The position numbers and the translations under genes were made by a program. A model generated the notes under the pieces. The model ran no database searches. It saw only the letters and a list, made by a program, of their open reading frames with translations, and was not told the origin of the DNA. Of a DNA stretch of 64,000 nucleotides, positions 1 to 64,000 are shown piece after piece (the first letter of the stretch is position 1; every line of letters starts with the position of its first letter). This DNA comes from Mycobacterium adipatum (GTDB taxonomy: Bacteria; Actinomycetota; Actinomycetes; Mycobacteriales; Mycobacteriaceae): NCBI RefSeq assembly GCF_001644575.1, contig NZ_CP015596.1, positions 4,774,001 through 4,838,000 of the forward strand, written 5' to 3'.

Positions 1-584
1 GTTTTGAGCCGCTCGTAGTTGTTGTAGACCTTGGCGACGGTGCCCGCGTCCATCGGGACGTCGCGACGGGTCTTGGCGACCGCGGCCGCGTACTGCTCGG
101 GGGTGATCAACGAGGCCTTGGCCCATTCGATCTCACCGGCGAGATCGCGCACGTCATCGGTGCTCGCCTTCACCGCCGCCTTGTTCGCGGCCTGCGCCAC
201 CACCGAGAACTTGCTGTCCAGCAGTTGCCACCCGGTGTCACCGACCACCCGCGGCCAGAAGTACTGCAGCTGGCGCCGCGCCGCCGCGTGGAAGGTGACG
301 GCCTGGACCGCGGCGGTCGGCACCCCGGACTGATCACCGAGGGCGCGCAACCGGCTGCGCATCTCACCGGCTGCGCGCGCGGTGAACGTCACCGCCAGCA
401 CCTGGCCGGGCGCGACATGCCCGCCCACCACCAGGTGGGCGATGCGGCGGGTGATGGTGCGGGTCTTCCCGGTGCCCGCGCCCGCCAGCACGCAGACCGG
501 TCCGCGTGGTGCCAACACGGCCTCGCGCTGTTCGTCGTCGAGGTCGCCGAGGAGACTGTCGACGGACGGCATGGGCTCCATCAT
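1..584 (-). CDS. uvrD2: ATP-dependent DNA helicase UvrD2, N-terminal part
   Basis: Superfamily 1A DNA helicase; only the first 194 residues lie in the window and the gene runs off the left edge. The translated minus strand shows the UvrD/Rep Q-motif region ([20 protein letters not shown]) followed at residues 35-41 by the Walker A loop GAGTGKT, then the motif Ia region [13 protein letters not shown]. UvrD2 is the essential mycobacterial helicase that unwinds DNA 3' to 5' using ATP. Three in-frame ATG codons (584, 581, 572) crowd the start, so the exact first residue is uncertain. It is divergent from mrx1, as uvrD2 and mrx1 are in M. tuberculosis. The C-terminal HRDC and zinc-binding parts known for this family cannot be checked here. 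Confidence 0.93.
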
Positions 585-634
585 GGCAGGGGGCACCGAC
601 ATGGGCAGCGCCCGTCCCGTTACATAGGGTGGGC

Positions 635-662
635 GGGAAATACGCATCGACGTCGATAGGTT
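635..662 (+). promoter_or_regulatory. candidate SigH-type promoter of mrx1
   Basis: GGGAAA at 635-640 and GGTT at 659-662 are separated by 18 bases. This is the same spacing as the clearer SigH-type promoter in front of sigH in this window (GGGAAT, 18 bases, CGTT). Transcription would start within a few bases of the mrx1 ATG at 672. The -10 element departs from the usual CGTT, so this is a suggestion only. Confidence 0.35.
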
Positions 663-671
663 GGTTACTCC

Positions 672-923
672 ATGGCCCCAACTTCTGCAGCCCAGCTGAC
701 CATGTACACCACCTCATGGTGCGGTTTCTGCAATCGGCTCAAGACCGCCCTGAAGGCCGAGGGCATCGCCTGGGACGAGATCGACATCGAGGCCGACCCG
801 TCGGCCGCCGAATTCGTCGGCTCGGTGAACAACGGCAACCACGTGGTACCGACGGTGAAGTTCGCCGACGGGTCCACCCTGACCAACCCGAACATCAAGC
901 AGGTCAAGGCCAAGCTGGGTTAA
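672..923 (+). CDS. mrx1: Mycoredoxin 1 (glutaredoxin-like, mycothiol-dependent)
   Basis: 83-residue thioredoxin-fold protein with the redox motif CGFC at residues 17-20 and the cis-proline segment [10 protein letters not shown] that closes the active site. Mycoredoxins use mycothiol to reduce mixed disulfides on cytoplasmic proteins, doing in actinobacteria what glutaredoxin does with glutathione. The M. tuberculosis counterpart is Rv3198A, also next to uvrD2; the motif there is usually CGYC, so this protein carries a Phe in place of Tyr. The stop codon TAA at 921-923 lies inside the left copy of the 21-bp direct repeat that brackets the accessory block, so the gene is intact but ends exactly at the insertion boundary. 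Confidence 0.93.
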
Positions 924-940
924 TCCAGCGCCGCCCAGGA
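920..940 (+). repeat. Left direct repeat bracketing accessory block 1
   Basis: This 21-base segment matches 14348-14368 at 20 of 21 positions. The shared perfect core is TCCAGCGCCGCCCAGGA (924-940). It overlaps the mrx1 stop codon, while the right copy overlaps the nudC stop codon. Similarity stops sharply on both sides. Confidence 0.8.
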
Positions 941-949
941 CGGCGCTGG
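925..949. terminator. Hairpin between mrx1 and the activator gene
   Basis: Perfect 9-bp stem CCAGCGCCG / CGGCGCTGG with a 7-base loop, placed between convergent stop codons (923 and 967). There is no T-run, as is common for mycobacterial terminators. The left arm lies within the 21-bp direct repeat, so the hairpin was completed by the block's own first bases. Confidence 0.6.
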
Positions 950-966
950 TCGTGGGCGTGCCAGGG

Positions 967-2814
967 CTATGCCGTGATGCCGTAGGCCTTGACCTTGCGG
1001 TACAGACTCGACCGCGACATCCCCAGATGCGCGGCCGCCGCAACCCGGTTGCCGCCGGCATCACGCAGCGCCGTCACGATGGCATCGCGTTCCGCGGATT
1101 CCAGCGGGGTCAACGCGTGGCGGGACGCGGTCTGGCAATAGCCGGGTAGATCGGACTCCTGGATCTCACCCACCGGCCTGCGCCGCACCGCATGCACCAG
1201 CGCCTCGCGCAGCTGAGTGATGTTGCGCGGCCACGAATATCGTGCGATCAGTCGCTGCGCCTCTGGACTGAGGCGCACCTTGCGGGCAGGTGCGATCCCG
1301 CGCAGCAATGCCGCAGTGAGCGCCGTCAAATCATCGGTGCGGCACCGCAGCGGTGGAATCGCTATCGACAACTCGAAATGATGCAGCAGCTGACGAAACG
1401 GCAGATCGGCAGAAGACGCCGAATCGGAACCGGTGGCAACCACCCAGGCCGGGCCCTCCATCGCCGCCACCGCCGAGAAATACGACTCAAGCCGCTCGAC
1501 GCCGTCGGTACTGCCCTGGTCGATGTCACGGATGATGTGCAGTGTCGGATCGGCGGGATCACCGAGCAGTGAGCCGAGGTCGGTGGCCGGGCCCTCGACT
1601 CCGAGCTGGGTGGCGTCCACCGAGATGGCCCGTCCACCCGGATACACCGCATGGAACAACTCGGCCACCAACGTGAACTTTCCCGAACCCGGTTCCCCGA
1701 CGACCAACGCCGGCAGACCCTGTTCGAGAGCCTGACACAAATCCGTGCACGCACGGACCCACGCCGGCGAGGTGCCGCCGGCCATGGAGTCCCGCGAGCG
1801 CGACAAACCGCTGACGATCTGTGATGTCTGCGGCGTTGCGACGGCGACCTGAGGCAACTTCTGCTCGCTGAAATCACCGGGCGACCCCGGCTGACGCACG
1901 GTCACGACATCGGCGATCACCACCATGCCCGCCACCTCCGCCCCCGCCAGGATCCGAGTTCCCCGGATACGGACCAGGCGCTGTCCGGGCAAGGTGATGG
2001 TGTCGCTGACTCGGTCCTTGCCCGCCATCAGGAACATCGCGTGCTCACGGACGACGCGTTGCTCGTCAGCGTCGAACATCTGCTGAGCGGCCGAATTGGC
2101 GACGAAGACCGAATCTCCGAAGGCGAACACCGCCTGTCGCGCGGCCCGCGCGGTGACCTTCAGATAGGTGTCGAAGATGGCCCGCTGCGCCTGCCCGCGA
2201 TCCAGCAGCAGATTGCGTGCGATGTCCTTGGCCGCACTCTTGACCAGGGTGTGCATCAGCGGGCTCCAGGTCGACGAGAGCGTCGAGATGTCGAGTACTC
2301 CCTCCAGCCGGCCCGTCACCGGGTCGATCACCGGAGCGCCGGTACAGGCGAAAAGGTGCAGATTCTCGCTAAAATGCTCGGGGCCCACCACGCTGACCGG
2401 CTGTCCCGCTTCGAATACCGTGCCGATGCCGTTGGTGCCCATCGTCGACTCGGCATAACTGAATCCCGGGGCCAGATGCACCCGATCCAACAGCCTGGCC
2501 ACCGCGTTCGAACTGTCGATGCGCTCCACCACCCGAGCGTTCTTATCGGTCAACGCAATGACCAACGGCATATCCGCAGTATCGATTTCCAACTGTTGTA
2601 GCACCGGTCGCGCGCAGCGGACCAACAGCGAGGCGGTGTCGATCTCATCGGTGAACTGCACGTCCGGGTGCGAAACGTCCACCCCGGCGGCCTGGCTGCG
2701 CTCCCACGATGCGGCGAGCACGTCGGAGACGCCGGCGGCGCCGCGGCCGCCGTACTCCAGGAAATCCGCCCGTGCGGCAGCAACCCGCAGTAACCGCATA
2801 TCGCTGTTGGGCAT
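967..2814 (-). CDS. AcoR/MimR-type transcriptional activator (GAF, AAA+, Fis HTH) lacking GAFTGA
   Basis: 615-residue regulator. An N-terminal GAF-like sensor occupies roughly residues 60-220 (motifs YAESTMGTNGIGT and CTGAPVIDPVTG, typical of AcoR/DhaR proteins). It is followed by an AAA+ domain with Walker A GEPGSGKF near residue 371 and a Walker B-like IIRDIDQ near 428, and a Fis-type helix-turn-helix at the C-terminus (VAAAAHLGMSRSSLYRKVKAYG). The GAFTGA loop that contacts sigma-54 is missing, and mycobacteria are not known to have sigma-54, so it must work with another sigma factor. I chose the ATG at 2814 because AGGAGG sits 5 bases before it; a GTG at 2820 is the alternative. It is divergent from the carboxylase operon and probably activates it, as AcxR does for acetone carboxylase and MimR for propane/acetone oxidation genes. 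Confidence 0.85.
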   Translation of the reverse strand: MPNSDMRLLRVAAARADFLEYGGRGAAGVSDVLAASWERSQAAGVDVSHPDVQFTDEIDTASLLVRCARPVLQQLEIDTADMPLVIALTDKNARVVERIDSSNAVARLLDRVHLAPGFSYAESTMGTNGIGTVFEAGQPVSVVGPEHFSENLHLFACTGAPVIDPVTGRLEGVLDISTLSSTWSPLMHTLVKSAAKDIARNLLLDRGQAQRAIFDTYLKVTARAARQAVFAFGDSVFVANSAAQQMFDADEQRVVREHAMFLMAGKDRVSDTITLPGQRLVRIRGTRILAGAEVAGMVVIADVVTVRQPGSPGDFSEQKLPQVAVATPQTSQIVSGLSRSRDSMAGGTSPAWVRACTDLCQALEQGLPALVVGEPGSGKFTLVAELFHAVYPGGRAISVDATQLGVEGPATDLGSLLGDPADPTLHIIRDIDQGSTDGVERLESYFSAVAAMEGPAWVVATGSDSASSADLPFRQLLHHFELSIAIPPLRCRTDDLTALTAALLRGIAPARKVRLSPEAQRLIARYSWPRNITQLREALVHAVRRRPVGEIQESDLPGYCQTASRHALTPLESAERDAIVTALRDAGGNRVAAAAHLGMSRSSLYRKVKAYGITA

Positions 2815-2837
2815 GGCCACCTCCTGACTCGGTTGTC

Positions 2838-2928
2838 ACCAAGTGTGAACGAGACACACATCACAACCAAGTCTTCCGATGTCCGATATTGGGACACCTT
2901 GCCGCCTGAGACACAGTTCACGCTTGGT
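2838..2928. promoter_or_regulatory. Paired inverted elements in the activator/carboxylase intergenic region
   Basis: ACCAAGTGTGAAC (2838-2850) and GTTCACGCTTGGT (2916-2928) form an inverted pair, 12 of 13 positions complementary, 65 bases apart. A third half, TTCACAC, lies at 2972-2978. The region separates the divergent activator gene and the first carboxylase gene, so these are good candidates for activator binding sites. No -24/-12 sigma-54 promoter was seen. Confidence 0.45.
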
Positions 2929-3003
2929 CAAGCGATGTGGTGCACAGCACAGATGCCGCACGCATAACGCATTCACACATGCGAGTCCCACGAACGGAGC
3001 GCC

Positions 3004-4911
3004 ATGGGAACCCTCATCAACATCGACAACGGCGGAACGCTGACCGACATCTGTGTCTGGGACGGCGGTGCGTTCACCTTCACCAAGACCCTGACAACCC
3101 CCCACGATCTGTCGGAATGCCTGTTCAGCGGTATCGAGAAGGCGTCGACCGCCCTCTACGGCGCGGCAGACACCACCCGGCTGCTACACGCCACCGAACA
3201 CATCCGCTACTCCACCACGCAGGGCACCAACGCCCTGGTGCAGCGCCGCGGACCGATGATCGGCATCCTCACCACGCTGGACACCCTCGACACCCGGATG
3301 CAGAACACCGCCGCAGAGGAGAAGCTGTTCACCGGGTTGGTGGCCGATCGATTCCTGACGATCGACCCCGAGGCCGAGGACTTCGACTTCGATGCCGTCC
3401 AGAGGGTGAACCGGCTCACCACCCTTGGGGCGGCCCGCGTCGTCATCGCTGCGGGCAGTGCCGACGAGGAACGACGACTGCGGCACATACTGCTGCGCAA
3501 GTTCCCCCGCCACCTGCTGGGCTCGGTGCCGCTGCTGTACAGCTGGGAACTGGCCGGCGACCGCGACGACGCACGACGAGTGTGGTCGTGCGTGGTCAAC
3601 GCGTTCTTACATCCGACGATGGAGCGGTTCCTCTACGGGGCCGAACGTCGCCTGCAGGACTACAAGGTGGTCAACCCGCTGCTGGTCTACCGTAACGACG
3701 GCGCCTCCTCCCGGGTGGCGAAATCAGTTGCCCTCAAGACATATTCGTCCGGACCTCGCGGAGGTCTGGAGGGCACCGCGGCAATGGCGAAGGTATACGG
3801 GCTGTCGCACGCACTGATGATGGACATCGGGGGCACGACAACCGACGTCGGCGTCGTGGAGGACGGATCCGTGGCGGTGTCGGACCGGGGCGCGATCGAA
3901 GGCGTGCAGATCTCCTATCCGATGAGCGACGTATCCTCGGCGGGCGTCGGGGGTTCCTCGGTCATCCAGGTCATCGACGGCAACATCACCGTTGGCCCGC
4001 AGTCCGTCGGTGCCGCACCCGGGCCGGCCTGCTTCGGATTCGGCGGCAAGCAAGCCACGATCACCGACGTCAACCTGCTGCTGGGGGTCCTCGACGCCGA
4101 CACCTACCTCGACGGCACCTTCACCCTCGACGCATCCAGATCCCGCGCGGTGATCACCGAAACGATCGCGGCCCCGCTCGGAATCTCGCTGGAGGAAGCC
4201 CTGATCCGGATGGAGCATGCCTACTTCCAGGCGTTGTCGGCGTCGTTCGCGCACCTCGTCGGTGACGGCACCACGCTGCTGGCATTCGGCGGGGCCGGAC
4301 CGATGAGCGCCACCGGCGCGGCCCGCCTCGCCGGTGTCAAGAAGGTGCTCGTCCCTCGCACCGCGGCAGTGTTCTCCGCCTTCGGGATCTCGTTCTCCGA
4401 TATCGGCAAGACCTACGAGGTGCTGATCGACGAGCCCAGCGCCGCCGCCGCCCGCGCGACGCACGGCGCACTGCTGGCCCGCGCCGAGCGAGACATGTTC
4501 CAGGAAGGGTATGCGCTGGCCGACTGCCAGACGACCTGGCAGCTGCTGGTCGAAAACCCCGACGACGCAACGGTGTCGCAGCTGCCGTATGAGCCCGGTG
4601 ACGAGGTCGACTATCCCGGCGCCGTGGTGTCGCTGCGGTTGAATGCCGCTGCGCCCCTGCCTCACCCGAACCTCGAGGCCGATGTCCCGATGTCGCCGCT
4701 CGCAGCCCCGGCACAGGGAACGCGCGCGGTTCGTTCGACCGCCGACCGGATCGACGACGTCACCGTGCATGTCCTCGATGAGCTCTCACCCGGACATACC
4801 GGTGCGGGGCCGGCCATCATCGAGGGCCCGTTCTTCACCGCTCGGGTCCTGCCGGACTGGTCATTCCGGGTCACGGCGGCCGGCGACCTGATGCTCACCG
4901 ACAACCACTGA
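3004..4911 (+). CDS. Ketone carboxylase subunit, hydantoinase A (HyuA)-like, first copy
   Basis: 635-residue member of the hydantoinase/oxoprolinase A family, which has an ASKHA ATPase fold. The first phosphate-binding loop is DNGGTLTD at residues 8-15 and the second is DIGGTTTD at 274-281, followed by AGVGGSSV. In acetone and acetophenone carboxylases HyuA-type subunits use ATP to activate bicarbonate and/or the ketone. It is the first gene of a tight operon and is divergent from the activator. At 635 residues it is shorter than the second HyuA copy (709 residues). Two HyuA subunits of unequal size plus a small subunit resemble the five-subunit acetophenone carboxylase rather than three-subunit acetone carboxylase. 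The true substrate cannot be read from the sequence. Confidence 0.85.
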   Translation: MGTLINIDNGGTLTDICVWDGGAFTFTKTLTTPHDLSECLFSGIEKASTALYGAADTTRLLHATEHIRYSTTQGTNALVQRRGPMIGILTTLDTLDTRMQNTAAEEKLFTGLVADRFLTIDPEAEDFDFDAVQRVNRLTTLGAARVVIAAGSADEERRLRHILLRKFPRHLLGSVPLLYSWELAGDRDDARRVWSCVVNAFLHPTMERFLYGAERRLQDYKVVNPLLVYRNDGASSRVAKSVALKTYSSGPRGGLEGTAAMAKVYGLSHALMMDIGGTTTDVGVVEDGSVAVSDRGAIEGVQISYPMSDVSSAGVGGSSVIQVIDGNITVGPQSVGAAPGPACFGFGGKQATITDVNLLLGVLDADTYLDGTFTLDASRSRAVITETIAAPLGISLEEALIRMEHAYFQALSASFAHLVGDGTTLLAFGGAGPMSATGAARLAGVKKVLVPRTAAVFSAFGISFSDIGKTYEVLIDEPSAAAARATHGALLARAERDMFQEGYALADCQTTWQLLVENPDDATVSQLPYEPGDEVDYPGAVVSLRLNAAAPLPHPNLEADVPMSPLAAPAQGTRAVRSTADRIDDVTVHVLDELSPGHTGAGPAIIEGPFFTARVLPDWSFRVTAAGDLMLTDNH

Positions 4912-4942
4912 TCCAAACCCGCACTCAGAAAGGAGGACTCCC

Positions 4943-5371
4943 ATGCGAGTCCCCATGACCGAATACCTCGTGATCGACCTCGACTCCGAACGCTGGGTGT
5001 GCCGGGTGTGCGCCCACGACATGGGCTCGGCACACGAGAACTACAAGCCGGGAACGCTGGTGTACGACCGTGATCCCCGCGAGATCCACCAACCCATCAT
5101 CGACCCCGACCGCTACGAGTACACCTTCAGCCCCGACCCCACGTACTGCCGGATCCTGGAGTACTACTGCCCCGGCTGCGCGACCCAGATCGAATGCGAG
5201 TACCTCCCCCCGGGGCACCCGCCGGCCGTCGACATCCTCGTCGACATACCGGCCCTGCGAAAGCAATGGGAACAACGCGGCATCGATGCCGAAGCGGCGC
5301 ACAACTACGGCCCCGGCGAGGACGCCCAGAAGTACACCGCAGCACTCAAGGCCGCCGGCCACACCCACTGA
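4943..5371 (+). CDS. Small zinc-ribbon subunit of the ketone carboxylase (acetone carboxylase gamma-like)
   Basis: 142-residue protein matching the small subunits of acetone and acetophenone carboxylases. Two Cys pairs, C20-x-x-C23 and C76-x-x-C79 (CPGC), form an apparent zinc ribbon, and the middle region is rich in aromatic and acidic residues. Small subunits of this family are structural and hold the large subunits together. A very strong ribosome site (AAAGGAGG) precedes the ATG at 4943; a second ATG four codons in is less well placed. It lies 31 bases after the first HyuA gene and 25 bases before the second, consistent with one transcript. Confidence 0.82.
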   Translation: MRVPMTEYLVIDLDSERWVCRVCAHDMGSAHENYKPGTLVYDRDPREIHQPIIDPDRYEYTFSPDPTYCRILEYYCPGCATQIECEYLPPGHPPAVDILVDIPALRKQWEQRGIDAEAAHNYGPGEDAQKYTAALKAAGHTH

Positions 5372-5396
5372 CCCGAGAATCAGGAGATCCACTGGC

Positions 5397-7526
5397 ATGA
5401 AACGAATTTCGGTCGACATCGGTGGCACGTTCACCGACTGCTTCTTCGTCTGGGACGACATCTACGTCGACGCCAAGGCGCTCACCACCCATCACAACCT
5501 CGCCATCGGGTTCAACGAGGCCCTGGACCTGGCGTGCAAACGCGCCGGGTTGGACCGCTCGACCGTGCTCTCCGAGGTCGATTCGGTGCGATACGCAACC
5601 ACGCTCGGCACCAACGCACTCATCGAGCGCAACGGTCCGAAGGTGGCCGCGATCGTCACCCACGGCTTCGAGGACACCATCCCGCTGTCGCGCGGCCGAG
5701 GCTACGGCGAGGGCTTGGACTACGCCATGCAGCAGAATCTGCCCGCTGCGGAACGACCAGAACCCCTGGTGCCGCGGCAGCTAATCCGATCAGTCAAGGA
5801 GCGGATCAACTCTGCCGGCAAGGTGGTCGCACGGCTGGACCCCGAGGATGTCCGCACCGTGGTCCGTGAACTTGTCGATGCCGGCGCCGAAGCCATCGTG
5901 GTGTCGTTGGTCAACGCCACCGAGAATCCCGAGCACGAACTGGCGATCCAAGAGATCATTCTCGACGAGTTCCCGCCGCACGAACTCGGTGCCATCCCGA
6001 TGCTGCTCGGCCACCAGGTGTCGGGACGCAAGGGCGAATACGTCCGTGCCACGTCGACGATCATCGACGGCTATCTGCACGAGATCATGTTCCACGCGCT
6101 GGCCCAGCTGTCGGCCAACCTGCGCGACTTCGGTTACGACAAGCCGATGTTGGTGATTCACAACTCCGGTGGCATGGCGCAGATGAACTCCACCGATGCT
6201 CTGCAGACCATCCACTCCGGCCCCATCGCCGGGGTGGGAGCCGCCGAGCATCTCTCGAACGAGACCGGGCTCGGCCATGTCATCGCCACCGATATGGGGG
6301 GCACATCCTTCGATATCGGGCTGGTGCCCGAGGGCGGGGTCAAACACTACGACTTCCTGCCCACCATCGACCGCTGGCTGGTGTCGGTGCCGATGGTGCA
6401 TCTGGACACCCTGGGTGCCGGCGGCGGATCGATCGCGAGCTACGACCGTATCCACAACTCCGTCAAGATCGGCCCGAAGTCGGCCGGCTCCAACCCGGGC
6501 CCGGCATGTTACGACCGAGGCGGATTGAAGCCGACCGTGACCGACGCCGACCTGGTGCTGGGCTACCTCGACCCGGACAACTACGCCAACGGCTATATCA
6601 AGCTCAACCGCAAGCGGTCGATGTTCGCCATCGAGGAGGAGCTCAGCGACCCGCTCGATATGGACCCGATCGAGGTCGCACGCGTGATCAAGGACGGTGT
6701 CGACGAGCAGATGGCCATCGGCATCGGCAAGGAGCTGCGGGTGCGCGGCTACCTGCCGGAGGACTTCACCATGCTGGCCTACGGCGGCAACGGGCCGCTG
6801 CACGCCTGTGGTGTTGCCCGGCACGCCGGTATCAAACGTGTACTGGCACCACCCTTCTCATCGGTGTTCTCGGCATGCGGCGCGGGCAACATGAAGCAGT
6901 TGCACTTCCACGAGCGAGGCGTGCACGTCACCATGTACAACGCCACCACTCGGGCGCTGTACGACAACTACGACGAGTTCAATGCCGTCGTCGCGGAACT
7001 CGAGGCGCGCGGCCGCGAGGACCTGGTGCGGCAGGGATTCTCCGAGCTGGACGTCCAGTACCGCCTCGAGCTGGACATGCGCTACGGCAACCAGCTGCTG
7101 ACTCAGGCGGTGGCACTGTCGGATATCCACCGGATCTCCGGCGTCGGCGATGTGCTGGACATCATCAAGACGTTCGGCGATGTCTACAGTCACCGTTTCG
7201 GAGCGTCATCGGCGGCACCGGAAGCCGGAATCCGTTGCAGCACCATTCGAGTGGCTTCCTACGTGGACGGCGACGTGGTGAACTTCGAACCGCTCGAAGC
7301 CGGTGGGCAACGTAGCGCCCCGGAGCCGGTCGGACATCGCAGCGCCCACTTCATCGGCATTGATGAGCCGATCGACACCCCGGTGTTCGACGACAGCGCC
7401 CTGGCCCCCGACCGGGTCATTGCCGGCCCGGCGATCGTGACCACCGAGAACACCACCTTCCTGGTCGAACCCGGTTGGCGACTGGAGCCCACGGCCCAGG
7501 GCGCTGTCTGGTTCCTGCAGGACTGA
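5397..7526 (+). CDS. Ketone carboxylase subunit, hydantoinase A (HyuA)-like, second copy (acetone carboxylase beta-like)
   Basis: 709-residue HyuA-family ATPase with phosphate loops DIGGTFTD (residues 7-14) and DMGGTSFDIG (from residue 299), then GAGGGSIA. Its length is close to that of acetone carboxylase beta subunits. It should bind and hydrolyse ATP to drive carboxylation of the ketone. I placed the start at the ATG at 5397, because MKRISVDIGG is the usual beginning of the family and a ribosome site (CAGGAG) lies upstream; the open frame extends further upstream but that part overlaps the small-subunit gene. It is followed after 22 bases by the HyuB-like gene. Confidence 0.87.
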   Translation: MKRISVDIGGTFTDCFFVWDDIYVDAKALTTHHNLAIGFNEALDLACKRAGLDRSTVLSEVDSVRYATTLGTNALIERNGPKVAAIVTHGFEDTIPLSRGRGYGEGLDYAMQQNLPAAERPEPLVPRQLIRSVKERINSAGKVVARLDPEDVRTVVRELVDAGAEAIVVSLVNATENPEHELAIQEIILDEFPPHELGAIPMLLGHQVSGRKGEYVRATSTIIDGYLHEIMFHALAQLSANLRDFGYDKPMLVIHNSGGMAQMNSTDALQTIHSGPIAGVGAAEHLSNETGLGHVIATDMGGTSFDIGLVPEGGVKHYDFLPTIDRWLVSVPMVHLDTLGAGGGSIASYDRIHNSVKIGPKSAGSNPGPACYDRGGLKPTVTDADLVLGYLDPDNYANGYIKLNRKRSMFAIEEELSDPLDMDPIEVARVIKDGVDEQMAIGIGKELRVRGYLPEDFTMLAYGGNGPLHACGVARHAGIKRVLAPPFSSVFSACGAGNMKQLHFHERGVHVTMYNATTRALYDNYDEFNAVVAELEARGREDLVRQGFSELDVQYRLELDMRYGNQLLTQAVALSDIHRISGVGDVLDIIKTFGDVYSHRFGASSAAPEAGIRCSTIRVASYVDGDVVNFEPLEAGGQRSAPEPVGHRSAHFIGIDEPIDTPVFDDSALAPDRVIAGPAIVTTENTTFLVEPGWRLEPTAQGAVWFLQD

Positions 7527-7548
7527 CCACAAACGTAAGGACTAGAAG

Positions 7549-9861
7549 ATGACAACAGTCAACGAAAGCCCGGCCGGCACGCTCACCGACGAAGAACAGC
7601 AGTGGGTGGACCGCTTCATGGACGAGACCACCCTGTTTCTCGGCCCAGACCGCGAAATCATGCGCAGTCACAGCATTTCCGACCGATCGGATCATGAAGA
7701 GCTGGCCATCGCCGCAGGCGTGGACCGGCTACAGGTCGAACGCATCCGCAAGCGCATCGCGGGCGCCCTCGACGAGGGTTATGAGATGTGCGAGGCCCAA
7801 GGTGCCGCCCCCGGCGCCAAATGGGGCGACCTCACCACCGCCATCTACACCGCCTCCGGCGATGTCTCGTACCTGTCCTGCCACGGGGTGATCGCATTCA
7901 GTGCGATCCTGCACCACCCAATCCGGTACATCATGAAGTACTGGAAGGACGAACCCACCGTCGGCGTCAACCCGGGTGACGGATTCATCCACAACGATGC
8001 CCGGTACGGCAACGTGCACAACACCGACCAGTCGATGATCATGCCGATCATGCGCGACGGCGAGATCATCGCCTGGGTGGCCGCCACCATCCACGAAGGC
8101 GAGAACGGGGCGTGCGAACCCGGTGGCATGCCCTCGGGTTCGGAGACGGCGTTCGACGACGGGCTGAGGATGAGCCCGTTCAAGATCGTCGAGCGCGGCG
8201 AGTTGCGCCGAGATCTGCTGACCTTCCTGCAGCATTCGGTGCGCGACCCCAAACTGCAGCTCGCAGACCTCAAGGTGAAGATCACCGCGGTTCGCAAGAT
8301 CATGGAGCGCATCGACGCCGTGATCGACGAGGTCGGTGTCGACACCTTCGTGGGCGCGCTGCGCACCACGGTCGAGGATGTCGACGTCGAAGTCCGCCGC
8401 AGGATCGCCGAACTCCCCGACGGCACGTACCGCTTCGACCAGTTCATGGACAGCACCCTCAAGGAGAACATTCTCATCAAGTTCGCCTGCACGATCACGG
8501 TCAATGGTGACCACATGACCGTGGACCTGCGCGGCACCGGTCCCGAGATCCTCAATCGGGCCATCAATTCGCCGCTGTGCTCGGTGAAATCGATGATGAT
8601 GCAGGCCATTCTGGCGTTCTGGTGGCCCGACCTGCCCCGCTGCACCGCCGCGATGAGCTGCATCGACATCATCTCCGACGAAGGTACGTGGGCCGACGCA
8701 TCCTACGATGCCCCGATGGGCCAGTCGCTGCAGGCCTCATTCCGCGGATTCTCCTGCATGCAGGCGCTCTACAGCAGAATGTCCTTCTCCACCCCGCACA
8801 AGTACAGCAACGTGGTGTCCAACTGGTTCAACCAGATCAACACCTTCCTGTGGGGCGGCATCACCCAGCACGGGGACATGGTCGGCAACCTGTGCGCCGA
8901 TCTCAACGGGATGCCCGGCGGCGCAAAACCGTTCCGTGACGGCGAAGATGCGATCTCCCCGCTGTTCTGCGCCATGGCCGATACCGCCGAGCAGGAGGTG
9001 ATGGAGGAAGAGGTGCCCTTCATGCAACTCGTCGCCAAGCGTCTGATCCGCGACAACATGGGATTCGGGAAGTTCACCGGCGGAATGGGTTACGAGATGA
9101 TCGTCGCCGCCGAAGGTACACCCCAGTGGGGCTTCATGACGGTGACGTCGGGGGCCAAGTTTTCTTCGATCTACGGCATGTACGGCGGCTACGGTTGCGG
9201 AACCTATCCGCTGGCGATGGTCAAGGGCACCAACGTCTACGAGCACTTCCGGACGGACAACAAGAAGTTCGACCTGTCGATCGAGAAGGTCATGAACGAG
9301 CGTCCCTTCCCGGACGGTCGATACTCCACCTCGCACATGGGCCTGCAGTTCGACCTGGCCAAGGACGGCGAGCTGTACATGATCAGTCAGGGTGCCGGCG
9401 GTGGATACGGCGACCCACTGGAGCGAGCACCGGAATCGGTGATCCACGATGCCGAACTGGGCCGAATCAGCCAGCAGGTGGCCGAGGATATCTTCGGCGT
9501 TCGCTACGATCCCGCGACGTTCCGCATCGACGCGGCCGGCACCGAGGCCGCTCGGGCCGCCGCACGCAAGCAACGCCTGCAGCGGGGTAAGCCGTTCGCG
9601 GAGTTCTGCGCGGAGTTCGTCACACCGGAGCCTCCGAAGGATCTGCCGTACTACGGATCCTGGGGAACGTGGACGCCAGAAAGACAGGACATCACCGCCA
9701 CGGTGTACTCCATCGACGGTCCCGAGCGGGTATGTGCGCCTCTGGCGGAACTTCCGATCGTGATGGTCCCGGATCGTCGCGAGGTCAAGATCGGCAAGCT
9801 CGAGGCCCGCATCGCCGAACTGGAATCCAAGTACGGCGAGCACGTCGCCCGACTCACCTGA
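7549..9861 (+). CDS. Ketone carboxylase catalytic subunit, hydantoinase B (HyuB)-like (acetone carboxylase alpha-like)
   Basis: 770-residue HyuB-family protein, the size expected for acetone carboxylase alpha subunits. The segment HNDARYGNVHNTD (residues 148-160) has H148, D150, H157 and D160 in the region that holds the Mn-binding His/Asp residues of acetone carboxylase alpha, so this subunit probably carries the carboxylation site. The C-terminal third includes GGGYGDPLERAP, a well conserved HyuB segment. It is co-transcribed with the two HyuA-like genes and the small subunit. The predicted product is a 3-oxoacid: acetoacetate if acetone is the substrate, which fits the CoA-transferase and thiolase genes further on. 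Larger ketones or acetophenone remain possible. Confidence 0.88.
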   Translation: MTTVNESPAGTLTDEEQQWVDRFMDETTLFLGPDREIMRSHSISDRSDHEELAIAAGVDRLQVERIRKRIAGALDEGYEMCEAQGAAPGAKWGDLTTAIYTASGDVSYLSCHGVIAFSAILHHPIRYIMKYWKDEPTVGVNPGDGFIHNDARYGNVHNTDQSMIMPIMRDGEIIAWVAATIHEGENGACEPGGMPSGSETAFDDGLRMSPFKIVERGELRRDLLTFLQHSVRDPKLQLADLKVKITAVRKIMERIDAVIDEVGVDTFVGALRTTVEDVDVEVRRRIAELPDGTYRFDQFMDSTLKENILIKFACTITVNGDHMTVDLRGTGPEILNRAINSPLCSVKSMMMQAILAFWWPDLPRCTAAMSCIDIISDEGTWADASYDAPMGQSLQASFRGFSCMQALYSRMSFSTPHKYSNVVSNWFNQINTFLWGGITQHGDMVGNLCADLNGMPGGAKPFRDGEDAISPLFCAMADTAEQEVMEEEVPFMQLVAKRLIRDNMGFGKFTGGMGYEMIVAAEGTPQWGFMTVTSGAKFSSIYGMYGGYGCGTYPLAMVKGTNVYEHFRTDNKKFDLSIEKVMNERPFPDGRYSTSHMGLQFDLAKDGELYMISQGAGGGYGDPLERAPESVIHDAELGRISQQVAEDIFGVRYDPATFRIDAAGTEAARAAARKQRLQRGKPFAEFCAEFVTPEPPKDLPYYGSWGTWTPERQDITATVYSIDGPERVCAPLAELPIVMVPDRREVKIGKLEARIAELESKYGEHVARLT

Positions 9862-9919
9862 ACCTGGTGGCGGTCCCGGATGTCCCCCGGGGCCGCCACC
9901 AACCCGGAAAGGCAGTTCC

Positions 9920-10708
9920 ATGAGCGCGAAATCGCTGGCAGTCGCCACCCCGAGTGGCCGCAGCCGTGCGCTGTTGATCGACGATGCCGAATACTCCACC
10001 ACGGTGATCCGTCAGGGATCGCCGATTCCGTGGACCGACACCACTATGGCGACAACACATTTCGACCAAGTCAGGGCGCTATTGAATCCCGATGCGCTGT
10101 GGGTCGACATGGGGCGTTTGTTCCTCGCGCATACCGATTCCCGCCCGGACCTTGTCACGGCGATGGGAGCGCGCACCCGCGTCGGCTATCCGCTGCGCAC
10201 CCTGTTGACCGACTCCGACGTGCTCGCCGCCAGTCGCGAGATGATGGAAACGGTGGCGAAAACCGCACGGCGTCAACTGCTCCTGCATGTACCGTCGCCC
10301 GCGTCATGGCTGGCGACCGCCCACGAGATCGCGGGCAATCCCCTCTCCGAGGTGGATGCCGACCGCGCCGACAGCGCATCGATGTACATTGCCGAGTGGC
10401 TGGGACAGCTCGGCTCGCTGCCGGTCGCGCTGGTCCTCCTGGACGCTCGAAATGCGTCGCTGGCAGAAACCCTGGCGGACTATACGGCCGTGACCAATGT
10501 GTCATCGCACTTCGGTTGGACACCGGCGATGTGGCAGGACGAGCGAATCGACACGGCCCAAGACCACGCCAGTATCGGCCTGATCGGCGCAGGGTTCTGG
10601 ACGGGAGATACCGACGCCCCCGTGCCCGACGCCGATGTGCTCGTTACAACGATCCCGGCATCGGCGTCACCGGAACGTGTTCTCGATCAACTCGCAAAAC
10701 TCAGCTGA
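9920..10708 (+). CDS. Fifth protein of the carboxylase operon, function unknown
   Basis: 262-residue soluble protein that I do not recognise from sequence. It has no signal peptide or membrane segment and alternates predicted strands and helices (for example RALLIDDAEYS near the start and GSLPVALVLLDAR in the middle), hinting at an alpha/beta or barrel fold. It follows the HyuB gene by 58 bases with a GGAAAGG-like ribosome site and ends the operon. Its place and size match the fifth subunit of the acetophenone carboxylase operon, which is required for activity there but not part of the core complex; that parallel is an inference from position, not from a motif. Confidence 0.6.
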   Translation: MSAKSLAVATPSGRSRALLIDDAEYSTTVIRQGSPIPWTDTTMATTHFDQVRALLNPDALWVDMGRLFLAHTDSRPDLVTAMGARTRVGYPLRTLLTDSDVLAASREMMETVAKTARRQLLLHVPSPASWLATAHEIAGNPLSEVDADRADSASMYIAEWLGQLGSLPVALVLLDARNASLAETLADYTAVTNVSSHFGWTPAMWQDERIDTAQDHASIGLIGAGFWTGDTDAPVPDADVLVTTIPASASPERVLDQLAKLS

Positions 10709-10799
10709 TACCGAGTGCATCGCCGAACTGTAATCAGGAAGGGAAAGTTCGAGTAGCCGCCGTCTGGAACGCGATTTCGGCGGTGGGCAGGCCGAGGTA

Positions 10800-11567
10800 C
10801 TAGCGGCGCAGGCGTAGCGACAGTCGGTGCGCCTGCGCCAGTAGCATTTCGCCCAGCACCGGGCGTCGATCGGGACGAAACCTGGTCTCCACTCCGGTCA
10901 GACTCAACGCCCACGCGGGCTGACCATATCGGTCGAAGACAGCGGCGCCGATTCCCCAACTGCCCTCGACCAACAGGGCAGGGTTGACCGCATAACCGGT
11001 GGCCCGGGTCGAGATCATCCGCTCACGAATCATGGATTCGGAATGCGCAGAGCCCCAATTTATTTCAGGCGAGACACGGGAAAAGAAGTCGTCCGCCTCC
11101 CGTTCGGGGAGGTGACTGAGAATGGCCAGGCCGGCCGATGCGACACCCAGCGGGAAACGGATGCCGACGTGCAGGACGTGCGACCGCAGCGGAAAACTGC
11201 CTTCCTGGGCATACACGCAGACCGTCTCGTCGCCTCGCCGAGCCGACAGGAACGCACTCTCCCCTGATTCCCGCGCCAGCTCAGCCACGATGTCACGCCC
11301 CTGCGGGACGATGTCGTACCGGTTGGCCGCGCTCGTTCCCAGTAGGTACAGTTCCGGCCCCAAGGTCCACCGTCCCGTCTTGCGGTCACGGTCGACAAGG
11401 CCCTCCTCACCGAGGGCCGCCAGCAGTCGATGGACCGTCGGCCGTGCCAGCCCGGCGACTCGGGCCACCTCGGTGGTGGAGGCACCATCCGGTTCGTTCG
11501 CCGCCACCGCGCGCAACAGCGCGCCGGTGCGTGCAATCACGCCGAGGACGTTCGTGGTCTCACTCAC
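10800..11567 (-). CDS. IclR-family transcriptional regulator
   Basis: 255-residue regulator with an N-terminal winged helix-turn-helix (STTEVARVAGLARPTVHRLL) and an IclR effector domain (ETVCVYAQEG and FPLGVASAGLAIL). IclR proteins control catabolic genes, often for aromatic or ketoacid degradation, and PcaR controls pcaIJ-type CoA-transferases. This gene is divergent from just such a CoA-transferase pair. I chose the GTG at 11567 because a near-perfect inverted repeat (11580-11600) lies just upstream and would otherwise sit inside the coding region; an ATG at 11618 would add 17 residues. The effector is unknown, perhaps a 3-oxoacid. Confidence 0.85.
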   Translation of the reverse strand: MSETTNVLGVIARTGALLRAVAANEPDGASTTEVARVAGLARPTVHRLLAALGEEGLVDRDRKTGRWTLGPELYLLGTSAANRYDIVPQGRDIVAELARESGESAFLSARRGDETVCVYAQEGSFPLRSHVLHVGIRFPLGVASAGLAILSHLPEREADDFFSRVSPEINWGSAHSESMIRERMISTRATGYAVNPALLVEGSWGIGAAVFDRYGQPAWALSLTGVETRFRPDRRPVLGEMLLAQAHRLSLRLRR

Positions 11568-11579
11568 AGCCTCATGATA

Positions 11580-11600
11580 TGCGTTCACTGAATGGACGCA
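11580..11600. promoter_or_regulatory. Candidate IclR operator
   Basis: TGCGTTCA (11580-11587), five bases, then TGGACGCA (11593-11600): arms complementary at 7 of 8 positions. It lies just upstream of the likely IclR start and faces the divergent CoA-transferase operon. It is followed directly by the self-complementary ATCGATCGAT. Confidence 0.4.
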
Positions 11601-11733
11601 TCGATCGATCACGACCATTGCGCGAACAGCTTCGACCTAATCGATGCTGATTTGTTCTCGTCTGCCACATGGCAATAGAGAATCTATGACCGAGACAGCA
11701 GCAGTTTGATCAATGGACGAAGATGGTGATCAC

Positions 11734-12501
11734 ATGGCCTCGAAGGTGTACTCCAGCGCCGCAGAAGCCGTCGCCGATATCGGCGACGGCGCCCGAATCG
11801 CGGTCGGCGGATTCGGCCTGTGCGGCATCCCGGACGCACTCATCCAAGCTGTCGCCGATACGACGGCGACCGGTCTGGAGGTGTTCTCCAACAACTGCGG
11901 CGTTGATGACCACGGCCTCGGCATACTGTTGTCGCTGGGCCGTATCCGGCGCGTCACCGCCTCCTACGTCGGGGAGAACAAGGAGTTCGCGCGCCAGTAT
12001 CTGTCCGGCGAGCTGGAGGTCGAGTTGACGCCGCAGGGAACCCTCGCCGAGCGACTGCGAGCGGGCGGGGCGGGCATTCCGGCGTTCTACACCCCCGCCG
12101 GTGTGTCGACACCGGTCGCGGACGGGGGCATTCCGTGGCGATATGACTCCGACGGATCGGTGCTGATCGCCTCGCCTCCGAAGGAGACCAGGGTCTTCGG
12201 TGACCGTCGCTATGTGTTGGAAGAGTCCATCCGCGCCGACTTCGCACTGGTCCACGCTCGTCTCGGCGACACCGCAGGCAACCTCGTGTTCGAGAAGACG
12301 GCGATGAACTTCAACCCGCTGGCCGCAATGGCGGGCAAGGTCACCATCGCGCAGGTGGAGACCCTCGTCCAGCCCGGAGAGATCGACCCCGGCTCGGTGC
12401 ACCTCCCCGGTGTGTTCGTCCAGCGCGTGGTGCACACCGGGCCCCAGGACAAACGCATCGAGAAGCGCACAATGCGCACCGATGAGGAAGCGAAGCGATG
12501 A
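11734..12501 (+). CDS. 3-oxoacid CoA-transferase subunit A (acetoacetate/SCOT type)
   Basis: 255-residue alpha subunit of a family I CoA-transferase. It shows the [13 protein letters not shown]oA-binding segment and the [19 protein letters not shown] block typical of succinyl-CoA:3-oxoacid transferases. With subunit B it moves CoA from succinyl-CoA to a 3-oxoacid. Next to a ketone carboxylase the obvious acceptor is acetoacetate; a 3-oxoadipate (PcaI) role is the alternative. I prefer the ATG at 11734 ([13 protein letters not shown], with GGTGAT before it) over the in-frame ATG at 11713. It overlaps subunit B by four bases. Confidence 0.88.
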
Positions 12502-13148
12502 CCACACCCCTGCTCGGCTGGTCCCGCAATCAGATGGCCGCCCGGGCGGCCGCCGAAATGGTCGACGGCGAGTACGTCAACCTCGGCATCGGCCTGCCGA
12601 CCCTGATTCCCGACCACCTCGACCCCAGCGTCCGAGTCACCCTGCATTCCGAGAACGGGATCCTGGGCACCGGTCCATACCCGGTCGAGGACGCCGTCGA
12701 CGCCGATCTGATCAACGCGGGCAAGGAGACGGTCACCGTGAATCCCGGTGCGGCGTACTTCGACTCGGCAACCTCGTTCGGCATGATCCGCGGCGGCCAC
12801 ATCGATACCGCCGTGCTCGGCGCCATGCAGGTCTCCCGGTGGGGCGATCTCGCGAACTGGATGATCCCAGGCAAGATGGTCAAGGGCATGGGCGGCGCCA
12901 TGGATCTCGTGCACGGTGCCGACCGGGTCATCGTGCTGATGGAACACACCGATAGGTCCGGGCAATCCAAGATTGTCCATTCCTGCACGCTGCCACTGAC
13001 CGGGTCCCGTGTCGTCGACCGCATCATCACCAACCTCGCCGTCCTGGATGTCAGTGAGCGCGGAACGCTGGTGCTGCGCGAGCTGGCACCCGGGGTGGGC
13101 CTCGCGGACCTGGCCGAGGCGACCGATGCCCCGCTGGACCTGTCATGA
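12498..13148 (+). CDS. 3-oxoacid CoA-transferase subunit B
   Basis: 216-residue beta subunit. The catalytic glutamate that forms the CoA thioester is E52 in LHSENGILG. The N-terminal [14 protein letters not shown] and the [10 protein letters not shown] segment are also typical. It overlaps subunit A (ATGA) and is itself overlapped by the thiolase start, so the three are one translationally coupled unit. Together with subunit A it should convert the carboxylase product to its CoA ester in the cytoplasm. Confidence 0.9.
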
Positions 13149-14326
13149 CGGCGACAACGTCGGTCCTGGTGGCGGGCGCCCGCACCCCGGTCGGCCGGCT
13201 GATGGGCTCGCTTGCGGCCGTCAGCGCCGCCGAACTCGGCGGGATCGCCATCGCGGCCGCACTCGCCAAAGCGGGTATCGAGGCCGACCGGGTCCAGTAC
13301 GTGATCATGGGTCAGGTGCTCACCGCCGGCGCGGGACAGCTCCCGGCGCGCCAGGCCGCCGTCGCCGGTGGCATCCCGATGACGGTGCCCGCCCTCACCG
13401 TGAACAAGGTCTGCTTGTCCGGAATCGACTCGATCATCCTGGCCGACCAGATGATTCGTTCAGGTGCCGTTGATGTGGTGGTCGCCGGTGGGCAGGAGTC
13501 CATGACGCAGACGCCCCATCTGCTGCCGAAATCGCGCGCGGGCTACAAGTACGGCGACGTCGCGATCATCGATCACCTCTCCTACGACGGACTGCGGGAC
13601 GTCTTCACCGACGAGGCGATGGGCGCATTGACCGAAGATGCCAACGATGTCGCCCGCGTCCACCAGGACGAGTTCGCTGCGCGCTCCCACCAGCGCGCCG
13701 CCGCAGCATGGCGGGACGGGATCTTCGACGACGAAGTCGTGCCGGTCACGCTCCGGCCACGACGTGGCGAACCGGCGTCGTTCAGGCGCGACGAGAGCGT
13801 CCGGGCGGAAACGACCAGCGAATCGCTGGCCGCACTGCGTCCGGCATTCCGGCCCAACGGCACCATCACGGCCGGCAACGCCTCCCCGATCAACGACGGC
13901 GCGGCCGCCGTGGTGGTGATGAGCCGACGCAAAGCCGAGAATCTCGGTCTGCCCTGGATCGCCGAGATCGGTGCCCACGGCATGGTCGCGGGACCCGATT
14001 CCACCCTGCAACTGCAACCGGCGAACGCCATCGCGGCGGCCTGTACGCGGGACGGCCTGGACCCCGGCTCACTGGACCTTGTCGAGATCAACGAAGCATT
14101 TGCGGCCGTCGGCATCGCCTCGACGGCAGCGCTCGGAATCGACCCCGCCAAGGTGAATGTCAACGGTGGAGCAATCGCCATCGGACATCCCCTCGGCATG
14201 TCCGGGACCCGTATCACCCTGCACCTGGCCCTCGAGCTGGCCCGCCGCGGAGGTGGGACCGGCGCCGCCGCACTGTGTGGCGGGGGTGGGCAGGGCACTG
14301 CTCTGGTGTTGCGCGCCAACCCGTAG
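13145..14326 (+). CDS. Acetyl-CoA acetyltransferase (thiolase), acetoacetyl-CoA type
   Basis: 393-residue thiolase with the acyl-accepting Cys90 in VNKVCLSG, the catalytic His in [14 protein letters not shown] and the second Cys in [10 protein letters not shown]. The block [15 protein letters not shown] and the overall length resemble biosynthetic/degradative acetyl-CoA acetyltransferases more than the 3-oxoadipyl-CoA thiolase PcaF. It would split acetoacetyl-CoA into two acetyl-CoA, completing a route from acetone to central metabolism. It starts within the last codons of CoA-transferase subunit B (4-base overlap) and is convergent with nudC. Confidence 0.9.
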
Positions 14327-14347
14327 TCGCCGCGGGCCGCGCCGTTC

Positions 14348-14368
14348 TTAGTCCAGCGCCGCCCAGGA
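14348..14368 (+). repeat. Right direct repeat bracketing accessory block 1
   Basis: Matches 920-940 at 20 of 21 positions. It encodes the last six codons of nudC plus its stop on the minus strand (SWAALD, stop), so this copy is presumably the original target and the left copy the duplicate. Confidence 0.8.
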
Positions 14369-15271
14369 TTCGATGATCTCCCGGGCGATCGAGATGGATC
14401 CCGGCAGCAGCAGACGCGACGGGGAATCGCTGCTCCAGTCCCCGTTCTCGAGCGCGTCGCGGATTTCGGCGCGGGTGAACCAGTGCGCCTCGGCGATCTC
14501 GCCGTCGTTGAACGCGAACGGTTGTTCGGGGTCCCCGAGCGCGTGGAAGCCCACCATCAACGAGCGCGGGAACGGCCAGGGCTGACTGCCCAGGTACTGC
14601 ACATCGGTCACGTCCAGGCCGACCTCTTCGGCGATCTCGCGGACCACGCAGGACTCGAACGACTCCCCCGCCTCCACGAAACCGGCCAGGATCGAGAACA
14701 TCCGCTCCGGCCAGACACCCTGACGGGCCAGCACCGCGCGGTCATGACCGTCGTGCACCAGACAGATCACCGCGGGGTCGATGCGCGGGAATTCCTCGTG
14801 CCCGTTGTCGGGGTTGAGCCGCGACCAGCCGGCCTTGATCGACTTGGTGGGTGACCCGTCGACCGGGCTGTAGCGGGCGCTGTCATGCCAGTTCAGCAAT
14901 GCCGTCGCGGTGGACACCAGCTGCGCGCTGGCATCGTCGAAGATCGCGCCGGCACGGCGCAGGTCGAGCACCTCGGATTCGACGGTCGGGTCCTCGGGTG
15001 CCTCCAGGCCCGCGCGGATCGCCCAGACGTGCCTGCCGTCGGCGAGGCGGCCCAGGAACACCGCCTGCTCGGGCGGGGCGTCACCGAGGCCGGTGGCCTT
15101 GCCGAGCACGACGCTGCCACCGGCGATCAGCACCTGGTTGCGCCGGTCCACCCGCAGCACCAGCGCGTCGGCCCAGCCGGCGATGGCGGCGTCGATATCG
15201 GTGCGCAGGGTGTCTGCGCGGTCCGCGCCGACCCGGGACAGCAGGGGCACATTGCGCAGCGTGAAACTCAA
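14348..15271 (-). CDS. nudC: NADH/NAD+ diphosphatase NudC
   Basis: 307-residue Nudix hydrolase that splits NAD(H) into NMN(H) and AMP. It has the full Nudix box (GFVEAGESFESCVVREIAEEVGL region, residues about 195-217) and, shortly after it, the NudC-specific signature SQPWPFPRS. The start appears to be TTG at 15271, since an in-frame stop lies just upstream and AAGGAAG sits at a usable distance; the M. tuberculosis protein (Rv3199c) is slightly longer at the N-terminus. It follows the K+ channel gene by six bases, so the two are probably co-transcribed. Confidence 0.92.
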   Translation of the reverse strand: MSFTLRNVPLLSRVGADRADTLRTDIDAAIAGWADALVLRVDRRNQVLIAGGSVVLGKATGLGDAPPEQAVFLGRLADGRHVWAIRAGLEAPEDPTVESEVLDLRRAGAIFDDASAQLVSTATALLNWHDSARYSPVDGSPTKSIKAGWSRLNPDNGHEEFPRIDPAVICLVHDGHDRAVLARQGVWPERMFSILAGFVEAGESFESCVVREIAEEVGLDVTDVQYLGSQPWPFPRSLMVGFHALGDPEQPFAFNDGEIAEAHWFTRAEIRDALENGDWSSDSPSRLLLPGSISIAREIIESWAALD

Positions 15272-15277
15272 GGTCGG

Positions 15278-16369
15278 TTACCGGTCTTCCTTGGAGCGGA
15301 TGTAGAGCAGCCGGTCGGACAGCTCGAGTGCGTCTACCCGTTCGTCGTCCACGCGAAGCAGTTCGCCGTTGCGGACGACACCGAGCACGATGTCGGTGAG
15401 ATGGCGCGGCGAGCCGCCCACCTCCTTGGGTTCCACCTGCCGCTCGGCGATCGCGAAGCCCGCGTCGGGGGTCAGCAGGTCCTCCATCATCTCGACGACG
15501 CTCGGGGTCTGGGTGGCGATACCCAGCAGCCGTCCCGCGGTCTCCGACGTCACGACGGTGGTGTTGGCCCCGGACTGTTTGAGCAGATGCTGATTCTCGG
15601 CCTCCCGGACGGCGGCGATGATGTTGGCGCGCGGGTTCAGCTCCCGCGCGGTCAGCGTCACCAGCACGGCGGTGTCATCGCTGTTGGCGGCCACGATGAT
15701 CGACTTGGCGTGCTGAGCCGAGGCCAGCCGCAGGATCTCCGAGTCGGTCGCGCTGCCCCGCACGGTGACCAGACCGGCGTTCTTTGCGCGTTCCAGGGCG
15801 GTGGGGTTGTTCTCGACGACGACGATATCGGCGGGTGCGACATCGTCACCGATCATCGCGGCCACCGCGGTGCGGCCCTTGGTTCCGTAGCCGACGACGA
15901 CGGTGTGGTTGCGCACGCTTTTCCTCCATCGCTGAATCTTCAGCGCCTGACGCGACTGGGTGGTGAGGGTCTCGACGGTGGTGCCGATCAGCACGATCAG
16001 GAACGCCACCCGCAGCGGCGTGATGACCAGCACGTTGATCAGGCGAGCCGATGGCGACACCGGGGTGATATCGCCGTAACCGGTGGTCGAGAGCGAGACC
16101 GTGGCGTAGTACAGGCAGTCCAGGAACGACAGCGGGTCGTCCGGGTTGGGAGCGGAGTCGATATCGCGGTACCCGTGCCGGTCGATGTAGACGATCAGCA
16201 CCGCGGCGAACAGCGCGCCGAGCGCCAACAGCACGCGGGTGAAGATCCGTCGCCACGGGCTGACGAACTTCTCCGGGATGTTGAGGACATCGACGAGGTC
16301 GGCGTCATGACGCGACGTCAGGTTCTCGTTCACCGCCGCCAGCCGCCGGCGCAATCTACCTTTGGCCAC
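15278..16369 (-). CDS. Potassium channel protein with TrkA-N (RCK) domain
   Basis: 363-residue membrane protein. Two transmembrane helices flank a pore loop with the K+ selectivity filter TTGYGD near residues 97-102. A cytoplasmic RCK/TrkA-N Rossmann domain begins with VVVGYGTKGRTA and has acidic ligand residues downstream (VVENNPTALERAKNAG), and a TrkA-C-like tail follows. Such channels open in response to nucleotides, Ca2+ or K+ through the RCK ring. The equivalent in M. tuberculosis is Rv3200c, in the same place next to nudC. The start is GTG. Confidence 0.9.
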   Translation of the reverse strand: MAKGRLRRRLAAVNENLTSRHDADLVDVLNIPEKFVSPWRRIFTRVLLALGALFAAVLIVYIDRHGYRDIDSAPNPDDPLSFLDCLYYATVSLSTTGYGDITPVSPSARLINVLVITPLRVAFLIVLIGTTVETLTTQSRQALKIQRWRKSVRNHTVVVGYGTKGRTAVAAMIGDDVAPADIVVVENNPTALERAKNAGLVTVRGSATDSEILRLASAQHAKSIIVAANSDDTAVLVTLTARELNPRANIIAAVREAENQHLLKQSGANTTVVTSETAGRLLGIATQTPSVVEMMEDLLTPDAGFAIAERQVEPKEVGGSPRHLTDIVLGVVRNGELLRVDDERVDALELSDRLLYIRSKEDR

Positions 16370-16411
16370 GTTTCACCGTTCGGCGCGGGTTGGGCACGCC
16401 ACAATGAAACC

Positions 16412-16816
16412 ATGACACCCCCCACATCCGGAGATCAGCAGCAAGCAAGTGCCACCCGCGCCGTCCGGATGGGCGGATGGCTCGTCGGCATGGGCGTCCT
16501 GCACTTCGTGGCGCCCAAGCCGTTCGACACCATCGTGCCTGCCGAGCTGCCCGGCAGCGCCCGCCTGTACACGCACGCCTCCGGGGTCGCCGAGGTCGCC
16601 GCCGGCGCCCTGCTGATCGCACCGAAAACCCGCAAGGTCGGGGCGCTGGCGTCGATCGTGCTGTTCCTCGGGGTGTTTCCCGCCAACGTCAACATGGTGC
16701 GGTTGTGGTCCCAGGAGCCGGCCAAGCCGGTCTGGATGCGCATCGGCGCGTGGGCCCGGCTGCCGTTGCAGATCCCGATGATCGCCCAGGCCTACAAGAT
16801 CTACCGCAGCGCCTGA
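16412..16816 (+). CDS. DoxX-like small membrane protein
   Basis: 134-residue hydrophobic protein with about four membrane segments (VGMGVLHFVAP, AEVAAGALLIAP, LASIVLFLGVFPANVNM and a C-terminal helix). The pattern HFVAPKPFD...PANVNM resembles the DoxX/DoxD family of small inner membrane proteins, some of which act in redox protection, but no specific role can be assigned. It is divergent from the K+ channel gene and convergent with adnB, whose 3' end it overlaps by 16 bases. Confidence 0.75.
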   Translation: MTPPTSGDQQQASATRAVRMGGWLVGMGVLHFVAPKPFDTIVPAELPGSARLYTHASGVAEVAAGALLIAPKTRKVGALASIVLFLGVFPANVNMVRLWSQEPAKPVWMRIGAWARLPLQIPMIAQAYKIYRSA

Positions 16817-19800
16817 GCGTCCTCCAGCAACTCGGCCAGCTGCTCGGCGCCGGGCAGCGTGTCCGGCATGACGGTCACCCCGCTGCGCACGTAGTGGAAG
16901 GCCGCCCGCACCGATTCGACCGGGCACCCGTGCAGGCCGGCCCACGCCAACCGGTAGACGGCCAGCTGCACCGCCGCGTGCCGCTGGGCCTCCGGGGTCG
17001 ACGGCGGCTCACCGGTTTTCCAATCGACCACCACCGAGCCGCCGTCGGGTTCGGCGAAGACGGCGTCGATGCGTCCGCGCACCACGGTGGCGCGCGGCCC
17101 GTCGAGAATCATGTCGAAGGGCACCTCGACGTCGACCGGGGTGCGCGAGGCCCAGACCGACGAGGCGAAAGCGGCCTGCAGGTCGGCCAGCTCCTCGGCG
17201 TGCACCCGCCCGGCCTCGCCGTCGACCGCACCGGGCAGATCGTCCAGATCGAACAACCGCTCGGCGTGGAAGTAACGCTGCACCCATTCATGGAATGCGG
17301 TGCCCAGCAACGCGTGTGGATCCGGCCGGGTGGGCAGCCGCCGACGCAACCGCTGTCGCGCCGTGGCGGGATCCTTGCTCAGCTCGACCAGGGTGCTCAC
17401 CGAGAGTTGCCCGGGCAGTGCGACCGGCGGCTGCTCGGTGGCGCGGGCCCGCTCCGCGAGCAGCGCGTCCACGTCGGCGGCCCAGTTCTCCATGTCGACG
17501 GCGGCACCGATCGGCCCCTGGGCGGCCTCGGCCACCAACGCGGCGCCGCGCTCGATATGGGTGCGCCGGTCACCGGCCGCCTCGACCGGCCACACGGCCT
17601 CGGCTACGCTGCCGCGCAACGGGTTCGGATCTCCGTCGGCCGGTTCGGGCGCCCAGTGGTCGATGACGCCGCAGGGCTGCCCGGCCGCCACCGACGCGTC
17701 GATGATGGCCTTGAGTTCCAGCAGGAACTCCGAGGGCCCGCGGGGTTTGGCCTCGGTGGGTCCCCAGTGGTGACCCGAGAGCAGCAGGGTGTGCTCCGAT
17801 CGGGTCAGCGCGACATAGAGCAGCCGTCGTTCCTCGTCACCGCGCCGCTGGGCGAGCATGTCCTTGTGATCGGCGATCTTGTCCGACAATGTCTTCCGGT
17901 CGTTGACATCGGAGGTGTCCAACACCGGGACGCCGTGTTCGTTCACGGGGGCATCCGGGCGAGCGGAGCGCGCGGATACGGCTCTGTCGCCGCGCAGCAG
18001 CGGCGGCAGGTCCCCGGCATCGCTGAGCCAGGTGCGGGCCATCGCGGTGGACGGGAACACCCGTCCGCTCAGGTGCGGAACCGCCACCACCTCCCATTCC
18101 AGGCCCTTGGCGGCGTGCACGGTGAGGATCTGTACCCGGTCGGTCGACACCGTCACCTCCGCGGGGGCCAGGCCGTTCTCGACGACCGCGGCGGCGTCCA
18201 GGTAGGCCAGCAATCCGGCCGGAGCACCGTCGGAGCGGGCGGCGAAGTCGGCGACCACGTCACCGAAGGCGTCCAGATGTTCGGTGCCACCCCAGCCGGC
18301 GGGCACCGGGCGGGCCGACCGCGCTTCGACGTCGACGCCGAGCACCCGTCGCACCTCGGCGATCAGATCGGGTAGCGGATGGCTCAGATGCGCACGCAGA
18401 CCGCTGAGTTCACGGCCGAGCGCCGCGATACGGGCGTAACCCGCCGGCGAGTACAGCTCGGCCGGGCCGGGGTCACTGATGGCATCGGCGAGGCAGGCGG
18501 TGTCCGCGTCGGGCGCGGCGCGGGCAACGATGCGCTCCAGGGTGCCCAGTTGTCCGGGGGCAGGCACATCCAGCTCGACGGCGCGCTGCCACAGCGCCGC
18601 GATATCGCGGGCGCCCAGACGCCAGCGCGGCCCGGTGAGCACCCGCATGGCGGCCGCACCGCCGGTCGGATCGACCGCCAGGCGCAGCATGGCCACCACA
18701 TCGGCCACCTCGGGGATCGCCAGCAACCCGGCCAGGCCGACGACCTCGACGGGGATCCCGCGCGCCGTCAGCGCCTCGGCCATCGGTGCGGCGTCGGCGT
18801 TGCGCCGCACCAGCACCGCCGCTGTCGGTGGCGTCGGGGTACCCCGGTAGCGGGCGGCGACCTGATCGGCCACCCAATCACGCTCTTCGACAACGTCATT
18901 CAGTAGGGCGGCGCGCACGATACCCGGCTCGGCGTCCGGGCGGGGCAACAGTTCGCGCACGCTCACCGACCGCTTGCGGGCCTGCGCGGACACCGCGTTG
19001 GCCAGGTGCAGCGCCTCCGGCGGGTTGCGCCAGCTGGTGCGCAATTCCAGGGTGGGCGCCGGGCGGCCGTCGGCGTGCGGGAAGTCGGTGGCGAAGCGCG
19101 GCAGATTGGTCGCCGAGGCGCCACGCCAGCCGTAGATCGACTGAATGGGGTCACCGACCGCCGTCAGGGCGAGGTCATCGTCGACACCGCCGCCGAACAG
19201 CGAGGACAACGCGATCCGTTGGGCGTGTCCGGTGTCCTGGTACTCGTCGAGCAGCACCACCCGGTAGCGCTGCCGCAGCTGGGCACCGACCTGCGGCGCG
19301 GCCACCGCCAGCCGGGCGGCCGCCGACATCTGGGCCCCGAAGTCCATCACCTTGCCCGCCCGCATCCGGCGGTGCAATTCGTCGATGAGCGGTACCAGCT
19401 CGGTGCGTTCGTGCTGGGTGGCCAACAACTTCAGCAGCCATTGCGCCGGGCCGCGGTCCCGTTGGCTGCCGCCGGCCGGCAGATGGTGGATCAGACGTTC
19501 CAGCTCGGTATGGGTGTCCAGCAGGGCCGCGGTGTCCACCAGATGCTCGGACAAGGCGCCGGCAAGCCGCAACACCAGTGCCGTCACCGCGGCCGGCGTC
19601 TTCTCAGTGTCCAGGACTTGGGGATGCTCGCAGACCACCCGGAAGGCCAACTGCCACAATTCGGTTTCGCCGATCAGCCGGGTATCCGGCTCGACCGGCA
19701 ACAGCAGACCGTGCTCACGCAACAGCGCCCCGGCGAAGGCGTGGTAGGTGCTGATGGTCGGCGGTTCGCCGGTACCGAGGTGCGAGCCGCGGATATCGCG

Positions 19801-20094
19801 GCCGATACCGGTTCCGGCCAGTCGGGCCAGTCGGGTGCGGACCCGGCGCAGTAACTGGCCGGCGGCCTTGCGGGTGAAGGTGAGGCCGAGCACCTCATCG
19901 GGGCGGGCATACCCGTTGGCCACCAGCCAGACCACGCGGGCGGCCATCGTCTCGGTCTTGCCGGCACCGGCGCCGGCGATGACGACGAGCGGGCCCGGCG
20001 GCGCCGCGATCACCGCGGCCTGCTCCGCCGTGGGGGCGAACAGTCCCAGCGCGTCGGACAACTCGGCGGGACTGTACTGCTGCACGGCGGTCAC
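16801..20094 (-). CDS. adnB: AdnB, motor-nuclease subunit of the AdnAB DNA end-resection complex
   Basis: 1097-residue UvrD-type helicase with a C-terminal RecB-family nuclease. Walker A GAGAGKT is at residues 41-47, motif II lies in VVLLDEYQDTG, and the nuclease signature VVVDWKTGE is near the C-terminus. AdnAB resects double-strand breaks in mycobacteria in place of RecBCD. The start is GTG at 20094, overlapping the adnA stop as GTGA, and the length agrees with AdnB of other mycobacteria (about 1095). The frame stays open for 266 codons further upstream, but that part overlaps adnA and is not coding. Confidence 0.93.
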   Translation of the reverse strand: MTAVQQYSPAELSDALGLFAPTAEQAAVIAAPPGPLVVIAGAGAGKTETMAARVVWLVANGYARPDEVLGLTFTRKAAGQLLRRVRTRLARLAGTGIGRDIRGSHLGTGEPPTISTYHAFAGALLREHGLLLPVEPDTRLIGETELWQLAFRVVCEHPQVLDTEKTPAAVTALVLRLAGALSEHLVDTAALLDTHTELERLIHHLPAGGSQRDRGPAQWLLKLLATQHERTELVPLIDELHRRMRAGKVMDFGAQMSAAARLAVAAPQVGAQLRQRYRVVLLDEYQDTGHAQRIALSSLFGGGVDDDLALTAVGDPIQSIYGWRGASATNLPRFATDFPHADGRPAPTLELRTSWRNPPEALHLANAVSAQARKRSVSVRELLPRPDAEPGIVRAALLNDVVEERDWVADQVAARYRGTPTPPTAAVLVRRNADAAPMAEALTARGIPVEVVGLAGLLAIPEVADVVAMLRLAVDPTGGAAAMRVLTGPRWRLGARDIAALWQRAVELDVPAPGQLGTLERIVARAAPDADTACLADAISDPGPAELYSPAGYARIAALGRELSGLRAHLSHPLPDLIAEVRRVLGVDVEARSARPVPAGWGGTEHLDAFGDVVADFAARSDGAPAGLLAYLDAAAVVENGLAPAEVTVSTDRVQILTVHAAKGLEWEVVAVPHLSGRVFPSTAMARTWLSDAGDLPPLLRGDRAVSARSARPDAPVNEHGVPVLDTSDVNDRKTLSDKIADHKDMLAQRRGDEERRLLYVALTRSEHTLLLSGHHWGPTEAKPRGPSEFLLELKAIIDASVAAGQPCGVIDHWAPEPADGDPNPLRGSVAEAVWPVEAAGDRRTHIERGAALVAEAAQGPIGAAVDMENWAADVDALLAERARATEQPPVALPGQLSVSTLVELSKDPATARQRLRRRLPTRPDPHALLGTAFHEWVQRYFHAERLFDLDDLPGAVDGEAGRVHAEELADLQAAFASSVWASRTPVDVEVPFDMILDGPRATVVRGRIDAVFAEPDGGSVVVDWKTGEPPSTPEAQRHAAVQLAVYRLAWAGLHGCPVESVRAAFHYVRSGVTVMPDTLPGAEQLAELLEDAQALR

Positions 20095-23000
20095 GACCGG
20101 CCTTCCGGGTTCTGGGCGGGGCAGATGGGGCGCACCGGGCAGTGCCCGCAGCCCGCGTTGGCACGCGCGACGAAGTGCGGTCCCCGGGTGGCCGCGGCCG
20201 CCTCGGTAACGGTATCGCGCCACTGCTGGGCGGTGTCCTCGGTGAGCGCGTCCTGGGTCCGTTCGGTGACGCCCCCGGCCGTCGTCTTGCCCGGATAGAC
20301 CAGCAACCCGCCCCCGGGCTCGTCGCCCTCGGGCAACACGCCCTCGGCGACGGCGAGCTGGTACATGGCCAGCTGGGCGTGGCGCTGCGCGTCGTCCTTG
20401 GTGGCCGGACTCTTGCCGGTCTTGATGTCGACGATCACCAAACGGTCGGCGTTGTCCCGCTCGAGACGGTCGATGCGCCCGCGCACCCGCACGCCGGGGG
20501 CGACCATACCGTCGACGGCCACCTCGGTGCCCACCTCGGTGAGCTGATCGCGGGTGGACTGTCGCCACTGCGCAAACGCCGAGAGCATCGCGCCGTGCCG
20601 GGCCAGCTCGTTGTCTGCGTACCACTGGGATTCGAATGGCATTGCGGCCCAGACGCTCTCCAGCTCGGCGAGCAGCTGGCTCTCGGACTTGGCGGAGTCC
20701 GACACCAACGCGTGCACCAGGGTGCCGACGGCCGATCGCACGTCGCGGCTGTCGGACCCGCCGTGGCGTTCCAGCAGCCACCGCAGGGGGCAGTCCGCAA
20801 GCGTCTGCAGAGTGGACGGTGACAGCGTGCTCACGTGGTCGTCGCCGGACCACAGCGGCTCCACCGTCGAGGGCTCGGTGCGATCCTGCCACTGCGCGGG
20901 GTCCGCGCCCGGCACCCCCGCCGCGGCGAGCCTGGCCAATTGCATTGCCGCACCGGACTTTGCCGATTCGTCCACCTCACCGTCGGGGGCGCACACCACG
21001 GCCCGCAGCCGGCCCACCAGTGCTGCCGGTGTCAACACCCTTGGCGCCGGGATGATCTCACGCTCTGCGCCGGTCTCGGAGCTCTCCGAGGTCAGCTCGG
21101 CAAGCTCGGCGCAGAACGGCGACGGCAACATCGCGGTGTCGCCGGTGTCGCTGTCGACGGCGGTCACCAGCAGGCGGTCGCGGACGCGTCCCATCGCCGC
21201 GATCAGCAATCGGCGTTCCTCGGCCAGCAGCGGCGCCCTGGTGGACAGTCGGGCCGTCGGGCCGTCGTCCGGCCCGGTCACACCGTCGAGCACGTCCACC
21301 AGATGCTGGGTGCCGAGCACCCCGCCGCGGGGAACGGTGTTGGGCCACAGACCTTCCTGCAGCCCGGCCAGCACCACGACATCCCAGTCGCGTTCCAGCG
21401 CCGCGTGCGGGCTGCAGATCGCCACCGCGTCCTCGCGGCCGGGGCACATGCCGGTGGCCGGTAGCTCCAACGCGTCGACGTGGGCGACCAAACCGCTCAA
21501 CGTCGCCCCCGTGGTGTTGGTGACGTACTGGTCGGCAATGTCGAACAGTTCCGTGACCGACGCCAGATCGCGCTCTGCGGCGGCGCTTCCGGACCCGCCA
21601 CGATCGGCCAGTGTCACCCACCGCCGCTGCAGCCCGCTGCGATTCCATGCCTGCCACAGCGTGCTTCGCGGATCTTCGCCGACACGGTGACTGTGCGCGG
21701 CGGCCCGCAGCACCGCCCGAACCCGCTGCAGGTTACGGTCCAGATCCTCGGGCAGACCTTCGGGTACGCGCCGCACGGAGCGGGCGAGCAACTCGGAGAA
21801 TTCCTGCTGATGGCCGAACGTGCGACGCAGCGCGCGACGCAACTGCCGTAGCGACACCGGGTCGACCCGGCCGATGGGTCCGGTCACCAGATCCATCGCG
21901 GCGGCTCCGGTCAGACCGTTGGCGGTCACCTCGGCCACGGTGAGCAACGCACGAACCGCGGGCTGCTGGGCCAGCGCGGCCTCGGCGACGGGCAGCTCGA
22001 CGGGGACACCGGCGGCGGTCAGGGTGCGGCCCAGTGCGGCACCGACGCGGGACACCGACCGGACGATGACCGCCATCTGCGACCACGGCACCCCGTCGAT
22101 CAGGTGGGCCCGGCGCAGCGCGTCGGCGATCAGGGTGGCCTCGGCGTGCGTCGACCCGGCGATCCGAACGGCGACCGAACCGGACCGGCCGGGTACCCCG
22201 GTGAACTCACGGCGCCCGTCCGCCCCGGGCAGGCGCCGCGCGATCCCGCAGACCGCGGCGGCCACCGCCGTCGAGCAGCGGTGCGATCCGGTGAGCACGA
22301 CGGCCGGCGTCTCGGTGCGCAGCAGCGCAGGATCACCACCGCGGTAACCGAACACGGCCTGATCAGGGTCGCCGGCGAACACCGCGAGATCGGCACCGGC
22401 GGCCAGCACCCGCACCAGCAGCGCCGCCTGCGGATCGAGCTGCTGTGCATCATCGACCAACAGCAGGCGGACCCGGGCACGTTCGGCGGCGAGCAGCCCC
22501 GGATCCAGTGCCAGCGCGTCCAGCGCGGCGCCGACCAGTTCGGCCGCGCCCAATGCCGGCACGGTGGCCTGCGGTGCGGCCATTCCCACCGAGGAGCGCA
22601 GCAACATCACCTGCTCATAGGTCGCAGCGAACCGGCCGGCCGCCACCCATTCGGGGCGTCCGGACAGCCTGCCGAGACGCTGCAGGGCGACCGGGTCCAC
22701 GCCGCGTTCAGCGCAGCGCGCCAACAGGTCCCGCAACTCGGTGGCAAAGCCTGCCGTCCCGAGCGCCGGATGCAGCGGCAACGGCCAGCGCTGTGCGCCG
22801 TCCTCCAGATCCCCGGCGAGCAGTTCCCGGATGATGCCGTGCTGTTCGGCGCTGGTGATCAGCCGCGGCGGCGGATCACCGTTGCGCTGCGCGGCGAGGC
22901 GCAGCACCGCGAAGGCATAGGAGTGCACGGTGCGCACCAGCGGTTCACGCACCACGGCGCGCGCCCCCGCCGACAGCAGTGCCGCGGTGATCGCCCCGCG

Positions 23001-23198
23001 GGCACGGGCACCGAGCCGGGACGAACCCGTCAGGAGCAGAACGCTTTCCGGGTCCGCTCCGGCGGCGATATGGGCCGCCGCGGTGTCCACGAGCAGGGTG
23101 CTCTTGCCCGTCCCGGCGCCACCGAGCACCCGAACCGTGCCGCGCACACCGGTGGCGGTGAGCGCGTCGGGAGTCAGATCGGTGTGCGGCGCGGACAT
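20091..23198 (-). CDS. adnA: AdnA, motor-nuclease subunit of the AdnAB DNA end-resection complex
   Basis: 1035-residue partner of AdnB. An N-terminal UvrD-like motor has Walker A GGAGTGKS at residues 26-33 and the motif II region LLVDDAQQLD. The C-terminal RecB-type nuclease carries DIKTGK and an iron-sulfur cluster signature, with one Cys in LADCPLRWLL and three in CGHCPVRPICP. The complex binds broken DNA ends, unwinds them and cuts one strand. It is first in the adnA-adnB operon and transcribed away from lipV. Confidence 0.93.
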   Translation of the reverse strand: MSAPHTDLTPDALTATGVRGTVRVLGGAGTGKSTLLVDTAAAHIAAGADPESVLLLTGSSRLGARARGAITAALLSAGARAVVREPLVRTVHSYAFAVLRLAAQRNGDPPPRLITSAEQHGIIRELLAGDLEDGAQRWPLPLHPALGTAGFATELRDLLARCAERGVDPVALQRLGRLSGRPEWVAAGRFAATYEQVMLLRSSVGMAAPQATVPALGAAELVGAALDALALDPGLLAAERARVRLLLVDDAQQLDPQAALLVRVLAAGADLAVFAGDPDQAVFGYRGGDPALLRTETPAVVLTGSHRCSTAVAAAVCGIARRLPGADGRREFTGVPGRSGSVAVRIAGSTHAEATLIADALRRAHLIDGVPWSQMAVIVRSVSRVGAALGRTLTAAGVPVELPVAEAALAQQPAVRALLTVAEVTANGLTGAAAMDLVTGPIGRVDPVSLRQLRRALRRTFGHQQEFSELLARSVRRVPEGLPEDLDRNLQRVRAVLRAAAHSHRVGEDPRSTLWQAWNRSGLQRRWVTLADRGGSGSAAAERDLASVTELFDIADQYVTNTTGATLSGLVAHVDALELPATGMCPGREDAVAICSPHAALERDWDVVVLAGLQEGLWPNTVPRGGVLGTQHLVDVLDGVTGPDDGPTARLSTRAPLLAEERRLLIAAMGRVRDRLLVTAVDSDTGDTAMLPSPFCAELAELTSESSETGAEREIIPAPRVLTPAALVGRLRAVVCAPDGEVDESAKSGAAMQLARLAAAGVPGADPAQWQDRTEPSTVEPLWSGDDHVSTLSPSTLQTLADCPLRWLLERHGGSDSRDVRSAVGTLVHALVSDSAKSESQLLAELESVWAAMPFESQWYADNELARHGAMLSAFAQWRQSTRDQLTEVGTEVAVDGMVAPGVRVRGRIDRLERDNADRLVIVDIKTGKSPATKDDAQRHAQLAMYQLAVAEGVLPEGDEPGGGLLVYPGKTTAGGVTERTQDALTEDTAQQWRDTVTEAAAATRGPHFVARANAGCGHCPVRPICPAQNPEGRS

Positions 23199-23269
23199 GT
23201 GGGCATCACACCAGGAAGGTCTGACAAGTCGCGCTGACCAGCGCGGACGGCGGCGTCTACGATCGAGCC

Positions 23270-24061
23270 GTGACCAACGGCCTCCACACCTACCGTTATG
23301 GCCCCTCCCGGCCGGCTCAGATCCTGGGCGTGCACGGACTCACCGGGCATGGGCGGCGCTGGGAAACCCTGTCCGAGGGGTACCTGCCCGAGTTCTCGGT
23401 ACTGGCACCGGATCTGATCGGACACGGCCGGTCCACCTGGTCGGCGCCGTGGACGGTGGAGGCCAACGTGGCGGCGCTGGCGGCGCTGCTGGACGCCGAG
23501 GGAGGCGCGCCGGTACTGGTGGTCGGGCACTCGTTCGGCGGCGCGGTGGCGCTCGCCCTGGCCACGGCTCGGCCCGATCTGGTCTCCGGGCTGGTGTTGC
23601 TGGATCCGGCGGTGGCGCTGGACGGCGCCTGGATGGCCGAGATCGCCGACGCGATGCTGGCCTCCCCCGACTACCCCGACCGCGAGGAGGCCACCGCCGA
23701 CAAGCTGTCCGGGTCGTGGGGCGAGGTCGCCGCCCGCTATCCCGACGAGTTGACCCGCGAACTCGACGAGCACCTGATCGCACTCCCCAACGGTCGCCTG
23801 GGCTGGCGCATCAGCATCCCGGCCGCGATGTCGTACTGGAGCGAGCTGACCCGGCCGATCCCGTTGCCGCCCAGCACGACACCCACGACACTGATCCGCG
23901 CCACCCGCACCACGCCGCCGTACGCGACCGATGAGCTCATCGGTGCGCTGCGCGGGGCGCTGGGTGAGCGTTTCACACTGGTCGAGCTGGACTGCGACCA
24001 CATGGTCGCCCAGGCGCTGCCCGCAGAGACCGCGGCCGTCATCCGCGGGCATCTGGCCTGA
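23270..24061 (+). CDS. lipV: Alpha/beta-hydrolase LipV
   Basis: 263-residue alpha/beta hydrolase. The nucleophile elbow is GHSFGG and the oxyanion segment is HGLTGHGRRW. The catalytic acid may lie in the region after PTTLIRATRT, and a His follows in LDCDHMVAQ near the C-terminus. The M. tuberculosis neighbour at this place is Rv3203 (lipV), a putative lipase/esterase; the real substrate is unknown. It starts with GTG and is followed after three bases by the alkyltransferase-like gene, so the two are likely co-transcribed. It is divergent from adnA. Confidence 0.85.
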   Translation: MTNGLHTYRYGPSRPAQILGVHGLTGHGRRWETLSEGYLPEFSVLAPDLIGHGRSTWSAPWTVEANVAALAALLDAEGGAPVLVVGHSFGGAVALALATARPDLVSGLVLLDPAVALDGAWMAEIADAMLASPDYPDREEATADKLSGSWGEVAARYPDELTRELDEHLIALPNGRLGWRISIPAAMSYWSELTRPIPLPPSTTPTTLIRATRTTPPYATDELIGALRGALGERFTLVELDCDHMVAQALPAETAAVIRGHLA

Positions 24062-24064
24062 GTG

Positions 24065-24361
24065 ATGGCGCCCGTCACCGAGGACCAGGTCGAGACGGTG
24101 CGGGCGTTGGTCGCAGGTATCCCGGCCGGTCGGGTGAGCACCTACGGCGATATCGCCGAGGCGGCCGGGCTGTCCAGCCCGCGGATCGTCGGCTGGGTCA
24201 TGCGCACCGACTCCTCGGATCTGCCGTGGCATCGGGTGGTTCCGGCGTCCGGACGGCCGGCGCCACACCTGGCGGCCGAGCAGTTGGCGCGGCTGCGCGC
24301 CGAGGGGGTGCTGGCCGCCGACGGCCGGGTCCCGCTGCGCACCTACCGTCACGAGTTCTAG
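24065..24361 (+). CDS. Alkyltransferase-like protein (ATL), MGMT fold without the acceptor Cys
   Basis: 98-residue protein with the DNA-binding half of O6-alkylguanine-DNA alkyltransferase. The usual PCHRV active site is PWHRV here (W55), so it cannot take up alkyl groups itself. This replacement defines ATL proteins, which bind O6-alkylguanine, flip the base (the Arg in SSPRIVGW is the likely finger) and hand the lesion to nucleotide excision repair. A GTG at 24062 is an alternative start. Its partner helicases (UvrD2, AdnAB) are nearby, although this is the normal mycobacterial order (Rv3204). Confidence 0.88.
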   Translation: MAPVTEDQVETVRALVAGIPAGRVSTYGDIAEAAGLSSPRIVGWVMRTDSSDLPWHRVVPASGRPAPHLAAEQLARLRAEGVLAADGRVPLRTYRHEF

Positions 24362-24413
24362 CGATTTGTGGAGCGAAAGCCGTAACCATTACGGGTAAAA
24401 CTCCACAAATCGC
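24361..24413. terminator. Nested hairpin between convergent genes
   Basis: Outer perfect 13-bp stem GCGATTTGTGGAG (24361-24373) / CTCCACAAATCGC (24401-24413). Within its 27-base loop lies a second hairpin, CCGTAA-cca-TTACGG. It lies exactly between the ATL stop and the stop of the next minus-strand gene, so it may act as a two-way terminator. The double-stem form is unusual. Confidence 0.6.
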
Positions 24414-24420
24414 GGGGGAA

Positions 24421-25275
24421 TCAGAGGGCGAGCCGGACCAATGCTGCCGTCCGTGCCAGACCGGGGAAGGCCGCCGCGGTGGACCGCGGGTGCAGCGCGT
24501 GCACCGCGAGCCGGAACATCAACGCGCGTAACAGCATCTGCGGCCATTCCGGCAGCGGCGCCCACCGCTCGACCAACCCGTCGTCGGCCTCGCCCCAGGC
24601 CAGCGCATCGACGACCACCACACCGGCGGCCCACGATGCCGGCCGCCAGTACGGGGTGATATCGGTGATGCCGGGTGCCGCGGTGCCGGCGAAAAGCACT
24701 GTGCCGTAGAGATCTCCGTGCACCAACTGGCTCGGGCTGCGCGTCGGCTTGCGCAGCGCGGCGAGCTGGTTGATCAGCTCCACGGACTTCTGGCCGTCCG
24801 CCGAGCCGGGCGCCACCCGCGCACCCTGCGGCAGTCCGTGCAGCGGGCGGTCCTCCCAGGCCGCGCGGTCGGCGGCGATGAACACATCGACGTCCGACCA
24901 CGGCGCCACCGGCGGTTGGGTCAGAAAGCGTGGGCGCTCCAGTTTCGCGGTGGCCTCGTGCAACCGGACCGCGGCGGAGACGACCTCGTCGTGCCGAGGT
25001 TCGGGGGTACCAGCGACGAAGGTGTCGGCCCGCCAGCCGGCCACCACATAACGACCGTCGGTGGAACGCACCGGGCGGGCCAGCCGGATCCCGTCGGCGA
25101 ACAACGTCTCACGGACCTTGGCCGACCAGGCGGCGCGAGCGTGGTCGGCCACCATCGACAGCACGACCTCTCCGCACCGCCAGCCGCCCTCCCAGCTGGG
25201 ACCGAGCGGAACCGGCGACAGGCCGGCCAAACCGAACGCCGCCATCACATGGTCGGGTGGCAGATCGTCAGACAC
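24421..25275 (-). CDS. Phosphotransferase-like actinobacterial protein (Rv3205c type)
   Basis: 284-residue protein of the actinobacterial family represented by Rv3205c. The segment SQLVHGDLYGTVLF resembles the HGD catalytic loop of aminoglycoside phosphotransferase-like kinases, and DITPYWRPASWAAGVVVVDAL would correspond to the metal-binding region that follows. A nucleotide-binding N-lobe is plausible but degenerate. Substrate and role are unknown. It starts with GTG and sits just upstream of moeZ on the opposite side of a short gap. Confidence 0.72.
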   Translation of the reverse strand: MSDDLPPDHVMAAFGLAGLSPVPLGPSWEGGWRCGEVVLSMVADHARAAWSAKVRETLFADGIRLARPVRSTDGRYVVAGWRADTFVAGTPEPRHDEVVSAAVRLHEATAKLERPRFLTQPPVAPWSDVDVFIAADRAAWEDRPLHGLPQGARVAPGSADGQKSVELINQLAALRKPTRSPSQLVHGDLYGTVLFAGTAAPGITDITPYWRPASWAAGVVVVDALAWGEADDGLVERWAPLPEWPQMLLRALMFRLAVHALHPRSTAAAFPGLARTAALVRLAL

Positions 25276-25312
25276 GCACGTCAGCCTAAGCGGTGAGCCC
25301 CTCGAGACGGGC

Positions 25313-26488
25313 TCAGTACATGACCATGTCGGGCTCGAGTTGCTTTGCCCACGCCACGATGCCGCCCTGTAGGTGCATCGCGTCGGCGAACCCGGCCTTC
25401 TTCAGCACCGCCAGCATCTCCGCGGAACGGATCCCGGTCTTGCAGTAGAGCACCGCGGTCTTGTCCTGCGGGACGGTCGCCAGCCCCTCGCCCAGCTCGA
25501 TCACCGACTTGGGGATCAACGTCGCGCCCTCGATGTGGTTGATCTCCCACTCGACGGGTTCACGGACGTCGATCAAGGCCACCGGTTTCCCGGAATCGAG
25601 CAGCTCACGCAGCTCGCGCGGGGTGACCGTGGAGTCGACCGCCGCCTCGGCCGCGGCATCGGAGACCACACCGCAGAAGGCCTCGTAGTCGATCAGCTCG
25701 GTGATCTTCGGGGTGGCCGGATCCTTGCGGATCTTGATGGTCCGGTACGTCATGTCCAGCGCGTCGTACACCATCAGCCGGCCCAACAGCGGGTCGCCGA
25801 TACCGGTGAGCAGCTTGATGGCCTCGGTGCCCATTACCGACGCGATCGAGGCGCACAGGATGCCGAGCACCCCGCCCTCGGCACACGAGGGCACCATTCC
25901 CGGCGGCGGCGGCTCCGGGTACAGGTCGCGGTAGTTCAGGCCCAGCCCGTCGGGGGCGTCCTCCCAGAACACCGACACCTGGCCCTCGAAGCGGTAGATG
26001 GAACCCCACACGTAGGGCTTACCGGCGAGCACGGCGGCGTCGTTGACCAGATAGCGGGTGGCGAAGTTGTCGGTGCCGTCGAGGATCAGGTCGTACTGGG
26101 AGAACAGTTCCACCGCGTTGTCGGGCTCCAGGCGCACCTCGTGCAACACCACGTTCACCAGCGGGTTGACCTCGAGCACGGAATCGCGGGCGCTCTGGGC
26201 CTTGGACCGGCCGATATCGGACTGCCCGTGGATGATCTGGCGCTGCAGATTGGACTCGTCGACGACGTCGAACTCGACGATGCCGATCGTCCCGACCCCG
26301 GCGGCGGCCAGGTACAGCAGGGTCGGCGAGCCCAGCCCGCCGGCCCCGATGACGAGCACGCGGGCGTTCTTCAACCGCTTCTGACCGTCCACGCCCATAT
26401 CCGGAATGATCAGGTGCCGGCTGTAGCGGGCGACCTCTTCGCGGGTCAGTTCAGCGGCTGGCTCCACCAGCGGTGGCAACGACGTCAC
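25313..26488 (-). CDS. moeZ: MoeZ, adenylyltransferase/sulfurtransferase for sulfur carrier proteins
   Basis: 391-residue fusion of an E1-like adenylating domain and a C-terminal rhodanese. The ATP loop is VIGAGGLGS, the E1 active-site region is DGTDNFATRYL, and the rhodanese Cys lies in VLYCKTGIRSAEM. MoeZ adenylates the C-terminal Gly-Gly of small sulfur carriers (MoaD-like, CysO, ThiS) and then transfers sulfur, serving molybdopterin and cysteine synthesis. The GTG at 26488 gives the standard mycobacterial start (TSLPPLVEPAAELTREEVAR); the frame is open 17 codons further up. It corresponds to Rv3206c. Confidence 0.93.
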   Translation of the reverse strand: MTSLPPLVEPAAELTREEVARYSRHLIIPDMGVDGQKRLKNARVLVIGAGGLGSPTLLYLAAAGVGTIGIVEFDVVDESNLQRQIIHGQSDIGRSKAQSARDSVLEVNPLVNVVLHEVRLEPDNAVELFSQYDLILDGTDNFATRYLVNDAAVLAGKPYVWGSIYRFEGQVSVFWEDAPDGLGLNYRDLYPEPPPPGMVPSCAEGGVLGILCASIASVMGTEAIKLLTGIGDPLLGRLMVYDALDMTYRTIKIRKDPATPKITELIDYEAFCGVVSDAAAEAAVDSTVTPRELRELLDSGKPVALIDVREPVEWEINHIEGATLIPKSVIELGEGLATVPQDKTAVLYCKTGIRSAEMLAVLKKAGFADAMHLQGGIVAWAKQLEPDMVMY

Positions 26489-26584
26489 CGTGCACTCCTC
26501 GAATCGACGACGAATTCCTGGGCCAATCAGACCAGGCACAGGTACTCAACAGCAATTCACCGCAATACGTTCCCGGCGTGCGCG

Positions 26585-27799
26585 TCAGGCGATCGGATAC
26601 GGCCACGGGTTGAAGCGGCACGTCAGATTGTCGGCCTTCACCGACTCCGGGTCGAACCGGGCGCCGTCGTTGTTACTGGTCGAGAAGGTCTGCTGCATCA
26701 TGATCGGCGCCAATGCACCGTTCTCGGGGCACGGCTCGTGCTGGCGGTAGCCGATCGCGTGGCCGACCTCGTGGTTGACCACATACTGGCGGTAAGACCC
26801 GATGTCGCCCTGGAACGAGGTGGCGCCGCGCACCCACCGGGCCTCGTTGATGAACACCCGCGCCTGATCCCCCAGATAGGCCGGGTTGTAGCAGGACGCC
26901 TCCAGCGGGATGTCGTAGCCGCAGCCCTCACGGATGGTCAACGGTGAGGTCAGCGACACCCGGAAGTCCGGCGGGCCTTCACTGTCGTTGTCGACGCGCA
27001 GGAACGCGAACTGCGCGTTGTGGGTCCAACTCTTCGGGTTGGCCAGGGTCTCGCTGACCATCCGGGCGAACCCCTCGTCACCGCCGAAGGACGCGGTGTC
27101 CAAACCGTCCTCGACCTCGACGGTGTAGGTGAACGTCTTCTCGGTGCCCTGCCCCACCTTGGGCGAGGTGCCCGGCACGATGTGCCAGGTCTTCGCACCG
27201 GCCTGCGTGAACGGGCCGCCGCCGGGAAGGATGCCGGTGGGCAGGTTGGCGTCGAACTCGGTCAGCCCCTTGGGCGGCGCGCCGATGATCGCGGTGCTCG
27301 GGGCGTCGATGGTGGGCGGACCCTGCACCGGCCCCTCGGCATTGACCGGGACGGCAGACGTGCCGGTGCCGGCCACCGTCTGATACAGCACGACGCAGGT
27401 GACCACCGCGAGGATCGGCAATGCGTAGGCCCGCCAGCCATAGGTCGAGACGAAACGCCCCAGCCAGGTCTGCTTACGCCACTGCTGGTGTTCGTCGCGG
27501 TTCGCCCGCGGCCGGCCCAGGCCCTCGGCCAGCGGATCGCGCTGCGCACGCAGCGGTTCACGCTGGTCATCGCGCCGGACCGGCATGCGGTCCGGGTCCG
27601 TACGCCCGGTGCCGCGCTGGCCGCGATAGCGCACCCCGTGCCCGCCGTATCGATCTCCCGGGTCGCTGCGCTCTCCCCCGCCGTATCGATTCCCCGGGTC
27701 GCTGCGCTCCTGCCCGCCGAATCGATCTCCCGGGTCGCTGCGCTCCTGCCCGCCGAACCGGGCACGGTCGCCGACGCGACGCCCCGGGTCGTAGGTCAC
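26585..27799 (-). CDS. DUF3152 membrane-anchored protein with metzincin-type zinc motif
   Basis: 404-residue protein. The basic, repetitive N-terminal third has three 12-residue units of the type RFGGQERSDPGD and is followed by a single membrane helix (ALPILAVVTCVVLYQTVAG). The rest is an extracellular DUF3152 domain. It carries HEVGHAIGYRQH, with H343, E344, H347 and H353 matching the metzincin zinc motif HExxHxxGxxH, and a Met-turn-like PIMMQQ downstream, so a secreted metalloprotease activity is plausible though unproven. Two Cys pairs in the domain may form disulfides. The GTG start at 27799 keeps the Rv3207c-like beginning (TYDPGRR). Confidence 0.82.
   Translation of the reverse strand: MTYDPGRRVGDRARFGGQERSDPGDRFGGQERSDPGNRYGGGERSDPGDRYGGHGVRYRGQRGTGRTDPDRMPVRRDDQREPLRAQRDPLAEGLGRPRANRDEHQQWRKQTWLGRFVSTYGWRAYALPILAVVTCVVLYQTVAGTGTSAVPVNAEGPVQGPPTIDAPSTAIIGAPPKGLTEFDANLPTGILPGGGPFTQAGAKTWHIVPGTSPKVGQGTEKTFTYTVEVEDGLDTASFGGDEGFARMVSETLANPKSWTHNAQFAFLRVDNDSEGPPDFRVSLTSPLTIREGCGYDIPLEASCYNPAYLGDQARVFINEARWVRGATSFQGDIGSYRQYVVNHEVGHAIGYRQHEPCPENGALAPIMMQQTFSTSNNDGARFDPESVKADNLTCRFNPWPYPIA
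27647..27754. repeat. Three tandem 36-bp units inside the DUF3152 gene
   Basis: Units at 27647-27682, 27683-27718 and 27719-27754 share TCGAT(C/T)(T/C)CCCGGGTCGCTGCG with a few changes, and a partial fourth follows. They encode 12-residue Gly/Arg/Asp/Ser repeats in the cytoplasmic tail. Repeats of this kind vary in number between strains. Confidence 0.85.
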
Positions 27800-27934
27800 C
27801 GCACCAGGATGGCACAGCCGCGCCGCCGACACAGGTACCGACACCGGGCGCTCCCCAGCGTGCGGTTGCCGTGCGGTAGTAATGTCGTGGCGATCGGCAG
27901 GTTCGCCCGCCGGCGAGGCGCCAACCGCGCCTGA

Positions 27935-28627
<693 letters not shown>

Positions 28628-28647
28628 GGGACCGGGCCAGCGGAGCA

Positions 28648-28896
28648 CTAGCTGGTCTTGATGGCCTCCGCGCCGACCCCGAAGCCGACCTTGCGGATAT
28701 CGGCGGCACCGATCTCGACGTAGGCGATCTTCGCCGACGGCACCAGGTAACGGCGCCCCTTCTCATCGCTCAATGCGAGCACGGCCGAACTGTCACCCAG
28801 TGAGTTGACGATCGCCTTTTCCACCTCGTCGGGTGTCTGCGCGCTGCTGATGATCAGCTCTCGCGGGCTGTCGGTGACCCCGATCTTGATGTCCAC
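28648..28896 (-). CDS. DUF3107 small protein (TB9.4 family)
   Basis: 82-residue protein of the DUF3107 family, known in M. tuberculosis as Rv3208A/TB9.4. The conserved beginning DIKIGVTDSPRELIISSAQT fixes the GTG at 28896 as the start; a longer frame would run into the inverted repeat upstream. The short alpha/beta fold has no catalytic motif, and the function is not known. It is convergent with the tetR gene. Confidence 0.85.
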   Translation of the reverse strand: MDIKIGVTDSPRELIISSAQTPDEVEKAIVNSLGDSSAVLALSDEKGRRYLVPSAKIAYVEIGAADIRKVGFGVGAEAIKTS

Positions 28897-28920
28897 TCTG
28901 CGGGCCTTTCGGTTGGTTGG

Positions 28921-28953
28921 CGATGCGTCCAACAAAGGCTAGTGGACGCATCG
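28921..28953. promoter_or_regulatory. Perfect inverted repeat upstream of the DUF3107 gene
   Basis: CGATGCGTCCA (28921-28931) and TGGACGCATCG (28943-28953) are exact reverse complements separated by 11 bases. The repeat sits 25 bases upstream of the DUF3107 start, in the divergent region shared with the mmpS-like gene. It has the form of a repressor operator. Confidence 0.5.
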
Positions 28954-29109
28954 AAGATCGCGTCGCCGTGGTCGTTGCGCCGTAAGCGAAGTGCACTGAT
29001 CAGACCGAGTCCGGACCGTGACCGGACCGCGACCGCGCCAACATCATCTGTCACATTCGCCCCATTAACATCGGTTGAGTACGTGCTGGAACTATCTGGG
29101 AAATGGGTT

Positions 29110-29994
29110 ATGAGCAGGCAATATGCGCCCTACGCGAGCACCCGCGACAGCTACCCGGGCAGCGGCTACCAGTCGGCCGCCCCGGCCGATCCCGCGGTCG
29201 ATCAGCAGACCGCGTACCGCAGCGACCGCGAGCGCCGACGCGCCGCGAGGCGGGGCGCCGGCTATGGGCGGGTCCCCCGCACGACGTACGCCGACTACGA
29301 CACCTACGACCCGGCTCATGACGATCTCGCCTACGACGAGGCCGACACCGACTACACCGACTACGAGTTCCCGGCCGACTACCACGAGCCGCTGGATCGT
29401 CGCTGGATCTGGGTGGCCGGCGTCGCCGGTGTCATCCTGATGGTCGCGGTCATCTGCACCGGCATCATCCTCGGCGGCGGGGACAGCGGCACCGTCTCCG
29501 CCGGCGCCACCACCACATCGGCCGACGCCGAACCCACTGCTGCACCCTCAGCCAGTGCCACTCCCAGCGCTGCGGCGCCGGCCCCCGTCTTCCCGTCACT
29601 GCCGCCCGAGACGGTGACCACGGTGACCCCGAGCGCCACCGCGACACCCGCCCCCGCGCCGGCCCCCACCGCACCGGCTCCGGTGGTCGTCCCGGAGGCG
29701 CCGGTCGCCGACCCCGCGCTGGCCGCGCGCACCGTCACCTATCACGTGACCGGCAACCGGCAGCTGATCGATCTGATCACCGTCATCTACACCGACCAGC
29801 AGGGCGCGTTGCAGACCGATGTCAACGTCGCACTGCCGTGGGTCAAGACCGTGGTCCTCGACCCCGGGGTATCGCTGTCATCGGTGACGGCGACCAGCGT
29901 CGGCGGTCAGCTCAACTGCTCGATCGTGGACGGCAGCGGCGCCGCCGTGGCAGTGCAGGCCAACAACTCGATGATCGCGACCTGCACCCGGTAG
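29110..29994 (+). CDS. MmpS-like membrane protein with Pro/Thr-rich linker
   Basis: 294-residue protein. The N-terminal half is acidic, Tyr-rich and cytoplasmic (DYDTYDPAHDDLAYDEADTD). A single membrane helix follows (WVAGVAGVILMVAVICTGII), then an Ala/Pro/Thr-rich extracellular linker of about 70 residues and a C-terminal MmpS-type beta domain beginning VTYHVTGN. That domain has two Cys residues (NCSIVD and ATCTR) likely to form a disulfide. MmpS proteins assist MmpL lipid exporters, but no mmpL gene is nearby. It corresponds in place to Rv3209. Confidence 0.8.
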   Translation: MSRQYAPYASTRDSYPGSGYQSAAPADPAVDQQTAYRSDRERRRAARRGAGYGRVPRTTYADYDTYDPAHDDLAYDEADTDYTDYEFPADYHEPLDRRWIWVAGVAGVILMVAVICTGIILGGGDSGTVSAGATTTSADAEPTAAPSASATPSAAAPAPVFPSLPPETVTTVTPSATATPAPAPAPTAPAPVVVPEAPVADPALAARTVTYHVTGNRQLIDLITVIYTDQQGALQTDVNVALPWVKTVVLDPGVSLSSVTATSVGGQLNCSIVDGSGAAVAVQANNSMIATCTR

Positions 29995-29998
29995 CCGG

Positions 29999-30715
29999 TC
30001 AGCCCAGACCGAGTTCCTGCATCCGGCTGGCGTGGGTGCGCTGCAACCGATCGAAGAACTCCGAGAGCTGTGCGAGCCCGTCACTGCTGCTGATCACCAG
30101 ATCGACCAGTTCGTCATGGTCGGCGAGCACGAACTGGGCTTGGGTGATGGCCTCGCCGAGCAGCCGGCGCGACCACAGCGCCAACCGGTGGCGCTGGCGG
30201 TCGCTGGCGGTGACGGCGGCACGCACCTCGCCCACCACGAACTGCGAATGTCCGGTCTCGGCCAGCACCGAGCGCACCACGCCGGAGGCCTCGGCGGGCA
30301 GCGCATCGGCGATCTGCAGGTAGAAGTCGGCGGCAAGGGCATCGCCGATATAGGTCTTGACCAGCGCCTCCAACCAGGTGCTCGGGGTGGTCAGGCGGTG
30401 GTAGTTCTCCAGCGCGGGTGCGTACCGCGTCATCGCCGGCACGGTGTCCACGCCGCGGGCGGTCAGCGCCTCGTGCAGCACCTCGTAATGCCGCATCTCC
30501 GCGGCCGCCATGCTGGCCATGTTGATCCGGCCGGCCAGGTTCGGCGCCATCTTGGCCTCTTCGGTCAACCGGTAGAACGCGGCCACCTCCCCGTAGGCGA
30601 GCAGCGCGAACAGCTCGGTGACACCCGGATGATCGACCGACACACCCGGCGCCTGAGGCTCGTCAGCGGGGGTGACAGGCTGCGTTGGCGACGTCTGCGG
30701 CGTCGGTGAAATCAT
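29999..30715 (-). CDS. Ferritin-like (MiaE-type) helical protein
   Basis: 238-residue protein of the family represented by Rv3210c, a predicted four-helix ferritin-like fold. Acidic and His residues are placed for a di-metal centre: E in LLAYGEVAAFYRL, the ExxH of AAAEMRHYEVL, D in YIGDALAADFY and ExxH in LAETGHSQF. The related MiaE enzymes hydroxylate a modified tRNA base; here a role is unproven. The first 25 residues are Pro-rich and probably disordered. It is divergent from rhlE. Confidence 0.75.
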   Translation of the reverse strand: MISPTPQTSPTQPVTPADEPQAPGVSVDHPGVTELFALLAYGEVAAFYRLTEEAKMAPNLAGRINMASMAAAEMRHYEVLHEALTARGVDTVPAMTRYAPALENYHRLTTPSTWLEALVKTYIGDALAADFYLQIADALPAEASGVVRSVLAETGHSQFVVGEVRAAVTASDRQRHRLALWSRRLLGEAITQAQFVLADHDELVDLVISSSDGLAQLSEFFDRLQRTHASRMQELGLG

Positions 30716-31010
30716 GGCCCAACTCTAGTCCGGCGGCGATGCGACGACCCAGTAGCGGGTTGAGCAGCTATCATGGACCACAGGTAGCGATCTTTTGGGC
30801 ATGGCGAACGGCTTTTTCCACCGGTCGATACCGAAGAAATGTGCGTGCACGTGGTTTGGCCCGCCCTCGATCGGCAGGGCCCGACGGAGCGGTATCCCCC
30901 GTCTAGCTGGGAATACCCGCCTTTTACTCGTCATCGTCGTGCGCGCGTGGACGCGACGAGGATTAGACAAGCGAAAGGCTGACGGCAGCGAAAGCTACGC
31001 CGACCACACT
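30716..31010. other. 295-base intergenic leader upstream of rhlE
   Basis: No gene is supported here. The region separates two divergent genes and probably holds both promoters and a long untranslated leader for rhlE. The rhlE frame remains open to 30795, but that segment has no family similarity. No riboswitch or strong hairpin was recognised. Confidence 0.5.
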
Positions 31011-32516
31011 ATGACTGCACTTGACAGCAAACCGAACATTTCCTTCGCCGAGCTGGGTGTCCGGGACGAGATCGTCCGGGCCCTCGCCGAGACCGGCAAG
31101 GAACACGCCTTCGCCATCCAGGAACTGACCCTGCCGCTCGCGCTGGCCGGCGACGACCTGATCGGCCAGGCCCGCACCGGCATGGGCAAGACACTGGCCT
31201 TCGGCGTGCCGCTGCTGCACCGGATCAGCAGCGACGGTGGCCGCCCGCTCAACGGCACCCCCCGCGCGCTCATCGTGGTGCCCACCCGCGAACTCTGCCT
31301 GCAGGTCTACAACGACCTGGAGATCGCCTCGAAGTACCTGCGCGCGGTCTCCGAGGACTCCGACCGGAAATTCGTGGTGACCTCCATCTACGGCGGGCGC
31401 CCCTACGAGCCGCAGATCGAGGCGCTGCGCAAGGGCGTCGACGTCGTCGTCGGTACCCCGGGACGGCTGCTCGACCTCGCCCAGCAGGGACACCTGCAGC
31501 TGGGCAGCCTGTCGGTGCTGGTACTCGACGAGGCCGACGAGATGCTCGACCTGGGCTTCCTGCCCGATATCGAGCGGATTCTGCGGCTCACCCCCGACGA
31601 CCGGCAGTCGATGCTGTTCTCGGCCACCATGCCGGGTCCGATCATCACGCTGGCGCGCACCTTCATGAACCAGCCCACCCATATCCGGGCCGAGGCTCCG
31701 CAGTCCTCGCAGACCCACGACACCACCGAACAGTTCGCCTACCGCGCGCACGCGCTGGACAAGGTGGAGATGGTCGGGCGCATCCTGCAGGCCGAGGGCC
31801 GCGGCGCCACCATGATCTTCACCCGGACCAAGCGCACCGCGCAGAAGGTCGCCGACGAGCTCGCCGAGCGCGGCTTCAAGGTCGGCGCCGTGCACGGTGA
31901 CCTGGGCCAGGTCGCACGCGAGAAGGCGCTCAAGGCGTTCCGCACCGGCGAGGTCGACGTGCTGGTGGCCACCGATGTCGCCGCCCGCGGTATCGACATC
32001 GACGACATCACCCACGTCATCAACTACCAGATCCCCGAGGACGAGCAGGCCTACGTGCATCGCATCGGCCGGACCGGGCGCGCGGGCAAGACCGGCATCG
32101 CGGTCACCCTGGTGGACTGGGATGAGCTGCCGCGCTGGACGATGATCGACAAGGCGCTGGGGCTCAACAACCCCGATCCCGTCGAAACCTATTCCAGCTC
32201 ACCGCATCTGTTCGAAGAGCTGAAGATCCCCGCCGACGCCACCGGGTCGATCGCCGCGCCACGCAAGACCACGACCCGCACCGAGGGTGAACGCACCGAA
32301 CGCCCGGCCCGCAGCCGCAACCGCACCCGGCAGCGCACCCGCGCCGGCCAGCCCGCGACCGGTCACCCGGAGGGCGATACGGCCCCGGCCGCGCCGGCGG
32401 GCACCGAAAGCCCCGCCGCCGCCGAGGGATCCTCGGACTCCGACGGTGCCGACGCACCGGCCAAGCGCCGCCGCCGGCGCCGTCCGCGCAAGTCCAGCAC
32501 CCCTGCCGCCGGCTAA
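31011..32516 (+). CDS. rhlE: DEAD-box RNA helicase RhlE
   Basis: 501-residue ATP-dependent RNA helicase. The core has all main motifs: Q-motif region FAIQELTLPLAL, Walker A ARTGMGKT, LDEADEM, SAT in LFSATMPGP, ARGIDIDDITHV and HRIGRTGRAGK. A C-terminal tail of about 90 residues is Arg/Pro/Ala-rich (AKRRRRRRPRKS) and probably binds RNA. DEAD-box proteins of this type take part in RNA decay and ribosome assembly. The ATG at 31011 (MTALDSKPNISFAELGV) is the family start. It corresponds to Rv3211. Confidence 0.92.
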   Translation: MTALDSKPNISFAELGVRDEIVRALAETGKEHAFAIQELTLPLALAGDDLIGQARTGMGKTLAFGVPLLHRISSDGGRPLNGTPRALIVVPTRELCLQVYNDLEIASKYLRAVSEDSDRKFVVTSIYGGRPYEPQIEALRKGVDVVVGTPGRLLDLAQQGHLQLGSLSVLVLDEADEMLDLGFLPDIERILRLTPDDRQSMLFSATMPGPIITLARTFMNQPTHIRAEAPQSSQTHDTTEQFAYRAHALDKVEMVGRILQAEGRGATMIFTRTKRTAQKVADELAERGFKVGAVHGDLGQVAREKALKAFRTGEVDVLVATDVAARGIDIDDITHVINYQIPEDEQAYVHRIGRTGRAGKTGIAVTLVDWDELPRWTMIDKALGLNNPDPVETYSSSPHLFEELKIPADATGSIAAPRKTTTRTEGERTERPARSRNRTRQRTRAGQPATGHPEGDTAPAAPAGTESPAAAEGSSDSDGADAPAKRRRRRRPRKSSTPAAG

Positions 32517-33770
32517 GTGGGTGCTGACCGACCTGCCCGGTCGCTTCGTCGCTTTCCGCCGCCGGAACGGCGCACGCGCGGTGATCTGATCGCGGCCGCG
32601 GCGATTGCCCTGGTGGTGGCCGTGGTCGCGGCGCTGGTCTGGTGGACCAGCGACGCACGGGCCACCATCAGCAGGCCCGCCGCGCAACCGGTACCGAGCC
32701 TGACACCGGCGACCCGGGTGCCGGCCGCCCTCACGCCACTGTGGTCGGCGCCGAGCGCAAAGACCACGATGCCGCTGGTGGTCGCCGGTGCACTGGTGAC
32801 CGCCGACGGCAACGGCGTGACCGGCCGGGACCCGGCGACGGGAACCGAATTGTGGAGCTATACCCGCGATCTCGAACTGTGCGGCGCCACCTCCGTGTAC
32901 CAGTACGCGGTGGCGGTGTACCCGGACTCGCGGGGCTGCGGTCAGGTGAGCACCATCGACGCCTCCACCGGAAAGCGCGGCCCGGCGCGCACCGGCTACG
33001 CCGATCGGGAGGTGCGACTGTCCTCGGACGGCAGCACGGTGCTCGCGGCCGGCGACAGTCGCCTTGAGCTGTGGCGCTCGGACATCGTCCGGATGCTCGG
33101 ATGGGGAACGGTCGACGCCCGCGTGAAACCCGATGTGCCGCAGTCTCCGTTGTGCCGGCTGGTGTCGGCGGCGGCCAGTTCGGCCGCGGTGTCGGTGCTG
33201 GAGTCCTGCCCGGAACAGACCGAGATGCGCCTGACCCTGCTCCGGGTGTCCGACGAAGAGGACGTTCCCGAGGTCAAGTATGAGCAACAGCCCGGTGTGT
33301 CCGCCGATGCCGATGCCCGGGTGATCGCGGTCTCCGACACCACCACCGCGGTCTACCTGCCGACACCCAAGCCGGTGGTCAACGTCGTCGACGACACCGG
33401 CACGGTCACCGCCAGCACATTGCTGGACCGAGCGCCCGCCGAGGCGGCGACCATGTCCCGCGCGGGTGACCTGATCACCTGGTGGACCGGCGATTCGGTG
33501 TTGGTCTTCGAGGCCGCCGGTCTGCGCTACAAGTACACCGTGGCGCCCGCGCCCGGCGGCGCGCCGATCGGCCCGGGCACCATGATGGCCGGCGACCTGC
33601 TGATCCCGGTCACCGACGGCTACGACGTGTTCAATGCCGAAACCGGCACCGGGATACGACATATCGATCTGGACCGCGAACCGGTACCGACGGCGGTCGT
33701 GCCGGCCGCGGCCGGTTCCACCCTGATCGAACAGCGTGGCGACACCGTCGTGGCGCTGGGATCGCCGTAG
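32517..33770 (+). CDS. Membrane-anchored beta-propeller protein (Rv3212 type)
   Basis: 417-residue protein. A short basic N-terminus is followed by a membrane helix (IAAAAIALVVAVVAALVWW), then an exported domain. Its repeats, such as DGNGVTGRDPATGTELWSY, have the Trp-ending pattern of PQQ-like beta-propellers. Two Cys residues in DLELCGATS and DSRGCGQVS probably pair. The cargo or ligand is unknown. It starts with GTG immediately after the rhlE stop, so it is probably co-transcribed and translationally coupled. It ends three bases from the parA stop. Confidence 0.8.
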   Translation: MGADRPARSLRRFPPPERRTRGDLIAAAAIALVVAVVAALVWWTSDARATISRPAAQPVPSLTPATRVPAALTPLWSAPSAKTTMPLVVAGALVTADGNGVTGRDPATGTELWSYTRDLELCGATSVYQYAVAVYPDSRGCGQVSTIDASTGKRGPARTGYADREVRLSSDGSTVLAAGDSRLELWRSDIVRMLGWGTVDARVKPDVPQSPLCRLVSAAASSAAVSVLESCPEQTEMRLTLLRVSDEEDVPEVKYEQQPGVSADADARVIAVSDTTTAVYLPTPKPVVNVVDDTGTVTASTLLDRAPAEAATMSRAGDLITWWTGDSVLVFEAAGLRYKYTVAPAPGGAPIGPGTMMAGDLLIPVTDGYDVFNAETGTGIRHIDLDREPVPTAVVPAAAGSTLIEQRGDTVVALGSP

Positions 33771-33773
33771 CCG

Positions 33774-34568
33774 CTAAACCTCCGGGGCGAAGGTGCCCAG
33801 CGCTTTGCCGGACTTCCAGTGTTTCAGCAACGAGTCGGCGAGTTCGCGATAGGCGTTGGCGCCCTTGTTCTTCCGCCCCGCCAGCACCGACGATCCCGAT
33901 GCGCTGGCCTCGGCGAACCGCACCGTGCGCGGGATCGGCGGCGCCAGCACCGGCAGGTCGTAGCGGTCGGCGACGTCGAGTAGCACGTCGCGGCTGTGCG
34001 TGGTGCGCGCGTCGTAGAGCGTCGGCAGCGCGCCGAGCAGCTTCAGGTCCGGGTTGGTGATCTGCTGGACGTCGTTGACGGTCCGCAGGAACTGCCCGAC
34101 CCCGCGGTGCGCCAGCGTCTCGCACTGCAGCGGGACGATCACCTCATCGGCGGCCGTCAGCCCGTTGAGCGTCAGCACCCCCAGCGACGGCGGGCAGTCG
34201 ATGACCACCACGTCGAAATCCTCTGCGATCTTGGCCAGGGCCCGCTTCAGCGCGTACTCGCGCCCGGCCCGCATCAACAGCATGGCCTCGGCGCCGGCCA
34301 GATCGATATTGGCCGGCAGCAGGGTCATACCCTCGACGGTCGGGATCAGGGCGGCACCCGGCTCCACGTCGCCGAGCAGCACCTCATGGACCGATACCGC
34401 CAACTTGTCCGGGTCCTGCCCCAGCGAGAAGGTCAGACAGCCCTGTGGGTCGAGGTCGACGAGCAGCACCCGTTGACCTTTCTCCGCCATCGCCGCACCG
34501 ATCGACGCCACCGTCGTCGTCTTGGCGACCCCACCCTTTTGATTGGCGACCGCTAATACTCGCGTCAC
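33774..34568 (-). CDS. ParA/Soj-type ATPase, orphan
   Basis: 264-residue ParA-family Walker ATPase with the deviant Walker A KGGVAKTTT at the N-terminus, DLDPQGCLTFSLG and the switch VVIDCPPSLG. Proteins of this type position DNA or large protein assemblies using ATP-dependent dimerisation. No parB or parS site is nearby and the chromosomal partition genes lie elsewhere in mycobacteria, so this is an orphan (Rv3213c type). The GTG at 34568 gives the standard start TRVLAVANQKGG; the frame is open 87 codons further up but overlaps the divergent gpm2 gene. Confidence 0.9.
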   Translation of the reverse strand: MTRVLAVANQKGGVAKTTTVASIGAAMAEKGQRVLLVDLDPQGCLTFSLGQDPDKLAVSVHEVLLGDVEPGAALIPTVEGMTLLPANIDLAGAEAMLLMRAGREYALKRALAKIAEDFDVVVIDCPPSLGVLTLNGLTAADEVIVPLQCETLAHRGVGQFLRTVNDVQQITNPDLKLLGALPTLYDARTTHSRDVLLDVADRYDLPVLAPPIPRTVRFAEASASGSSVLAGRKNKGANAYRELADSLLKHWKSGKALGTFAPEV

Positions 34569-34626
34569 CCGTTCATCCTGGCACGCGGATGCGGCGACGG
34601 ATGCCCCGTGCGGCAGAATCGCCGGT

Positions 34627-35241
34627 GTGAGCGTCCACCAGCACCGGTTGATCTTGCTGCGCCACGGCGAAACCGAGTGGTCACGCAGCGGCAGGCACAC
34701 CGGACGCACCGATATCGAACTTCTCGAAGTCGGGCGCGAGCAGGCCACGTTGGCCGCCGACGCCCTCGGCGATCTCGCGTTGCGCGACCCGCTGGTCGTC
34801 AGCAGCCCCCGCACACGCGCACTGGTCACCGCCGAACTGGCGGGGTTGTCCGTCGACGAGGTATCGCCACTGCTCGCGGAATGGGACTACGGCGCCTACG
34901 AGGGCCTGACCACCCCGCAGATCCGCGAGACGGTTCCGGGCTGGACGGTGTGGACGCACGAGAGCCCCGGCGGTGAGTCCGCCGCACAGGTGTCCGCCCG
35001 CGCCGACGCCGCCATTGCGCTGGCCCTCGAACACATGCAATCCCGGGACGTGGTGTTCGTCGGCCACGGGCATTTCTCCCGCTCGATCCTGAGCCGGTGG
35101 GTTGAACTGCCCGTCTCCGAGGGCGTGCGGTTCTCGATGGCGGCCGCCTCGATCGCGGTCTGCGGCTACGAGAAGGGCATCCGTCAGATCAGCGCGCTCG
35201 GACTGACCGGGCACACCAATCCATGCCTGCCACCGGCGTGA
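34627..35241 (+). CDS. gpm2: Histidine phosphatase (phosphoglycerate mutase-like, Rv3214 type)
   Basis: 204-residue member of the histidine phosphatase superfamily. The phosphate-accepting His lies in LILLRHGETEWS, the second His in VVFVGHGHFSR, and SSPRTRA carries a binding Arg. Although named gpm2, the M. tuberculosis protein Rv3214 has been characterised as an acid phosphatase of broad specificity rather than a true mutase. The GTG start gives 204 residues against 203 in M. tuberculosis. It overlaps entC by 19 bases. Confidence 0.9.
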   Translation: MSVHQHRLILLRHGETEWSRSGRHTGRTDIELLEVGREQATLAADALGDLALRDPLVVSSPRTRALVTAELAGLSVDEVSPLLAEWDYGAYEGLTTPQIRETVPGWTVWTHESPGGESAAQVSARADAAIALALEHMQSRDVVFVGHGHFSRSILSRWVELPVSEGVRFSMAAASIAVCGYEKGIRQISALGLTGHTNPCLPPA

Positions 35242-36326
35242 CACCGTCCTTCGTCCTGTCCGGGCCGTCGGGCACCCTGCTCGCCGACCACATCGACACC
35301 GGGTTCTCCGAGATCGCCGCGGCCCAGCGTGCGCTGCGCACCGGATCGGCACCGATGGTGTTGGGCGCGTTGCCTTTCGACCTTACCGGCCCGGCGGCCC
35401 TGCAGGTTCCGGGCGGCGTGCGCAGAGTCGACGCGTTGCCGGACTGGCCCGAGATCGCCGCGCCGGTGGTACACACCCGCGACACCCTGCCGGCCGGACC
35501 GGTGCACCGCGAACGGGTGGCCGAGGCGGTGCGCCGGCTGCGCGCACCGGAGTCGGCGCTGCAGAAGGTGGTGCTGGCGCGCGCGTTGCGGCTGACGGCC
35601 GACGCGCCGTGGGATGCCCGCTCGGTGCTGCGCCGGCTGGCCCGCGCCGACCCCGCGGCGACGGTTTACCTTGCCGACCTCTCACCGGCCGGGTCGCGGT
35701 ACCGGGGCAGCCTGCTGGTGGGTGCCAGCCCCGAACTGCTCGTCGCGCGCCACGGTGCGGAGGTGGTCTGCCAGCCGTTCGCCGGTTCGGCACCACGCTC
35801 GACCGATCCGCGCGTCGATGCCGACAACGCGGCGGCGCTGGCGCGATCCGGCAAGAACCGCCACGAGCACGCACTCGTCGTCGAGATGATGCGCAGCGCC
35901 CTGGACCCGCTGTGCACCGACCTGCAGATCGCGGCGGAGCCCGAACTGCACGGCACCGACGCGCTGTGGCATCTGAGCACCCCGATCCGCGGTCGGTTGC
36001 GCTCGCCGGACACCACGGCGCTGGACCTAGCGCTCGCCCTGCACCCGACCCCGGCGGTGGGCGGGGTGCCCACCGATCTGGCCGCCGAGCTGATCACCGA
36101 GTTGGAAGGCGACCGCGGCTTCTATGCCGGTGCCGTCGGCTGGTGCGATGCGCGCGGCGACGGCCGCTGGGTGGTCTCCATCCGGTGCGCGGTGCTCTCC
36201 GCGGACCGGCTCGGCGCGCTTGCGCACGCCGGCGGTGGGATCGTGGCCGAATCCGATCCCGATGACGAGGTCGACGAGACCACCACCAAATTCCGGACGA
36301 TCCTGACAGGGCTGGGGGCAGCATGA
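35223..36326 (+). CDS. entC: Isochorismate synthase
   Basis: 367-residue chorismate-binding enzyme that converts chorismate to isochorismate. The catalytic region shows RHEHALVVEMM and ALHPTPAVGGVPTDLA, and the Mg-binding glutamates lie in ELEGDRGFYAGAVG and GGGIVAESDPDDE. In M. tuberculosis the equivalent gene is Rv3215, whose isochorismate most likely feeds menaquinone synthesis, since salicylate for mycobactin is made by MbtI. It overlaps both the upstream phosphatase gene and the downstream acetyltransferase gene (ATGA). Confidence 0.9.
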   Translation: MPATGVTPSFVLSGPSGTLLADHIDTGFSEIAAAQRALRTGSAPMVLGALPFDLTGPAALQVPGGVRRVDALPDWPEIAAPVVHTRDTLPAGPVHRERVAEAVRRLRAPESALQKVVLARALRLTADAPWDARSVLRRLARADPAATVYLADLSPAGSRYRGSLLVGASPELLVARHGAEVVCQPFAGSAPRSTDPRVDADNAAALARSGKNRHEHALVVEMMRSALDPLCTDLQIAAEPELHGTDALWHLSTPIRGRLRSPDTTALDLALALHPTPAVGGVPTDLAAELITELEGDRGFYAGAVGWCDARGDGRWVVSIRCAVLSADRLGALAHAGGGIVAESDPDDEVDETTTKFRTILTGLGAA

Positions 36327-36808
36327 GCGAATTGATCCGGCGCGCACAACCCGGCGACGAGGCCGAGATCGTCGCGATGATTCGCGAGCTCGCCGAGTTC
36401 GAACACGCCGCCCAGGAGTGCGTGGTCACCGAAACCGCGCTGCGCACAGCGCTGTTCGGTGATCAGCCGACCGCGCACGCCCACATCGTCGAGATCGACG
36501 GCCGCGCCGCGGCGACCGCGGTATGGTTCCTGAACTTCTCCACCTGGGACGGGGTCTGCGGGATCTACCTGGAGGACCTCTATGTCCGGCCCGACTTCCG
36601 CCGGCGCGGGCTGGCTCGGAAGTTGTTGTCCACCTTGGCCGCCGAGTGCGAAACCAACGGCTACACCCGGCTGAGCTGGGCGGTGCTCAACTGGAACGTC
36701 AACGCCATCGCGCTCTATGACGCCGTCGGCGGCAAGCCACAGTCCGAGTGGACCACCTACCGGGTGTCCGGGCCCGAACTCGCGGCGCTGGCGGCGCGGC
36801 GTTCCTAG
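36323..36808 (+). CDS. GNAT-family N-acetyltransferase
   Basis: 161-residue GNAT protein. The acetyl-CoA pyrophosphate loop is VRPDFRRRGLARKLL, followed by the typical NWNVNAIALYDAVGG that places a Tyr near the acceptor. The N-terminal EIVAMIRELAEFEHA and the overall pattern resemble diamine/small-molecule acetyltransferases, but the substrate is unknown. It is coupled to entC by a four-base overlap and corresponds to Rv3216. It overlaps the end of the next minus-strand gene by four bases. Confidence 0.87.
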   Translation: MSELIRRAQPGDEAEIVAMIRELAEFEHAAQECVVTETALRTALFGDQPTAHAHIVEIDGRAAATAVWFLNFSTWDGVCGIYLEDLYVRPDFRRRGLARKLLSTLAAECETNGYTRLSWAVLNWNVNAIALYDAVGGKPQSEWTTYRVSGPELAALAARRS

Positions 36809-37182
36809 TCCCGGCTCGCCATCCACTGCACCGCCGACGGGCTGAACAACATGCCCAGCGCGGTCAGCGCCAGCAGACCGACCAGGATGCCGTAGACCGC
36901 GTGGTGGCTGGTGATGACGTACCAGGCGATCGGCAGCAGCAACAGGTTGGTGGGCACGGCGATCCCACGGCCCCAGCGCCGGCCGGTGATCAGCGCCCAG
37001 CCCCCGGCCAGCACACCTCCGCCGATCAGGATGAACCACACCGCGGTGCCGTAGCCGTTGACGATGTGCTGATCGGCCCCGGCGAACGCGCGCACCAGCA
37101 GCACCACGGCCATGATCAGCGCCGCCGCCCCCTCGGCCGCGACCAGGAATCCGACATAGCGGACGATCGGCGGCTGGATCAC
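36805..37182 (-). CDS. Four-helix membrane protein (Rv3217c type)
   Basis: 125-residue integral membrane protein with four hydrophobic segments ([55 protein letters not shown] and [16 protein letters not shown]). No catalytic motif is visible and the function is unknown. It starts with GTG overlapping the stop of the upstream dehydroquinase gene (GTGA), which indicates translational coupling with it. Confidence 0.75.
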
Positions 37183-37622
37183 GACGACAGCCGGCCGGCC
37201 AGGTGGCGCACCGCGAACTGGTACCCCGACGGACCCGCACCGGCGATCACCACGTCGGCGACCGCGGAGACATAGGAGTGATGCCGGAACGTCTCGCGCC
37301 GGTGGATGTTGCTCAGGTGCACCTCCACGACCGGCAGCTCGACACCGGTGAGGGCATCGGCGATGGCCACCGAGGTGTGGCTGTAGGCGCCGGGATTGAT
37401 GATGATGCCCGCACAGTCCGCGCGGGCGGCGTGGATGGCGTCGATGAGGACACCCTCGTGGTTGCTCTGCACGGCCCGCACGTCGAAGCCCTGTTCAGCG
37501 GCCGACTCGGCCACCTGCTGTTCGATCTCGGCGAGCGTGGTGGAGCCGTAGATCTCCGGCTCCCGGGTCCCGAGCAGGTTGAGGTTCGGGCCGTTCACGA
37601 GCAGCAGTCGGCGTTCGGTCAC
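37179..37622 (-). CDS. aroQ: Type II 3-dehydroquinate dehydratase
   Basis: 147-residue enzyme of exactly the family length. It catalyses 3-dehydroquinate to 3-dehydroshikimate. Signature parts are [17 protein letters not shown] (with the catalytic Tyr), [22 protein letters not shown] and FRHHSYVS. M. tuberculosis has its dehydroquinase (aroD) in the aro cluster at Rv2537c and none at this place, so this is either an extra copy, for example for quinate use, or a relocated one. The GTG start at 37622 yields [11 protein letters not shown]. It is coupled by overlap to the small membrane protein gene and divergent from the acyl-CoA dehydrogenases. Confidence 0.92.
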
Positions 37623-37729
37623 GTCCGTACGGTACCGATGCACCCGGTCCGAGCGCCAAGACCGCCATGGCGCGGCGTTTCCCAATCGGAAACGTGCCGG
37701 TGTCGGGATCCGTGCTGTACAGCCGGCCG

Positions 37730-38842
37730 GTGAGCACGTTGCATGAACGGGTGACCATCGACACGGCCGAGCGGGCCGAATTCAGATCCGCCGTGCGCGA
37801 CCTGCTGCACGAGGCGTGCACCGAGGCCGACGTCCGGCGGGTGATGAGTTCCGCGGACGGGTTCGATCGCGCGCTGTGGGCCAAGCTGGCTGCCCAGGGC
37901 GTCGTCGGCCTGCTGGTGGAGCCCGAATACGGCGGTGTCGGACTGGGCGCAGCCGAACTCGAGGCCGTCGCCGAGGAGACCGGCGCCGCCCTGCTGCCCG
38001 CGCCGTTCCTGTCCAGCGCGGTGCTCACCGTGGCCCTCATCCAGGCCGCCGGCACCGAGTCCGACAAGGCGCGGCTGCTGCCCGCGCTGGCCGACGGCAG
38101 CGCAATCGGCGCGGTCGCACTCACCGGCGCGCGCGGAACCTGGACCGCCGACGGTGTCGAGGTCCGGGCCGGCGCCGACGGAACCCTCACCGGGACAGCC
38201 CAATACGTGCCTCACGGTCAGGTGGCCGATGTCATCCTCGTCGTCGCCCGGACCGATGACGGGCTCGGCGTCTTCGAGGTGGCACCCGATGCCGCGGGTT
38301 TCCAACGCACCACTGCCACGGTCTTCGACCCGACCACCCCGTTGTCGCGCTACACATTCGAGGCCACCCCGGGCCGGCGCATCGGGACCGCCGGCTGGGA
38401 CGCGGTCCAGCAGGCACTCGATCTCGCGGTGATCGGCCTGGCCGGCGAGCAGGCCGGCGGCGCACGGCGGATCTTCGACATCACCGTCGAGTACCTCAAG
38501 ACCCGCATCCAGTTCGGCCGCCCGATCGGCAGCTTCCAGGCGCTCAAACACATGGCGGCCGACCTGCTGCTGCGGGTGGAGTCGGCCACCTCCGCGGCCC
38601 AGCACGCCGCGGCGCAGTTCGGCGACGCCGAGAACCGCGGCGGGGCGGTGGCACTGGCGGGGTTCGCCTGTGCCGAGGCGTATGTCGACACCGCCATGCA
38701 GGCCATCCAGATGCACGGCGGTATCGGATTCACCTGGGAACATCCCGCGCACCTGTTCGTGCGCCGGGCCCGCACCGGTCTACAACTGTTCGGCGACTCC
38801 GCGGCCCACCGCGAGCGCTACCTGCTGTCGAAGGGCGCCTGA
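37730..38842 (+). CDS. Acyl-CoA dehydrogenase, first of an adjacent pair
   Basis: 370-residue flavoprotein of the acyl-CoA dehydrogenase family. Conserved parts include [16 protein letters not shown] in the N-terminal domain, [20 protein letters not shown] in the C-terminal helical domain and [16 protein letters not shown] near the end. The Arg and Gln residues that bind FAD across the dimer are in [13 protein letters not shown] prefer the GTG at 37730; the frame is open 21 codons further up. It is followed after one base by a second dehydrogenase, a layout typical of actinobacterial heterotetrameric enzymes acting on steroid or branched side chains. Substrate unknown. Confidence 0.87.
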
Positions 38843-38843
38843 G

Positions 38844-40061
38844 ATGACCGAGAACACCCTGCCCTCGGCAGACGAACTGCGCGCGGAGGTCCGCGAATGG
38901 CTGGCCGCGCACTGGCACGGACTGCCGAAATCCGATGACCCGTGGGCGAGTTCCCCCGAACGCATCGCCTGGCTGGAGCAGGTGCTCGACGCCGGATACG
39001 CGACACCGACCTACCCGACCGAATGGTACGGCCGGGCATACCCCAACCACCTCGCCAACGTGATCGACCAGGAGTTCCGCGCCGTGCGCGCGCCCGGCGC
39101 CCGCCAGGACAAATACAGCATCCCGGCCAACACCGTGCTGACCTTCGGCACCGAGCACCTCAAGACGGCGCTCCTGCGCGATTTCCTGACCGAGCGCGCC
39201 CGGACCTGCCTGCTCTACAGCGAACCGGGCGCCGGGTCGGATCTGGCCGGTATCCGCACCACGGCGGTTCGGGAGGCGGGAGCTCAGGGCGGCGGCGATG
39301 ACCGATGGATCGTCAACGGCCAGAAGGTCTGGACCTCGGGGGCGCAGACCTCCGACTACGCGCTGCTGATCGCCCGCACCGACTGGGATGTCCCCAAGCA
39401 CCAGGGCATCACCTTCTTCATCATCGACATGAACCAACCCGGTATCGAGGTGCGACCGCTGGTCCAGATCACCGGGGAGTCGCACTTCAACGAGGTGTTC
39501 ATCACCGATGCGACGGTGCCCGACGCATACGTCGTCGGCGGGACCGGCAACGGGTGGCGGGTGTTGCAGACCGCGCTGGCCTACGAGCGGTCCCTGATGG
39601 GAGCGGCCGGCCGCTCCGGGCGCAACCGGTCGGCCGCCAACAGCCTTGTCGAACTCGCACGCGAGCACGGGCGACTCGACGACGCCGCGGTCCGCGCCTC
39701 GCTGGCCGAGGTGCTGGCGCTGCGAGAACTCAACAGCCTGAACAACGCTCGGACGAAGGCCGAGGCCAAGCAGGGCTCCTCCAGCCCCGTCATGTCGCTG
39801 GGCAAGCTGGCGATGTCGGGCATCCTGCACGCCGAGGCTCGGCTGAAAACCGACATCATCGGCGCGCAGGCGCTATTGGCCGGCGCCGACAATCCCGAAG
39901 CCGATGACGTCAACTTCCTGACCCTCAACGCGTTTTTCACCTCGATCGGCGGCGGCACCGACCAGATCCAGCGCAACATCATCGGGGAACGCGTCCTGGG
40001 GCTACCCAAGGAACCCGAGGTCGACCGCGATATCCCGTTCCGCCAAGCCCGGAGGAACTGA
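38844..40061 (+). CDS. Acyl-CoA dehydrogenase, second of an adjacent pair
   Basis: 405-residue acyl-CoA dehydrogenase. The FAD/substrate segment LLYSEPGAGSDLAGIRTTA and the following GGDDRWIVNGQKVWTSGAQTS are textbook for the family, and the C-terminus has GGGTDQIQRNIIGERVLGLP. Together with the preceding gene it probably forms an alpha2-beta2 enzyme introducing a double bond next to the CoA thioester. The start ATG at 38844 follows the previous stop by one base. The fused CoA-transferase gene starts five bases after its stop, suggesting that a carboxylic acid is first activated by CoA transfer and then dehydrogenated. Confidence 0.9.
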   Translation: MTENTLPSADELRAEVREWLAAHWHGLPKSDDPWASSPERIAWLEQVLDAGYATPTYPTEWYGRAYPNHLANVIDQEFRAVRAPGARQDKYSIPANTVLTFGTEHLKTALLRDFLTERARTCLLYSEPGAGSDLAGIRTTAVREAGAQGGGDDRWIVNGQKVWTSGAQTSDYALLIARTDWDVPKHQGITFFIIDMNQPGIEVRPLVQITGESHFNEVFITDATVPDAYVVGGTGNGWRVLQTALAYERSLMGAAGRSGRNRSAANSLVELAREHGRLDDAAVRASLAEVLALRELNSLNNARTKAEAKQGSSSPVMSLGKLAMSGILHAEARLKTDIIGAQALLAGADNPEADDVNFLTLNAFFTSIGGGTDQIQRNIIGERVLGLPKEPEVDRDIPFRQARRN

Positions 40062-40066
40062 GCCCG

Positions 40067-42388
40067 ATGCAGCACCAGAACGACTACGACCCGCCCCTGT
40101 CGGGCGTCCGGGTCCTCGACCTGACCACCGGCCCGATGACGGCCGTCGGGCGGCTGCTGGCCGATCTCGGTGCCCACATCAGCCCCGTTGCGCTGCAGGG
40201 TGTCAACGCCTCCGATGATCCCGTCCCGCTCGACACCGCCATCAACCGGCACGGTATGTCCACGGTGACGGCGCACGATCCCGGACACTGGGCGGGCATG
40301 CTGGCGGGTGCGGACATCCTCATCGAGGAGACCGCGCCCGACTCCGCGGCCGAAGCCGCACTCGACGTCCGCGGTATCCGGACGGCCAACCCGGCACTGG
40401 TGATCCTGTCCGTCAGCGATTTCGGCCGCGACACCCGATTCCGGAACTGGCAGGCCACCACACCGGTGCTGCACGCCCTGACCAGTCAACTGTCCCGGTC
40501 CGGCATCCCCGGTCGCGAACCTCTGGTGCCACCCGGGCGAAACCTGCCCTACCAGGTCGCCGCCGCGCAGGCCGCGGTGTTCGCTGTCAGTGTGCTGCTG
40601 GACCGATTGCGTACCGGCGAAGGCGATCTCATCGACTTCTCGGTGCTCGAGGGCGCCATGCAGACTCTCGATCCGCCGTACGGCACGGCCGGCACCGCCT
40701 CGGCGGGCGTGGCGCTCAGCGCGCAGAAACGCAACTGGGCTGCCGAGCAGTTGCGGTACCCGATCATCGCCTGCCGAGACGGCCACGTGCGGATCTGCCT
40801 GCTGTCCAAACGACAGTGGCAGGGCATGTTCGAATGGCTGGGCCGCCCAGCCGAATTCGCCGACCCGAAATACGACAGTCTCCGTGAGCGGCTCACCTCC
40901 GTCGAGTTGCTCGGCGCGATAGGGCGATTCTGCGCCGACAAGACCCGCGCCGAACTTGAGGAGCAGGGGCAACGCCACCGGGTACCGACCGCGGCGGTGC
41001 TGTCGCTCGCCGAAGCGCTGCGCAGCGAACACGTCACCGAACGCGGGCTGTTCCGCAATGTCGAACTCCGAGATGTCGAACTCCGAGATGTCGAACTTCG
41101 AGATGCCGAACTCGGCACCGGGGCGACGGTCCCGGTCCCGGTCGGCGTCGTGGAGATCGACGGCCACCGCGCCAGCACACTCACCTGCCCCGCCACTCCG
41201 GCCGCACGCCCGGTACGCGCCAGCATTCTCGGCGCGCGCACGCGCCGCGACGAAGGGCTCCCGCTGGAGGGCCTGCGCGTGCTCGACCTCGGGGTCATCG
41301 TGGTGGGCAGCGACACCGGCCGGCTGTTCGGTGACCTCGGCGCCGATGTCGTCAAGATCGAGAACTCGGCGTTCCCGGACGGCTTGCGCGGCAACCTGGC
41401 GTCGATATCGCACACCTACGCCGCCGGCCACCGCAACAAACGATCCATCGGCATCGACCTGCGGATCGCCGAGGGCCAGGCGCTGGCGCACCGCCTCGTC
41501 GAATCCGCCGATGTGGTCCTCACCAACTTCAAACCCGGTGTCGCCGCCGCCCTCGGCATGGACCACGCCACCCTTCGCCGCATCAACCCCGGCATCGTCG
41601 TCGTCGACAGTTCGGCCTTCGGCCCGACCGGGCCGTGGGCGGACCGGCTCGGCTACGGACCCTTGGTGCGGGCCGCCGCAGGGTTCACCGACCGGTGGGC
41701 CTACCCGGTCAGCCGTGATGCCTTCTGCGACGCCGTGACCGTCTACCCCGATCACGTCGCCGCCCGGATCGGGGCGCTCGCCGCCCTGGCCCTGCTGCTG
41801 CGCCGGGAGCGCACCGGCACCGGCGGCGCGGCCAGCGTCGCCCAGTCCGAGGTGATGATCAGCCACCTGGCCGCCGAGATCGCCGCCGATGTGCTCGACC
41901 TGCCCGAGCACCGCCACGAACACCCCTGGGGCCTGTTCCCGGCCAAGGGCGACGACGCGTGGGTCGCGGTGACCGTCCGCGACGACGCCGACGACCGCGC
42001 GCTGCGCACCGTCATCGGGGACCGGCCGCTGGCACAGTGGACCGCCGATCACAGCGCAGGTGGGGCCATGGACCTGCTGCAGTCGGCGGGGGTCCCCGCG
42101 GGTGCGGTACTGCACGCCGCCGACGTCCCGCACTGGGCCTACTACATCGAACGCCGCGCCTTCCGGGAAGAACTGCACCCGCACGGCCGGGAGCCCTACA
42201 TCTTGGAGAACGTCCAGATCCGCTCCGAGCGCATCGCCGATCCCCCACTCGGGCAGGCGCCGCTGCTCGGGGAGCAGACCCGCGAGCTGGCCGCCGAGCT
42301 GCTGGGATTGGGCGCGGCCGAGATCGACGAGCTGGTCGCCGCCGGGGTGCTGGAGACCGTGGCGCAGGTGGCCGCGCAACCACGCTGA
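40067..42388 (+). CDS. Tandem-fused family III CoA-transferase (CaiB/BaiF), double length
   Basis: 773-residue protein made of two CaiB/BaiF modules. The first begins GVRVLDLTTGPMTAVGRLLADLGA (residues about 12-35) and the second begins near residue 400 with GLRVLDLGVIVVGSDTGRLFGDLGADVVKIE. Between them lie a repetitive VELRD stretch and an Ala/Pro linker. Family III enzymes transfer CoA between acids using a catalytic Asp. In the second module D(I/L)R of GIDLRIAEGQ marks the usual place; in the first the region is eroded, so one module may be mainly structural. Its context with two acyl-CoA dehydrogenases indicates acid activation in an unknown catabolic route. Confidence 0.85.
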   Translation: MQHQNDYDPPLSGVRVLDLTTGPMTAVGRLLADLGAHISPVALQGVNASDDPVPLDTAINRHGMSTVTAHDPGHWAGMLAGADILIEETAPDSAAEAALDVRGIRTANPALVILSVSDFGRDTRFRNWQATTPVLHALTSQLSRSGIPGREPLVPPGRNLPYQVAAAQAAVFAVSVLLDRLRTGEGDLIDFSVLEGAMQTLDPPYGTAGTASAGVALSAQKRNWAAEQLRYPIIACRDGHVRICLLSKRQWQGMFEWLGRPAEFADPKYDSLRERLTSVELLGAIGRFCADKTRAELEEQGQRHRVPTAAVLSLAEALRSEHVTERGLFRNVELRDVELRDVELRDAELGTGATVPVPVGVVEIDGHRASTLTCPATPAARPVRASILGARTRRDEGLPLEGLRVLDLGVIVVGSDTGRLFGDLGADVVKIENSAFPDGLRGNLASISHTYAAGHRNKRSIGIDLRIAEGQALAHRLVESADVVLTNFKPGVAAALGMDHATLRRINPGIVVVDSSAFGPTGPWADRLGYGPLVRAAAGFTDRWAYPVSRDAFCDAVTVYPDHVAARIGALAALALLLRRERTGTGGAASVAQSEVMISHLAAEIAADVLDLPEHRHEHPWGLFPAKGDDAWVAVTVRDDADDRALRTVIGDRPLAQWTADHSAGGAMDLLQSAGVPAGAVLHAADVPHWAYYIERRAFREELHPHGREPYILENVQIRSERIADPPLGQAPLLGEQTRELAAELLGLGAAEIDELVAAGVLETVAQVAAQPR
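41058..41117 (+). repeat. 15-bp tandem repeat in the fused CoA-transferase gene
   Basis: ATGTCGAACTCCGAG occurs at 41058-41072 and 41073-41087, with one change at 41088-41102 and a diverged unit at 41103-41117. It encodes VELRDVELRDVELRDAEL in frame, so copy-number change would lengthen or shorten the protein by five residues without a frameshift. Confidence 0.9.
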
Positions 42389-42460
42389 CCTGGCCGCCGG
42401 GCCACCGGCCTAAGATCCGGGAACCAGCATCGTCCCTCTACCCGGTTCGGATATACCCGC

Positions 42461-43390
42461 ATGCACGTGGACTTCACCAGGCTCCGTTACTTCGTGGCGG
42501 TCGCCGAAGAGCTGCACTTCAAACGGGCCGCCGACCGGCTGATGATCACCCCGCCGCCGCTGAGCAAGCAGATCAAACTGTTGGAGAACGAGCTCGGCGG
42601 CCGACTGTTCGACCGCGACTACCACAACGTCGGACTCACCCCGCTCGGCGAAACATTGTTGGGCCCGGCCCGCGACATCCTCGACCGGGTCGATGACCTC
42701 AAGGCGATGGCAGCACGGATGACCCACGGCGCCACAGTCATCCGCATCGGCGCCACCGCCTATGCGCCGTCGGACTTTCTGGCACAACTGGAGACGACGG
42801 TGGCGGCACTGACGGTGCCCACCGCATTCAGTGTTCCCGGCTCGGCGGCCGAGGTCACCGCCAAACTGGTGTCCGGTCACCTCGATCTCGGCCTGATCCA
42901 TCTGCCGTCCTCGGACCGGCGGTTACGCCACCGGGTGGTGGCCAGTTATCCCGGCGCGATCGCCGTCCGCTTCGACGATCCGCTGGCCGCCAGCGACAGC
43001 GTGTCCATCGAGGCGCTGCGCGAGCGCGACGTGGTGATCGATTTCGCACGGCCCAACCCGGTGGTGCTCGCCGGGCTGACCCGTGGGCTGCAGGCCCGCG
43101 GGGTGCAGCGGATCGTGCGAACCACCAACCAACTCGGCGGTGAACTGGAGATGGCAACCCAGGTCTTCAACCGCCACCTGGTGGCTCTGGTGACCTACGC
43201 GCCGGCGTCGGCGATCGGCAGGATCTTCTCGCCGCCGGAATTCAAACTGATACCGATCGACGAAAGCACCTGGCCTCCAGTGAAAATCGCGCTTTCCTGG
43301 GCACCGGACCGGCTGGGCGATCCGGCACACCTCGAGGCCCTGGTGGACGAAATCGCCGCTGCGATAGGGAAATCCGATGCCCGACGCTGA
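42461..43390 (+). CDS. LysR-family transcriptional regulator
   Basis: 309-residue regulator. The N-terminal helix-turn-helix is RLRYFVAVAEELHFKRAADRL followed by ITPPPLSKQIKLLENELG, and an effector-binding domain has SGHLDLGLIHLPSSDRR. It follows the fused CoA-transferase gene by 72 bases in the same direction and probably controls that operon, although LysR genes are more often divergent from their targets. The coinducer is unknown. Its last 14 bases overlap the following ychJ-like gene. Confidence 0.87.
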   Translation: MHVDFTRLRYFVAVAEELHFKRAADRLMITPPPLSKQIKLLENELGGRLFDRDYHNVGLTPLGETLLGPARDILDRVDDLKAMAARMTHGATVIRIGATAYAPSDFLAQLETTVAALTVPTAFSVPGSAAEVTAKLVSGHLDLGLIHLPSSDRRLRHRVVASYPGAIAVRFDDPLAASDSVSIEALRERDVVIDFARPNPVVLAGLTRGLQARGVQRIVRTTNQLGGELEMATQVFNRHLVALVTYAPASAIGRIFSPPEFKLIPIDESTWPPVKIALSWAPDRLGDPAHLEALVDEIAAAIGKSDARR

Positions 43391-43778
43391 CTCGGAGAAC
43401 TGCCCGTGCGGATCCGGACGAACCTACCGCGAGTGCTGCCGAACATTGCACGACGGGACGCTCGCGGTGACCGCCGAAGCTCTGATGCGGTCGCGGTTCA
43501 GCGCCTTCGCGCGCGGCCGCGCCGACTACCTGCTGCGCAGCTGGCATCCCGACACCGCGCCCGCACGGCTGGATCTCGACGACGAGATCATCTGGCGGCG
43601 CCTACAGATCGTGGACACCGAGGCCGGCGGCGTCGCCGACGACACCGGCATCGTGGAATTCCGCGCCCAGTACCAGCACCACGGGAAGCGCCACATCCTG
43701 CACGAACGCAGCCGTTTCTGCCGCATCCAGGACGGCTCCTGGCGATATGTGGACGGGGATTTCATCGACGGTCCGTAG
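43377..43778 (+). CDS. YchJ family protein with SEC-C zinc motif
   Basis: 133-residue protein of the UPF0225/YchJ family. The N-terminal CPCGSGRTYRECC is a SEC-C zinc-binding motif like that at the end of SecA. The rest is an NTF2-like domain (MRSRFSAFARGRADYLLRSW and FRAQYQHHGKRHILHERSRF). The function is not established. The ATG at 43377 lies inside the LysR gene end, indicating coupling. Confidence 0.87.
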   Translation: MPDADSENCPCGSGRTYRECCRTLHDGTLAVTAEALMRSRFSAFARGRADYLLRSWHPDTAPARLDLDDEIIWRRLQIVDTEAGGVADDTGIVEFRAQYQHHGKRHILHERSRFCRIQDGSWRYVDGDFIDGP

Positions 43779-43787
43779 ACTGGCCCG

Positions 43788-44306
43788 ATGCGTGTCCAGC
43801 TGATCGTGGCGACAGCGGCCTGCGCGGCCGCCGCCGTGCTGATGGCACCGGTGTCCCAGGCCGACCCGGCCGGTGAGACCACGCCGGGCAGCGCACCGTT
43901 GACCGCGTTCGACGTGGCCGATCCGGCCATCGGCGGGCTGGACCCCACCCTGCTGGCCGCGGTGCAGAACGCCACCTCGGCGGCCGCCGCCGACGGGGTC
44001 ACCGTCACCGTGACCTCGGGGTGGCGTTCACCGGAGTTCCAGCAACAGTTGCTCGACGAGGCCATCGTGACCTACGGCAGCTACCAAGCGGCCCGCCGCT
44101 ACGTGCAGACCCCCGAACAATCCCGCCATGTGGTGGGCGCGGCCGTCGACATCGGCGGTCCCGGCGCGGACCAGTGGATGATCGCCAACGGACCCCGGTT
44201 CGGGCTGTGCCAGATCTACGCCAACGAGACATGGCATTTCGAGTTGAGTACCGATCTGTTCGGGGCCTGCCCGGCGCTGCTTCCCGACGCCGCCGGCGCC
44301 CACTGA
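43788..44306 (+). CDS. Secreted M15 (VanY-type) D,D-carboxypeptidase-like protein
   Basis: 172-residue exported protein. It has a signal peptide of about 26 residues (LIVATAACAAAAVLMAPVSQA) followed by an M15/VanY peptidase domain. Zinc ligands are visible in SRHVVGAAVDIGG (SxHxxGxAvD) and in NETWHFELS; the SGWRSPEFQQQLLD segment is also typical. Such enzymes trim the terminal D-Ala of peptidoglycan stems. A Cys pair (LCQIYA, GACPALL) may be a disulfide. It begins nine bases after the ychJ-like gene. Confidence 0.87.
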   Translation: MRVQLIVATAACAAAAVLMAPVSQADPAGETTPGSAPLTAFDVADPAIGGLDPTLLAAVQNATSAAAADGVTVTVTSGWRSPEFQQQLLDEAIVTYGSYQAARRYVQTPEQSRHVVGAAVDIGGPGADQWMIANGPRFGLCQIYANETWHFELSTDLFGACPALLPDAAGAH

Positions 44307-44450
44307 CCCCGCGGACCCAACGGGCTTCCGCGCCAACGCTATCGACGGACGCGTTGTTCACCCGATGATCATCGGGTGTGCGCCACCCGCTCACCCGGCG
44401 TTGCGTCCGTGGATTCATCGTCGGCGGATTCACGGTTAGGGTGGTACCTC

Positions 44451-45398
44451 GTGCGCGCCGTGCTGATCGTCAACCCCAACGCCACCTCGACGACCCCGGC
44501 CGGGCGTGATCTGTTGGCCCATGCGCTGGAGAGCCGCGTCGAGCTGAGCGTGATCCACACCGACCACCGGGGCCATGCCATCGAGATCGGCCATCAGGCC
44601 ACCCGCGACGGGATCGACGTGCTGATCGTGCACGGCGGTGACGGCACGGTCAACGAGGTGGTCAACGGCGTGCTGCAGGAGCCCTGCGAACATGCCCCCG
44701 CCGTCGGCGTGGTGCCGGGCGGCTCGGCCAACGTCTTCGCCCGGTCCCTGGGGATCAGCCCGGACCCCATCGAGGCGACCAATCAGCTCGTCGACCTGCT
44801 CGGCGATCACCGCCGCGGTGTGCCGTGGCGGCGCATCGGCCTGATGAACTGCGGCGAGCGCTGGGGCGTTTTCACCGCGGGCATGGGCGTCGACGGTGAC
44901 GTGGTGGCCGCCGTGGAGGCTCAGCGCGCCAAGGGCCGCACCGTGACCGCGTCCCGCTATATCCGGGTGGCGATCCGCGAAATGCTGGCCAGCGCGCGCA
45001 GAGAGCCCCTGCTGACCGTCGAGTTGCCGGGCCGCGAGCCGGTCTCCGGTGTGCATTTCGCGTTCGTGTCGAACTCCAGCCCGTGGACGTACGCGAATGC
45101 CCGGCCGGTCTGGACGAACCCGACCACGACATTCGAAACCGGGCTCGGGGTGTTCGCCATCACGAACATGAACGTGTGGCGCAATCTCGGCCTGGTACGC
45201 CGAATGCTGTCGTCCAAACCGGATATCAAGGCGCCGCATTTGATCCGCGAAGACGACCTGGCGTGGCTGCGGGTGACCAGTGACACACCGGTGGCGTGCC
45301 AGATCGACGGGGATTACATCGGATTGCGTGACGCGATGACTTTCACGTCGGTCCCCGACGCGCTGTGCGTGGTTGCGCCGACCGTTGAATCGTCCTGA
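44451..45398 (+). CDS. Diacylglycerol kinase-like lipid kinase (Rv3218 type)
   Basis: 315-residue protein of the DAGK catalytic family. The nucleotide loop is VHGGDGTVNEVVNG and the fold begins AVLIVNPNATSTT. PGGSANVFARSLG and a C-terminal CQIDGDYIGLRDAMTF complete the family pattern. It probably phosphorylates diacylglycerol or a related lipid at the membrane; sphingosine-like substrates cannot be excluded. The GTG at 44451 is the family start (RAVLIVNPNA), while the frame is open 25 codons further up. It corresponds to Rv3218 and precedes whiB1 as in M. tuberculosis. Confidence 0.87.
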   Translation: MRAVLIVNPNATSTTPAGRDLLAHALESRVELSVIHTDHRGHAIEIGHQATRDGIDVLIVHGGDGTVNEVVNGVLQEPCEHAPAVGVVPGGSANVFARSLGISPDPIEATNQLVDLLGDHRRGVPWRRIGLMNCGERWGVFTAGMGVDGDVVAAVEAQRAKGRTVTASRYIRVAIREMLASARREPLLTVELPGREPVSGVHFAFVSNSSPWTYANARPVWTNPTTTFETGLGVFAITNMNVWRNLGLVRRMLSSKPDIKAPHLIREDDLAWLRVTSDTPVACQIDGDYIGLRDAMTFTSVPDALCVVAPTVESS

Positions 45399-45489
45399 CC
45401 TGCGAATTTGCTGTGAGCGGCATAAATTTAGAGCGCAAGTGAGTTGAGTGTAGTACAAACGAGTGAGCGGACCGGTAACCCGGTACCGC

Positions 45490-45505
45490 AGTGACATTGC
45501 CCACG
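45490..45505. promoter_or_regulatory. CRP-like binding site in the whiB1 promoter region
   Basis: AGTGACATTGCCCACG fits the mycobacterial CRP half-site pattern (GTGA, six bases, CCAC-type) and closely resembles the site known to control whiB1 through cAMP-CRP in M. tuberculosis. It lies about 150 bases before the whiB1 start. Confidence 0.65.
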
Positions 45506-45655
45506 TGTTAACGCACTTCTATTGACATCTGTTCAGCCTGTGAAAGCATCAGATGCAACAGTGCAGAAACATTTCATGTGCACGCGTTAACAGCCGAAAA
45601 CAAGCTAGTGCGTCTTTGTGGCGCAACTGCAATGACCTGACTAGGAGATGGAAGC

Positions 45656-45910
45656 ATGGATTGGCGTCATAAGGCGGTCTGTCGCGACGAGGATCCGGAA
45701 CTGTTCTTCCCGGTGGGAAACAGCGGCCCGGCGCTCGCCCAGATCGCTGACGCGAAGCTCGTCTGCAACCGTTGCCCGGTAACCACCGAGTGCCTGAGCT
45801 GGGCACTCGAGTCCGGCCAGGACGCCGGGGTGTGGGGCGGCATGAGCGAAGACGAGCGTCGCGCACTCAAGCGTCGCAACGCACGGACCAAGGCGCGCAC
45901 CAGCGTCTAG
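45656..45910 (+). CDS. whiB1: WhiB1, iron-sulfur, NO-responsive transcription factor
   Basis: 84-residue Wbl protein, exactly the family length. Four cysteines (C9, then CNRC and C in TTEC) hold a [4Fe-4S] cluster, followed by the GVWGGMSEDERR turn and a basic tail (RRNARTKAR) that binds DNA. WhiB1 is essential in mycobacteria; it binds the primary sigma factor and changes activity when the cluster reacts with NO. A clear ribosome site AGGAG lies eight bases before the ATG. It has its own promoter region (257 bases, with a CRP-like site) and a strong terminator, so it is a single-gene transcript. Confidence 0.96.
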   Translation: MDWRHKAVCRDEDPELFFPVGNSGPALAQIADAKLVCNRCPVTTECLSWALESGQDAGVWGGMSEDERRALKRRNARTKARTSV

Positions 45911-45929
45911 GCCCACCCGCAAGATTTCG

Positions 45930-45970
45930 ACTGCGGCCCCGACATTCACTGTCGGGGCCGCAGTCTTTTT
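45930..45970 (+). terminator. Intrinsic terminator of whiB1
   Basis: Perfect 15-bp stem (arms 45930-45944 and 45950-45964, GC-rich core CTGCGGCCCCGACA) with a 5-base loop, followed by TCTTTTT. It is the most classical terminator in the window. Confidence 0.92.
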
Positions 45971-46032
45971 CGTACGGGGTCGACTGAGCCACCAGTCACT
46001 GTGCGCTGCATCACATTTGACGCCCGGTCGGG

Positions 46033-47532
46033 CTAGATCGCGGCCCGGCGGTGGCGCCCGATCGGCACCCGCAGCACCACGTCGGTGCCACCGGAATCCA
46101 CATCGTGCATGCCAAGGGAGCCGTCGAGTTCCGCGGAGACCAGCGTGCGCACGATCTGCAGTCCCAGCCGGTCGGACTTCTCCAGGCTGAAACCCTCCGG
46201 CAGTCCGCGGCCGTCGTCGTGCACGACGACGTCGAGCCAGCGCGCCGAACGCTCGGCCCGGATGGTCACCGAACCCTTCACCACATCGCCGTCGAACGCA
46301 TGCTCGAGTGCGTTCTGCACCAGTTCGGTGATCACCATGATCAGCGCGGTGGCCCGGTCGGCGTCGAGCACGCCCAGATCGCCCTCGCGGGTGATCCGGA
46401 TGGGGGTGTCCACCGAGGCGACGTCGTTCATGATCGGCAGGATGCGGTCCACCACCTGGTCGAGATTGACCTCCTCATCCACCGACATCGACAGCGCGTC
46501 GTGCACCAGGGCGATGGAGGACACCCGGCGCACCGACTCGATGAGCGCCTCCCGGCCCTCGGCGTTGTTGGTCCGCCGGGCCTGCAACCGCAGCAGCGCG
46601 GCAACCGTCTGCAGGTTGTTCTTCACCCGATGATGAATCTCTCGGATCGTCGCATCCTTGGACAACAGCGCGCGGTCGCGCCGTTTGACCTCGGTGACAT
46701 CGCGAATCAGCACCGCCGCCCCGGCGGCCGCACCGCCCACCTGCAGCGGGATGGTGCGCATCAGCACCGCAGCGCCGCCGGCGTCGACCTCCATCCGCAT
46801 GCTGGACCCGCCGGCCAGCGAGTCACGCACATGCTCGGCCAACTCCTGGGCCTCGAACGGATCCGAGATCAGCGGCCTGGTCACCGCGACCAGGTTGTGC
46901 CCCTCGAGTTCGGCGGCGAAACCCATCCGGTGGTACGCCGAGATCGCGTTGGGGCTGGCGAAGGCGACCTCACCGGCCACTCCCAGCCGGATGAAACCGT
47001 CGCCGACCCGGGGGCTGGACCGTGACATCGGCAGGTCACCCACATTGGGGAAGGTGCCGTCGCTGAGCATGTGCAACAGGTCGGCGGCGCAATCGAGGTA
47101 GGCGCGTTCCAACGGGCTGGACGTGCGGCCCTCGGCCAGCGCCGTCTGGTGGGTGATGACGGCGACCACCCGGTCACCATGTCGCACCGGGACGGCCTCG
47201 ACGTTCAACCATTGGCCATCCCCGGTGGGCGGCGGGCGGACATCGCTCTCCCGGCCGATCGCGCCGGAGTCGAACGCCGCGCGGACCACCGGCATCTCCG
47301 CGGCGGCCGTCGTGGTACCCACCGCATCGGCCAGCAGCATGGTGGAGGCGGTGTTCGGACGCACCTGCGCCACACAGACCAGGTACTCGTCATCGCGGCG
47401 GACCCACATCAGGTAGTCGGCGAAGGACAGATCGGCCAGCATCTGCCACTCACCGACCACGGCGTGCAGATGGTCGACGGCGGTACCGGGAAGGACGGTG
47501 TGCTCGGCGAGCAGGTCACCGAGAGTCGACAT
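46033..47532 (-). CDS. pdtaS: PdtaS, sensor histidine kinase of the PdtaS-PdtaR system
   Basis: 499-residue cytosolic kinase. An N-terminal GAF-type domain and a PAS domain (GEVAFASPNAISAYHRMGF) are followed by a HisKA_2 domain whose phosphorylated His is H300 or H301 in REIHHRVKNNLQTVAALL, and a HATPase domain (ITELVQNALEHAF and DDGRGLPEGF). PdtaS passes phosphate to PdtaR, an ANTAR RNA-binding antiterminator encoded elsewhere (Rv1626 in M. tuberculosis). The gene order whiB1, pdtaS, TB7.3 is the normal one. There is no membrane segment. Confidence 0.94.
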   Translation of the reverse strand: MSTLGDLLAEHTVLPGTAVDHLHAVVGEWQMLADLSFADYLMWVRRDDEYLVCVAQVRPNTASTMLLADAVGTTTAAAEMPVVRAAFDSGAIGRESDVRPPPTGDGQWLNVEAVPVRHGDRVVAVITHQTALAEGRTSSPLERAYLDCAADLLHMLSDGTFPNVGDLPMSRSSPRVGDGFIRLGVAGEVAFASPNAISAYHRMGFAAELEGHNLVAVTRPLISDPFEAQELAEHVRDSLAGGSSMRMEVDAGGAAVLMRTIPLQVGGAAAGAAVLIRDVTEVKRRDRALLSKDATIREIHHRVKNNLQTVAALLRLQARRTNNAEGREALIESVRRVSSIALVHDALSMSVDEEVNLDQVVDRILPIMNDVASVDTPIRITREGDLGVLDADRATALIMVITELVQNALEHAFDGDVVKGSVTIRAERSARWLDVVVHDDGRGLPEGFSLEKSDRLGLQIVRTLVSAELDGSLGMHDVDSGGTDVVLRVPIGRHRRAAI

Positions 47533-47552
47533 GGCGCGCTACCGCGGACGGG

Positions 47553-47768
47553 CTAGCTGATCACCGCGATGAGATCGCCGGCCTGGATGACGTCACCCAC
47601 CGTGACGCTCACCTCGCTGATCGTGCCCGCGACCTCTGCCAGCACCGGGATCTCCATCTTCATGGACTCCAGCAGCACCAGGGTGTCGCCCGCATCGATC
47701 TGGTCGCCCTTTTGCACCACGACCTCCAGCACGCTGGCCACGATCTCCGCGCGAACATCCTCGGCCAT
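47553..47768 (-). CDS. Biotinylated carrier protein TB7.3
   Basis: 71-residue single-domain biotinyl carrier protein with the biotin attachment motif ESMKME in the middle of a flattened beta barrel (GDTLVLLESMKMEIPV) and a mirrored half GDVIQAGDLIAV. It presumably carries carboxyl groups for an acyl-CoA carboxylase whose other subunits are elsewhere. The ATG at 47768 (MAEDVRAEIV) is the family start. It lies 20 bases upstream of pdtaS and is probably co-transcribed with it (Rv3221c in M. tuberculosis). Confidence 0.93.
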   Translation of the reverse strand: MAEDVRAEIVASVLEVVVQKGDQIDAGDTLVLLESMKMEIPVLAEVAGTISEVSVTVGDVIQAGDLIAVIS

Positions 47769-47927
47769 CTTCACCCCACTCACTTCGCCTTGGCTGGCTG
47801 CTGTTCCGCCTACCTGCCTATATCGAACCACAAGACCGAAAGCGGCATCGACCACCATGCGGGAAAAAGCAGTCCTCGCGGCATGAGATACTGGACCCCA
47901 AGCATTCATTTGATCTGGAGGTTCACC

Positions 47928-48002
47928 ATGGCCAAGCGAGGCCGCAAGAAGCGCGACCGCAAGCACTCGAAGGCCAACCACGGCCGTCGCCCCAACGCCT
48001 GA
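47928..48002 (+). CDS. Ribosomal protein bL37, 24-residue actinobacterial small protein
   Basis: 24 residues, extremely basic (MAKRGRKKRDRKHSKANHG and five more). It matches the mycobacterial large-subunit protein bL37, which was first found in cryo-EM structures of the M. smegmatis ribosome between 23S rRNA domains. A good ribosome site (GGAGG) lies six bases before the ATG, and two hairpins, the second with a T-run, follow. It is divergent from the TB7.3 gene. Short genes like this are often missed in annotation. Confidence 0.9.
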   Translation: MAKRGRKKRDRKHSKANHGRRPNA

Positions 48003-48008
48003 CGCGGC

Positions 48009-48032
48009 ACGCCGTCTCGGCGAAGACGGCGT
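48009..48032. terminator. First hairpin after the bL37 gene
   Basis: Perfect 9-bp stem ACGCCGTCT / AGACGGCGT with a 6-base loop, seven bases after the bL37 stop; no T-run follows. It may pause RNA polymerase ahead of the next hairpin. Confidence 0.6.
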
Positions 48033-48040
48033 ACGCAACA

Positions 48041-48082
48041 AACCGCCCGGTCTCCCAAGGGGAAGCCGGGCGGTTGTCTTTT
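48041..48082 (+). terminator. Intrinsic terminator after the bL37 gene
   Basis: Perfect 10-bp stem AACCGCCCGG / CCGGGCGGTT with a 15-base loop, followed by GTCTTTT. It separates the bL37 gene from the convergent rshA gene. Confidence 0.82.
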
Positions 48083-48098
48083 GTGCGGGTAGGGGCCC

Positions 48099-48401
48099 TC
48101 AGCCCCGGATGATGGTGGTTCGGCTGATCTCGATCTGCAGCCGTGCCCGTAGCCCTTCGGGTGCCTTCTCGCCACTGCACTTGTTGGCGATCAGGTTCTT
48201 CACCCGCTCCTCCACACCGTAGTGGCGCAGGCAGGTCGGGCACTCCTCGAGATGCTGCTTGAGCTTGTCGCGACTCTCGGCGGTGCATTCACCGTCCAGC
48301 AGCGTCCATACCTCGGCGATCACCGCCGCGCATTCGGGGTGGTCAGGGTCGACCGGGCCGATCGGCGGTGTCCAGCGTTCATCTTCAGGTGACTGGGTCA
48401 C
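48099..48401 (-). CDS. rshA: RshA, redox-sensing zinc anti-sigma factor of SigH
   Basis: 100-residue ZAS-family anti-sigma factor. The zinc motif is [10 protein letters not shown] (His plus two Cys); a fourth Cys (in [16 protein letters not shown] or ANKCSGE) completes the site. Disulfide formation releases SigH under oxidative or heat stress. It starts with GTG overlapping the sigH stop (GTGA), so sensor and sigma factor are made together. In M. tuberculosis this is Rv3221A. Confidence 0.93.
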
Positions 48402-49030
48402 GACGACACCTCCTCGGGCGCACCGAACTGCGGATTTCGGATGAATCCCCGGTCCCTGGCCACGTCGGCCAGCAGCTCACGTAGTTGTTTACGGCCGCGG
48501 TGCAGCCGCGACATCACCGTCCCGATCGGCGTGTCCATGATCTCGGCGATCTCCTTGTACGGGAATCCCTCGACATCGGCGTAGTAGACCGCCATCCGGA
48601 ATTCTTCGGGCAGGGCCTGCAGCGCCGCCTTGATCTCGGTATCCGGCAACGCCTCCAGGGCCTCCACCTCCGCCGAGCGCAGACCGGTCGACGAGTGCTC
48701 GGCGTTGGCCGCCAGCTGCCAGTCGGTGATCTCCTCGGTCGGGTACTCGGCCGGCTGGCGCTGCTTCTTGCGGTAGCTGTTGATGTAGGTGTTGGTCAGG
48801 ATGCGGTACAGCCAGGCCTTCAGGTTGGTCCCGGCCCGGAACGACCGGAACCCGGCATAGGCCTTCACCATCGTCTCCTGCAGCAGGTCCTCGGCGTCGG
48901 CGGGATTGCGCGTCATCCGCAGTGCACCACCGTAGAGCTGGTCGAGCAGTGGAATGGCATCGCGTTCGAACCGAGCGGTCAGCTCGGCGTCGGTCTCTGC
49001 GGCGGGGGCCGCCTCATCGATATCGGTCAT
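48398..49030 (-). CDS. sigH: Extracytoplasmic-function-type sigma factor SigH
   Basis: 210-residue ECF sigma factor with region 2 ([20 protein letters not shown] then [20 protein letters not shown]) and region 4 ([20 protein letters not shown] then [20 protein letters not shown]). It directs transcription of thioredoxin, sigB, sigE and heat/oxidative stress genes. I chose the ATG at 49030 ([19 protein letters not shown]), which agrees with M. tuberculosis SigH; the frame is open 29 codons upstream. A promoter of the SigH type lies upstream, so it should be autoregulated. It is translationally coupled to rshA. Confidence 0.95.
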
Positions 49031-49196
49031 TGCGGGAGACACCGTCCCTTCTGTCGCGGCATCACCGAACAGCGCCGGCATGAATACCGGACGATCCAGG
49101 CAGGCCGTTGGCACCAAAATCTCCTATCTGACGATCCTAAGGGCAATGACCGACATCATCGGGGCCGAGGCGCCCGCAGCTGTCGATATCTGCAAC

Positions 49197-49224
49197 AACG
49201 GTGGCCGCGTCCGTCCGCATTCCC
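49197..49224 (-). promoter_or_regulatory. SigH-type autoregulatory promoter of sigH
   Basis: Read on the minus strand, GGGAAT (49224-49219) and CGTT (49200-49197) are separated by 18 bases, the -35/-10 pattern of SigH-dependent promoters. It lies about 170 bases upstream of the sigH ATG, in the region shared with the divergent ybaK-like gene. Confidence 0.75.
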
Positions 49225-49242
49225 CGCAACTAGTCTGACCGG

Positions 49243-49734
49243 GTGGCACGAGCAGCAACCCCGGCGATCGCCGCCCTGCTCGCCGACGGCACCGAGCACC
49301 AGATCCTGCGCTACCAGCACGACCCGCGTGCCGCGTCGTTCGGCGACGAGGCCGTCACCGAACTCGCCGCCGCGCACGGCCTGGATCCCGCACAGATCTT
49401 CAAGACGCTGATCCTTGCCGTGCCGGGCGGGCTGGCGGTGGCCGTCCTGCCGGTGCCCTCGAAGCTCTCGCTGAAGGCCGCGGCCGCCGCGTTGAATGTG
49501 CCCAAGGCGGCGATGGCCGACCGCGCCGCGGCCGAACGCTCCACCGGCTACGTGCTCGGCGGCATCTCCCCGCTGGGTCAGCGCCGGGCGTTGCCCACCG
49601 TGATCGACTCCTCGGCGCTGCGGTGGGACCGGGTGCTCTGCAGCGCGGGCAAACGCGGCTGGGACGTCGCGCTGGCACCCGCGGACCTGGTACGGCTTAC
49701 CGTTGGCATTACCGGGGATATTCGCGCCACGTAG
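49243..49734 (+). CDS. YbaK/EbsC-type aminoacyl-tRNA deacylase
   Basis: 163-residue YbaK-family protein that probably hydrolyses Cys-tRNA(Pro) or a similar mischarged tRNA. The fold is recognised by DPAQIFKTLILAVPGGLAVAVLPV and by LGGISPLGQRRALPTVID, which holds the GxxSP substrate loop. It starts with GTG, is divergent from sigH and is followed ten bases later by an SDR gene. The order matches M. tuberculosis, where the homologue is annotated as split next to Rv3224; here it is intact. Confidence 0.87.
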   Translation: MARAATPAIAALLADGTEHQILRYQHDPRAASFGDEAVTELAAAHGLDPAQIFKTLILAVPGGLAVAVLPVPSKLSLKAAAAALNVPKAAMADRAAAERSTGYVLGGISPLGQRRALPTVIDSSALRWDRVLCSAGKRGWDVALAPADLVRLTVGITGDIRAT

Positions 49735-49744
49735 GCTGTCGACC

Positions 49745-50593
49745 ATGTCGCTTCAGGGAAAGACCATGTTCATCTCCGGCGCCAGCCGGGGCATCGGCCT
49801 GGCCATCGCCAAGCGGGCCGCCGCCGACGGCGCCAACATCGCACTACTTGCCAAGACCGCCGAACCGCACCCCAAACTGTCCGGCACGGTCTACACCGCG
49901 GCCCGCGAGATCGAGGAGGTCGGCGGTCAGGCGCTGCCCATCGTCGGCGATGTGCGCGACGGCGACTCGGTGGCCGCCGCCGTGGCCCAGGCGGTCGAGC
50001 AGTTCGGCGGGATCGACCTCTGCGTGAACAATGCCTCGGCCATCAACCTGGGCTCCATCGAGGAGGTACCGCTCAAGCGCTTCGACCTGATGAACGGTAT
50101 CCAGGTGCGCGGCACGTACAGCGTCTCGCAGGCCTGCATCCCGCACATGAAGGGGCGCGCAAACCCCCACATCCTCACGCTGTCCCCGCCCATCCGGCTG
50201 GAGTCCGAGTGGCTCAAACCGACCCCCTACATGATGGCCAAGTTCGGGATGACGTTGTGCGCGTTGGGTATCGCCGAAGAGATGCGCCAGCACGGCATCG
50301 CCTCCAACACGTTGTGGCCACGCACGATGGTGGCCACCGCGGCGGTGCAGAACCTCCTCGGCGGCGACGAGGCGATGGGCCGCGCCCGCAAACCCGCGGT
50401 ATACGCCGACGCCGCCTACGCGGTCTTCACCCGCGCGGCCCGCGAGTACACCGGCCACAGCCTGCTGTGCGAGGACGTGCTGCTGGAATCCGGGGTCACC
50501 GACCTGTCGGCCTATGACTGCGTGCCCGGATCCGATCTCGGCGTCGACCTGTGGGTGGACACCCCCAACCCGCCCGGCTACACCGGGCCTTGA
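49745..50593 (+). CDS. Short-chain dehydrogenase/reductase (Rv3224 type)
   Basis: 282-residue SDR with the nucleotide loop GASRGIG, the NNAS motif in DLCVNNASAINLG and an active-site YMMAK (Tyr and Lys spaced by three residues). The Ser that usually precedes Tyr is not in the standard place (PPIRLESEWLKPTPY), as in the HSDL2-like branch. NADP(H) is likely, since Arg follows the loop Ser. The substrate is unknown. The ATG at 49745 is ten bases after the ybaK-like stop. Confidence 0.88.
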   Translation: MSLQGKTMFISGASRGIGLAIAKRAAADGANIALLAKTAEPHPKLSGTVYTAAREIEEVGGQALPIVGDVRDGDSVAAAVAQAVEQFGGIDLCVNNASAINLGSIEEVPLKRFDLMNGIQVRGTYSVSQACIPHMKGRANPHILTLSPPIRLESEWLKPTPYMMAKFGMTLCALGIAEEMRQHGIASNTLWPRTMVATAAVQNLLGGDEAMGRARKPAVYADAAYAVFTRAAREYTGHSLLCEDVLLESGVTDLSAYDCVPGSDLGVDLWVDTPNPPGYTGP

Positions 50594-50607
50594 GGGCATC
50601 GCGAGCG

Positions 50608-51336
50608 CTACCGACGCACCCGCACGGGCCTGCCGAACCGGGCCGCCACCCCGGGTGAGTACATGGCGGGCAACCGGGCACCGGCCACCGGCACACCGCT
50701 CGCAACGACCAGATCGTCACGCAGGTGGTCGATCTCGGCTGCGTGCAGCGGCCATGGCGGGTGGTCGTTGGGTACCCACCAGGTGTGTCCCGCCGTGCGC
50801 GTGTGCGCACCCCAGCGAGCGGTGAGCCACACCTGCAGCGGTGTCGGCTGCAGCGGCGCACCGACGGTCACGCTCAGCGTGCTGCGCAAACCCCTTCGCG
50901 GCCAACGCCGCACGCTCTGATAGCTGATCCGGTCGCCGGATCGGGTCACCCGCATCCTCGCCCAGGTGTAGGGCACGCCCAACCCGATGCGGGTCAGCGG
51001 CACCACGGCCAGCCGCTCGGTCTCCAGGGACCGGAACAGCACGCCCTGGCGTCCCGCGGTGTCCACCGAGTACAGCCGCACGTTGGTCTCGGCGAAGGCA
51101 CCGAGGTAGGGCACCGGCACCCGGTTCGCCAACGCGGTGTGGCGCATCACGAACGGGATCAACCCGACGTAGGTGAGCCCGTCGCCGAAGACATCCGGGC
51201 GGGTGCCGTCCGGGAACAGGTGCGCGACCGCCGCCGGGCGCACCGGCCAGTGCACGAAGGTCAGATCACTCCAGAATTGGCCGACCAGCACCGGGCGCCG
51301 TAACGGCGGGGCGATGACGGACGGACCGGTCACCAC
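50608..51336 (-). CDS. DUF2071 (YqjF-like) protein
   Basis: 242-residue protein of the DUF2071 family, recognised by the N-terminal QFWSDLTFVHWPVRPAAVAHLFP and the following GLTYVGLIPFVMR and VRLYSVDTAGRQGVLF blocks. These proteins have a heme-like or lipocalin-like beta fold, but no biochemical role is established. Two adjacent GTG codons can serve as the start. It is convergent with the SDR gene and divergent from a methyltransferase gene. Confidence 0.75.
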   Translation of the reverse strand: MVTGPSVIAPPLRRPVLVGQFWSDLTFVHWPVRPAAVAHLFPDGTRPDVFGDGLTYVGLIPFVMRHTALANRVPVPYLGAFAETNVRLYSVDTAGRQGVLFRSLETERLAVVPLTRIGLGVPYTWARMRVTRSGDRISYQSVRRWPRRGLRSTLSVTVGAPLQPTPLQVWLTARWGAHTRTAGHTWWVPNDHPPWPLHAAEIDHLRDDLVVASGVPVAGARLPAMYSPGVAARFGRPVRVRR

Positions 51337-51360
51337 GTCATCGTGGCATAGGCTGGCCGG

Positions 51361-52125
51361 GTGTCAATCTGGTCTGCGGGACGGTATGAGGCCGTCGCCC
51401 ACCGCATCGCGCCCATCTCCGCCCAGCTGGTCGCCACGGTGGACCGGTTACGCCCGCTCGATGGCGCCCTCGTCGTCGATCTCGCTTGCGGCACCGGTAA
51501 CGCCGCGCTGGCGGCCGCCGCGGCCGGCGCGCAGGTGACCGGCGTCGACCTCACCCCCGAACTGCTGGCCATCGCCGCCGACAAGCCCGGCGGCGACGCG
51601 GTGCACTGGGTCGCCGCCGATGCCTCGACCACCGGACTGCCCGACGCGGGTTTCGACGCGGCGCTGTCCAATATGGGCATCATCTTCGTCGAGCCGGTCA
51701 GTCAGGTCGCCGAGATCGCCCGGCTGCTGCGCCCCGGCGGCTTCCTGGGGTTCTCCACCTGGGTACGCGACACCCACAATCCGTTCTACAACCCGATCAT
51801 CGACGTGCTCGGCACACCCCCGGCCATGCCGTACAGCCCCGATCAATGGGGCGAGCCCGATATCGTCACCACCCGGCTCGCCGATGATTTCGACGAAATC
51901 TTCATCGAGAATGGCCGGCATGCTTGGGAATTCGGGTCGGTGGCGGATGCCGTGGTATTCGTCACCGACGAATCCCCGATGCACGTGGACCTGTTCACCC
52001 GTTCCGATGAGGACACCTGCGTGCGCCTGACCGAGGCGTTCACCGCGGCCTTCGAGCGCTACGCGACCGCCGACGGGATCAGCTTCGAAGCGTCCTACGC
52101 GGTGGTCGCGGCCCGGCGGCGCTAG
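51361..52125 (+). CDS. Class I SAM-dependent methyltransferase
   Basis: 254-residue methyltransferase. The SAM-binding loop is VVDLACGTGNAALAAA, the acidic end of strand 2 is GVDLTPELL, and motif post-I and IV regions follow (AADASTTGLPDAGFDAALS). It resembles UbiE-like small-molecule or lipid methyltransferases; the substrate is unknown. It starts with GTG and ends directly against the stop codon of the next minus-strand gene, with no spacer. Confidence 0.82.
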   Translation: MSIWSAGRYEAVAHRIAPISAQLVATVDRLRPLDGALVVDLACGTGNAALAAAAAGAQVTGVDLTPELLAIAADKPGGDAVHWVAADASTTGLPDAGFDAALSNMGIIFVEPVSQVAEIARLLRPGGFLGFSTWVRDTHNPFYNPIIDVLGTPPAMPYSPDQWGEPDIVTTRLADDFDEIFIENGRHAWEFGSVADAVVFVTDESPMHVDLFTRSDEDTCVRLTEAFTAAFERYATADGISFEASYAVVAARRR

Positions 52126-53601
52126 TCACTGCGCCTGATACAGGATCCCGCGGCCGATTGCCTCGCGAACCTCCGGCAGCGCCACCTCGGCCAGTGCATC
52201 GGCGTCCACCCCGTGGTGCGCCGCGAGCAGGGCGATCAGCGTGCCCAGCGGCACCTCCCCGCGGCAACCCGCCAGCAACGCGGTGAGAACCTCGTCGACA
52301 CCGATCACCGCGCCCGGACCACCCGGGCGCCGGACCGCGGCACCGACCTGCTGCCAGCCGTCGGGCCCCGGCAGCGACTGCTGCTCCAGGAACACCGGTG
52401 CGGTGGACAACCGCGCCGCCAGTAGGGTGGAGTCGCTGGTGGCGCGCAGATATCCGCGCCGGGCGAAGAACGCCTCCACTTCGGCGCCGGTGACGAGTTC
52501 ATCCGCGGCGGTGATCTCTTCGAGGATCTGCTCGGGCGCCTCACCCTCCACCGGGCGCCGCAGCGAGATCAATCCCATGCCGATCCCGGTGATGCCCTGT
52601 TCGGCGAACCAGTCCAGCCAGGCGCCGCCGCGGCGCGCCGTCTGGTCCTGACTCTCGCCGGCGTCGGCCAGCCACAGCGACACGTAGCTCACCGGGTCGG
52701 CAAGTTCACGCTGCACCACCCAGGCGTGCAGGCCGGCGCCGGCCAACCACTCGCGCACACGATCGCGCCAATCACCTTCGCGGACAATCCAGTTCGCCAT
52801 GATCTGAGCGGTCCCGCCGGGGTTCAGGTGATCCCCGACCTGTTGCACGAGGGTGCGGCACACACCGTCCCCGGCCACCCCGGAATCGCGGTATTCGTAG
52901 TCGCTGGCACCGGAACCGATGACGAACGGCGGGTTGGACACGATCAGGTCGAAGCGCTCCCCCGCCACCGGCTCGAACAGGCTGCCCGAGCGCAGATCCC
53001 AGGACATCCCGTTCAGACGTGCGGTGGCCGCCGCCAGCATCAGCGCCCGCTCGTTGGTGTCGGTGCCGACGATCTGTTCGCAGTGCCCGTCCAGATGCAG
53101 GGCCTGGATCCCGCACCCGGTACCCAGATCCAGCGCGCGGCGCACCGGGGTGCGGACGACGGCACGCGCCAGCGACATCGACGCGCCACCGATACCGAGC
53201 ACATGGTCACGGCGCAGCGGGCCGCCGCGCAGCGCGGCGTCCTGGTCGGAGACGACCAGAAAGTCACGGGCGCCGTCGGAATGCGGGCGGATGTCCAGTG
53301 CCGCCCGCACGGACCCGTCGACCGTCTCCAGCACCCCACCGGCCAGCAGCGCGGCCGGCGAGGCCGTCGGGAATGTCCCCTCGAGCTGGGCGCGCGGCAC
53401 CTGGGCGCCGAGCAGGAACAGCCGCACCAGCGTGGACAGCGGATCCGCGCCGTCGGCCACCCGCGCGGCCGGCCACCACACACCGCGGCCCAGGGCGGCA
53501 TGTGCCTGGTCGCCGAGCAGTTCGGCAACCCCGTCCACGGTGAAGCCGGCCGCCCGCAGATCGGCGCCGAGGGCGTCCAGCGTGTCCGGCCCGAGGGTCA
53601 A
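52126..53601 (-). CDS. Methyltransferase with NPPF motif (RsmC/HemK-like core)
   Basis: 491-residue protein. An N-terminal winged-helix-like part is followed by a Rossmann methyltransferase core with ALDLGTGCGIQALHLD and the catalytic NPPF in LIVSNPPFVIGSG. NPPF/Y marks methylation of planar nitrogens (rRNA, DNA adenine or protein glutamine). The C-terminal 170 residues are of a domain I do not recognise. The apparent start is TTG at 53601, overlapping the SRAP stop as TTGA, which suggests coupling. Target unknown. Confidence 0.78.
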   Translation of the reverse strand: MTLGPDTLDALGADLRAAGFTVDGVAELLGDQAHAALGRGVWWPAARVADGADPLSTLVRLFLLGAQVPRAQLEGTFPTASPAALLAGGVLETVDGSVRAALDIRPHSDGARDFLVVSDQDAALRGGPLRRDHVLGIGGASMSLARAVVRTPVRRALDLGTGCGIQALHLDGHCEQIVGTDTNERALMLAAATARLNGMSWDLRSGSLFEPVAGERFDLIVSNPPFVIGSGASDYEYRDSGVAGDGVCRTLVQQVGDHLNPGGTAQIMANWIVREGDWRDRVREWLAGAGLHAWVVQRELADPVSYVSLWLADAGESQDQTARRGGAWLDWFAEQGITGIGMGLISLRRPVEGEAPEQILEEITAADELVTGAEVEAFFARRGYLRATSDSTLLAARLSTAPVFLEQQSLPGPDGWQQVGAAVRRPGGPGAVIGVDEVLTALLAGCRGEVPLGTLIALLAAHHGVDADALAEVALPEVREAIGRGILYQAQ

Positions 53602-54371
53602 AACAGGCCCGCCTCGGGGTGCACGGGCGCGATGAGTTCCGGGCCGTTGTTGCGCACGCTGTTCACCAGCCGCGACACCTCCCGGATCTCGATGCGGTCC
53701 AGGTCGCCGTGCCCGCGCAGCAGGCCCTCGTCGATGGGGGCGTCGGGATCCAGCCAGCGGTCCCAGTCCGGTGCGCTGATGGACAGCGGCATGCGGTCAT
53801 GGATGTCGGCGAGTTGCGCCGCGGAATCGGTGGTGATGATGGTGCAACTGATCAGCGGTGGCGCATCGGACGGATTTTCTCGGGGCCGCCACACCGACCA
53901 CAGGCCGGCCATGAACAACGGCTCGCCGTCGGCGGCGTACATGTAGAAGGGCGTCTTGGCGGGCTTCTTGCCGTCCGCGGAGGCGGTCGGTTTCCACTCG
54001 TACCAACCGTCCATCGGGATCAGGCAGCGCTTGCTCTTGGCCGAGCCGCGGAACGCCGGCGACGTGGTCAACGTCTCGGAACGCGCATTGATCAGCAGGG
54101 GGCCCTTCTTGGTGTCCGGGGAGCCGTCCGCGCCGGCCTTCGCCCAGGGCGGGATCAGACCCCAGCGCATGGAACGGATCCGCCGGGTGGACTCGTCATC
54201 GGGCTCGTCATGGCGTTTGACCACGGTGCTGATGGTGGTGGTCGGCGCCACGTTGTAGTTCGCGCCGGAACCCGGCGCCTCGGCTGCCGCGGCGCCCACC
54301 GTCTCGTCGAGGGCCTTGATTTTCTCCGCCAACAGCGCCGGGTCGGTGGTCACCGCAAATCGCCCACACAT
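53598..54371 (-). CDS. SRAP (YedK/HMCES-type) abasic-site shield protein
   Basis: 257-residue SRAP-domain protein. After Met removal the catalytic Cys2 ([10 protein letters not shown]) forms a thiazolidine crosslink with abasic sites in single-stranded DNA. Other active-site parts are YNVAPTTT (Asn), LINARSETL (Arg), DGWYEWK (Glu) and IHDRMPL (His). It protects replication forks from strand breakage. The start is fixed because Cys2 must be terminal. It corresponds to Rv3226c and is divergent from aroA with only 19 bases between the two start codons. Confidence 0.93.
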
Positions 54372-54390
54372 ACCAGGCAGGATAGAGGCC

Positions 54391-55665
54391 GTGAAGAACT
54401 GGCCGGCACCGACGACCACCACACCCGTGCACGCCACGGTGGCGGTACCCGGATCGAAATCACTGACCAATCGGGCGCTGGTGCTGGCCGCGCTGGCCAC
54501 CCCCCAGGGGGCGACCACCATCAGCGGCGCGTTGCGCAGCCGCGACACCGATCTGATGATCGACGCCATCCGGGCGCTGGGCGTGACCGTCACCGGCGAC
54601 GGCACCGAACTGACCGCCGCCGGCGCCATCGCCCCCGCCCCGGCCACCCGCATCGATTGTGGGCTGGCGGGCACCGTGCTGCGGTTCCTGCCCGCGGTGG
54701 CCGCCATCGGCACCGCAACGGTGCTCTTCGACGGCGACGAGCAGGCCCGGGCCCGCCCCATCGCGCCGCTGCTGGACGCGCTGCGCGGCCTCGGTGTCCG
54801 GATCGAGGGCAGCGGACTGCCCTTCGAGGTCCGCGGGGAGGGCTCGGTGGCCGGCGGGCAGGTACGCATCGACGCATCGGCATCCTCGCAGTTCGTCTCC
54901 GGGCTGCTGTTGGCCGGCGCCACCTTCCGCGACGGCCTGATCGTCGTGCACACCGGCGACTCGGTGCCGTCCGCCCCGCACATCGCGATGACGGTGTCGA
55001 TGCTGCGCAGCGCGGGCGTCACCGTCGAGGACGACGTGCCCAACCGCTGGCGGGTGGCCCCCGGCGCGGTCGCCGCCCGGCACTGGGACATCGAGCCCGA
55101 CCTGTCCAATGCGGTGCCGTTTCTGGCCGCCGCCGCCGTCACCGCCGGGACGGTACGGATCAGCCGGTGGCCGGCCGAGAGCATCCAGCCGTCGGGGGCG
55201 ATCCTTGATCTGCTCTCCCGGGTGAATATCGTTGCCGAACAGACCGATTCGTATCTGCAGGCGCGGGGCGCGGCGGGCTACGGAGGTATCGACGTCGACC
55301 TGCACGATATCGGCGAGCTGGCTCCGGCGGTCGCGGCGCTGGCCGCCCTGGCCACACCGGGGTCGGTGTCCACACTGCGCGGGATCGCCCATCTGCGCGG
55401 ACACGAGACGGACCGCCTGGCGGCGCTGAGCACCGAGATCAACGGCCTCGGTGGGCAATGCGCCCAGACCCCGGACGGCCTGCGGATCACCGCGGCCCCG
55501 CTGCACGGCGGGGTGTGGCGGTCCTACGCCGACCACCGGATGGCCACCGCCGGTGCGATCATCGGGCTGCGGGTGCCCGGCGTACAGGTCGAGGACATCG
55601 CCACCACATCCAAGACACTGCCCGACTTCCCCGGGATGTGGGCCGACATGCTGGGCGCGATGTGA
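54391..55665 (+). CDS. aroA: 3-phosphoshikimate 1-carboxyvinyltransferase (EPSP synthase)
   Basis: 424-residue enzyme of the shikimate pathway joining shikimate-3-phosphate and phosphoenolpyruvate. Family signatures are [32 protein letters not shown], and the C-terminal [16 protein letters not shown] and [16 protein letters not shown]. The GTG at 54391 gives the mycobacterial start [12 protein letters not shown]. The stop overlaps the rsgA start as GTGA, so the two are coupled. The order Rv3226c, aroA, rsgA is conserved. Confidence 0.95.
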
Positions 55666-56648
55666 GATCTCGCGAGTACGACGAGTCCGATGTCCGGGTA
55701 CGCCCGGGCAAGGGTTCGCGTCCGCGGACCAAGACCCGGCCCGACCATGCCGACGCCGCCGAGGCGATGGTGGTCACCGTCGACCGTGGTCGGTGGGGCT
55801 GCGCGTTGGGTGGCGACCCGGATCGCAACGTCACCGCGATGCGGGCCCGCGAGCTGGGCCGCACGCCCATCGTCGTCGGCGACGAGGTGAGCATCGTCGG
55901 TGACCTGTCCGGCCGACCGGACACTCTGGCCCGCATCGTGCGTCGCGGCGATCGACGGACGGTGTTGCGCCGCACCGCCGATGACACCGACCCGGCCGAG
56001 CGGGTGGTGGTGGCCAATGCCGATCAGCTGCTGATCGTGGTGGCTTTGGCCGATCCGCCGCCGCGCACCGGGTTCGTCGAGCGCGCGCTGATCGCCGCGT
56101 ATACCGGCGGGCTGACCCCGATCCTGTGCCTGACGAAATCCGATCTGGCCGCGCCGGAGCCGTTCGCGGCGCAGTTCAGCGATCTGGATCTGCAGGTGGT
56201 CACGGCGGGGCGCGACGACCCGCTCGACGTGGTGGCGCCGCTGCTCACCGGGAAGGTGACGGTTCTGCTGGGGCATTCCGGGGTGGGGAAATCCACCCTG
56301 GTCAATCGTCTTGTGCCGGAAGCGGATCGCGCCACCGGCGGGGTGTCCGGAGTCGGCAAGGGCAGGCACACCTCGACCCAATCGGTGGCGTTGCCGCTGC
56401 GCGGATCCGGCTGGGTGATCGACACCCCGGGCATCCGGTCATTCGGGCTGGCCCACGTGCAGCCCGATGACGTGGTTCAGGCTTTCTCCGACCTCGCCGA
56501 GGCGGTCGACGAATGTCCGCGCGGCTGCGGACATCTGGGGCCGCCCGCCGATCCGGAATGCGCGCTGGACACGCTGACCGGGCCCGCGGCCGGCCGAGTC
56601 GCGGCCGCCCGGCTGTTGCTGGCCACCCTCAACGAGGCGGGTTACTGA
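55662..56648 (+). CDS. rsgA: RsgA, small-subunit ribosome maturation GTPase
   Basis: 328-residue circularly permuted GTPase. An N-terminal OB fold ([14 protein letters not shown]) precedes G motifs in the permuted order TKSD, then GHSGVGKST, then DTPG; a C-terminal zinc part has Cys residues in [16 protein letters not shown]. It checks late maturation of the 30S subunit. The GTG at 55662 is coupled to the aroA stop and gives the same length as in M. tuberculosis. Confidence 0.92.
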
Positions 56649-56672
56649 CCCGCGAAGGTGCACAAACGCCGA

Positions 56673-56714
56673 ACCGCGAGCGGCGTGTCTGGGACAGACA
56701 CGCACGCTCGCGGT
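56673..56714. terminator. Long hairpin between rsgA and desA3
   Basis: Stem of 18 base pairs: ACCGCGAGCG with CGCTCGCGGT (outer) and CGTGTCTG with CAGACACG (inner), one small internal bulge (G against CA) and a 3-base loop. It lies between convergent genes and probably terminates both. Confidence 0.82.
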
Positions 56715-56726
56715 AGGGGTGGATGG

Positions 56727-57974
56727 TTATGCGGCGATCTTGCCCTGCCGCCAGCCGCGCACCGTGGCGATCGCGGTCTTCAGGCCGCGGCGTTTCCCGG
56801 TGGCGGGATCGGTGACTCCGAAGCCCTCCAACTCGTCGAACATCCGCTCGCTGCGGGTCTCCGGCGCGTTGTCCCTGGTGTCCTTGAGGAACTTGTCCGG
56901 CACGGACAGCTTGGCGATGGTGCGCCACGTCTTGCCGTACTGCACCAGGAAGTTCCCGGTGGTGTAGGGCAGATCGTATTTGTCACACAGTGCGCGCACC
57001 CGGATGGAGATCTCGTAGAGCCGGTTGCTCGGCAGGTCCGGGTACAGGTGATGCTCGATCTGGTGGCACAGGTTGCCGCTCATGAAACGCAGCACCGGGC
57101 CGTTCTCGAAGTTGGCGCTGCCCAGCATCTGACGCAGGTACCACTCACCGCGGCTCTCACCGGCCATATCGGTCTTGGTGAATTTCTCCGCGCCATCGGG
57201 GAAATGGCCGCAGAAGATCACGGCGTTGGCCCACACGTTGCGGATGATGTTGGCGACCGCGTTGGCCTTGGCGGTGGACTTGAACGTCGCACCCGGCGAC
57301 AGGGAGGTCAATGCGGGCCAGAGCACATAGTCTTTGGCCACCTGATGACCGGCCTTCACGCCGAACTCCCTGACCCGGACCATTGTCGCCTTGCGGTCGT
57401 CGCGGCCCTTGAAGATCTTGCCGAGTTCCAGGTGCTGCAGGCCCACACCCCATTCGAACAGGGCGGCCAACAGCGTGTTGAACACCAGGTTCGAGAGGTT
57501 GAACGGCTTCCACTTCGCATCGCGGGTGACGCGGATGACGCCGTAGCCCACATCGTCGTCCATGCCGAGGATATTGGTGTACTTGTGGTGCATGAAGTTG
57601 TGGGTGAACCGCCAGTGCTTGGAGGCGCCACTCATGTCCCACTCCCACGTGGAGGAGTGGATCTCGGGATCGTTCATCCAATCCCACTGGCCGTGCATGA
57701 CGTTGTGGCCGATCTCCATGTTCTCGATGATCTTGGCCACGCCCAGGGTCGAGGCGCCCGCCCACCAGAAGCTGCGCTTGGAACTGCCGGCCAGCAGCAG
57801 GCGGCCGACGATCTCCAGCCCACGCTGTCCGGCGATGGCCCGACGGATGTAACGCGCGTCGGCGGCGCCTCGCGAATCCTCGATGTCCTGGCGGATTGCG
57901 TCCAGTTCCGCGCCCAGCGTCTCGATATCCGCCTCGGTGAGATGCGCAAACGACGGTACGTCGGTAATAGCCAT
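56727..57974 (-). CDS. desA3: DesA3, membrane stearoyl-CoA delta-9 desaturase
   Basis: 415-residue membrane fatty acyl desaturase making oleoyl-CoA from stearoyl-CoA. The three His boxes that hold the di-iron centre are GHNVMHGQ (H90 and H94), HNFMHHKYTN (H125, H129, H130) and HQIEHHLYP. Electrons come from the reductase encoded just upstream. The C-terminus ends in IAA; in other mycobacteria a C-terminal LAA-type tail targets DesA3 for rapid proteolysis, so this end may serve the same purpose. A perfect palindrome lies 33 bases upstream of the start, a likely operator. Confidence 0.94.
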   Translation of the reverse strand: MAITDVPSFAHLTEADIETLGAELDAIRQDIEDSRGAADARYIRRAIAGQRGLEIVGRLLLAGSSKRSFWWAGASTLGVAKIIENMEIGHNVMHGQWDWMNDPEIHSSTWEWDMSGASKHWRFTHNFMHHKYTNILGMDDDVGYGVIRVTRDAKWKPFNLSNLVFNTLLAALFEWGVGLQHLELGKIFKGRDDRKATMVRVREFGVKAGHQVAKDYVLWPALTSLSPGATFKSTAKANAVANIIRNVWANAVIFCGHFPDGAEKFTKTDMAGESRGEWYLRQMLGSANFENGPVLRFMSGNLCHQIEHHLYPDLPSNRLYEISIRVRALCDKYDLPYTTGNFLVQYGKTWRTIAKLSVPDKFLKDTRDNAPETRSERMFDELEGFGVTDPATGKRRGLKTAIATVRGWRQGKIAA

Positions 57975-58006
57975 TTTTCGGCCCTCCTTCCAATCCCTAC
58001 GATAAC

Positions 58007-58030
58007 GTAACCTACGGAACCGTAGGTTAC
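58007..58030. promoter_or_regulatory. Operator palindrome upstream of desA3
   Basis: Perfect 11-bp inverted repeat GTAACCTACGG, two bases, CCGTAGGTTAC. It shares 17 of 20 central positions with the site at 59201-59220 in front of the reductase gene. The form is typical of a TetR-family repressor site. Confidence 0.75.
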
Positions 58031-58043
58031 TTGTCGGTAAAAG

Positions 58044-59198
58044 CTATGCGTCCAGCACGCAGTCGCCGGAGGCGGCCGAAACGCAGGTCTGCACCCGGGT
58101 CCCCGGCTCGTGCTCCACGCCCGTGCGCAGATCGCGCACATGGCCCTCGACCAGGCCCACCACACACGACTGGCAGATGCCCATCCGGCAGCCGAACGGC
58201 ATCTGGATCCCGGCACTCTCCCCGGCTTCCATCAGCGAAGTCGCGGCATCGGCCGGCACACTCTTACCGCTGCGCTCGAACGTCACGGTGCCGCCGGTGC
58301 CGTGCGGCGCGGCGCGGCTGACGGCGAACCGCTCCAGATGCAGATTCGCGGGGATACCCGCCTCGGCCCAGACCCGCTCGGCGTCGTTGAGCATCGCTTC
58401 CGGACCGCACGCCCACGCCTGACGTTCGCGCCAGTCCGGCACCACCTCGCCCAGGCGGGTCAGATCCAGCCGGCCCTGGGTGCGGGTGGTACGCAGTTCC
58501 ATCCGGTACCCCGGATGGACATCGTGCAGTTGCTTCAACTCGGCGGCGAACATGACATCGGCCTCGGTCGGTGCGGAGTGCACGTGCACGATGTCGGTGA
58601 TCTGTTCGTGGCGCTGCAGGGTGCGCAGCATCGACATGACCGGGGTGATCCCCGATCCGGCGGTCAGGAACAGCACCGATGCCGGCGCGGGATCGGGCAT
58701 CACGAAGTTGCCCTGGGGCTCGGCCAGCCGCACGATCGTGCCCGGTTCCACGCCGCCGACCAGGTGCGTCGACAGGAAGCCCTCCGGCATGGCCTTCACG
58801 GTGATGGTGATGGTGCGTGCACCACGCTTGTTCTCGCCGCTGCGCAGCGGGGGCGAGGTCAGCGAATAGGAGCGCCAGCGCCAGCGGCCGTCGACCAGCA
58901 GGCCGATCCCCACGTACTGGCCGGGCTCGTAGTCCAGCGAGAAGCCCCAGCCCGGTTTGATGACCAGCGTGGCGGAATCCTCGGTCTCGCGGCGCACCTC
59001 GACCACCCGGCCGCGCAGTTCGCGTGCCGACCACAGCGGGTTGGCAAGTTTGAGGTAATCGTCGGGCAGCAACGGGGTGGTGATCCGGCCGGCGATGGTG
59101 CGCAGTGCGTGCCAGCCGCGGTGACGGTCTGCGCCCGCGATCGTGGGACGCACTGTGTCGGCTACTTTTGCCGCGACCTTGATCTCACTCTTCGCCAC
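58044..59198 (-). CDS. DesA3 electron-transfer partner: ferredoxin reductase-type oxidoreductase
   Basis: 384-residue three-domain reductase. The FAD-binding barrel has [10 protein letters not shown], the NADPH-binding domain begins [15 protein letters not shown], and a C-terminal plant-type ferredoxin domain has the [2Fe-2S] cysteines CRMGICQSC and a later Cys (QTCVSA). It passes electrons from NADPH to the DesA3 di-iron centre (Rv3230c in M. tuberculosis). It starts with GTG, three bases from an operator palindrome. It is encoded just upstream of desA3 on the same strand, with a separate copy of the operator before each gene. Confidence 0.92.
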
Positions 59199-59200
59199 GC

Positions 59201-59220
59201 AACCTACGGTACCGTAACTT
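59201..59220. promoter_or_regulatory. Operator palindrome upstream of the DesA3 reductase gene
   Basis: AACCTACGGTACCGTAACTT has a perfect 12-base core palindrome (TACGGTACCGTA) and matches the desA3 operator at 17 of 20 positions. It begins two bases beyond the GTG start of the reductase gene, so a bound repressor would sit on the promoter or the transcription start. Confidence 0.7.
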
Positions 59221-59264
59221 ACGCACGCGTAGTGACTTTCCGCGCACGTGAGGTGCGACGTGCA

Positions 59265-59780
59265 TCACAACAGCTCGAGCAGGAACGGCAACTCCTGCGG
59301 CGCGTACCAGGCCAGGTCGTGGTCCTGGGCGTCACCCACAGCAAGCTCGGCGTCCTCGTCGCCGAGATCCGCCTCGTCGACCCGCTCGACGGCGGCCAGG
59401 ACATCGGCCTCGGCGGCGGCGTTGTCCACGTAGACGGCGACGACGTCGGCCAGCGGGACCGGACCCGCCAGCCGCACCACCGCATCGTCGAGATCGGGCC
59501 GCGGCGTCGCCTCGGCGACATCGACCACCAGCGCGGCCCGCCGGGGCGGCAGTGCCTCACCGTCCGAGGGAGCCTCCGCGCCGATCGCCAGCAGACGCAG
59601 CGACGCCAGCGCGGCCTCCCGCAATGCCACCTCGGCCAGCTCGTCGTCATCGCCCTCGGCATAGGACTCGCGCAACGCCGGCGTGACCGCAAAAGCGGTG
59701 CCGCTGCGGGCATGGATCAACCCGTCGGCCACCAGCTGCTGCAACATCGTCAGGGTCGCCGGTATGTAGACACGCACCAC
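59265..59780 (-). CDS. Conserved actinobacterial protein (Rv3231c type, DUF6912-like)
   Basis: 171-residue acidic protein of the family represented by Rv3231c. The N-terminal MVRVYIPATLTMLQQLVADG and the Ala/Leu-rich helices after it are conserved in actinobacteria; no catalytic motif or membrane segment is visible. The family assignment is from memory of the pattern and the function is unknown. It sits upstream of the reductase gene on the same strand, separated by the operator region. Confidence 0.7.
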   Translation of the reverse strand: MVRVYIPATLTMLQQLVADGLIHARSGTAFAVTPALRESYAEGDDDELAEVALREAALASLRLLAIGAEAPSDGEALPPRRAALVVDVAEATPRPDLDDAVVRLAGPVPLADVVAVYVDNAAAEADVLAAVERVDEADLGDEDAELAVGDAQDHDLAWYAPQELPFLLELL

Positions 59781-59786
59781 GCGAGA

Positions 59787-61535
59787 TTAACCCCCGGTGC
59801 GCCCGCCGGAGCTCGCGGTCGCGTCGGGGTCGGCGTCGGGGTCCTTTTCCACCGCGATGACGAAATCGTCGCCGTGCGCGGTGACGCCGGCGATCACCGC
59901 CGAGTTCACCGCGTCGACGGCGTACTGCCGGCGCACCATCATCGGGTCCTGGCGCAGGTCTTTCACCAGCGCCACCGCCAGCCCGATCATCACCAGCACG
60001 AAGGGCAGCGCCGCCACGATGGTGATGGTCTGCAAACCGGTCAGCGCATCGGAACCGCCCGCCAGCAACATCACCGCCGACACGGCGCCGGTGGCGACGC
60101 CCCAGAAGATGACGGTCTTGCGGTGCGGCTCGATGGTGCCGCGTTCGGACAGCGAGCCCATCACGATGGACGCCGCATCGGCGCCGGAGACGAAGAACAC
60201 CGCCACCAGCACCATCACCACCACGGTCGACACGGTCGCCAGCGGATACTCGCCGAGCAGACCGAACAGCTGCCCCTCCACGGTGCCCTCGCCGGCCGGA
60301 TCGGCGCCCTCCTGCTGGGCCTTGATCGCCGCACCGCCGAACACACAGAACCAGACCAACGAGACCAGGCTGGGCACCATCAGGACGCCGGTGACGAACT
60401 GCCGGATGGTCCGCCCCCGCGAGATCCGCGCGATGAACATGCCGACGAACGGTGTCCAGGAAATCCACCACGCCCAGTAGAAGACGGTCCACGATCCCAG
60501 CCAGGCCTCGGTCTCGGCCCCCTCGGCACCGGTCCGCGCCGACATCATTGCCAGGTCCTGGAAGTAACTGCCGATCGACGTCGGTATCAGGTTCAGGATG
60601 AAAACCGTTGGGCCGACGATGAATACGAAGGCCGCCAACAGCAGGGCCAGCACCATGTTGAAGTTGGACAGCCACTGGATACCGCGCGCAACACCGGACA
60701 CCGCGGAGAGCACGAACGCGCAGGTGAGCACGGCGATGATGCCGATCAGGACCGCGTTTCCGGTCTCCCCGATACCGCCGACGATCTGTAGGCCGCTGCG
60801 AATCTGCAACGCGCCCAGGCCCAGTGAGGCCGCCGACCCGAACAGCGTGGCGAAGATCGCCAGCATGTCGATGACCTTGCCCCAACCACCGTGGGCGCGG
60901 TCGCCGAGCAGCGGCTCGAACGCCGCACTGATCAGCTGGAAGCGCCCCTTGCGGTACACGCCGTAGGCGATGGCCAGGCCCACCACCGCATAGATCGCCC
61001 ACGGATGCAGAGTCCAGTGATACAGCGTGGTGGCCATCGCGTTCTGCACCGCTTCGGGGTTGCCCTGCGCACCGGTGCCCGGCGGCGGGGAGACCAGATG
61101 CGAAAGCGGTTCGGAGACACCGAAGAACATCAGCCCGATGCCCATACCGGCGCTGAACATCATCGCGATCCAAGAGACCGTGCGGAATTCGGGTTCCTCG
61201 TCGTCGCGGCCGAGCGGGATGTTGCCGAACCGGCCGAGGGCAATCCACAGCACGAAAAGCACGAATGCCGAGGCCATCAGCGTGAACAGCCAGCCGGTGT
61301 TCGACATCACCCAGCCCAGCGCGTCACCGGATGCGGCCGCCAGCGATGCGGTGTCCAAGAACCCCCAGACCAAGAATCCGACCGCGATGACGGCGGTGAC
61401 ACCGAATACGACAAGGTCCAGCCGACCCTCCTTGACCAGTGCTTGTTCGTCGATCGGAACGTCGAGGACGGGATGCGGGATCACGTCCAGTTCGGGTTTG
61501 CGGCCTGTTTGTTCGCGAGGCGAATTAATAGACAT
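59787..61535 (-). CDS. BCCT-family betaine/choline/carnitine transporter
   Basis: 582-residue transporter with twelve predicted membrane helices. The Gly-rich helix 3 segment GMGIGLMFFGVSEPLSH (sodium site in BetP) and the aromatic helix 8 segment FYWAWWISWTPFVGMFIARI with SRGRTIRQF mark a Na+-coupled BCCT carrier for glycine betaine or related osmolytes. The acidic C-terminal tail (EKDPDADPDATASS) could sense K+ or osmotic stress as in BetP, but is much shorter. The ATG at 61535 (MSINSPREQ) was chosen; the frame is open 13 codons upstream. This gene is not found at this position in M. tuberculosis. Confidence 0.92.
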   Translation of the reverse strand: MSINSPREQTGRKPELDVIPHPVLDVPIDEQALVKEGRLDLVVFGVTAVIAVGFLVWGFLDTASLAAASGDALGWVMSNTGWLFTLMASAFVLFVLWIALGRFGNIPLGRDDEEPEFRTVSWIAMMFSAGMGIGLMFFGVSEPLSHLVSPPPGTGAQGNPEAVQNAMATTLYHWTLHPWAIYAVVGLAIAYGVYRKGRFQLISAAFEPLLGDRAHGGWGKVIDMLAIFATLFGSAASLGLGALQIRSGLQIVGGIGETGNAVLIGIIAVLTCAFVLSAVSGVARGIQWLSNFNMVLALLLAAFVFIVGPTVFILNLIPTSIGSYFQDLAMMSARTGAEGAETEAWLGSWTVFYWAWWISWTPFVGMFIARISRGRTIRQFVTGVLMVPSLVSLVWFCVFGGAAIKAQQEGADPAGEGTVEGQLFGLLGEYPLATVSTVVVMVLVAVFFVSGADAASIVMGSLSERGTIEPHRKTVIFWGVATGAVSAVMLLAGGSDALTGLQTITIVAALPFVLVMIGLAVALVKDLRQDPMMVRRQYAVDAVNSAVIAGVTAHGDDFVIAVEKDPDADPDATASSGGRTGG

Positions 61536-61587
61536 GGTCGATCCATCACAACGCGATCGGCCGACCGAAGTCAACTTCGTTCCCGAA

Positions 61588-62997
61588 TCAGCGCGTTACG
61601 TCCAGCAATTCGTCCAGCGACTCGCGCAGCAATCCCGGCAGAACATCCACATCGCTCATGGCATCCCGGTCGGCGTTGATTCCGAAGTACAACATGCCGT
61701 TATAGGAGGTCACCGCGATCGCCAGCACCTGATTGGCCAAAAGTGGCGGCACCGCGTAAAACTCCAGCAGCTTGGCACCGGCGATGTAGATCTGCTTCTG
61801 CGCACCGGGCACATTGGTGATGAGCACATTGAACTGCCGGGCCGAGAAACTCGTCGCTACCCGGATGCCCATGGCGTGCAGCGTCGGGGGCGCGAACCCC
61901 GACAGCGTGACGATGGTGCGGGCGTCGACCAAACTGGCTGCGGTGGAATGGGATTCGGTGGCGTGTGCGATCTGGGACAACCGCACCACGGCATTACCCT
62001 CGCCGATCGGTAGATCCACCAGGAACGGCGACACCTCACTGATGGCCTGACCCGGTCCCGCCGAATCGATCTCGGCGTCGGGATACACCGAGTTCGGCGC
62101 CATCGCGCGCACGGTCGATGTCGCGGTCACCGGCTCGCCGCGGGACAGCAACCAGTTACGCAGCGCCCCGGCCACCACCGCGAGCACCACATCGTTGACA
62201 TCACATTCGTAGCGCGCCCGCAGCGCGCGGTACTCCTCGAGCGGGTGCGCGGCCACCGTGAACCGCCGGTTGCGCGAGACGGTGGTGTTCAGCGGGCTGC
62301 TCGGCGCGGTGCCGCGGGCCACTGTGCGTGCGACGTCGGCGATGCGACGGCCGGCGTCCACCAGCGCACCGGCAGTGGTGGCCAGGTCTCCCACCGCCGA
62401 GCGGACCGCGGCGGCCTGCGCAGTGGGCCGGGTGACCCACTCCCCCAGCGCGGCGACGAACAGCTGGGAATCGCTGGGTTCGCGGGCCGGGATCCAGATG
62501 TCCTCGCCGAACTCCGGTGGCTTCTGGGTCCGGTCGGCGATGACGTGCCCGATCTCCAGCGCCGACATGCCGTTGACGAGCGCCTGATGCGATTTCGTGT
62601 AGATGGCGATGCGGTTGCGGGCCAGGCCTTCGACGATGTACATCTCCCACAACGGCCGGGACTTGTCCATCGGCCGGGAGCCGATCCGGGCGATCAGGTC
62701 GTGCAGCTGGGCATCGCTGCCCGGTGAGGGCAGCGCCGAGCGCCGGACGTGATAGGTGATGTCGAACTCGGTGTCGTCGATCCACACCGGCCGCGCCAAC
62801 CCCAGGCTCACCTCGCGAACCTTCTGCCGGTACCGCGGGATCTGCGGCAGCCGCTGCTCGACGGTGGCCAGTACCGCCTCGTAGCTCAACCCGCCGCGCG
62901 GCTTACGCACGATCGACAGCGACCCCACGTACATGGGGGTCGAACTGTTCTCCAGGCGGTAGAACGCAGAGTCGGATGCCGACAGTCTCGTCACCAT
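61588..62997 (-). CDS. WS/DGAT-type acyltransferase with altered active site
   Basis: 469-residue protein of the wax ester synthase/diacylglycerol acyltransferase family (the Rv3233c/Rv3234c position, tgs3, in M. tuberculosis, where the family is split over two genes; here it is one frame). Conserved parts are SRPLWEMYIVEGL, CDVNDVVLAVVAGALRNWL and NVLITNVPGAQK. The catalytic HHxxxDG motif is HQALVNG here (residues 137-143): the second His is Gln and Asp is Asn. Acyltransfer may therefore be lost or work differently. It is divergent from the Rv3235-like gene. Confidence 0.88.
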   Translation of the reverse strand: MVTRLSASDSAFYRLENSSTPMYVGSLSIVRKPRGGLSYEAVLATVEQRLPQIPRYRQKVREVSLGLARPVWIDDTEFDITYHVRRSALPSPGSDAQLHDLIARIGSRPMDKSRPLWEMYIVEGLARNRIAIYTKSHQALVNGMSALEIGHVIADRTQKPPEFGEDIWIPAREPSDSQLFVAALGEWVTRPTAQAAAVRSAVGDLATTAGALVDAGRRIADVARTVARGTAPSSPLNTTVSRNRRFTVAAHPLEEYRALRARYECDVNDVVLAVVAGALRNWLLSRGEPVTATSTVRAMAPNSVYPDAEIDSAGPGQAISEVSPFLVDLPIGEGNAVVRLSQIAHATESHSTAASLVDARTIVTLSGFAPPTLHAMGIRVATSFSARQFNVLITNVPGAQKQIYIAGAKLLEFYAVPPLLANQVLAIAVTSYNGMLYFGINADRDAMSDVDVLPGLLRESLDELLDVTR

Positions 62998-63165
62998 CGC
63001 GACAGCGTCCTCCCCTCACCCGGTGCTGTTTCCCCGCCACCGTATCCGCCGACGTCCACTGCGCGCATCACGGGTGCACTGCAGCACCGCCGACCCGTGC
63101 GATCATCAATATGGCTGTGCCTCTCCAGCAGCGTCCCGTCCGTTTCCGTGCCCGCTGGAGAGCCC

Positions 63166-63681
63166 GTGACCCATGTCAGACCGCACCCCGTCCACCACGT
63201 CGAAGTGCACGCCGAACCGGGTCACCCCGCGGTGACGTCACCGATCATCGACTGCGAACCACCGGTCTGCGGGGCGGGGCGCCAGGCGCCCCATCCGCCC
63301 ACCCTGCGTCCGCGGCCGGCGCGGCCGGCGCGCCCGCCCGCCGTCGCCGGTGAGCTCCCGGTGCCGGCGGCGGCGGTGACGTTCACCGACGCCACCTTGC
63401 GCCGGGTCCTGGAGGTGGTGGACCGCCGACGACCGGTCAGCCAGTTGCGCGGCTTGCTGGCACCCCCGTTGATCGACATCGCGCAGACGTTGGCACGGGT
63501 GCCGCCGGCCGGCGGCACCGCGGTGCTGCGCCGGATCCGGCTGCGCCGCGTCGGGACCGCGACCGACGACGCCGCCGAGGTGTTCGCCACCTACACGCGC
63601 GGATCCCGGGTGCGCGCCATCGCCGCCCGCGTCGAATTAGTGGCCGGACGCTGGCAGCTGGTGGCGCTACAGATCGGCTGA
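63166..63681 (+). CDS. Rv3235-family protein (DUF6459-like)
   Basis: 171-residue basic protein. The first 60 residues are Pro/Arg/His-rich and probably disordered. The C-terminal about 100 residues are a compact alpha/beta domain (FTDATLRRVLEVVDRRRPVS and ATYTRGSRVRAIAARVELVAG, then WQLVALQIG), conserved in actinobacteria next to secA1. I place the start at the GTG at 63166, which has GGAGAG a few bases upstream; the frame is open further but without similarity. The function is unknown. The DUF number is from memory. Confidence 0.72.
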   Translation: MTHVRPHPVHHVEVHAEPGHPAVTSPIIDCEPPVCGAGRQAPHPPTLRPRPARPARPPAVAGELPVPAAAVTFTDATLRRVLEVVDRRRPVSQLRGLLAPPLIDIAQTLARVPPAGGTAVLRRIRLRRVGTATDDAAEVFATYTRGSRVRAIAARVELVAGRWQLVALQIG

Positions 63682-63686
63682 CCCGG

Positions 63687-64000
63687 TCAGCGCTTGCGGC
63701 CCTTGCGCGCCGCCTCGCGGCGCTCCTTACGTGTCCCGCCGGAGGTGGCGGGGCCGGCCGAACCGGCGCGCTTCACCTCGGCCGAGCCGTCCTCGGCCGG
63801 GCCGGAGTAGGTGAGCGCGGGTGTCCCGTCGCCGCCGATGCCTTTCGCCTGAACACCGGCCGGGCGTTCCTTGGTGGCCACCTGGCCCTGTGCGTGATCC
63901 GCGGCTGCCGCGGAGGCCTGCTCGGCCGCCGCGGCGGCGAAGTCGGCCAGTCCCTGCGGCATCGGGGCAACCGTCGGGGCCGTGCGCGGCGCGGCCTCGA
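63687..64000 (-). CDS. secA1: SecA1 preprotein translocase ATPase, C-terminal end
   Basis: The last 104 residues of a gene running off the right edge. The segment LTYSGPAEDGSAEV followed by a basic tail (RKERREAARKGRKR) is the characteristic C-terminus of mycobacterial SecA1, the essential motor that pushes proteins through SecYEG. The tail lacks the zinc-binding SEC-C motif found at the end of many other SecA proteins, as is normal for this group. The motor domains cannot be seen. Confidence 0.87.
   Translation of the reverse strand, partial: EAAPRTAPTVAPMPQGLADFAAAAAEQASAAAADHAQGQVATKERPAGVQAKGIGGDGTPALTYSGPAEDGSAEVKRAGSAGPATSGGTRKERREAARKGRKR

Follow-up and report, generated by a model that had tools for sequence, protein, structure and literature searches.

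Five adjacent genes of Mycobacterium adipatum probably encode an ATP-dependent, biotin-independent carboxylase that has the architecture of acetophenone carboxylase (Apc) and, as far as the sequences indicate, acts on an aliphatic methyl ketone of small size, with acetone the likeliest candidate. The substrate is read as a small ketone because of the residues of the proposed ketone pocket and the neighboring genes. The five genes occupy 3004-10708 on the plus strand of the window, the 64,000-nucleotide stretch of DNA analyzed, in the order alpha'-gamma-alpha-beta plus a fifth gene, which is the order of apcABCDE; the successive intergenic gaps are 31, 25, 22, and 58 bases. The features of the locus are as follows.

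967 to 2820, minus strand: divergent regulator of 617 aa, AcoR/AcxR-like, with GAF, degenerate AAA, and Fis-type HTH domains (Pfam GAF, AAA_lid_14, HTH_8)
3004 to 4911, plus strand: predicted alpha' subunit, an ApcA-like HyuA of 635 aa and putative second ATP-kinase subunit (best PDB chain 5l9w_b)
4943 to 5371, plus strand: gamma subunit, an ApcB/AcxC-like zinc-ribbon protein of 142 aa (Acetone_carb_G, PF08882, 3.4e-39), with Cys pairs at 20/23 and 76/79
5397 to 7526, plus strand: alpha subunit, an ApcC-like HyuA of 709 aa and proposed ketone kinase, with pocket T-I-H-P-I-H-L
7549 to 9861, plus strand: beta subunit, an ApcD-like HyuB of 770 aa (Hydantoinase_B, PF02538, 6.1e-84; PDB chain 5l9w_A 3.3e-88; beta tree), with metal-ligand set D94/H157/D160/H182
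9920 to 10708, plus strand: epsilon subunit of 262 aa, an ApcE homologue with a predicted URO-D-like barrel
10800 to 11567, minus strand: regulator of the IclR family, lying antisense and separating the two modules (Pfam IclR_C 1.2e-19, HTH_IclR 2.8e-11; scanned as 10800-11618)
11713 to 12501, plus strand: 3-oxoacid CoA-transferase subunit A (TIGR02429 228.5 bits, cut-off 128.5); the start may be 11734
12498 to 13148, plus strand: 3-oxoacid CoA-transferase subunit B (TIGR02428 322.4 bits, cut-off 243.55)
13145 to 14326, plus strand: thiolase of 393 aa (Thiolase_N 1.6e-90)

The sequence-only reading had proposed a five-subunit Apc-type layout of two unequal HyuA proteins, a zinc-ribbon protein, HyuB, and a fifth protein, and this layout is confirmed by Pfam, NCBIfam, gene order, and homology to ApcE. 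The HyuA pair matches Hydantoinase_A at 3.6e-54 and 1.8e-72, and nucleotide motifs (ASKHA) and GxxPGP are intact in both alpha and alpha'. The top NCBIfam models are, gene by gene, ApcA (323.8 bits, cut-off 1250), ApcB (137.7, cut-off 250), ApcC (547.9, cut-off 1500), and ApcD (324.4, cut-off 1500), each match reaching 22-55% of its equivalog cut-off. Among PDB chains, alpha matches 5l9w_B of Apc at 8.4e-154 and the acetone carboxylase beta chain at 3.9e-87, while gamma matches 5l9w_C at 5e-35 and the acetone carboxylase gamma chain at 8.6e-07. An alpha start at 5070 was rejected in favor of one near 5397; a longer open reading frame in another frame (9880-10803), which has no Pfam or NCBIfam match, was likewise rejected as the fifth gene.

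The fifth protein, to which Pfam and NCBIfam give no match, is identified as an ApcE homologue by its modeled structure and a profile-profile comparison. Its AlphaFold model (pLDDT 96) retrieves only ApcE (9fou) in a PDB fold search at E < 1e-3; comparison of the profile of its family with that of ApcE homologues encoded beside ApcD gives 96%, against 0.1-0.6% for controls, and intermediate sequences likewise connect the fifth protein to ApcE (~15% identity). The family profile searched against PDB sequences did not return ApcE (best match 0.1, unrelated). Where a locus extends 900 bases or more downstream, epsilon is present (E 1e-8) in 71 of 73 of the Apc class (absent in L059 and L087) and 18 of 20 of the window class (none in L114, and in L008 at weaker E only); four of the 92 epsilon reading frames counted do not directly follow beta, lying ~1.1 kb off in L019 and L020 and upstream in L009 and L088. 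A protein family called hypothetical by its sources thus gains an identity as the ApcE-type epsilon.

By its sequences the window enzyme looks like a separate branch of the ketone carboxylase family, sister to Apc. In the beta tree, the window class (support 100/99), Apc (100/100), acetone carboxylases (Acx; 100/100), and hydantoinases (100/99) each form a clade, and the window class and Apc are sisters (95/85); the M. adipatum beta subunit falls outside the ApcD and Acx clades and within the sister clade. This tree holds five Acx and five hydantoinase rows, for which the tree software issued long-branch warnings; an earlier HyuB tree with one acetone carboxylase, also with long-branch warnings, left Acx, Apc, and the window class mutually unresolved. 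In the HyuA tree the alpha' proteins of the window and Apc classes form one clade (100/100), which places the alpha/alpha' duplication before the split of the two classes; Acx (100/100) contains no window proteins. The beta metal ligands H157, D160, and H182 align with ApcD H123, D126, and H148, but the His/Asp/His set is common to Acx-type enzymes and Apc and is thus not diagnostic.

These trees also bear on whether the locus encodes an ATP-dependent hydrolase that is akin to hydantoinases, oxoprolinases, or lactamases and has additional subunits. The window proteins share the HyuA and HyuB families with ATP-dependent hydantoinases, 5-oxoprolinases, and caprolactamase, and are often called hydantoinase in source databases. 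Hydantoinase-type enzymes, however, have two subunits, lack gamma, and hydrolyze rather than carboxylate, whereas gamma, alpha', and epsilon are all present here; a grouping with hydantoinases, for which a check had been set beforehand, was found in neither tree, and their distant clade is separate at 100/99 in both. A hydantoinase operon was rejected on the basis of the trees, and a hydrolase is highly improbable. The suggestion of a distinct actinobacterial class holds in its first part, given the 100/99 clade, and fails in its second, as the class extends to Neorhizobium, Cupriavidus, and Halorientalis; its distribution is patchy (10 of 198 genomes of the genus).

The proposed ketone pocket of alpha, an assignment that is tentative for Apc itself according to its authors (PMC5214803), separates the two classes. 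Residue 281 is I/V/M in 21/21 window-class proteins versus F/Y in 69/69 readable Apc-class proteins, residue 282 is H (21/21) versus N/S (69/69), and residue 81 is T (21/21) versus L/M/Y. For these counts alpha was picked by scoring HyuA reading frames against alpha and alpha' profiles; 81 Apc-class loci were sampled, five without alpha and seven more cut. The alpha fingerprint [RK]ERxDxxG occurs in 21/21 window-class and 62/76 Apc-class alphas, and in none of the 21 and 63 alpha' proteins. M. adipatum alpha carries Ile281 and His282 and lacks the Apc-type Phe/Tyr281-Asn282 pair. In the three acetone carboxylases used for comparison, position 281 is I, I, and M; His282 occurs in none of them and His344 in one.

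A carboxylase for acetophenone or another aryl methyl ketone, with the 3-oxoacid genes merely adjacent, would account for Apc being the best NCBIfam and PDB match for all four core subunits, for the identical gene order, and for the naming of a Rhodococcus ruber Chol-4 cluster, likened here by its description only, as apc1-4 plus fisR by the genome authors (PMC6498646). It is nonetheless quite unlikely: beta lies outside the Apc clade in its own class, none of the 21 window-class alphas retains the aromatic 281 or Asn 282, the four NCBIfam scores are far below their cut-offs, and the window genes scanned yielded no CoA ligase, while relatives have recurring CoA-transferases and, in one case, an acetoacetate-CoA ligase.

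The downstream genes had been described as acetoacetate/acetoacetyl-CoA-type and as coupled to the five-gene operon. The first description stands for the CoA-transferase, both subunits of which exceed their cut-offs (TIGR02428 and TIGR02429 also take in 3-oxoadipate CoA-transferases) and resemble their acetone carboxylase operon counterparts (A 53%, B 62.5%). The thiolase scores 449 bits against its best NCBIfam model, PRK08235 acetyl-CoA C-acetyltransferase (cut-off 526), and is below each equivalog cut-off among 25 of 43 models listed, so that the acetoacetyl-CoA type is likely only. A single operon spanning 3004-14326 was rejected: the antisense IclR gene divides the stretch into at least two transcription units, with the CoA-transferase and thiolase genes in a unit separate from the five.

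This separation, and the fact that IclR-CoA-transferase-thiolase is a usual pca arrangement, would suit a chance neighbor unrelated to the carboxylase, such as a beta-ketoadipate pcaIJF-pcaR module, a reading compatible with another view of the carboxylase itself. It is improbable, as the thiolase scores 284.5 against PcaF (cut-off 597), the module also accompanies the carboxylase in L103-L106 (on the opposite side in L104), in L107, L109, L111, L112, and L118 the gene for epsilon is immediately followed by a different CoA-transferase pair (starting 1 base after it in L118), and two further CoA-transferase B genes above cut-off lie in the M. adipatum genome. With loci of less than 5 kb downstream left out (23 of 81 Apc-class; one of 21 window-class, L120), 13 of 20 window-class loci carry a CoA-transferase subunit somewhere along their stretch (11 carry both subunits), compared with 4 of 58 Apc-class loci (2 carry both), although this difference and that in the pocket each track one deep tree split and thus represent few independent events. 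None was detected in L005, L007, L008, L108, L113, L114, and L119; general acyl-CoA ligases are present instead in Halorientalis L008 and L119, and ligase-like reading frames in L113 and L114. The three-subunit acetone carboxylase operon of Ancylobacter (L133) bears a similar CoA-transferase pair.

An aliphatic ketone that is larger or functionalized (butanone, 2-pentanone, acetol, or a keto intermediate in the degradation of alkanes or ethers) could likewise yield a 3-oxoacid handled by the CoA-transferase; this substrate range, which overlaps the preferred reading, is possible but on balance unlikely. The substrate range of such CoA-transferases and thiolases often spans several 3-oxoacids, in L107 the gene after the CoA-transferase encodes a zinc alcohol dehydrogenase, and of the pocket histidines, 282 is absent from the three acetone carboxylases compared and 344 is present in one. 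Against it, in Cupriavidus N-1 an acetoacetate-CoA ligase (TIGR01217 802.7 bits, cut-off 520.9) overlaps the end of epsilon, favoring acetoacetate as product for that member. PF02332 (propane/phenol monooxygenase) had no match in the M. adipatum genome; control genomes were equally silent, so this result does not indicate absence.

The divergent regulator, which lacks a GAFTGA motif, is kept in divergent orientation in 9/9 other loci mapped in the genus (74-96% identity) and in L112 (62%); it is 45% identical to the divergent gene of Rhodococcus jostii RHA1 and 24% identical, over nearly full length, to the regulator of an acetone carboxylase operon. Its probable signal is the ketone or the corresponding alcohol.

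For a small ketone such as acetone, alpha would phosphorylate the ketone enol and alpha' bicarbonate, each using one ATP (2 ATP -> 2 ADP, as in Apc). Alpha' may then swing onto an alpha-beta-gamma core held by beta, through its metal-ligand set, and gamma; epsilon would dock and close or channel the space in which CO2 from carboxyphosphate meets the enol-phosphate. The linked CoA-transferase would then activate the 3-oxoacid, presumably acetoacetate, after which cleavage by the thiolase would give two acetyl-CoA.

Apc (ApcABCDE of Aromatoleum aromaticum; PDB 5l9w core, 9fou epsilon) and the window enzyme are alike in the HyuA pair from the same duplication, the four-Cys gamma, the beta metal-ligand set, and the epsilon fold; they differ in clade, beta length (684 aa in Apc), pocket, and neighboring genes, where Apc has a benzoylacetate-CoA ligase. 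Acx (AcxABC of Xanthobacter and Aromatoleum; PDB 5svb, 5m45) shares Ile at 281, a linked 3-oxoacid CoA-transferase, a distantly related regulator, and probably the substrate class, but has three subunits with one HyuA in the order hyuA-hyuB-gamma and lacks alpha' and epsilon. Apc converts acetophenone to benzoylacetate (2 ATP -> 2 ADP) and Acx acetone to acetoacetate (ATP -> AMP). Among the open-licence PMC papers listed by the literature searches, none was identified as a biochemical study of the window class.

Loci similar by their described gene content are already published under two names: the nine-gene acxABCD-scoAB-fadA cluster of Mycobacterium cosmeticum was assigned to acetone (PMC6456199) and that of R. 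ruber Chol-4 to acetophenone (PMC6498646), both from gene annotation. Caution is warranted, as look-alike loci carry the labels acetone carboxylase, acetophenone carboxylase, or hydantoinase.

By 2017 characterization had reached a single Apc-type enzyme, and its authors could draw no consensus separating substrates (PMC5214803). The window class and Apc offer a clean contrast of shared architecture, changed pocket, and other downstream activation genes, making it testable whether aromatic ketones need the two-kinase machine with epsilon or whether that machine serves ketones in general. A rather doubtful extension is that the window class represents a third kind of ketone carboxylase, an acetone-class enzyme that retains the Apc machine with its two kinases and five subunits (2 ATP -> 2 ADP) rather than the single-kinase Acx design, and in which epsilon holds the CO2/enol-phosphate chamber and is not a mere clamp. 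If true, epsilon, as a relative of the uroporphyrinogen decarboxylase (URO-D) barrel, would be a decarboxylase fold reused for C-C bond formation, and alpha residues 81, 281, 282, 344, and 345 would be the main determinants of which ketone each of the two classes accepts.

The five subunit genes of the ketone carboxylase-like operon lie in apcABCDE order (that of acetophenone carboxylase, Apc) and are separated by short intergenic gaps, with two regulatory genes beside them:

967-2820, divergent from the five genes: GAF/Fis-type regulator
3004-4911, + strand: alpha' (HyuA)
4943-5371, + strand: gamma
about 5397-7526, + strand: alpha (HyuA)
7549-9861, + strand: beta (HyuB)
9920-10708, + strand: fifth gene (epsilon, ApcE homologue)
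10800-11567, antisense to the five genes: IclR gene

Beyond the IclR gene come the genes for CoA-transferase A, CoA-transferase B and a thiolase, with four-base overlaps between their reading frames. The G+C content of the five genes is 62.8-66.8%; from 14348 onward the window has 69.3%. The operon is flanked by the 5' part of a UvrD-type helicase gene on one side (1-966) and by NUDIX and ion-channel genes on the other, where 14348-23198 also holds two UvrD/PD-(D/E)XK genes. NUDIX and ion-channel genes also stand behind the operon in two further loci (L103 and L106); in the seven remaining genus loci, each covered by a stretch of 19.5 kb, they were not found.

In the beta tree (44 rows, with long-branch warnings for the ATP-dependent hydantoinases and one row of the three-subunit acetone carboxylases, Acx), the window's beta and its relatives form a class of their own (support 100/99), separate from Apc (100/100), Acx (100/100) and the hydantoinases (100/99); the window class and Apc group together at 95/85. 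The HyuA tree (49 rows) splits Acx from all alpha and alpha' proteins at 97/99, and two of its rows labelled alpha (L113 and L052) take the position of alpha'. By this phylogeny the five-subunit plan is older than the split of the window class and Apc: alpha' from the two classes falls into a single clade (100/100), distinct from either group of alpha.

The window genome has one HyuB match and two HyuA matches. For beta as for the fifth protein, most close relatives with a name come from Mycolicibacterium and Mycobacterium. With a threshold of E 1e-150, beta is found in 10 of 198 genus, 5 of 397 order and 3 of 396 phylum genomes; the genomes covered were in each case a sample of a larger group, and the window's own genome is counted every time. 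Outside actinobacteria, the class occurs in Neorhizobium, Cupriavidus and the haloarchaeon Halorientalis. Two operons that are basal in the window class, L113 and L114, come from a single actinobacterial genome; ligase-like ORFs lie close to them, and some of their pocket residues differ.

PMC5214803 describes close ApcE orthologues from Nevskia and Rubrobacter only. ApcE-like ORFs are more widespread than this 2017 description suggests: among the Apc-class loci (L010-L089 and L009), 71 of the 73 that extend 900 bases or more downstream have one. Two Apc-class loci that have space downstream, L087 (Pelotomaculum) and L059, gave no detected epsilon, and neither did window-class L114. The epsilon gene of two haloarchaea is placed upstream, following alpha' rather than beta (L009:4437-5405, whose annotation reads uroporphyrinogen decarboxylase family protein, and L088:6176-7255).

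Since both HyuA proteins keep their nucleotide motifs, ketone and bicarbonate would most likely be activated separately, as proposed for Apc. Beta retains the metal-ligand set (numbering from PMC5214803 and PMC5543143), and the role proposed for epsilon is closing or channelling (PMC5214803). The window's regulator shares 24% identity with that of the acetone carboxylase operon of Ancylobacter. It lacks the GAFTGA motif, the σ54 contact loop. A divergent GAF-domain gene accompanies a two-subunit hydantoinase-type operon on a Rhodococcus pseudokoreensis plasmid (L138:625-9162), near genes for a CoA transferase, an enoyl-CoA hydratase and a degradative HMG-CoA reductase.

Loci that may be related have been published: in M. 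cosmeticum strains, a cluster of nine genes, acxABCD-scoAB-fadA plus two hypothetical genes, described as an acetone pathway (PMC6456199), an R. ruber cluster named acetophenone carboxylase (PMC6498646), an Apc core operon in Paraconexibacter (PMC11737030), and a putative alkyl-phenyl ketone carboxylase in strain GD02 (PMC8461187); the available text of these four papers reports no assay of the window class.

Acetophenone has been tentatively placed near Leu81, Phe281, Asn282, Pro285, Ile333, Gln344 and Thr345 of Apc alpha (PMC5214803). Position 281 is Phe (41) or Tyr (28) in the 69 Apc-class alphas with every position readable, and Ile (19), Val (1) or Met (1) in 21 window-class alphas; position 282 is Asn/Ser versus His, and position 81 Leu/Met/Tyr versus Thr. 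Phylogenetically, these sequence differences between the classes represent few events. The three Acx compared have Ile, Ile and Met at position 281, and one shares His344 and Leu345 with the window class.

CoA-transferase genes accompany 13 of 20 testable window-class loci versus 4 of 58 testable Apc-class loci. They lie directly behind epsilon (L107, L109, L111, L112, L118), across the IclR gene (window, L103, L105, L106), on the far side (L104) or convergently (Neorhizobium). CoA-transferase was not detected in the other 7 window-class loci; in L008 and L119, general acyl-CoA ligases take its place. In Cupriavidus the gene next to epsilon encodes an acetoacetate-CoA ligase. Single CoA-transferase subunits, possibly remnants, were detected behind epsilon at L004:15271-15840 (RHA1 pRHL2, spread over two ORFs) and L110:7112-7669. 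In Ancylobacter, CoA-transferase A and B genes stand behind the three-subunit acetone carboxylase operon; their products are 53%/62.5% identical to the window's, versus 45%/50% for a further CoA-transferase from the same genome (L122). The pocket, CoA-transferase and ligase lines agree in pointing to a small aliphatic methyl ketone, most likely acetone, as the predicted substrate of the window class.
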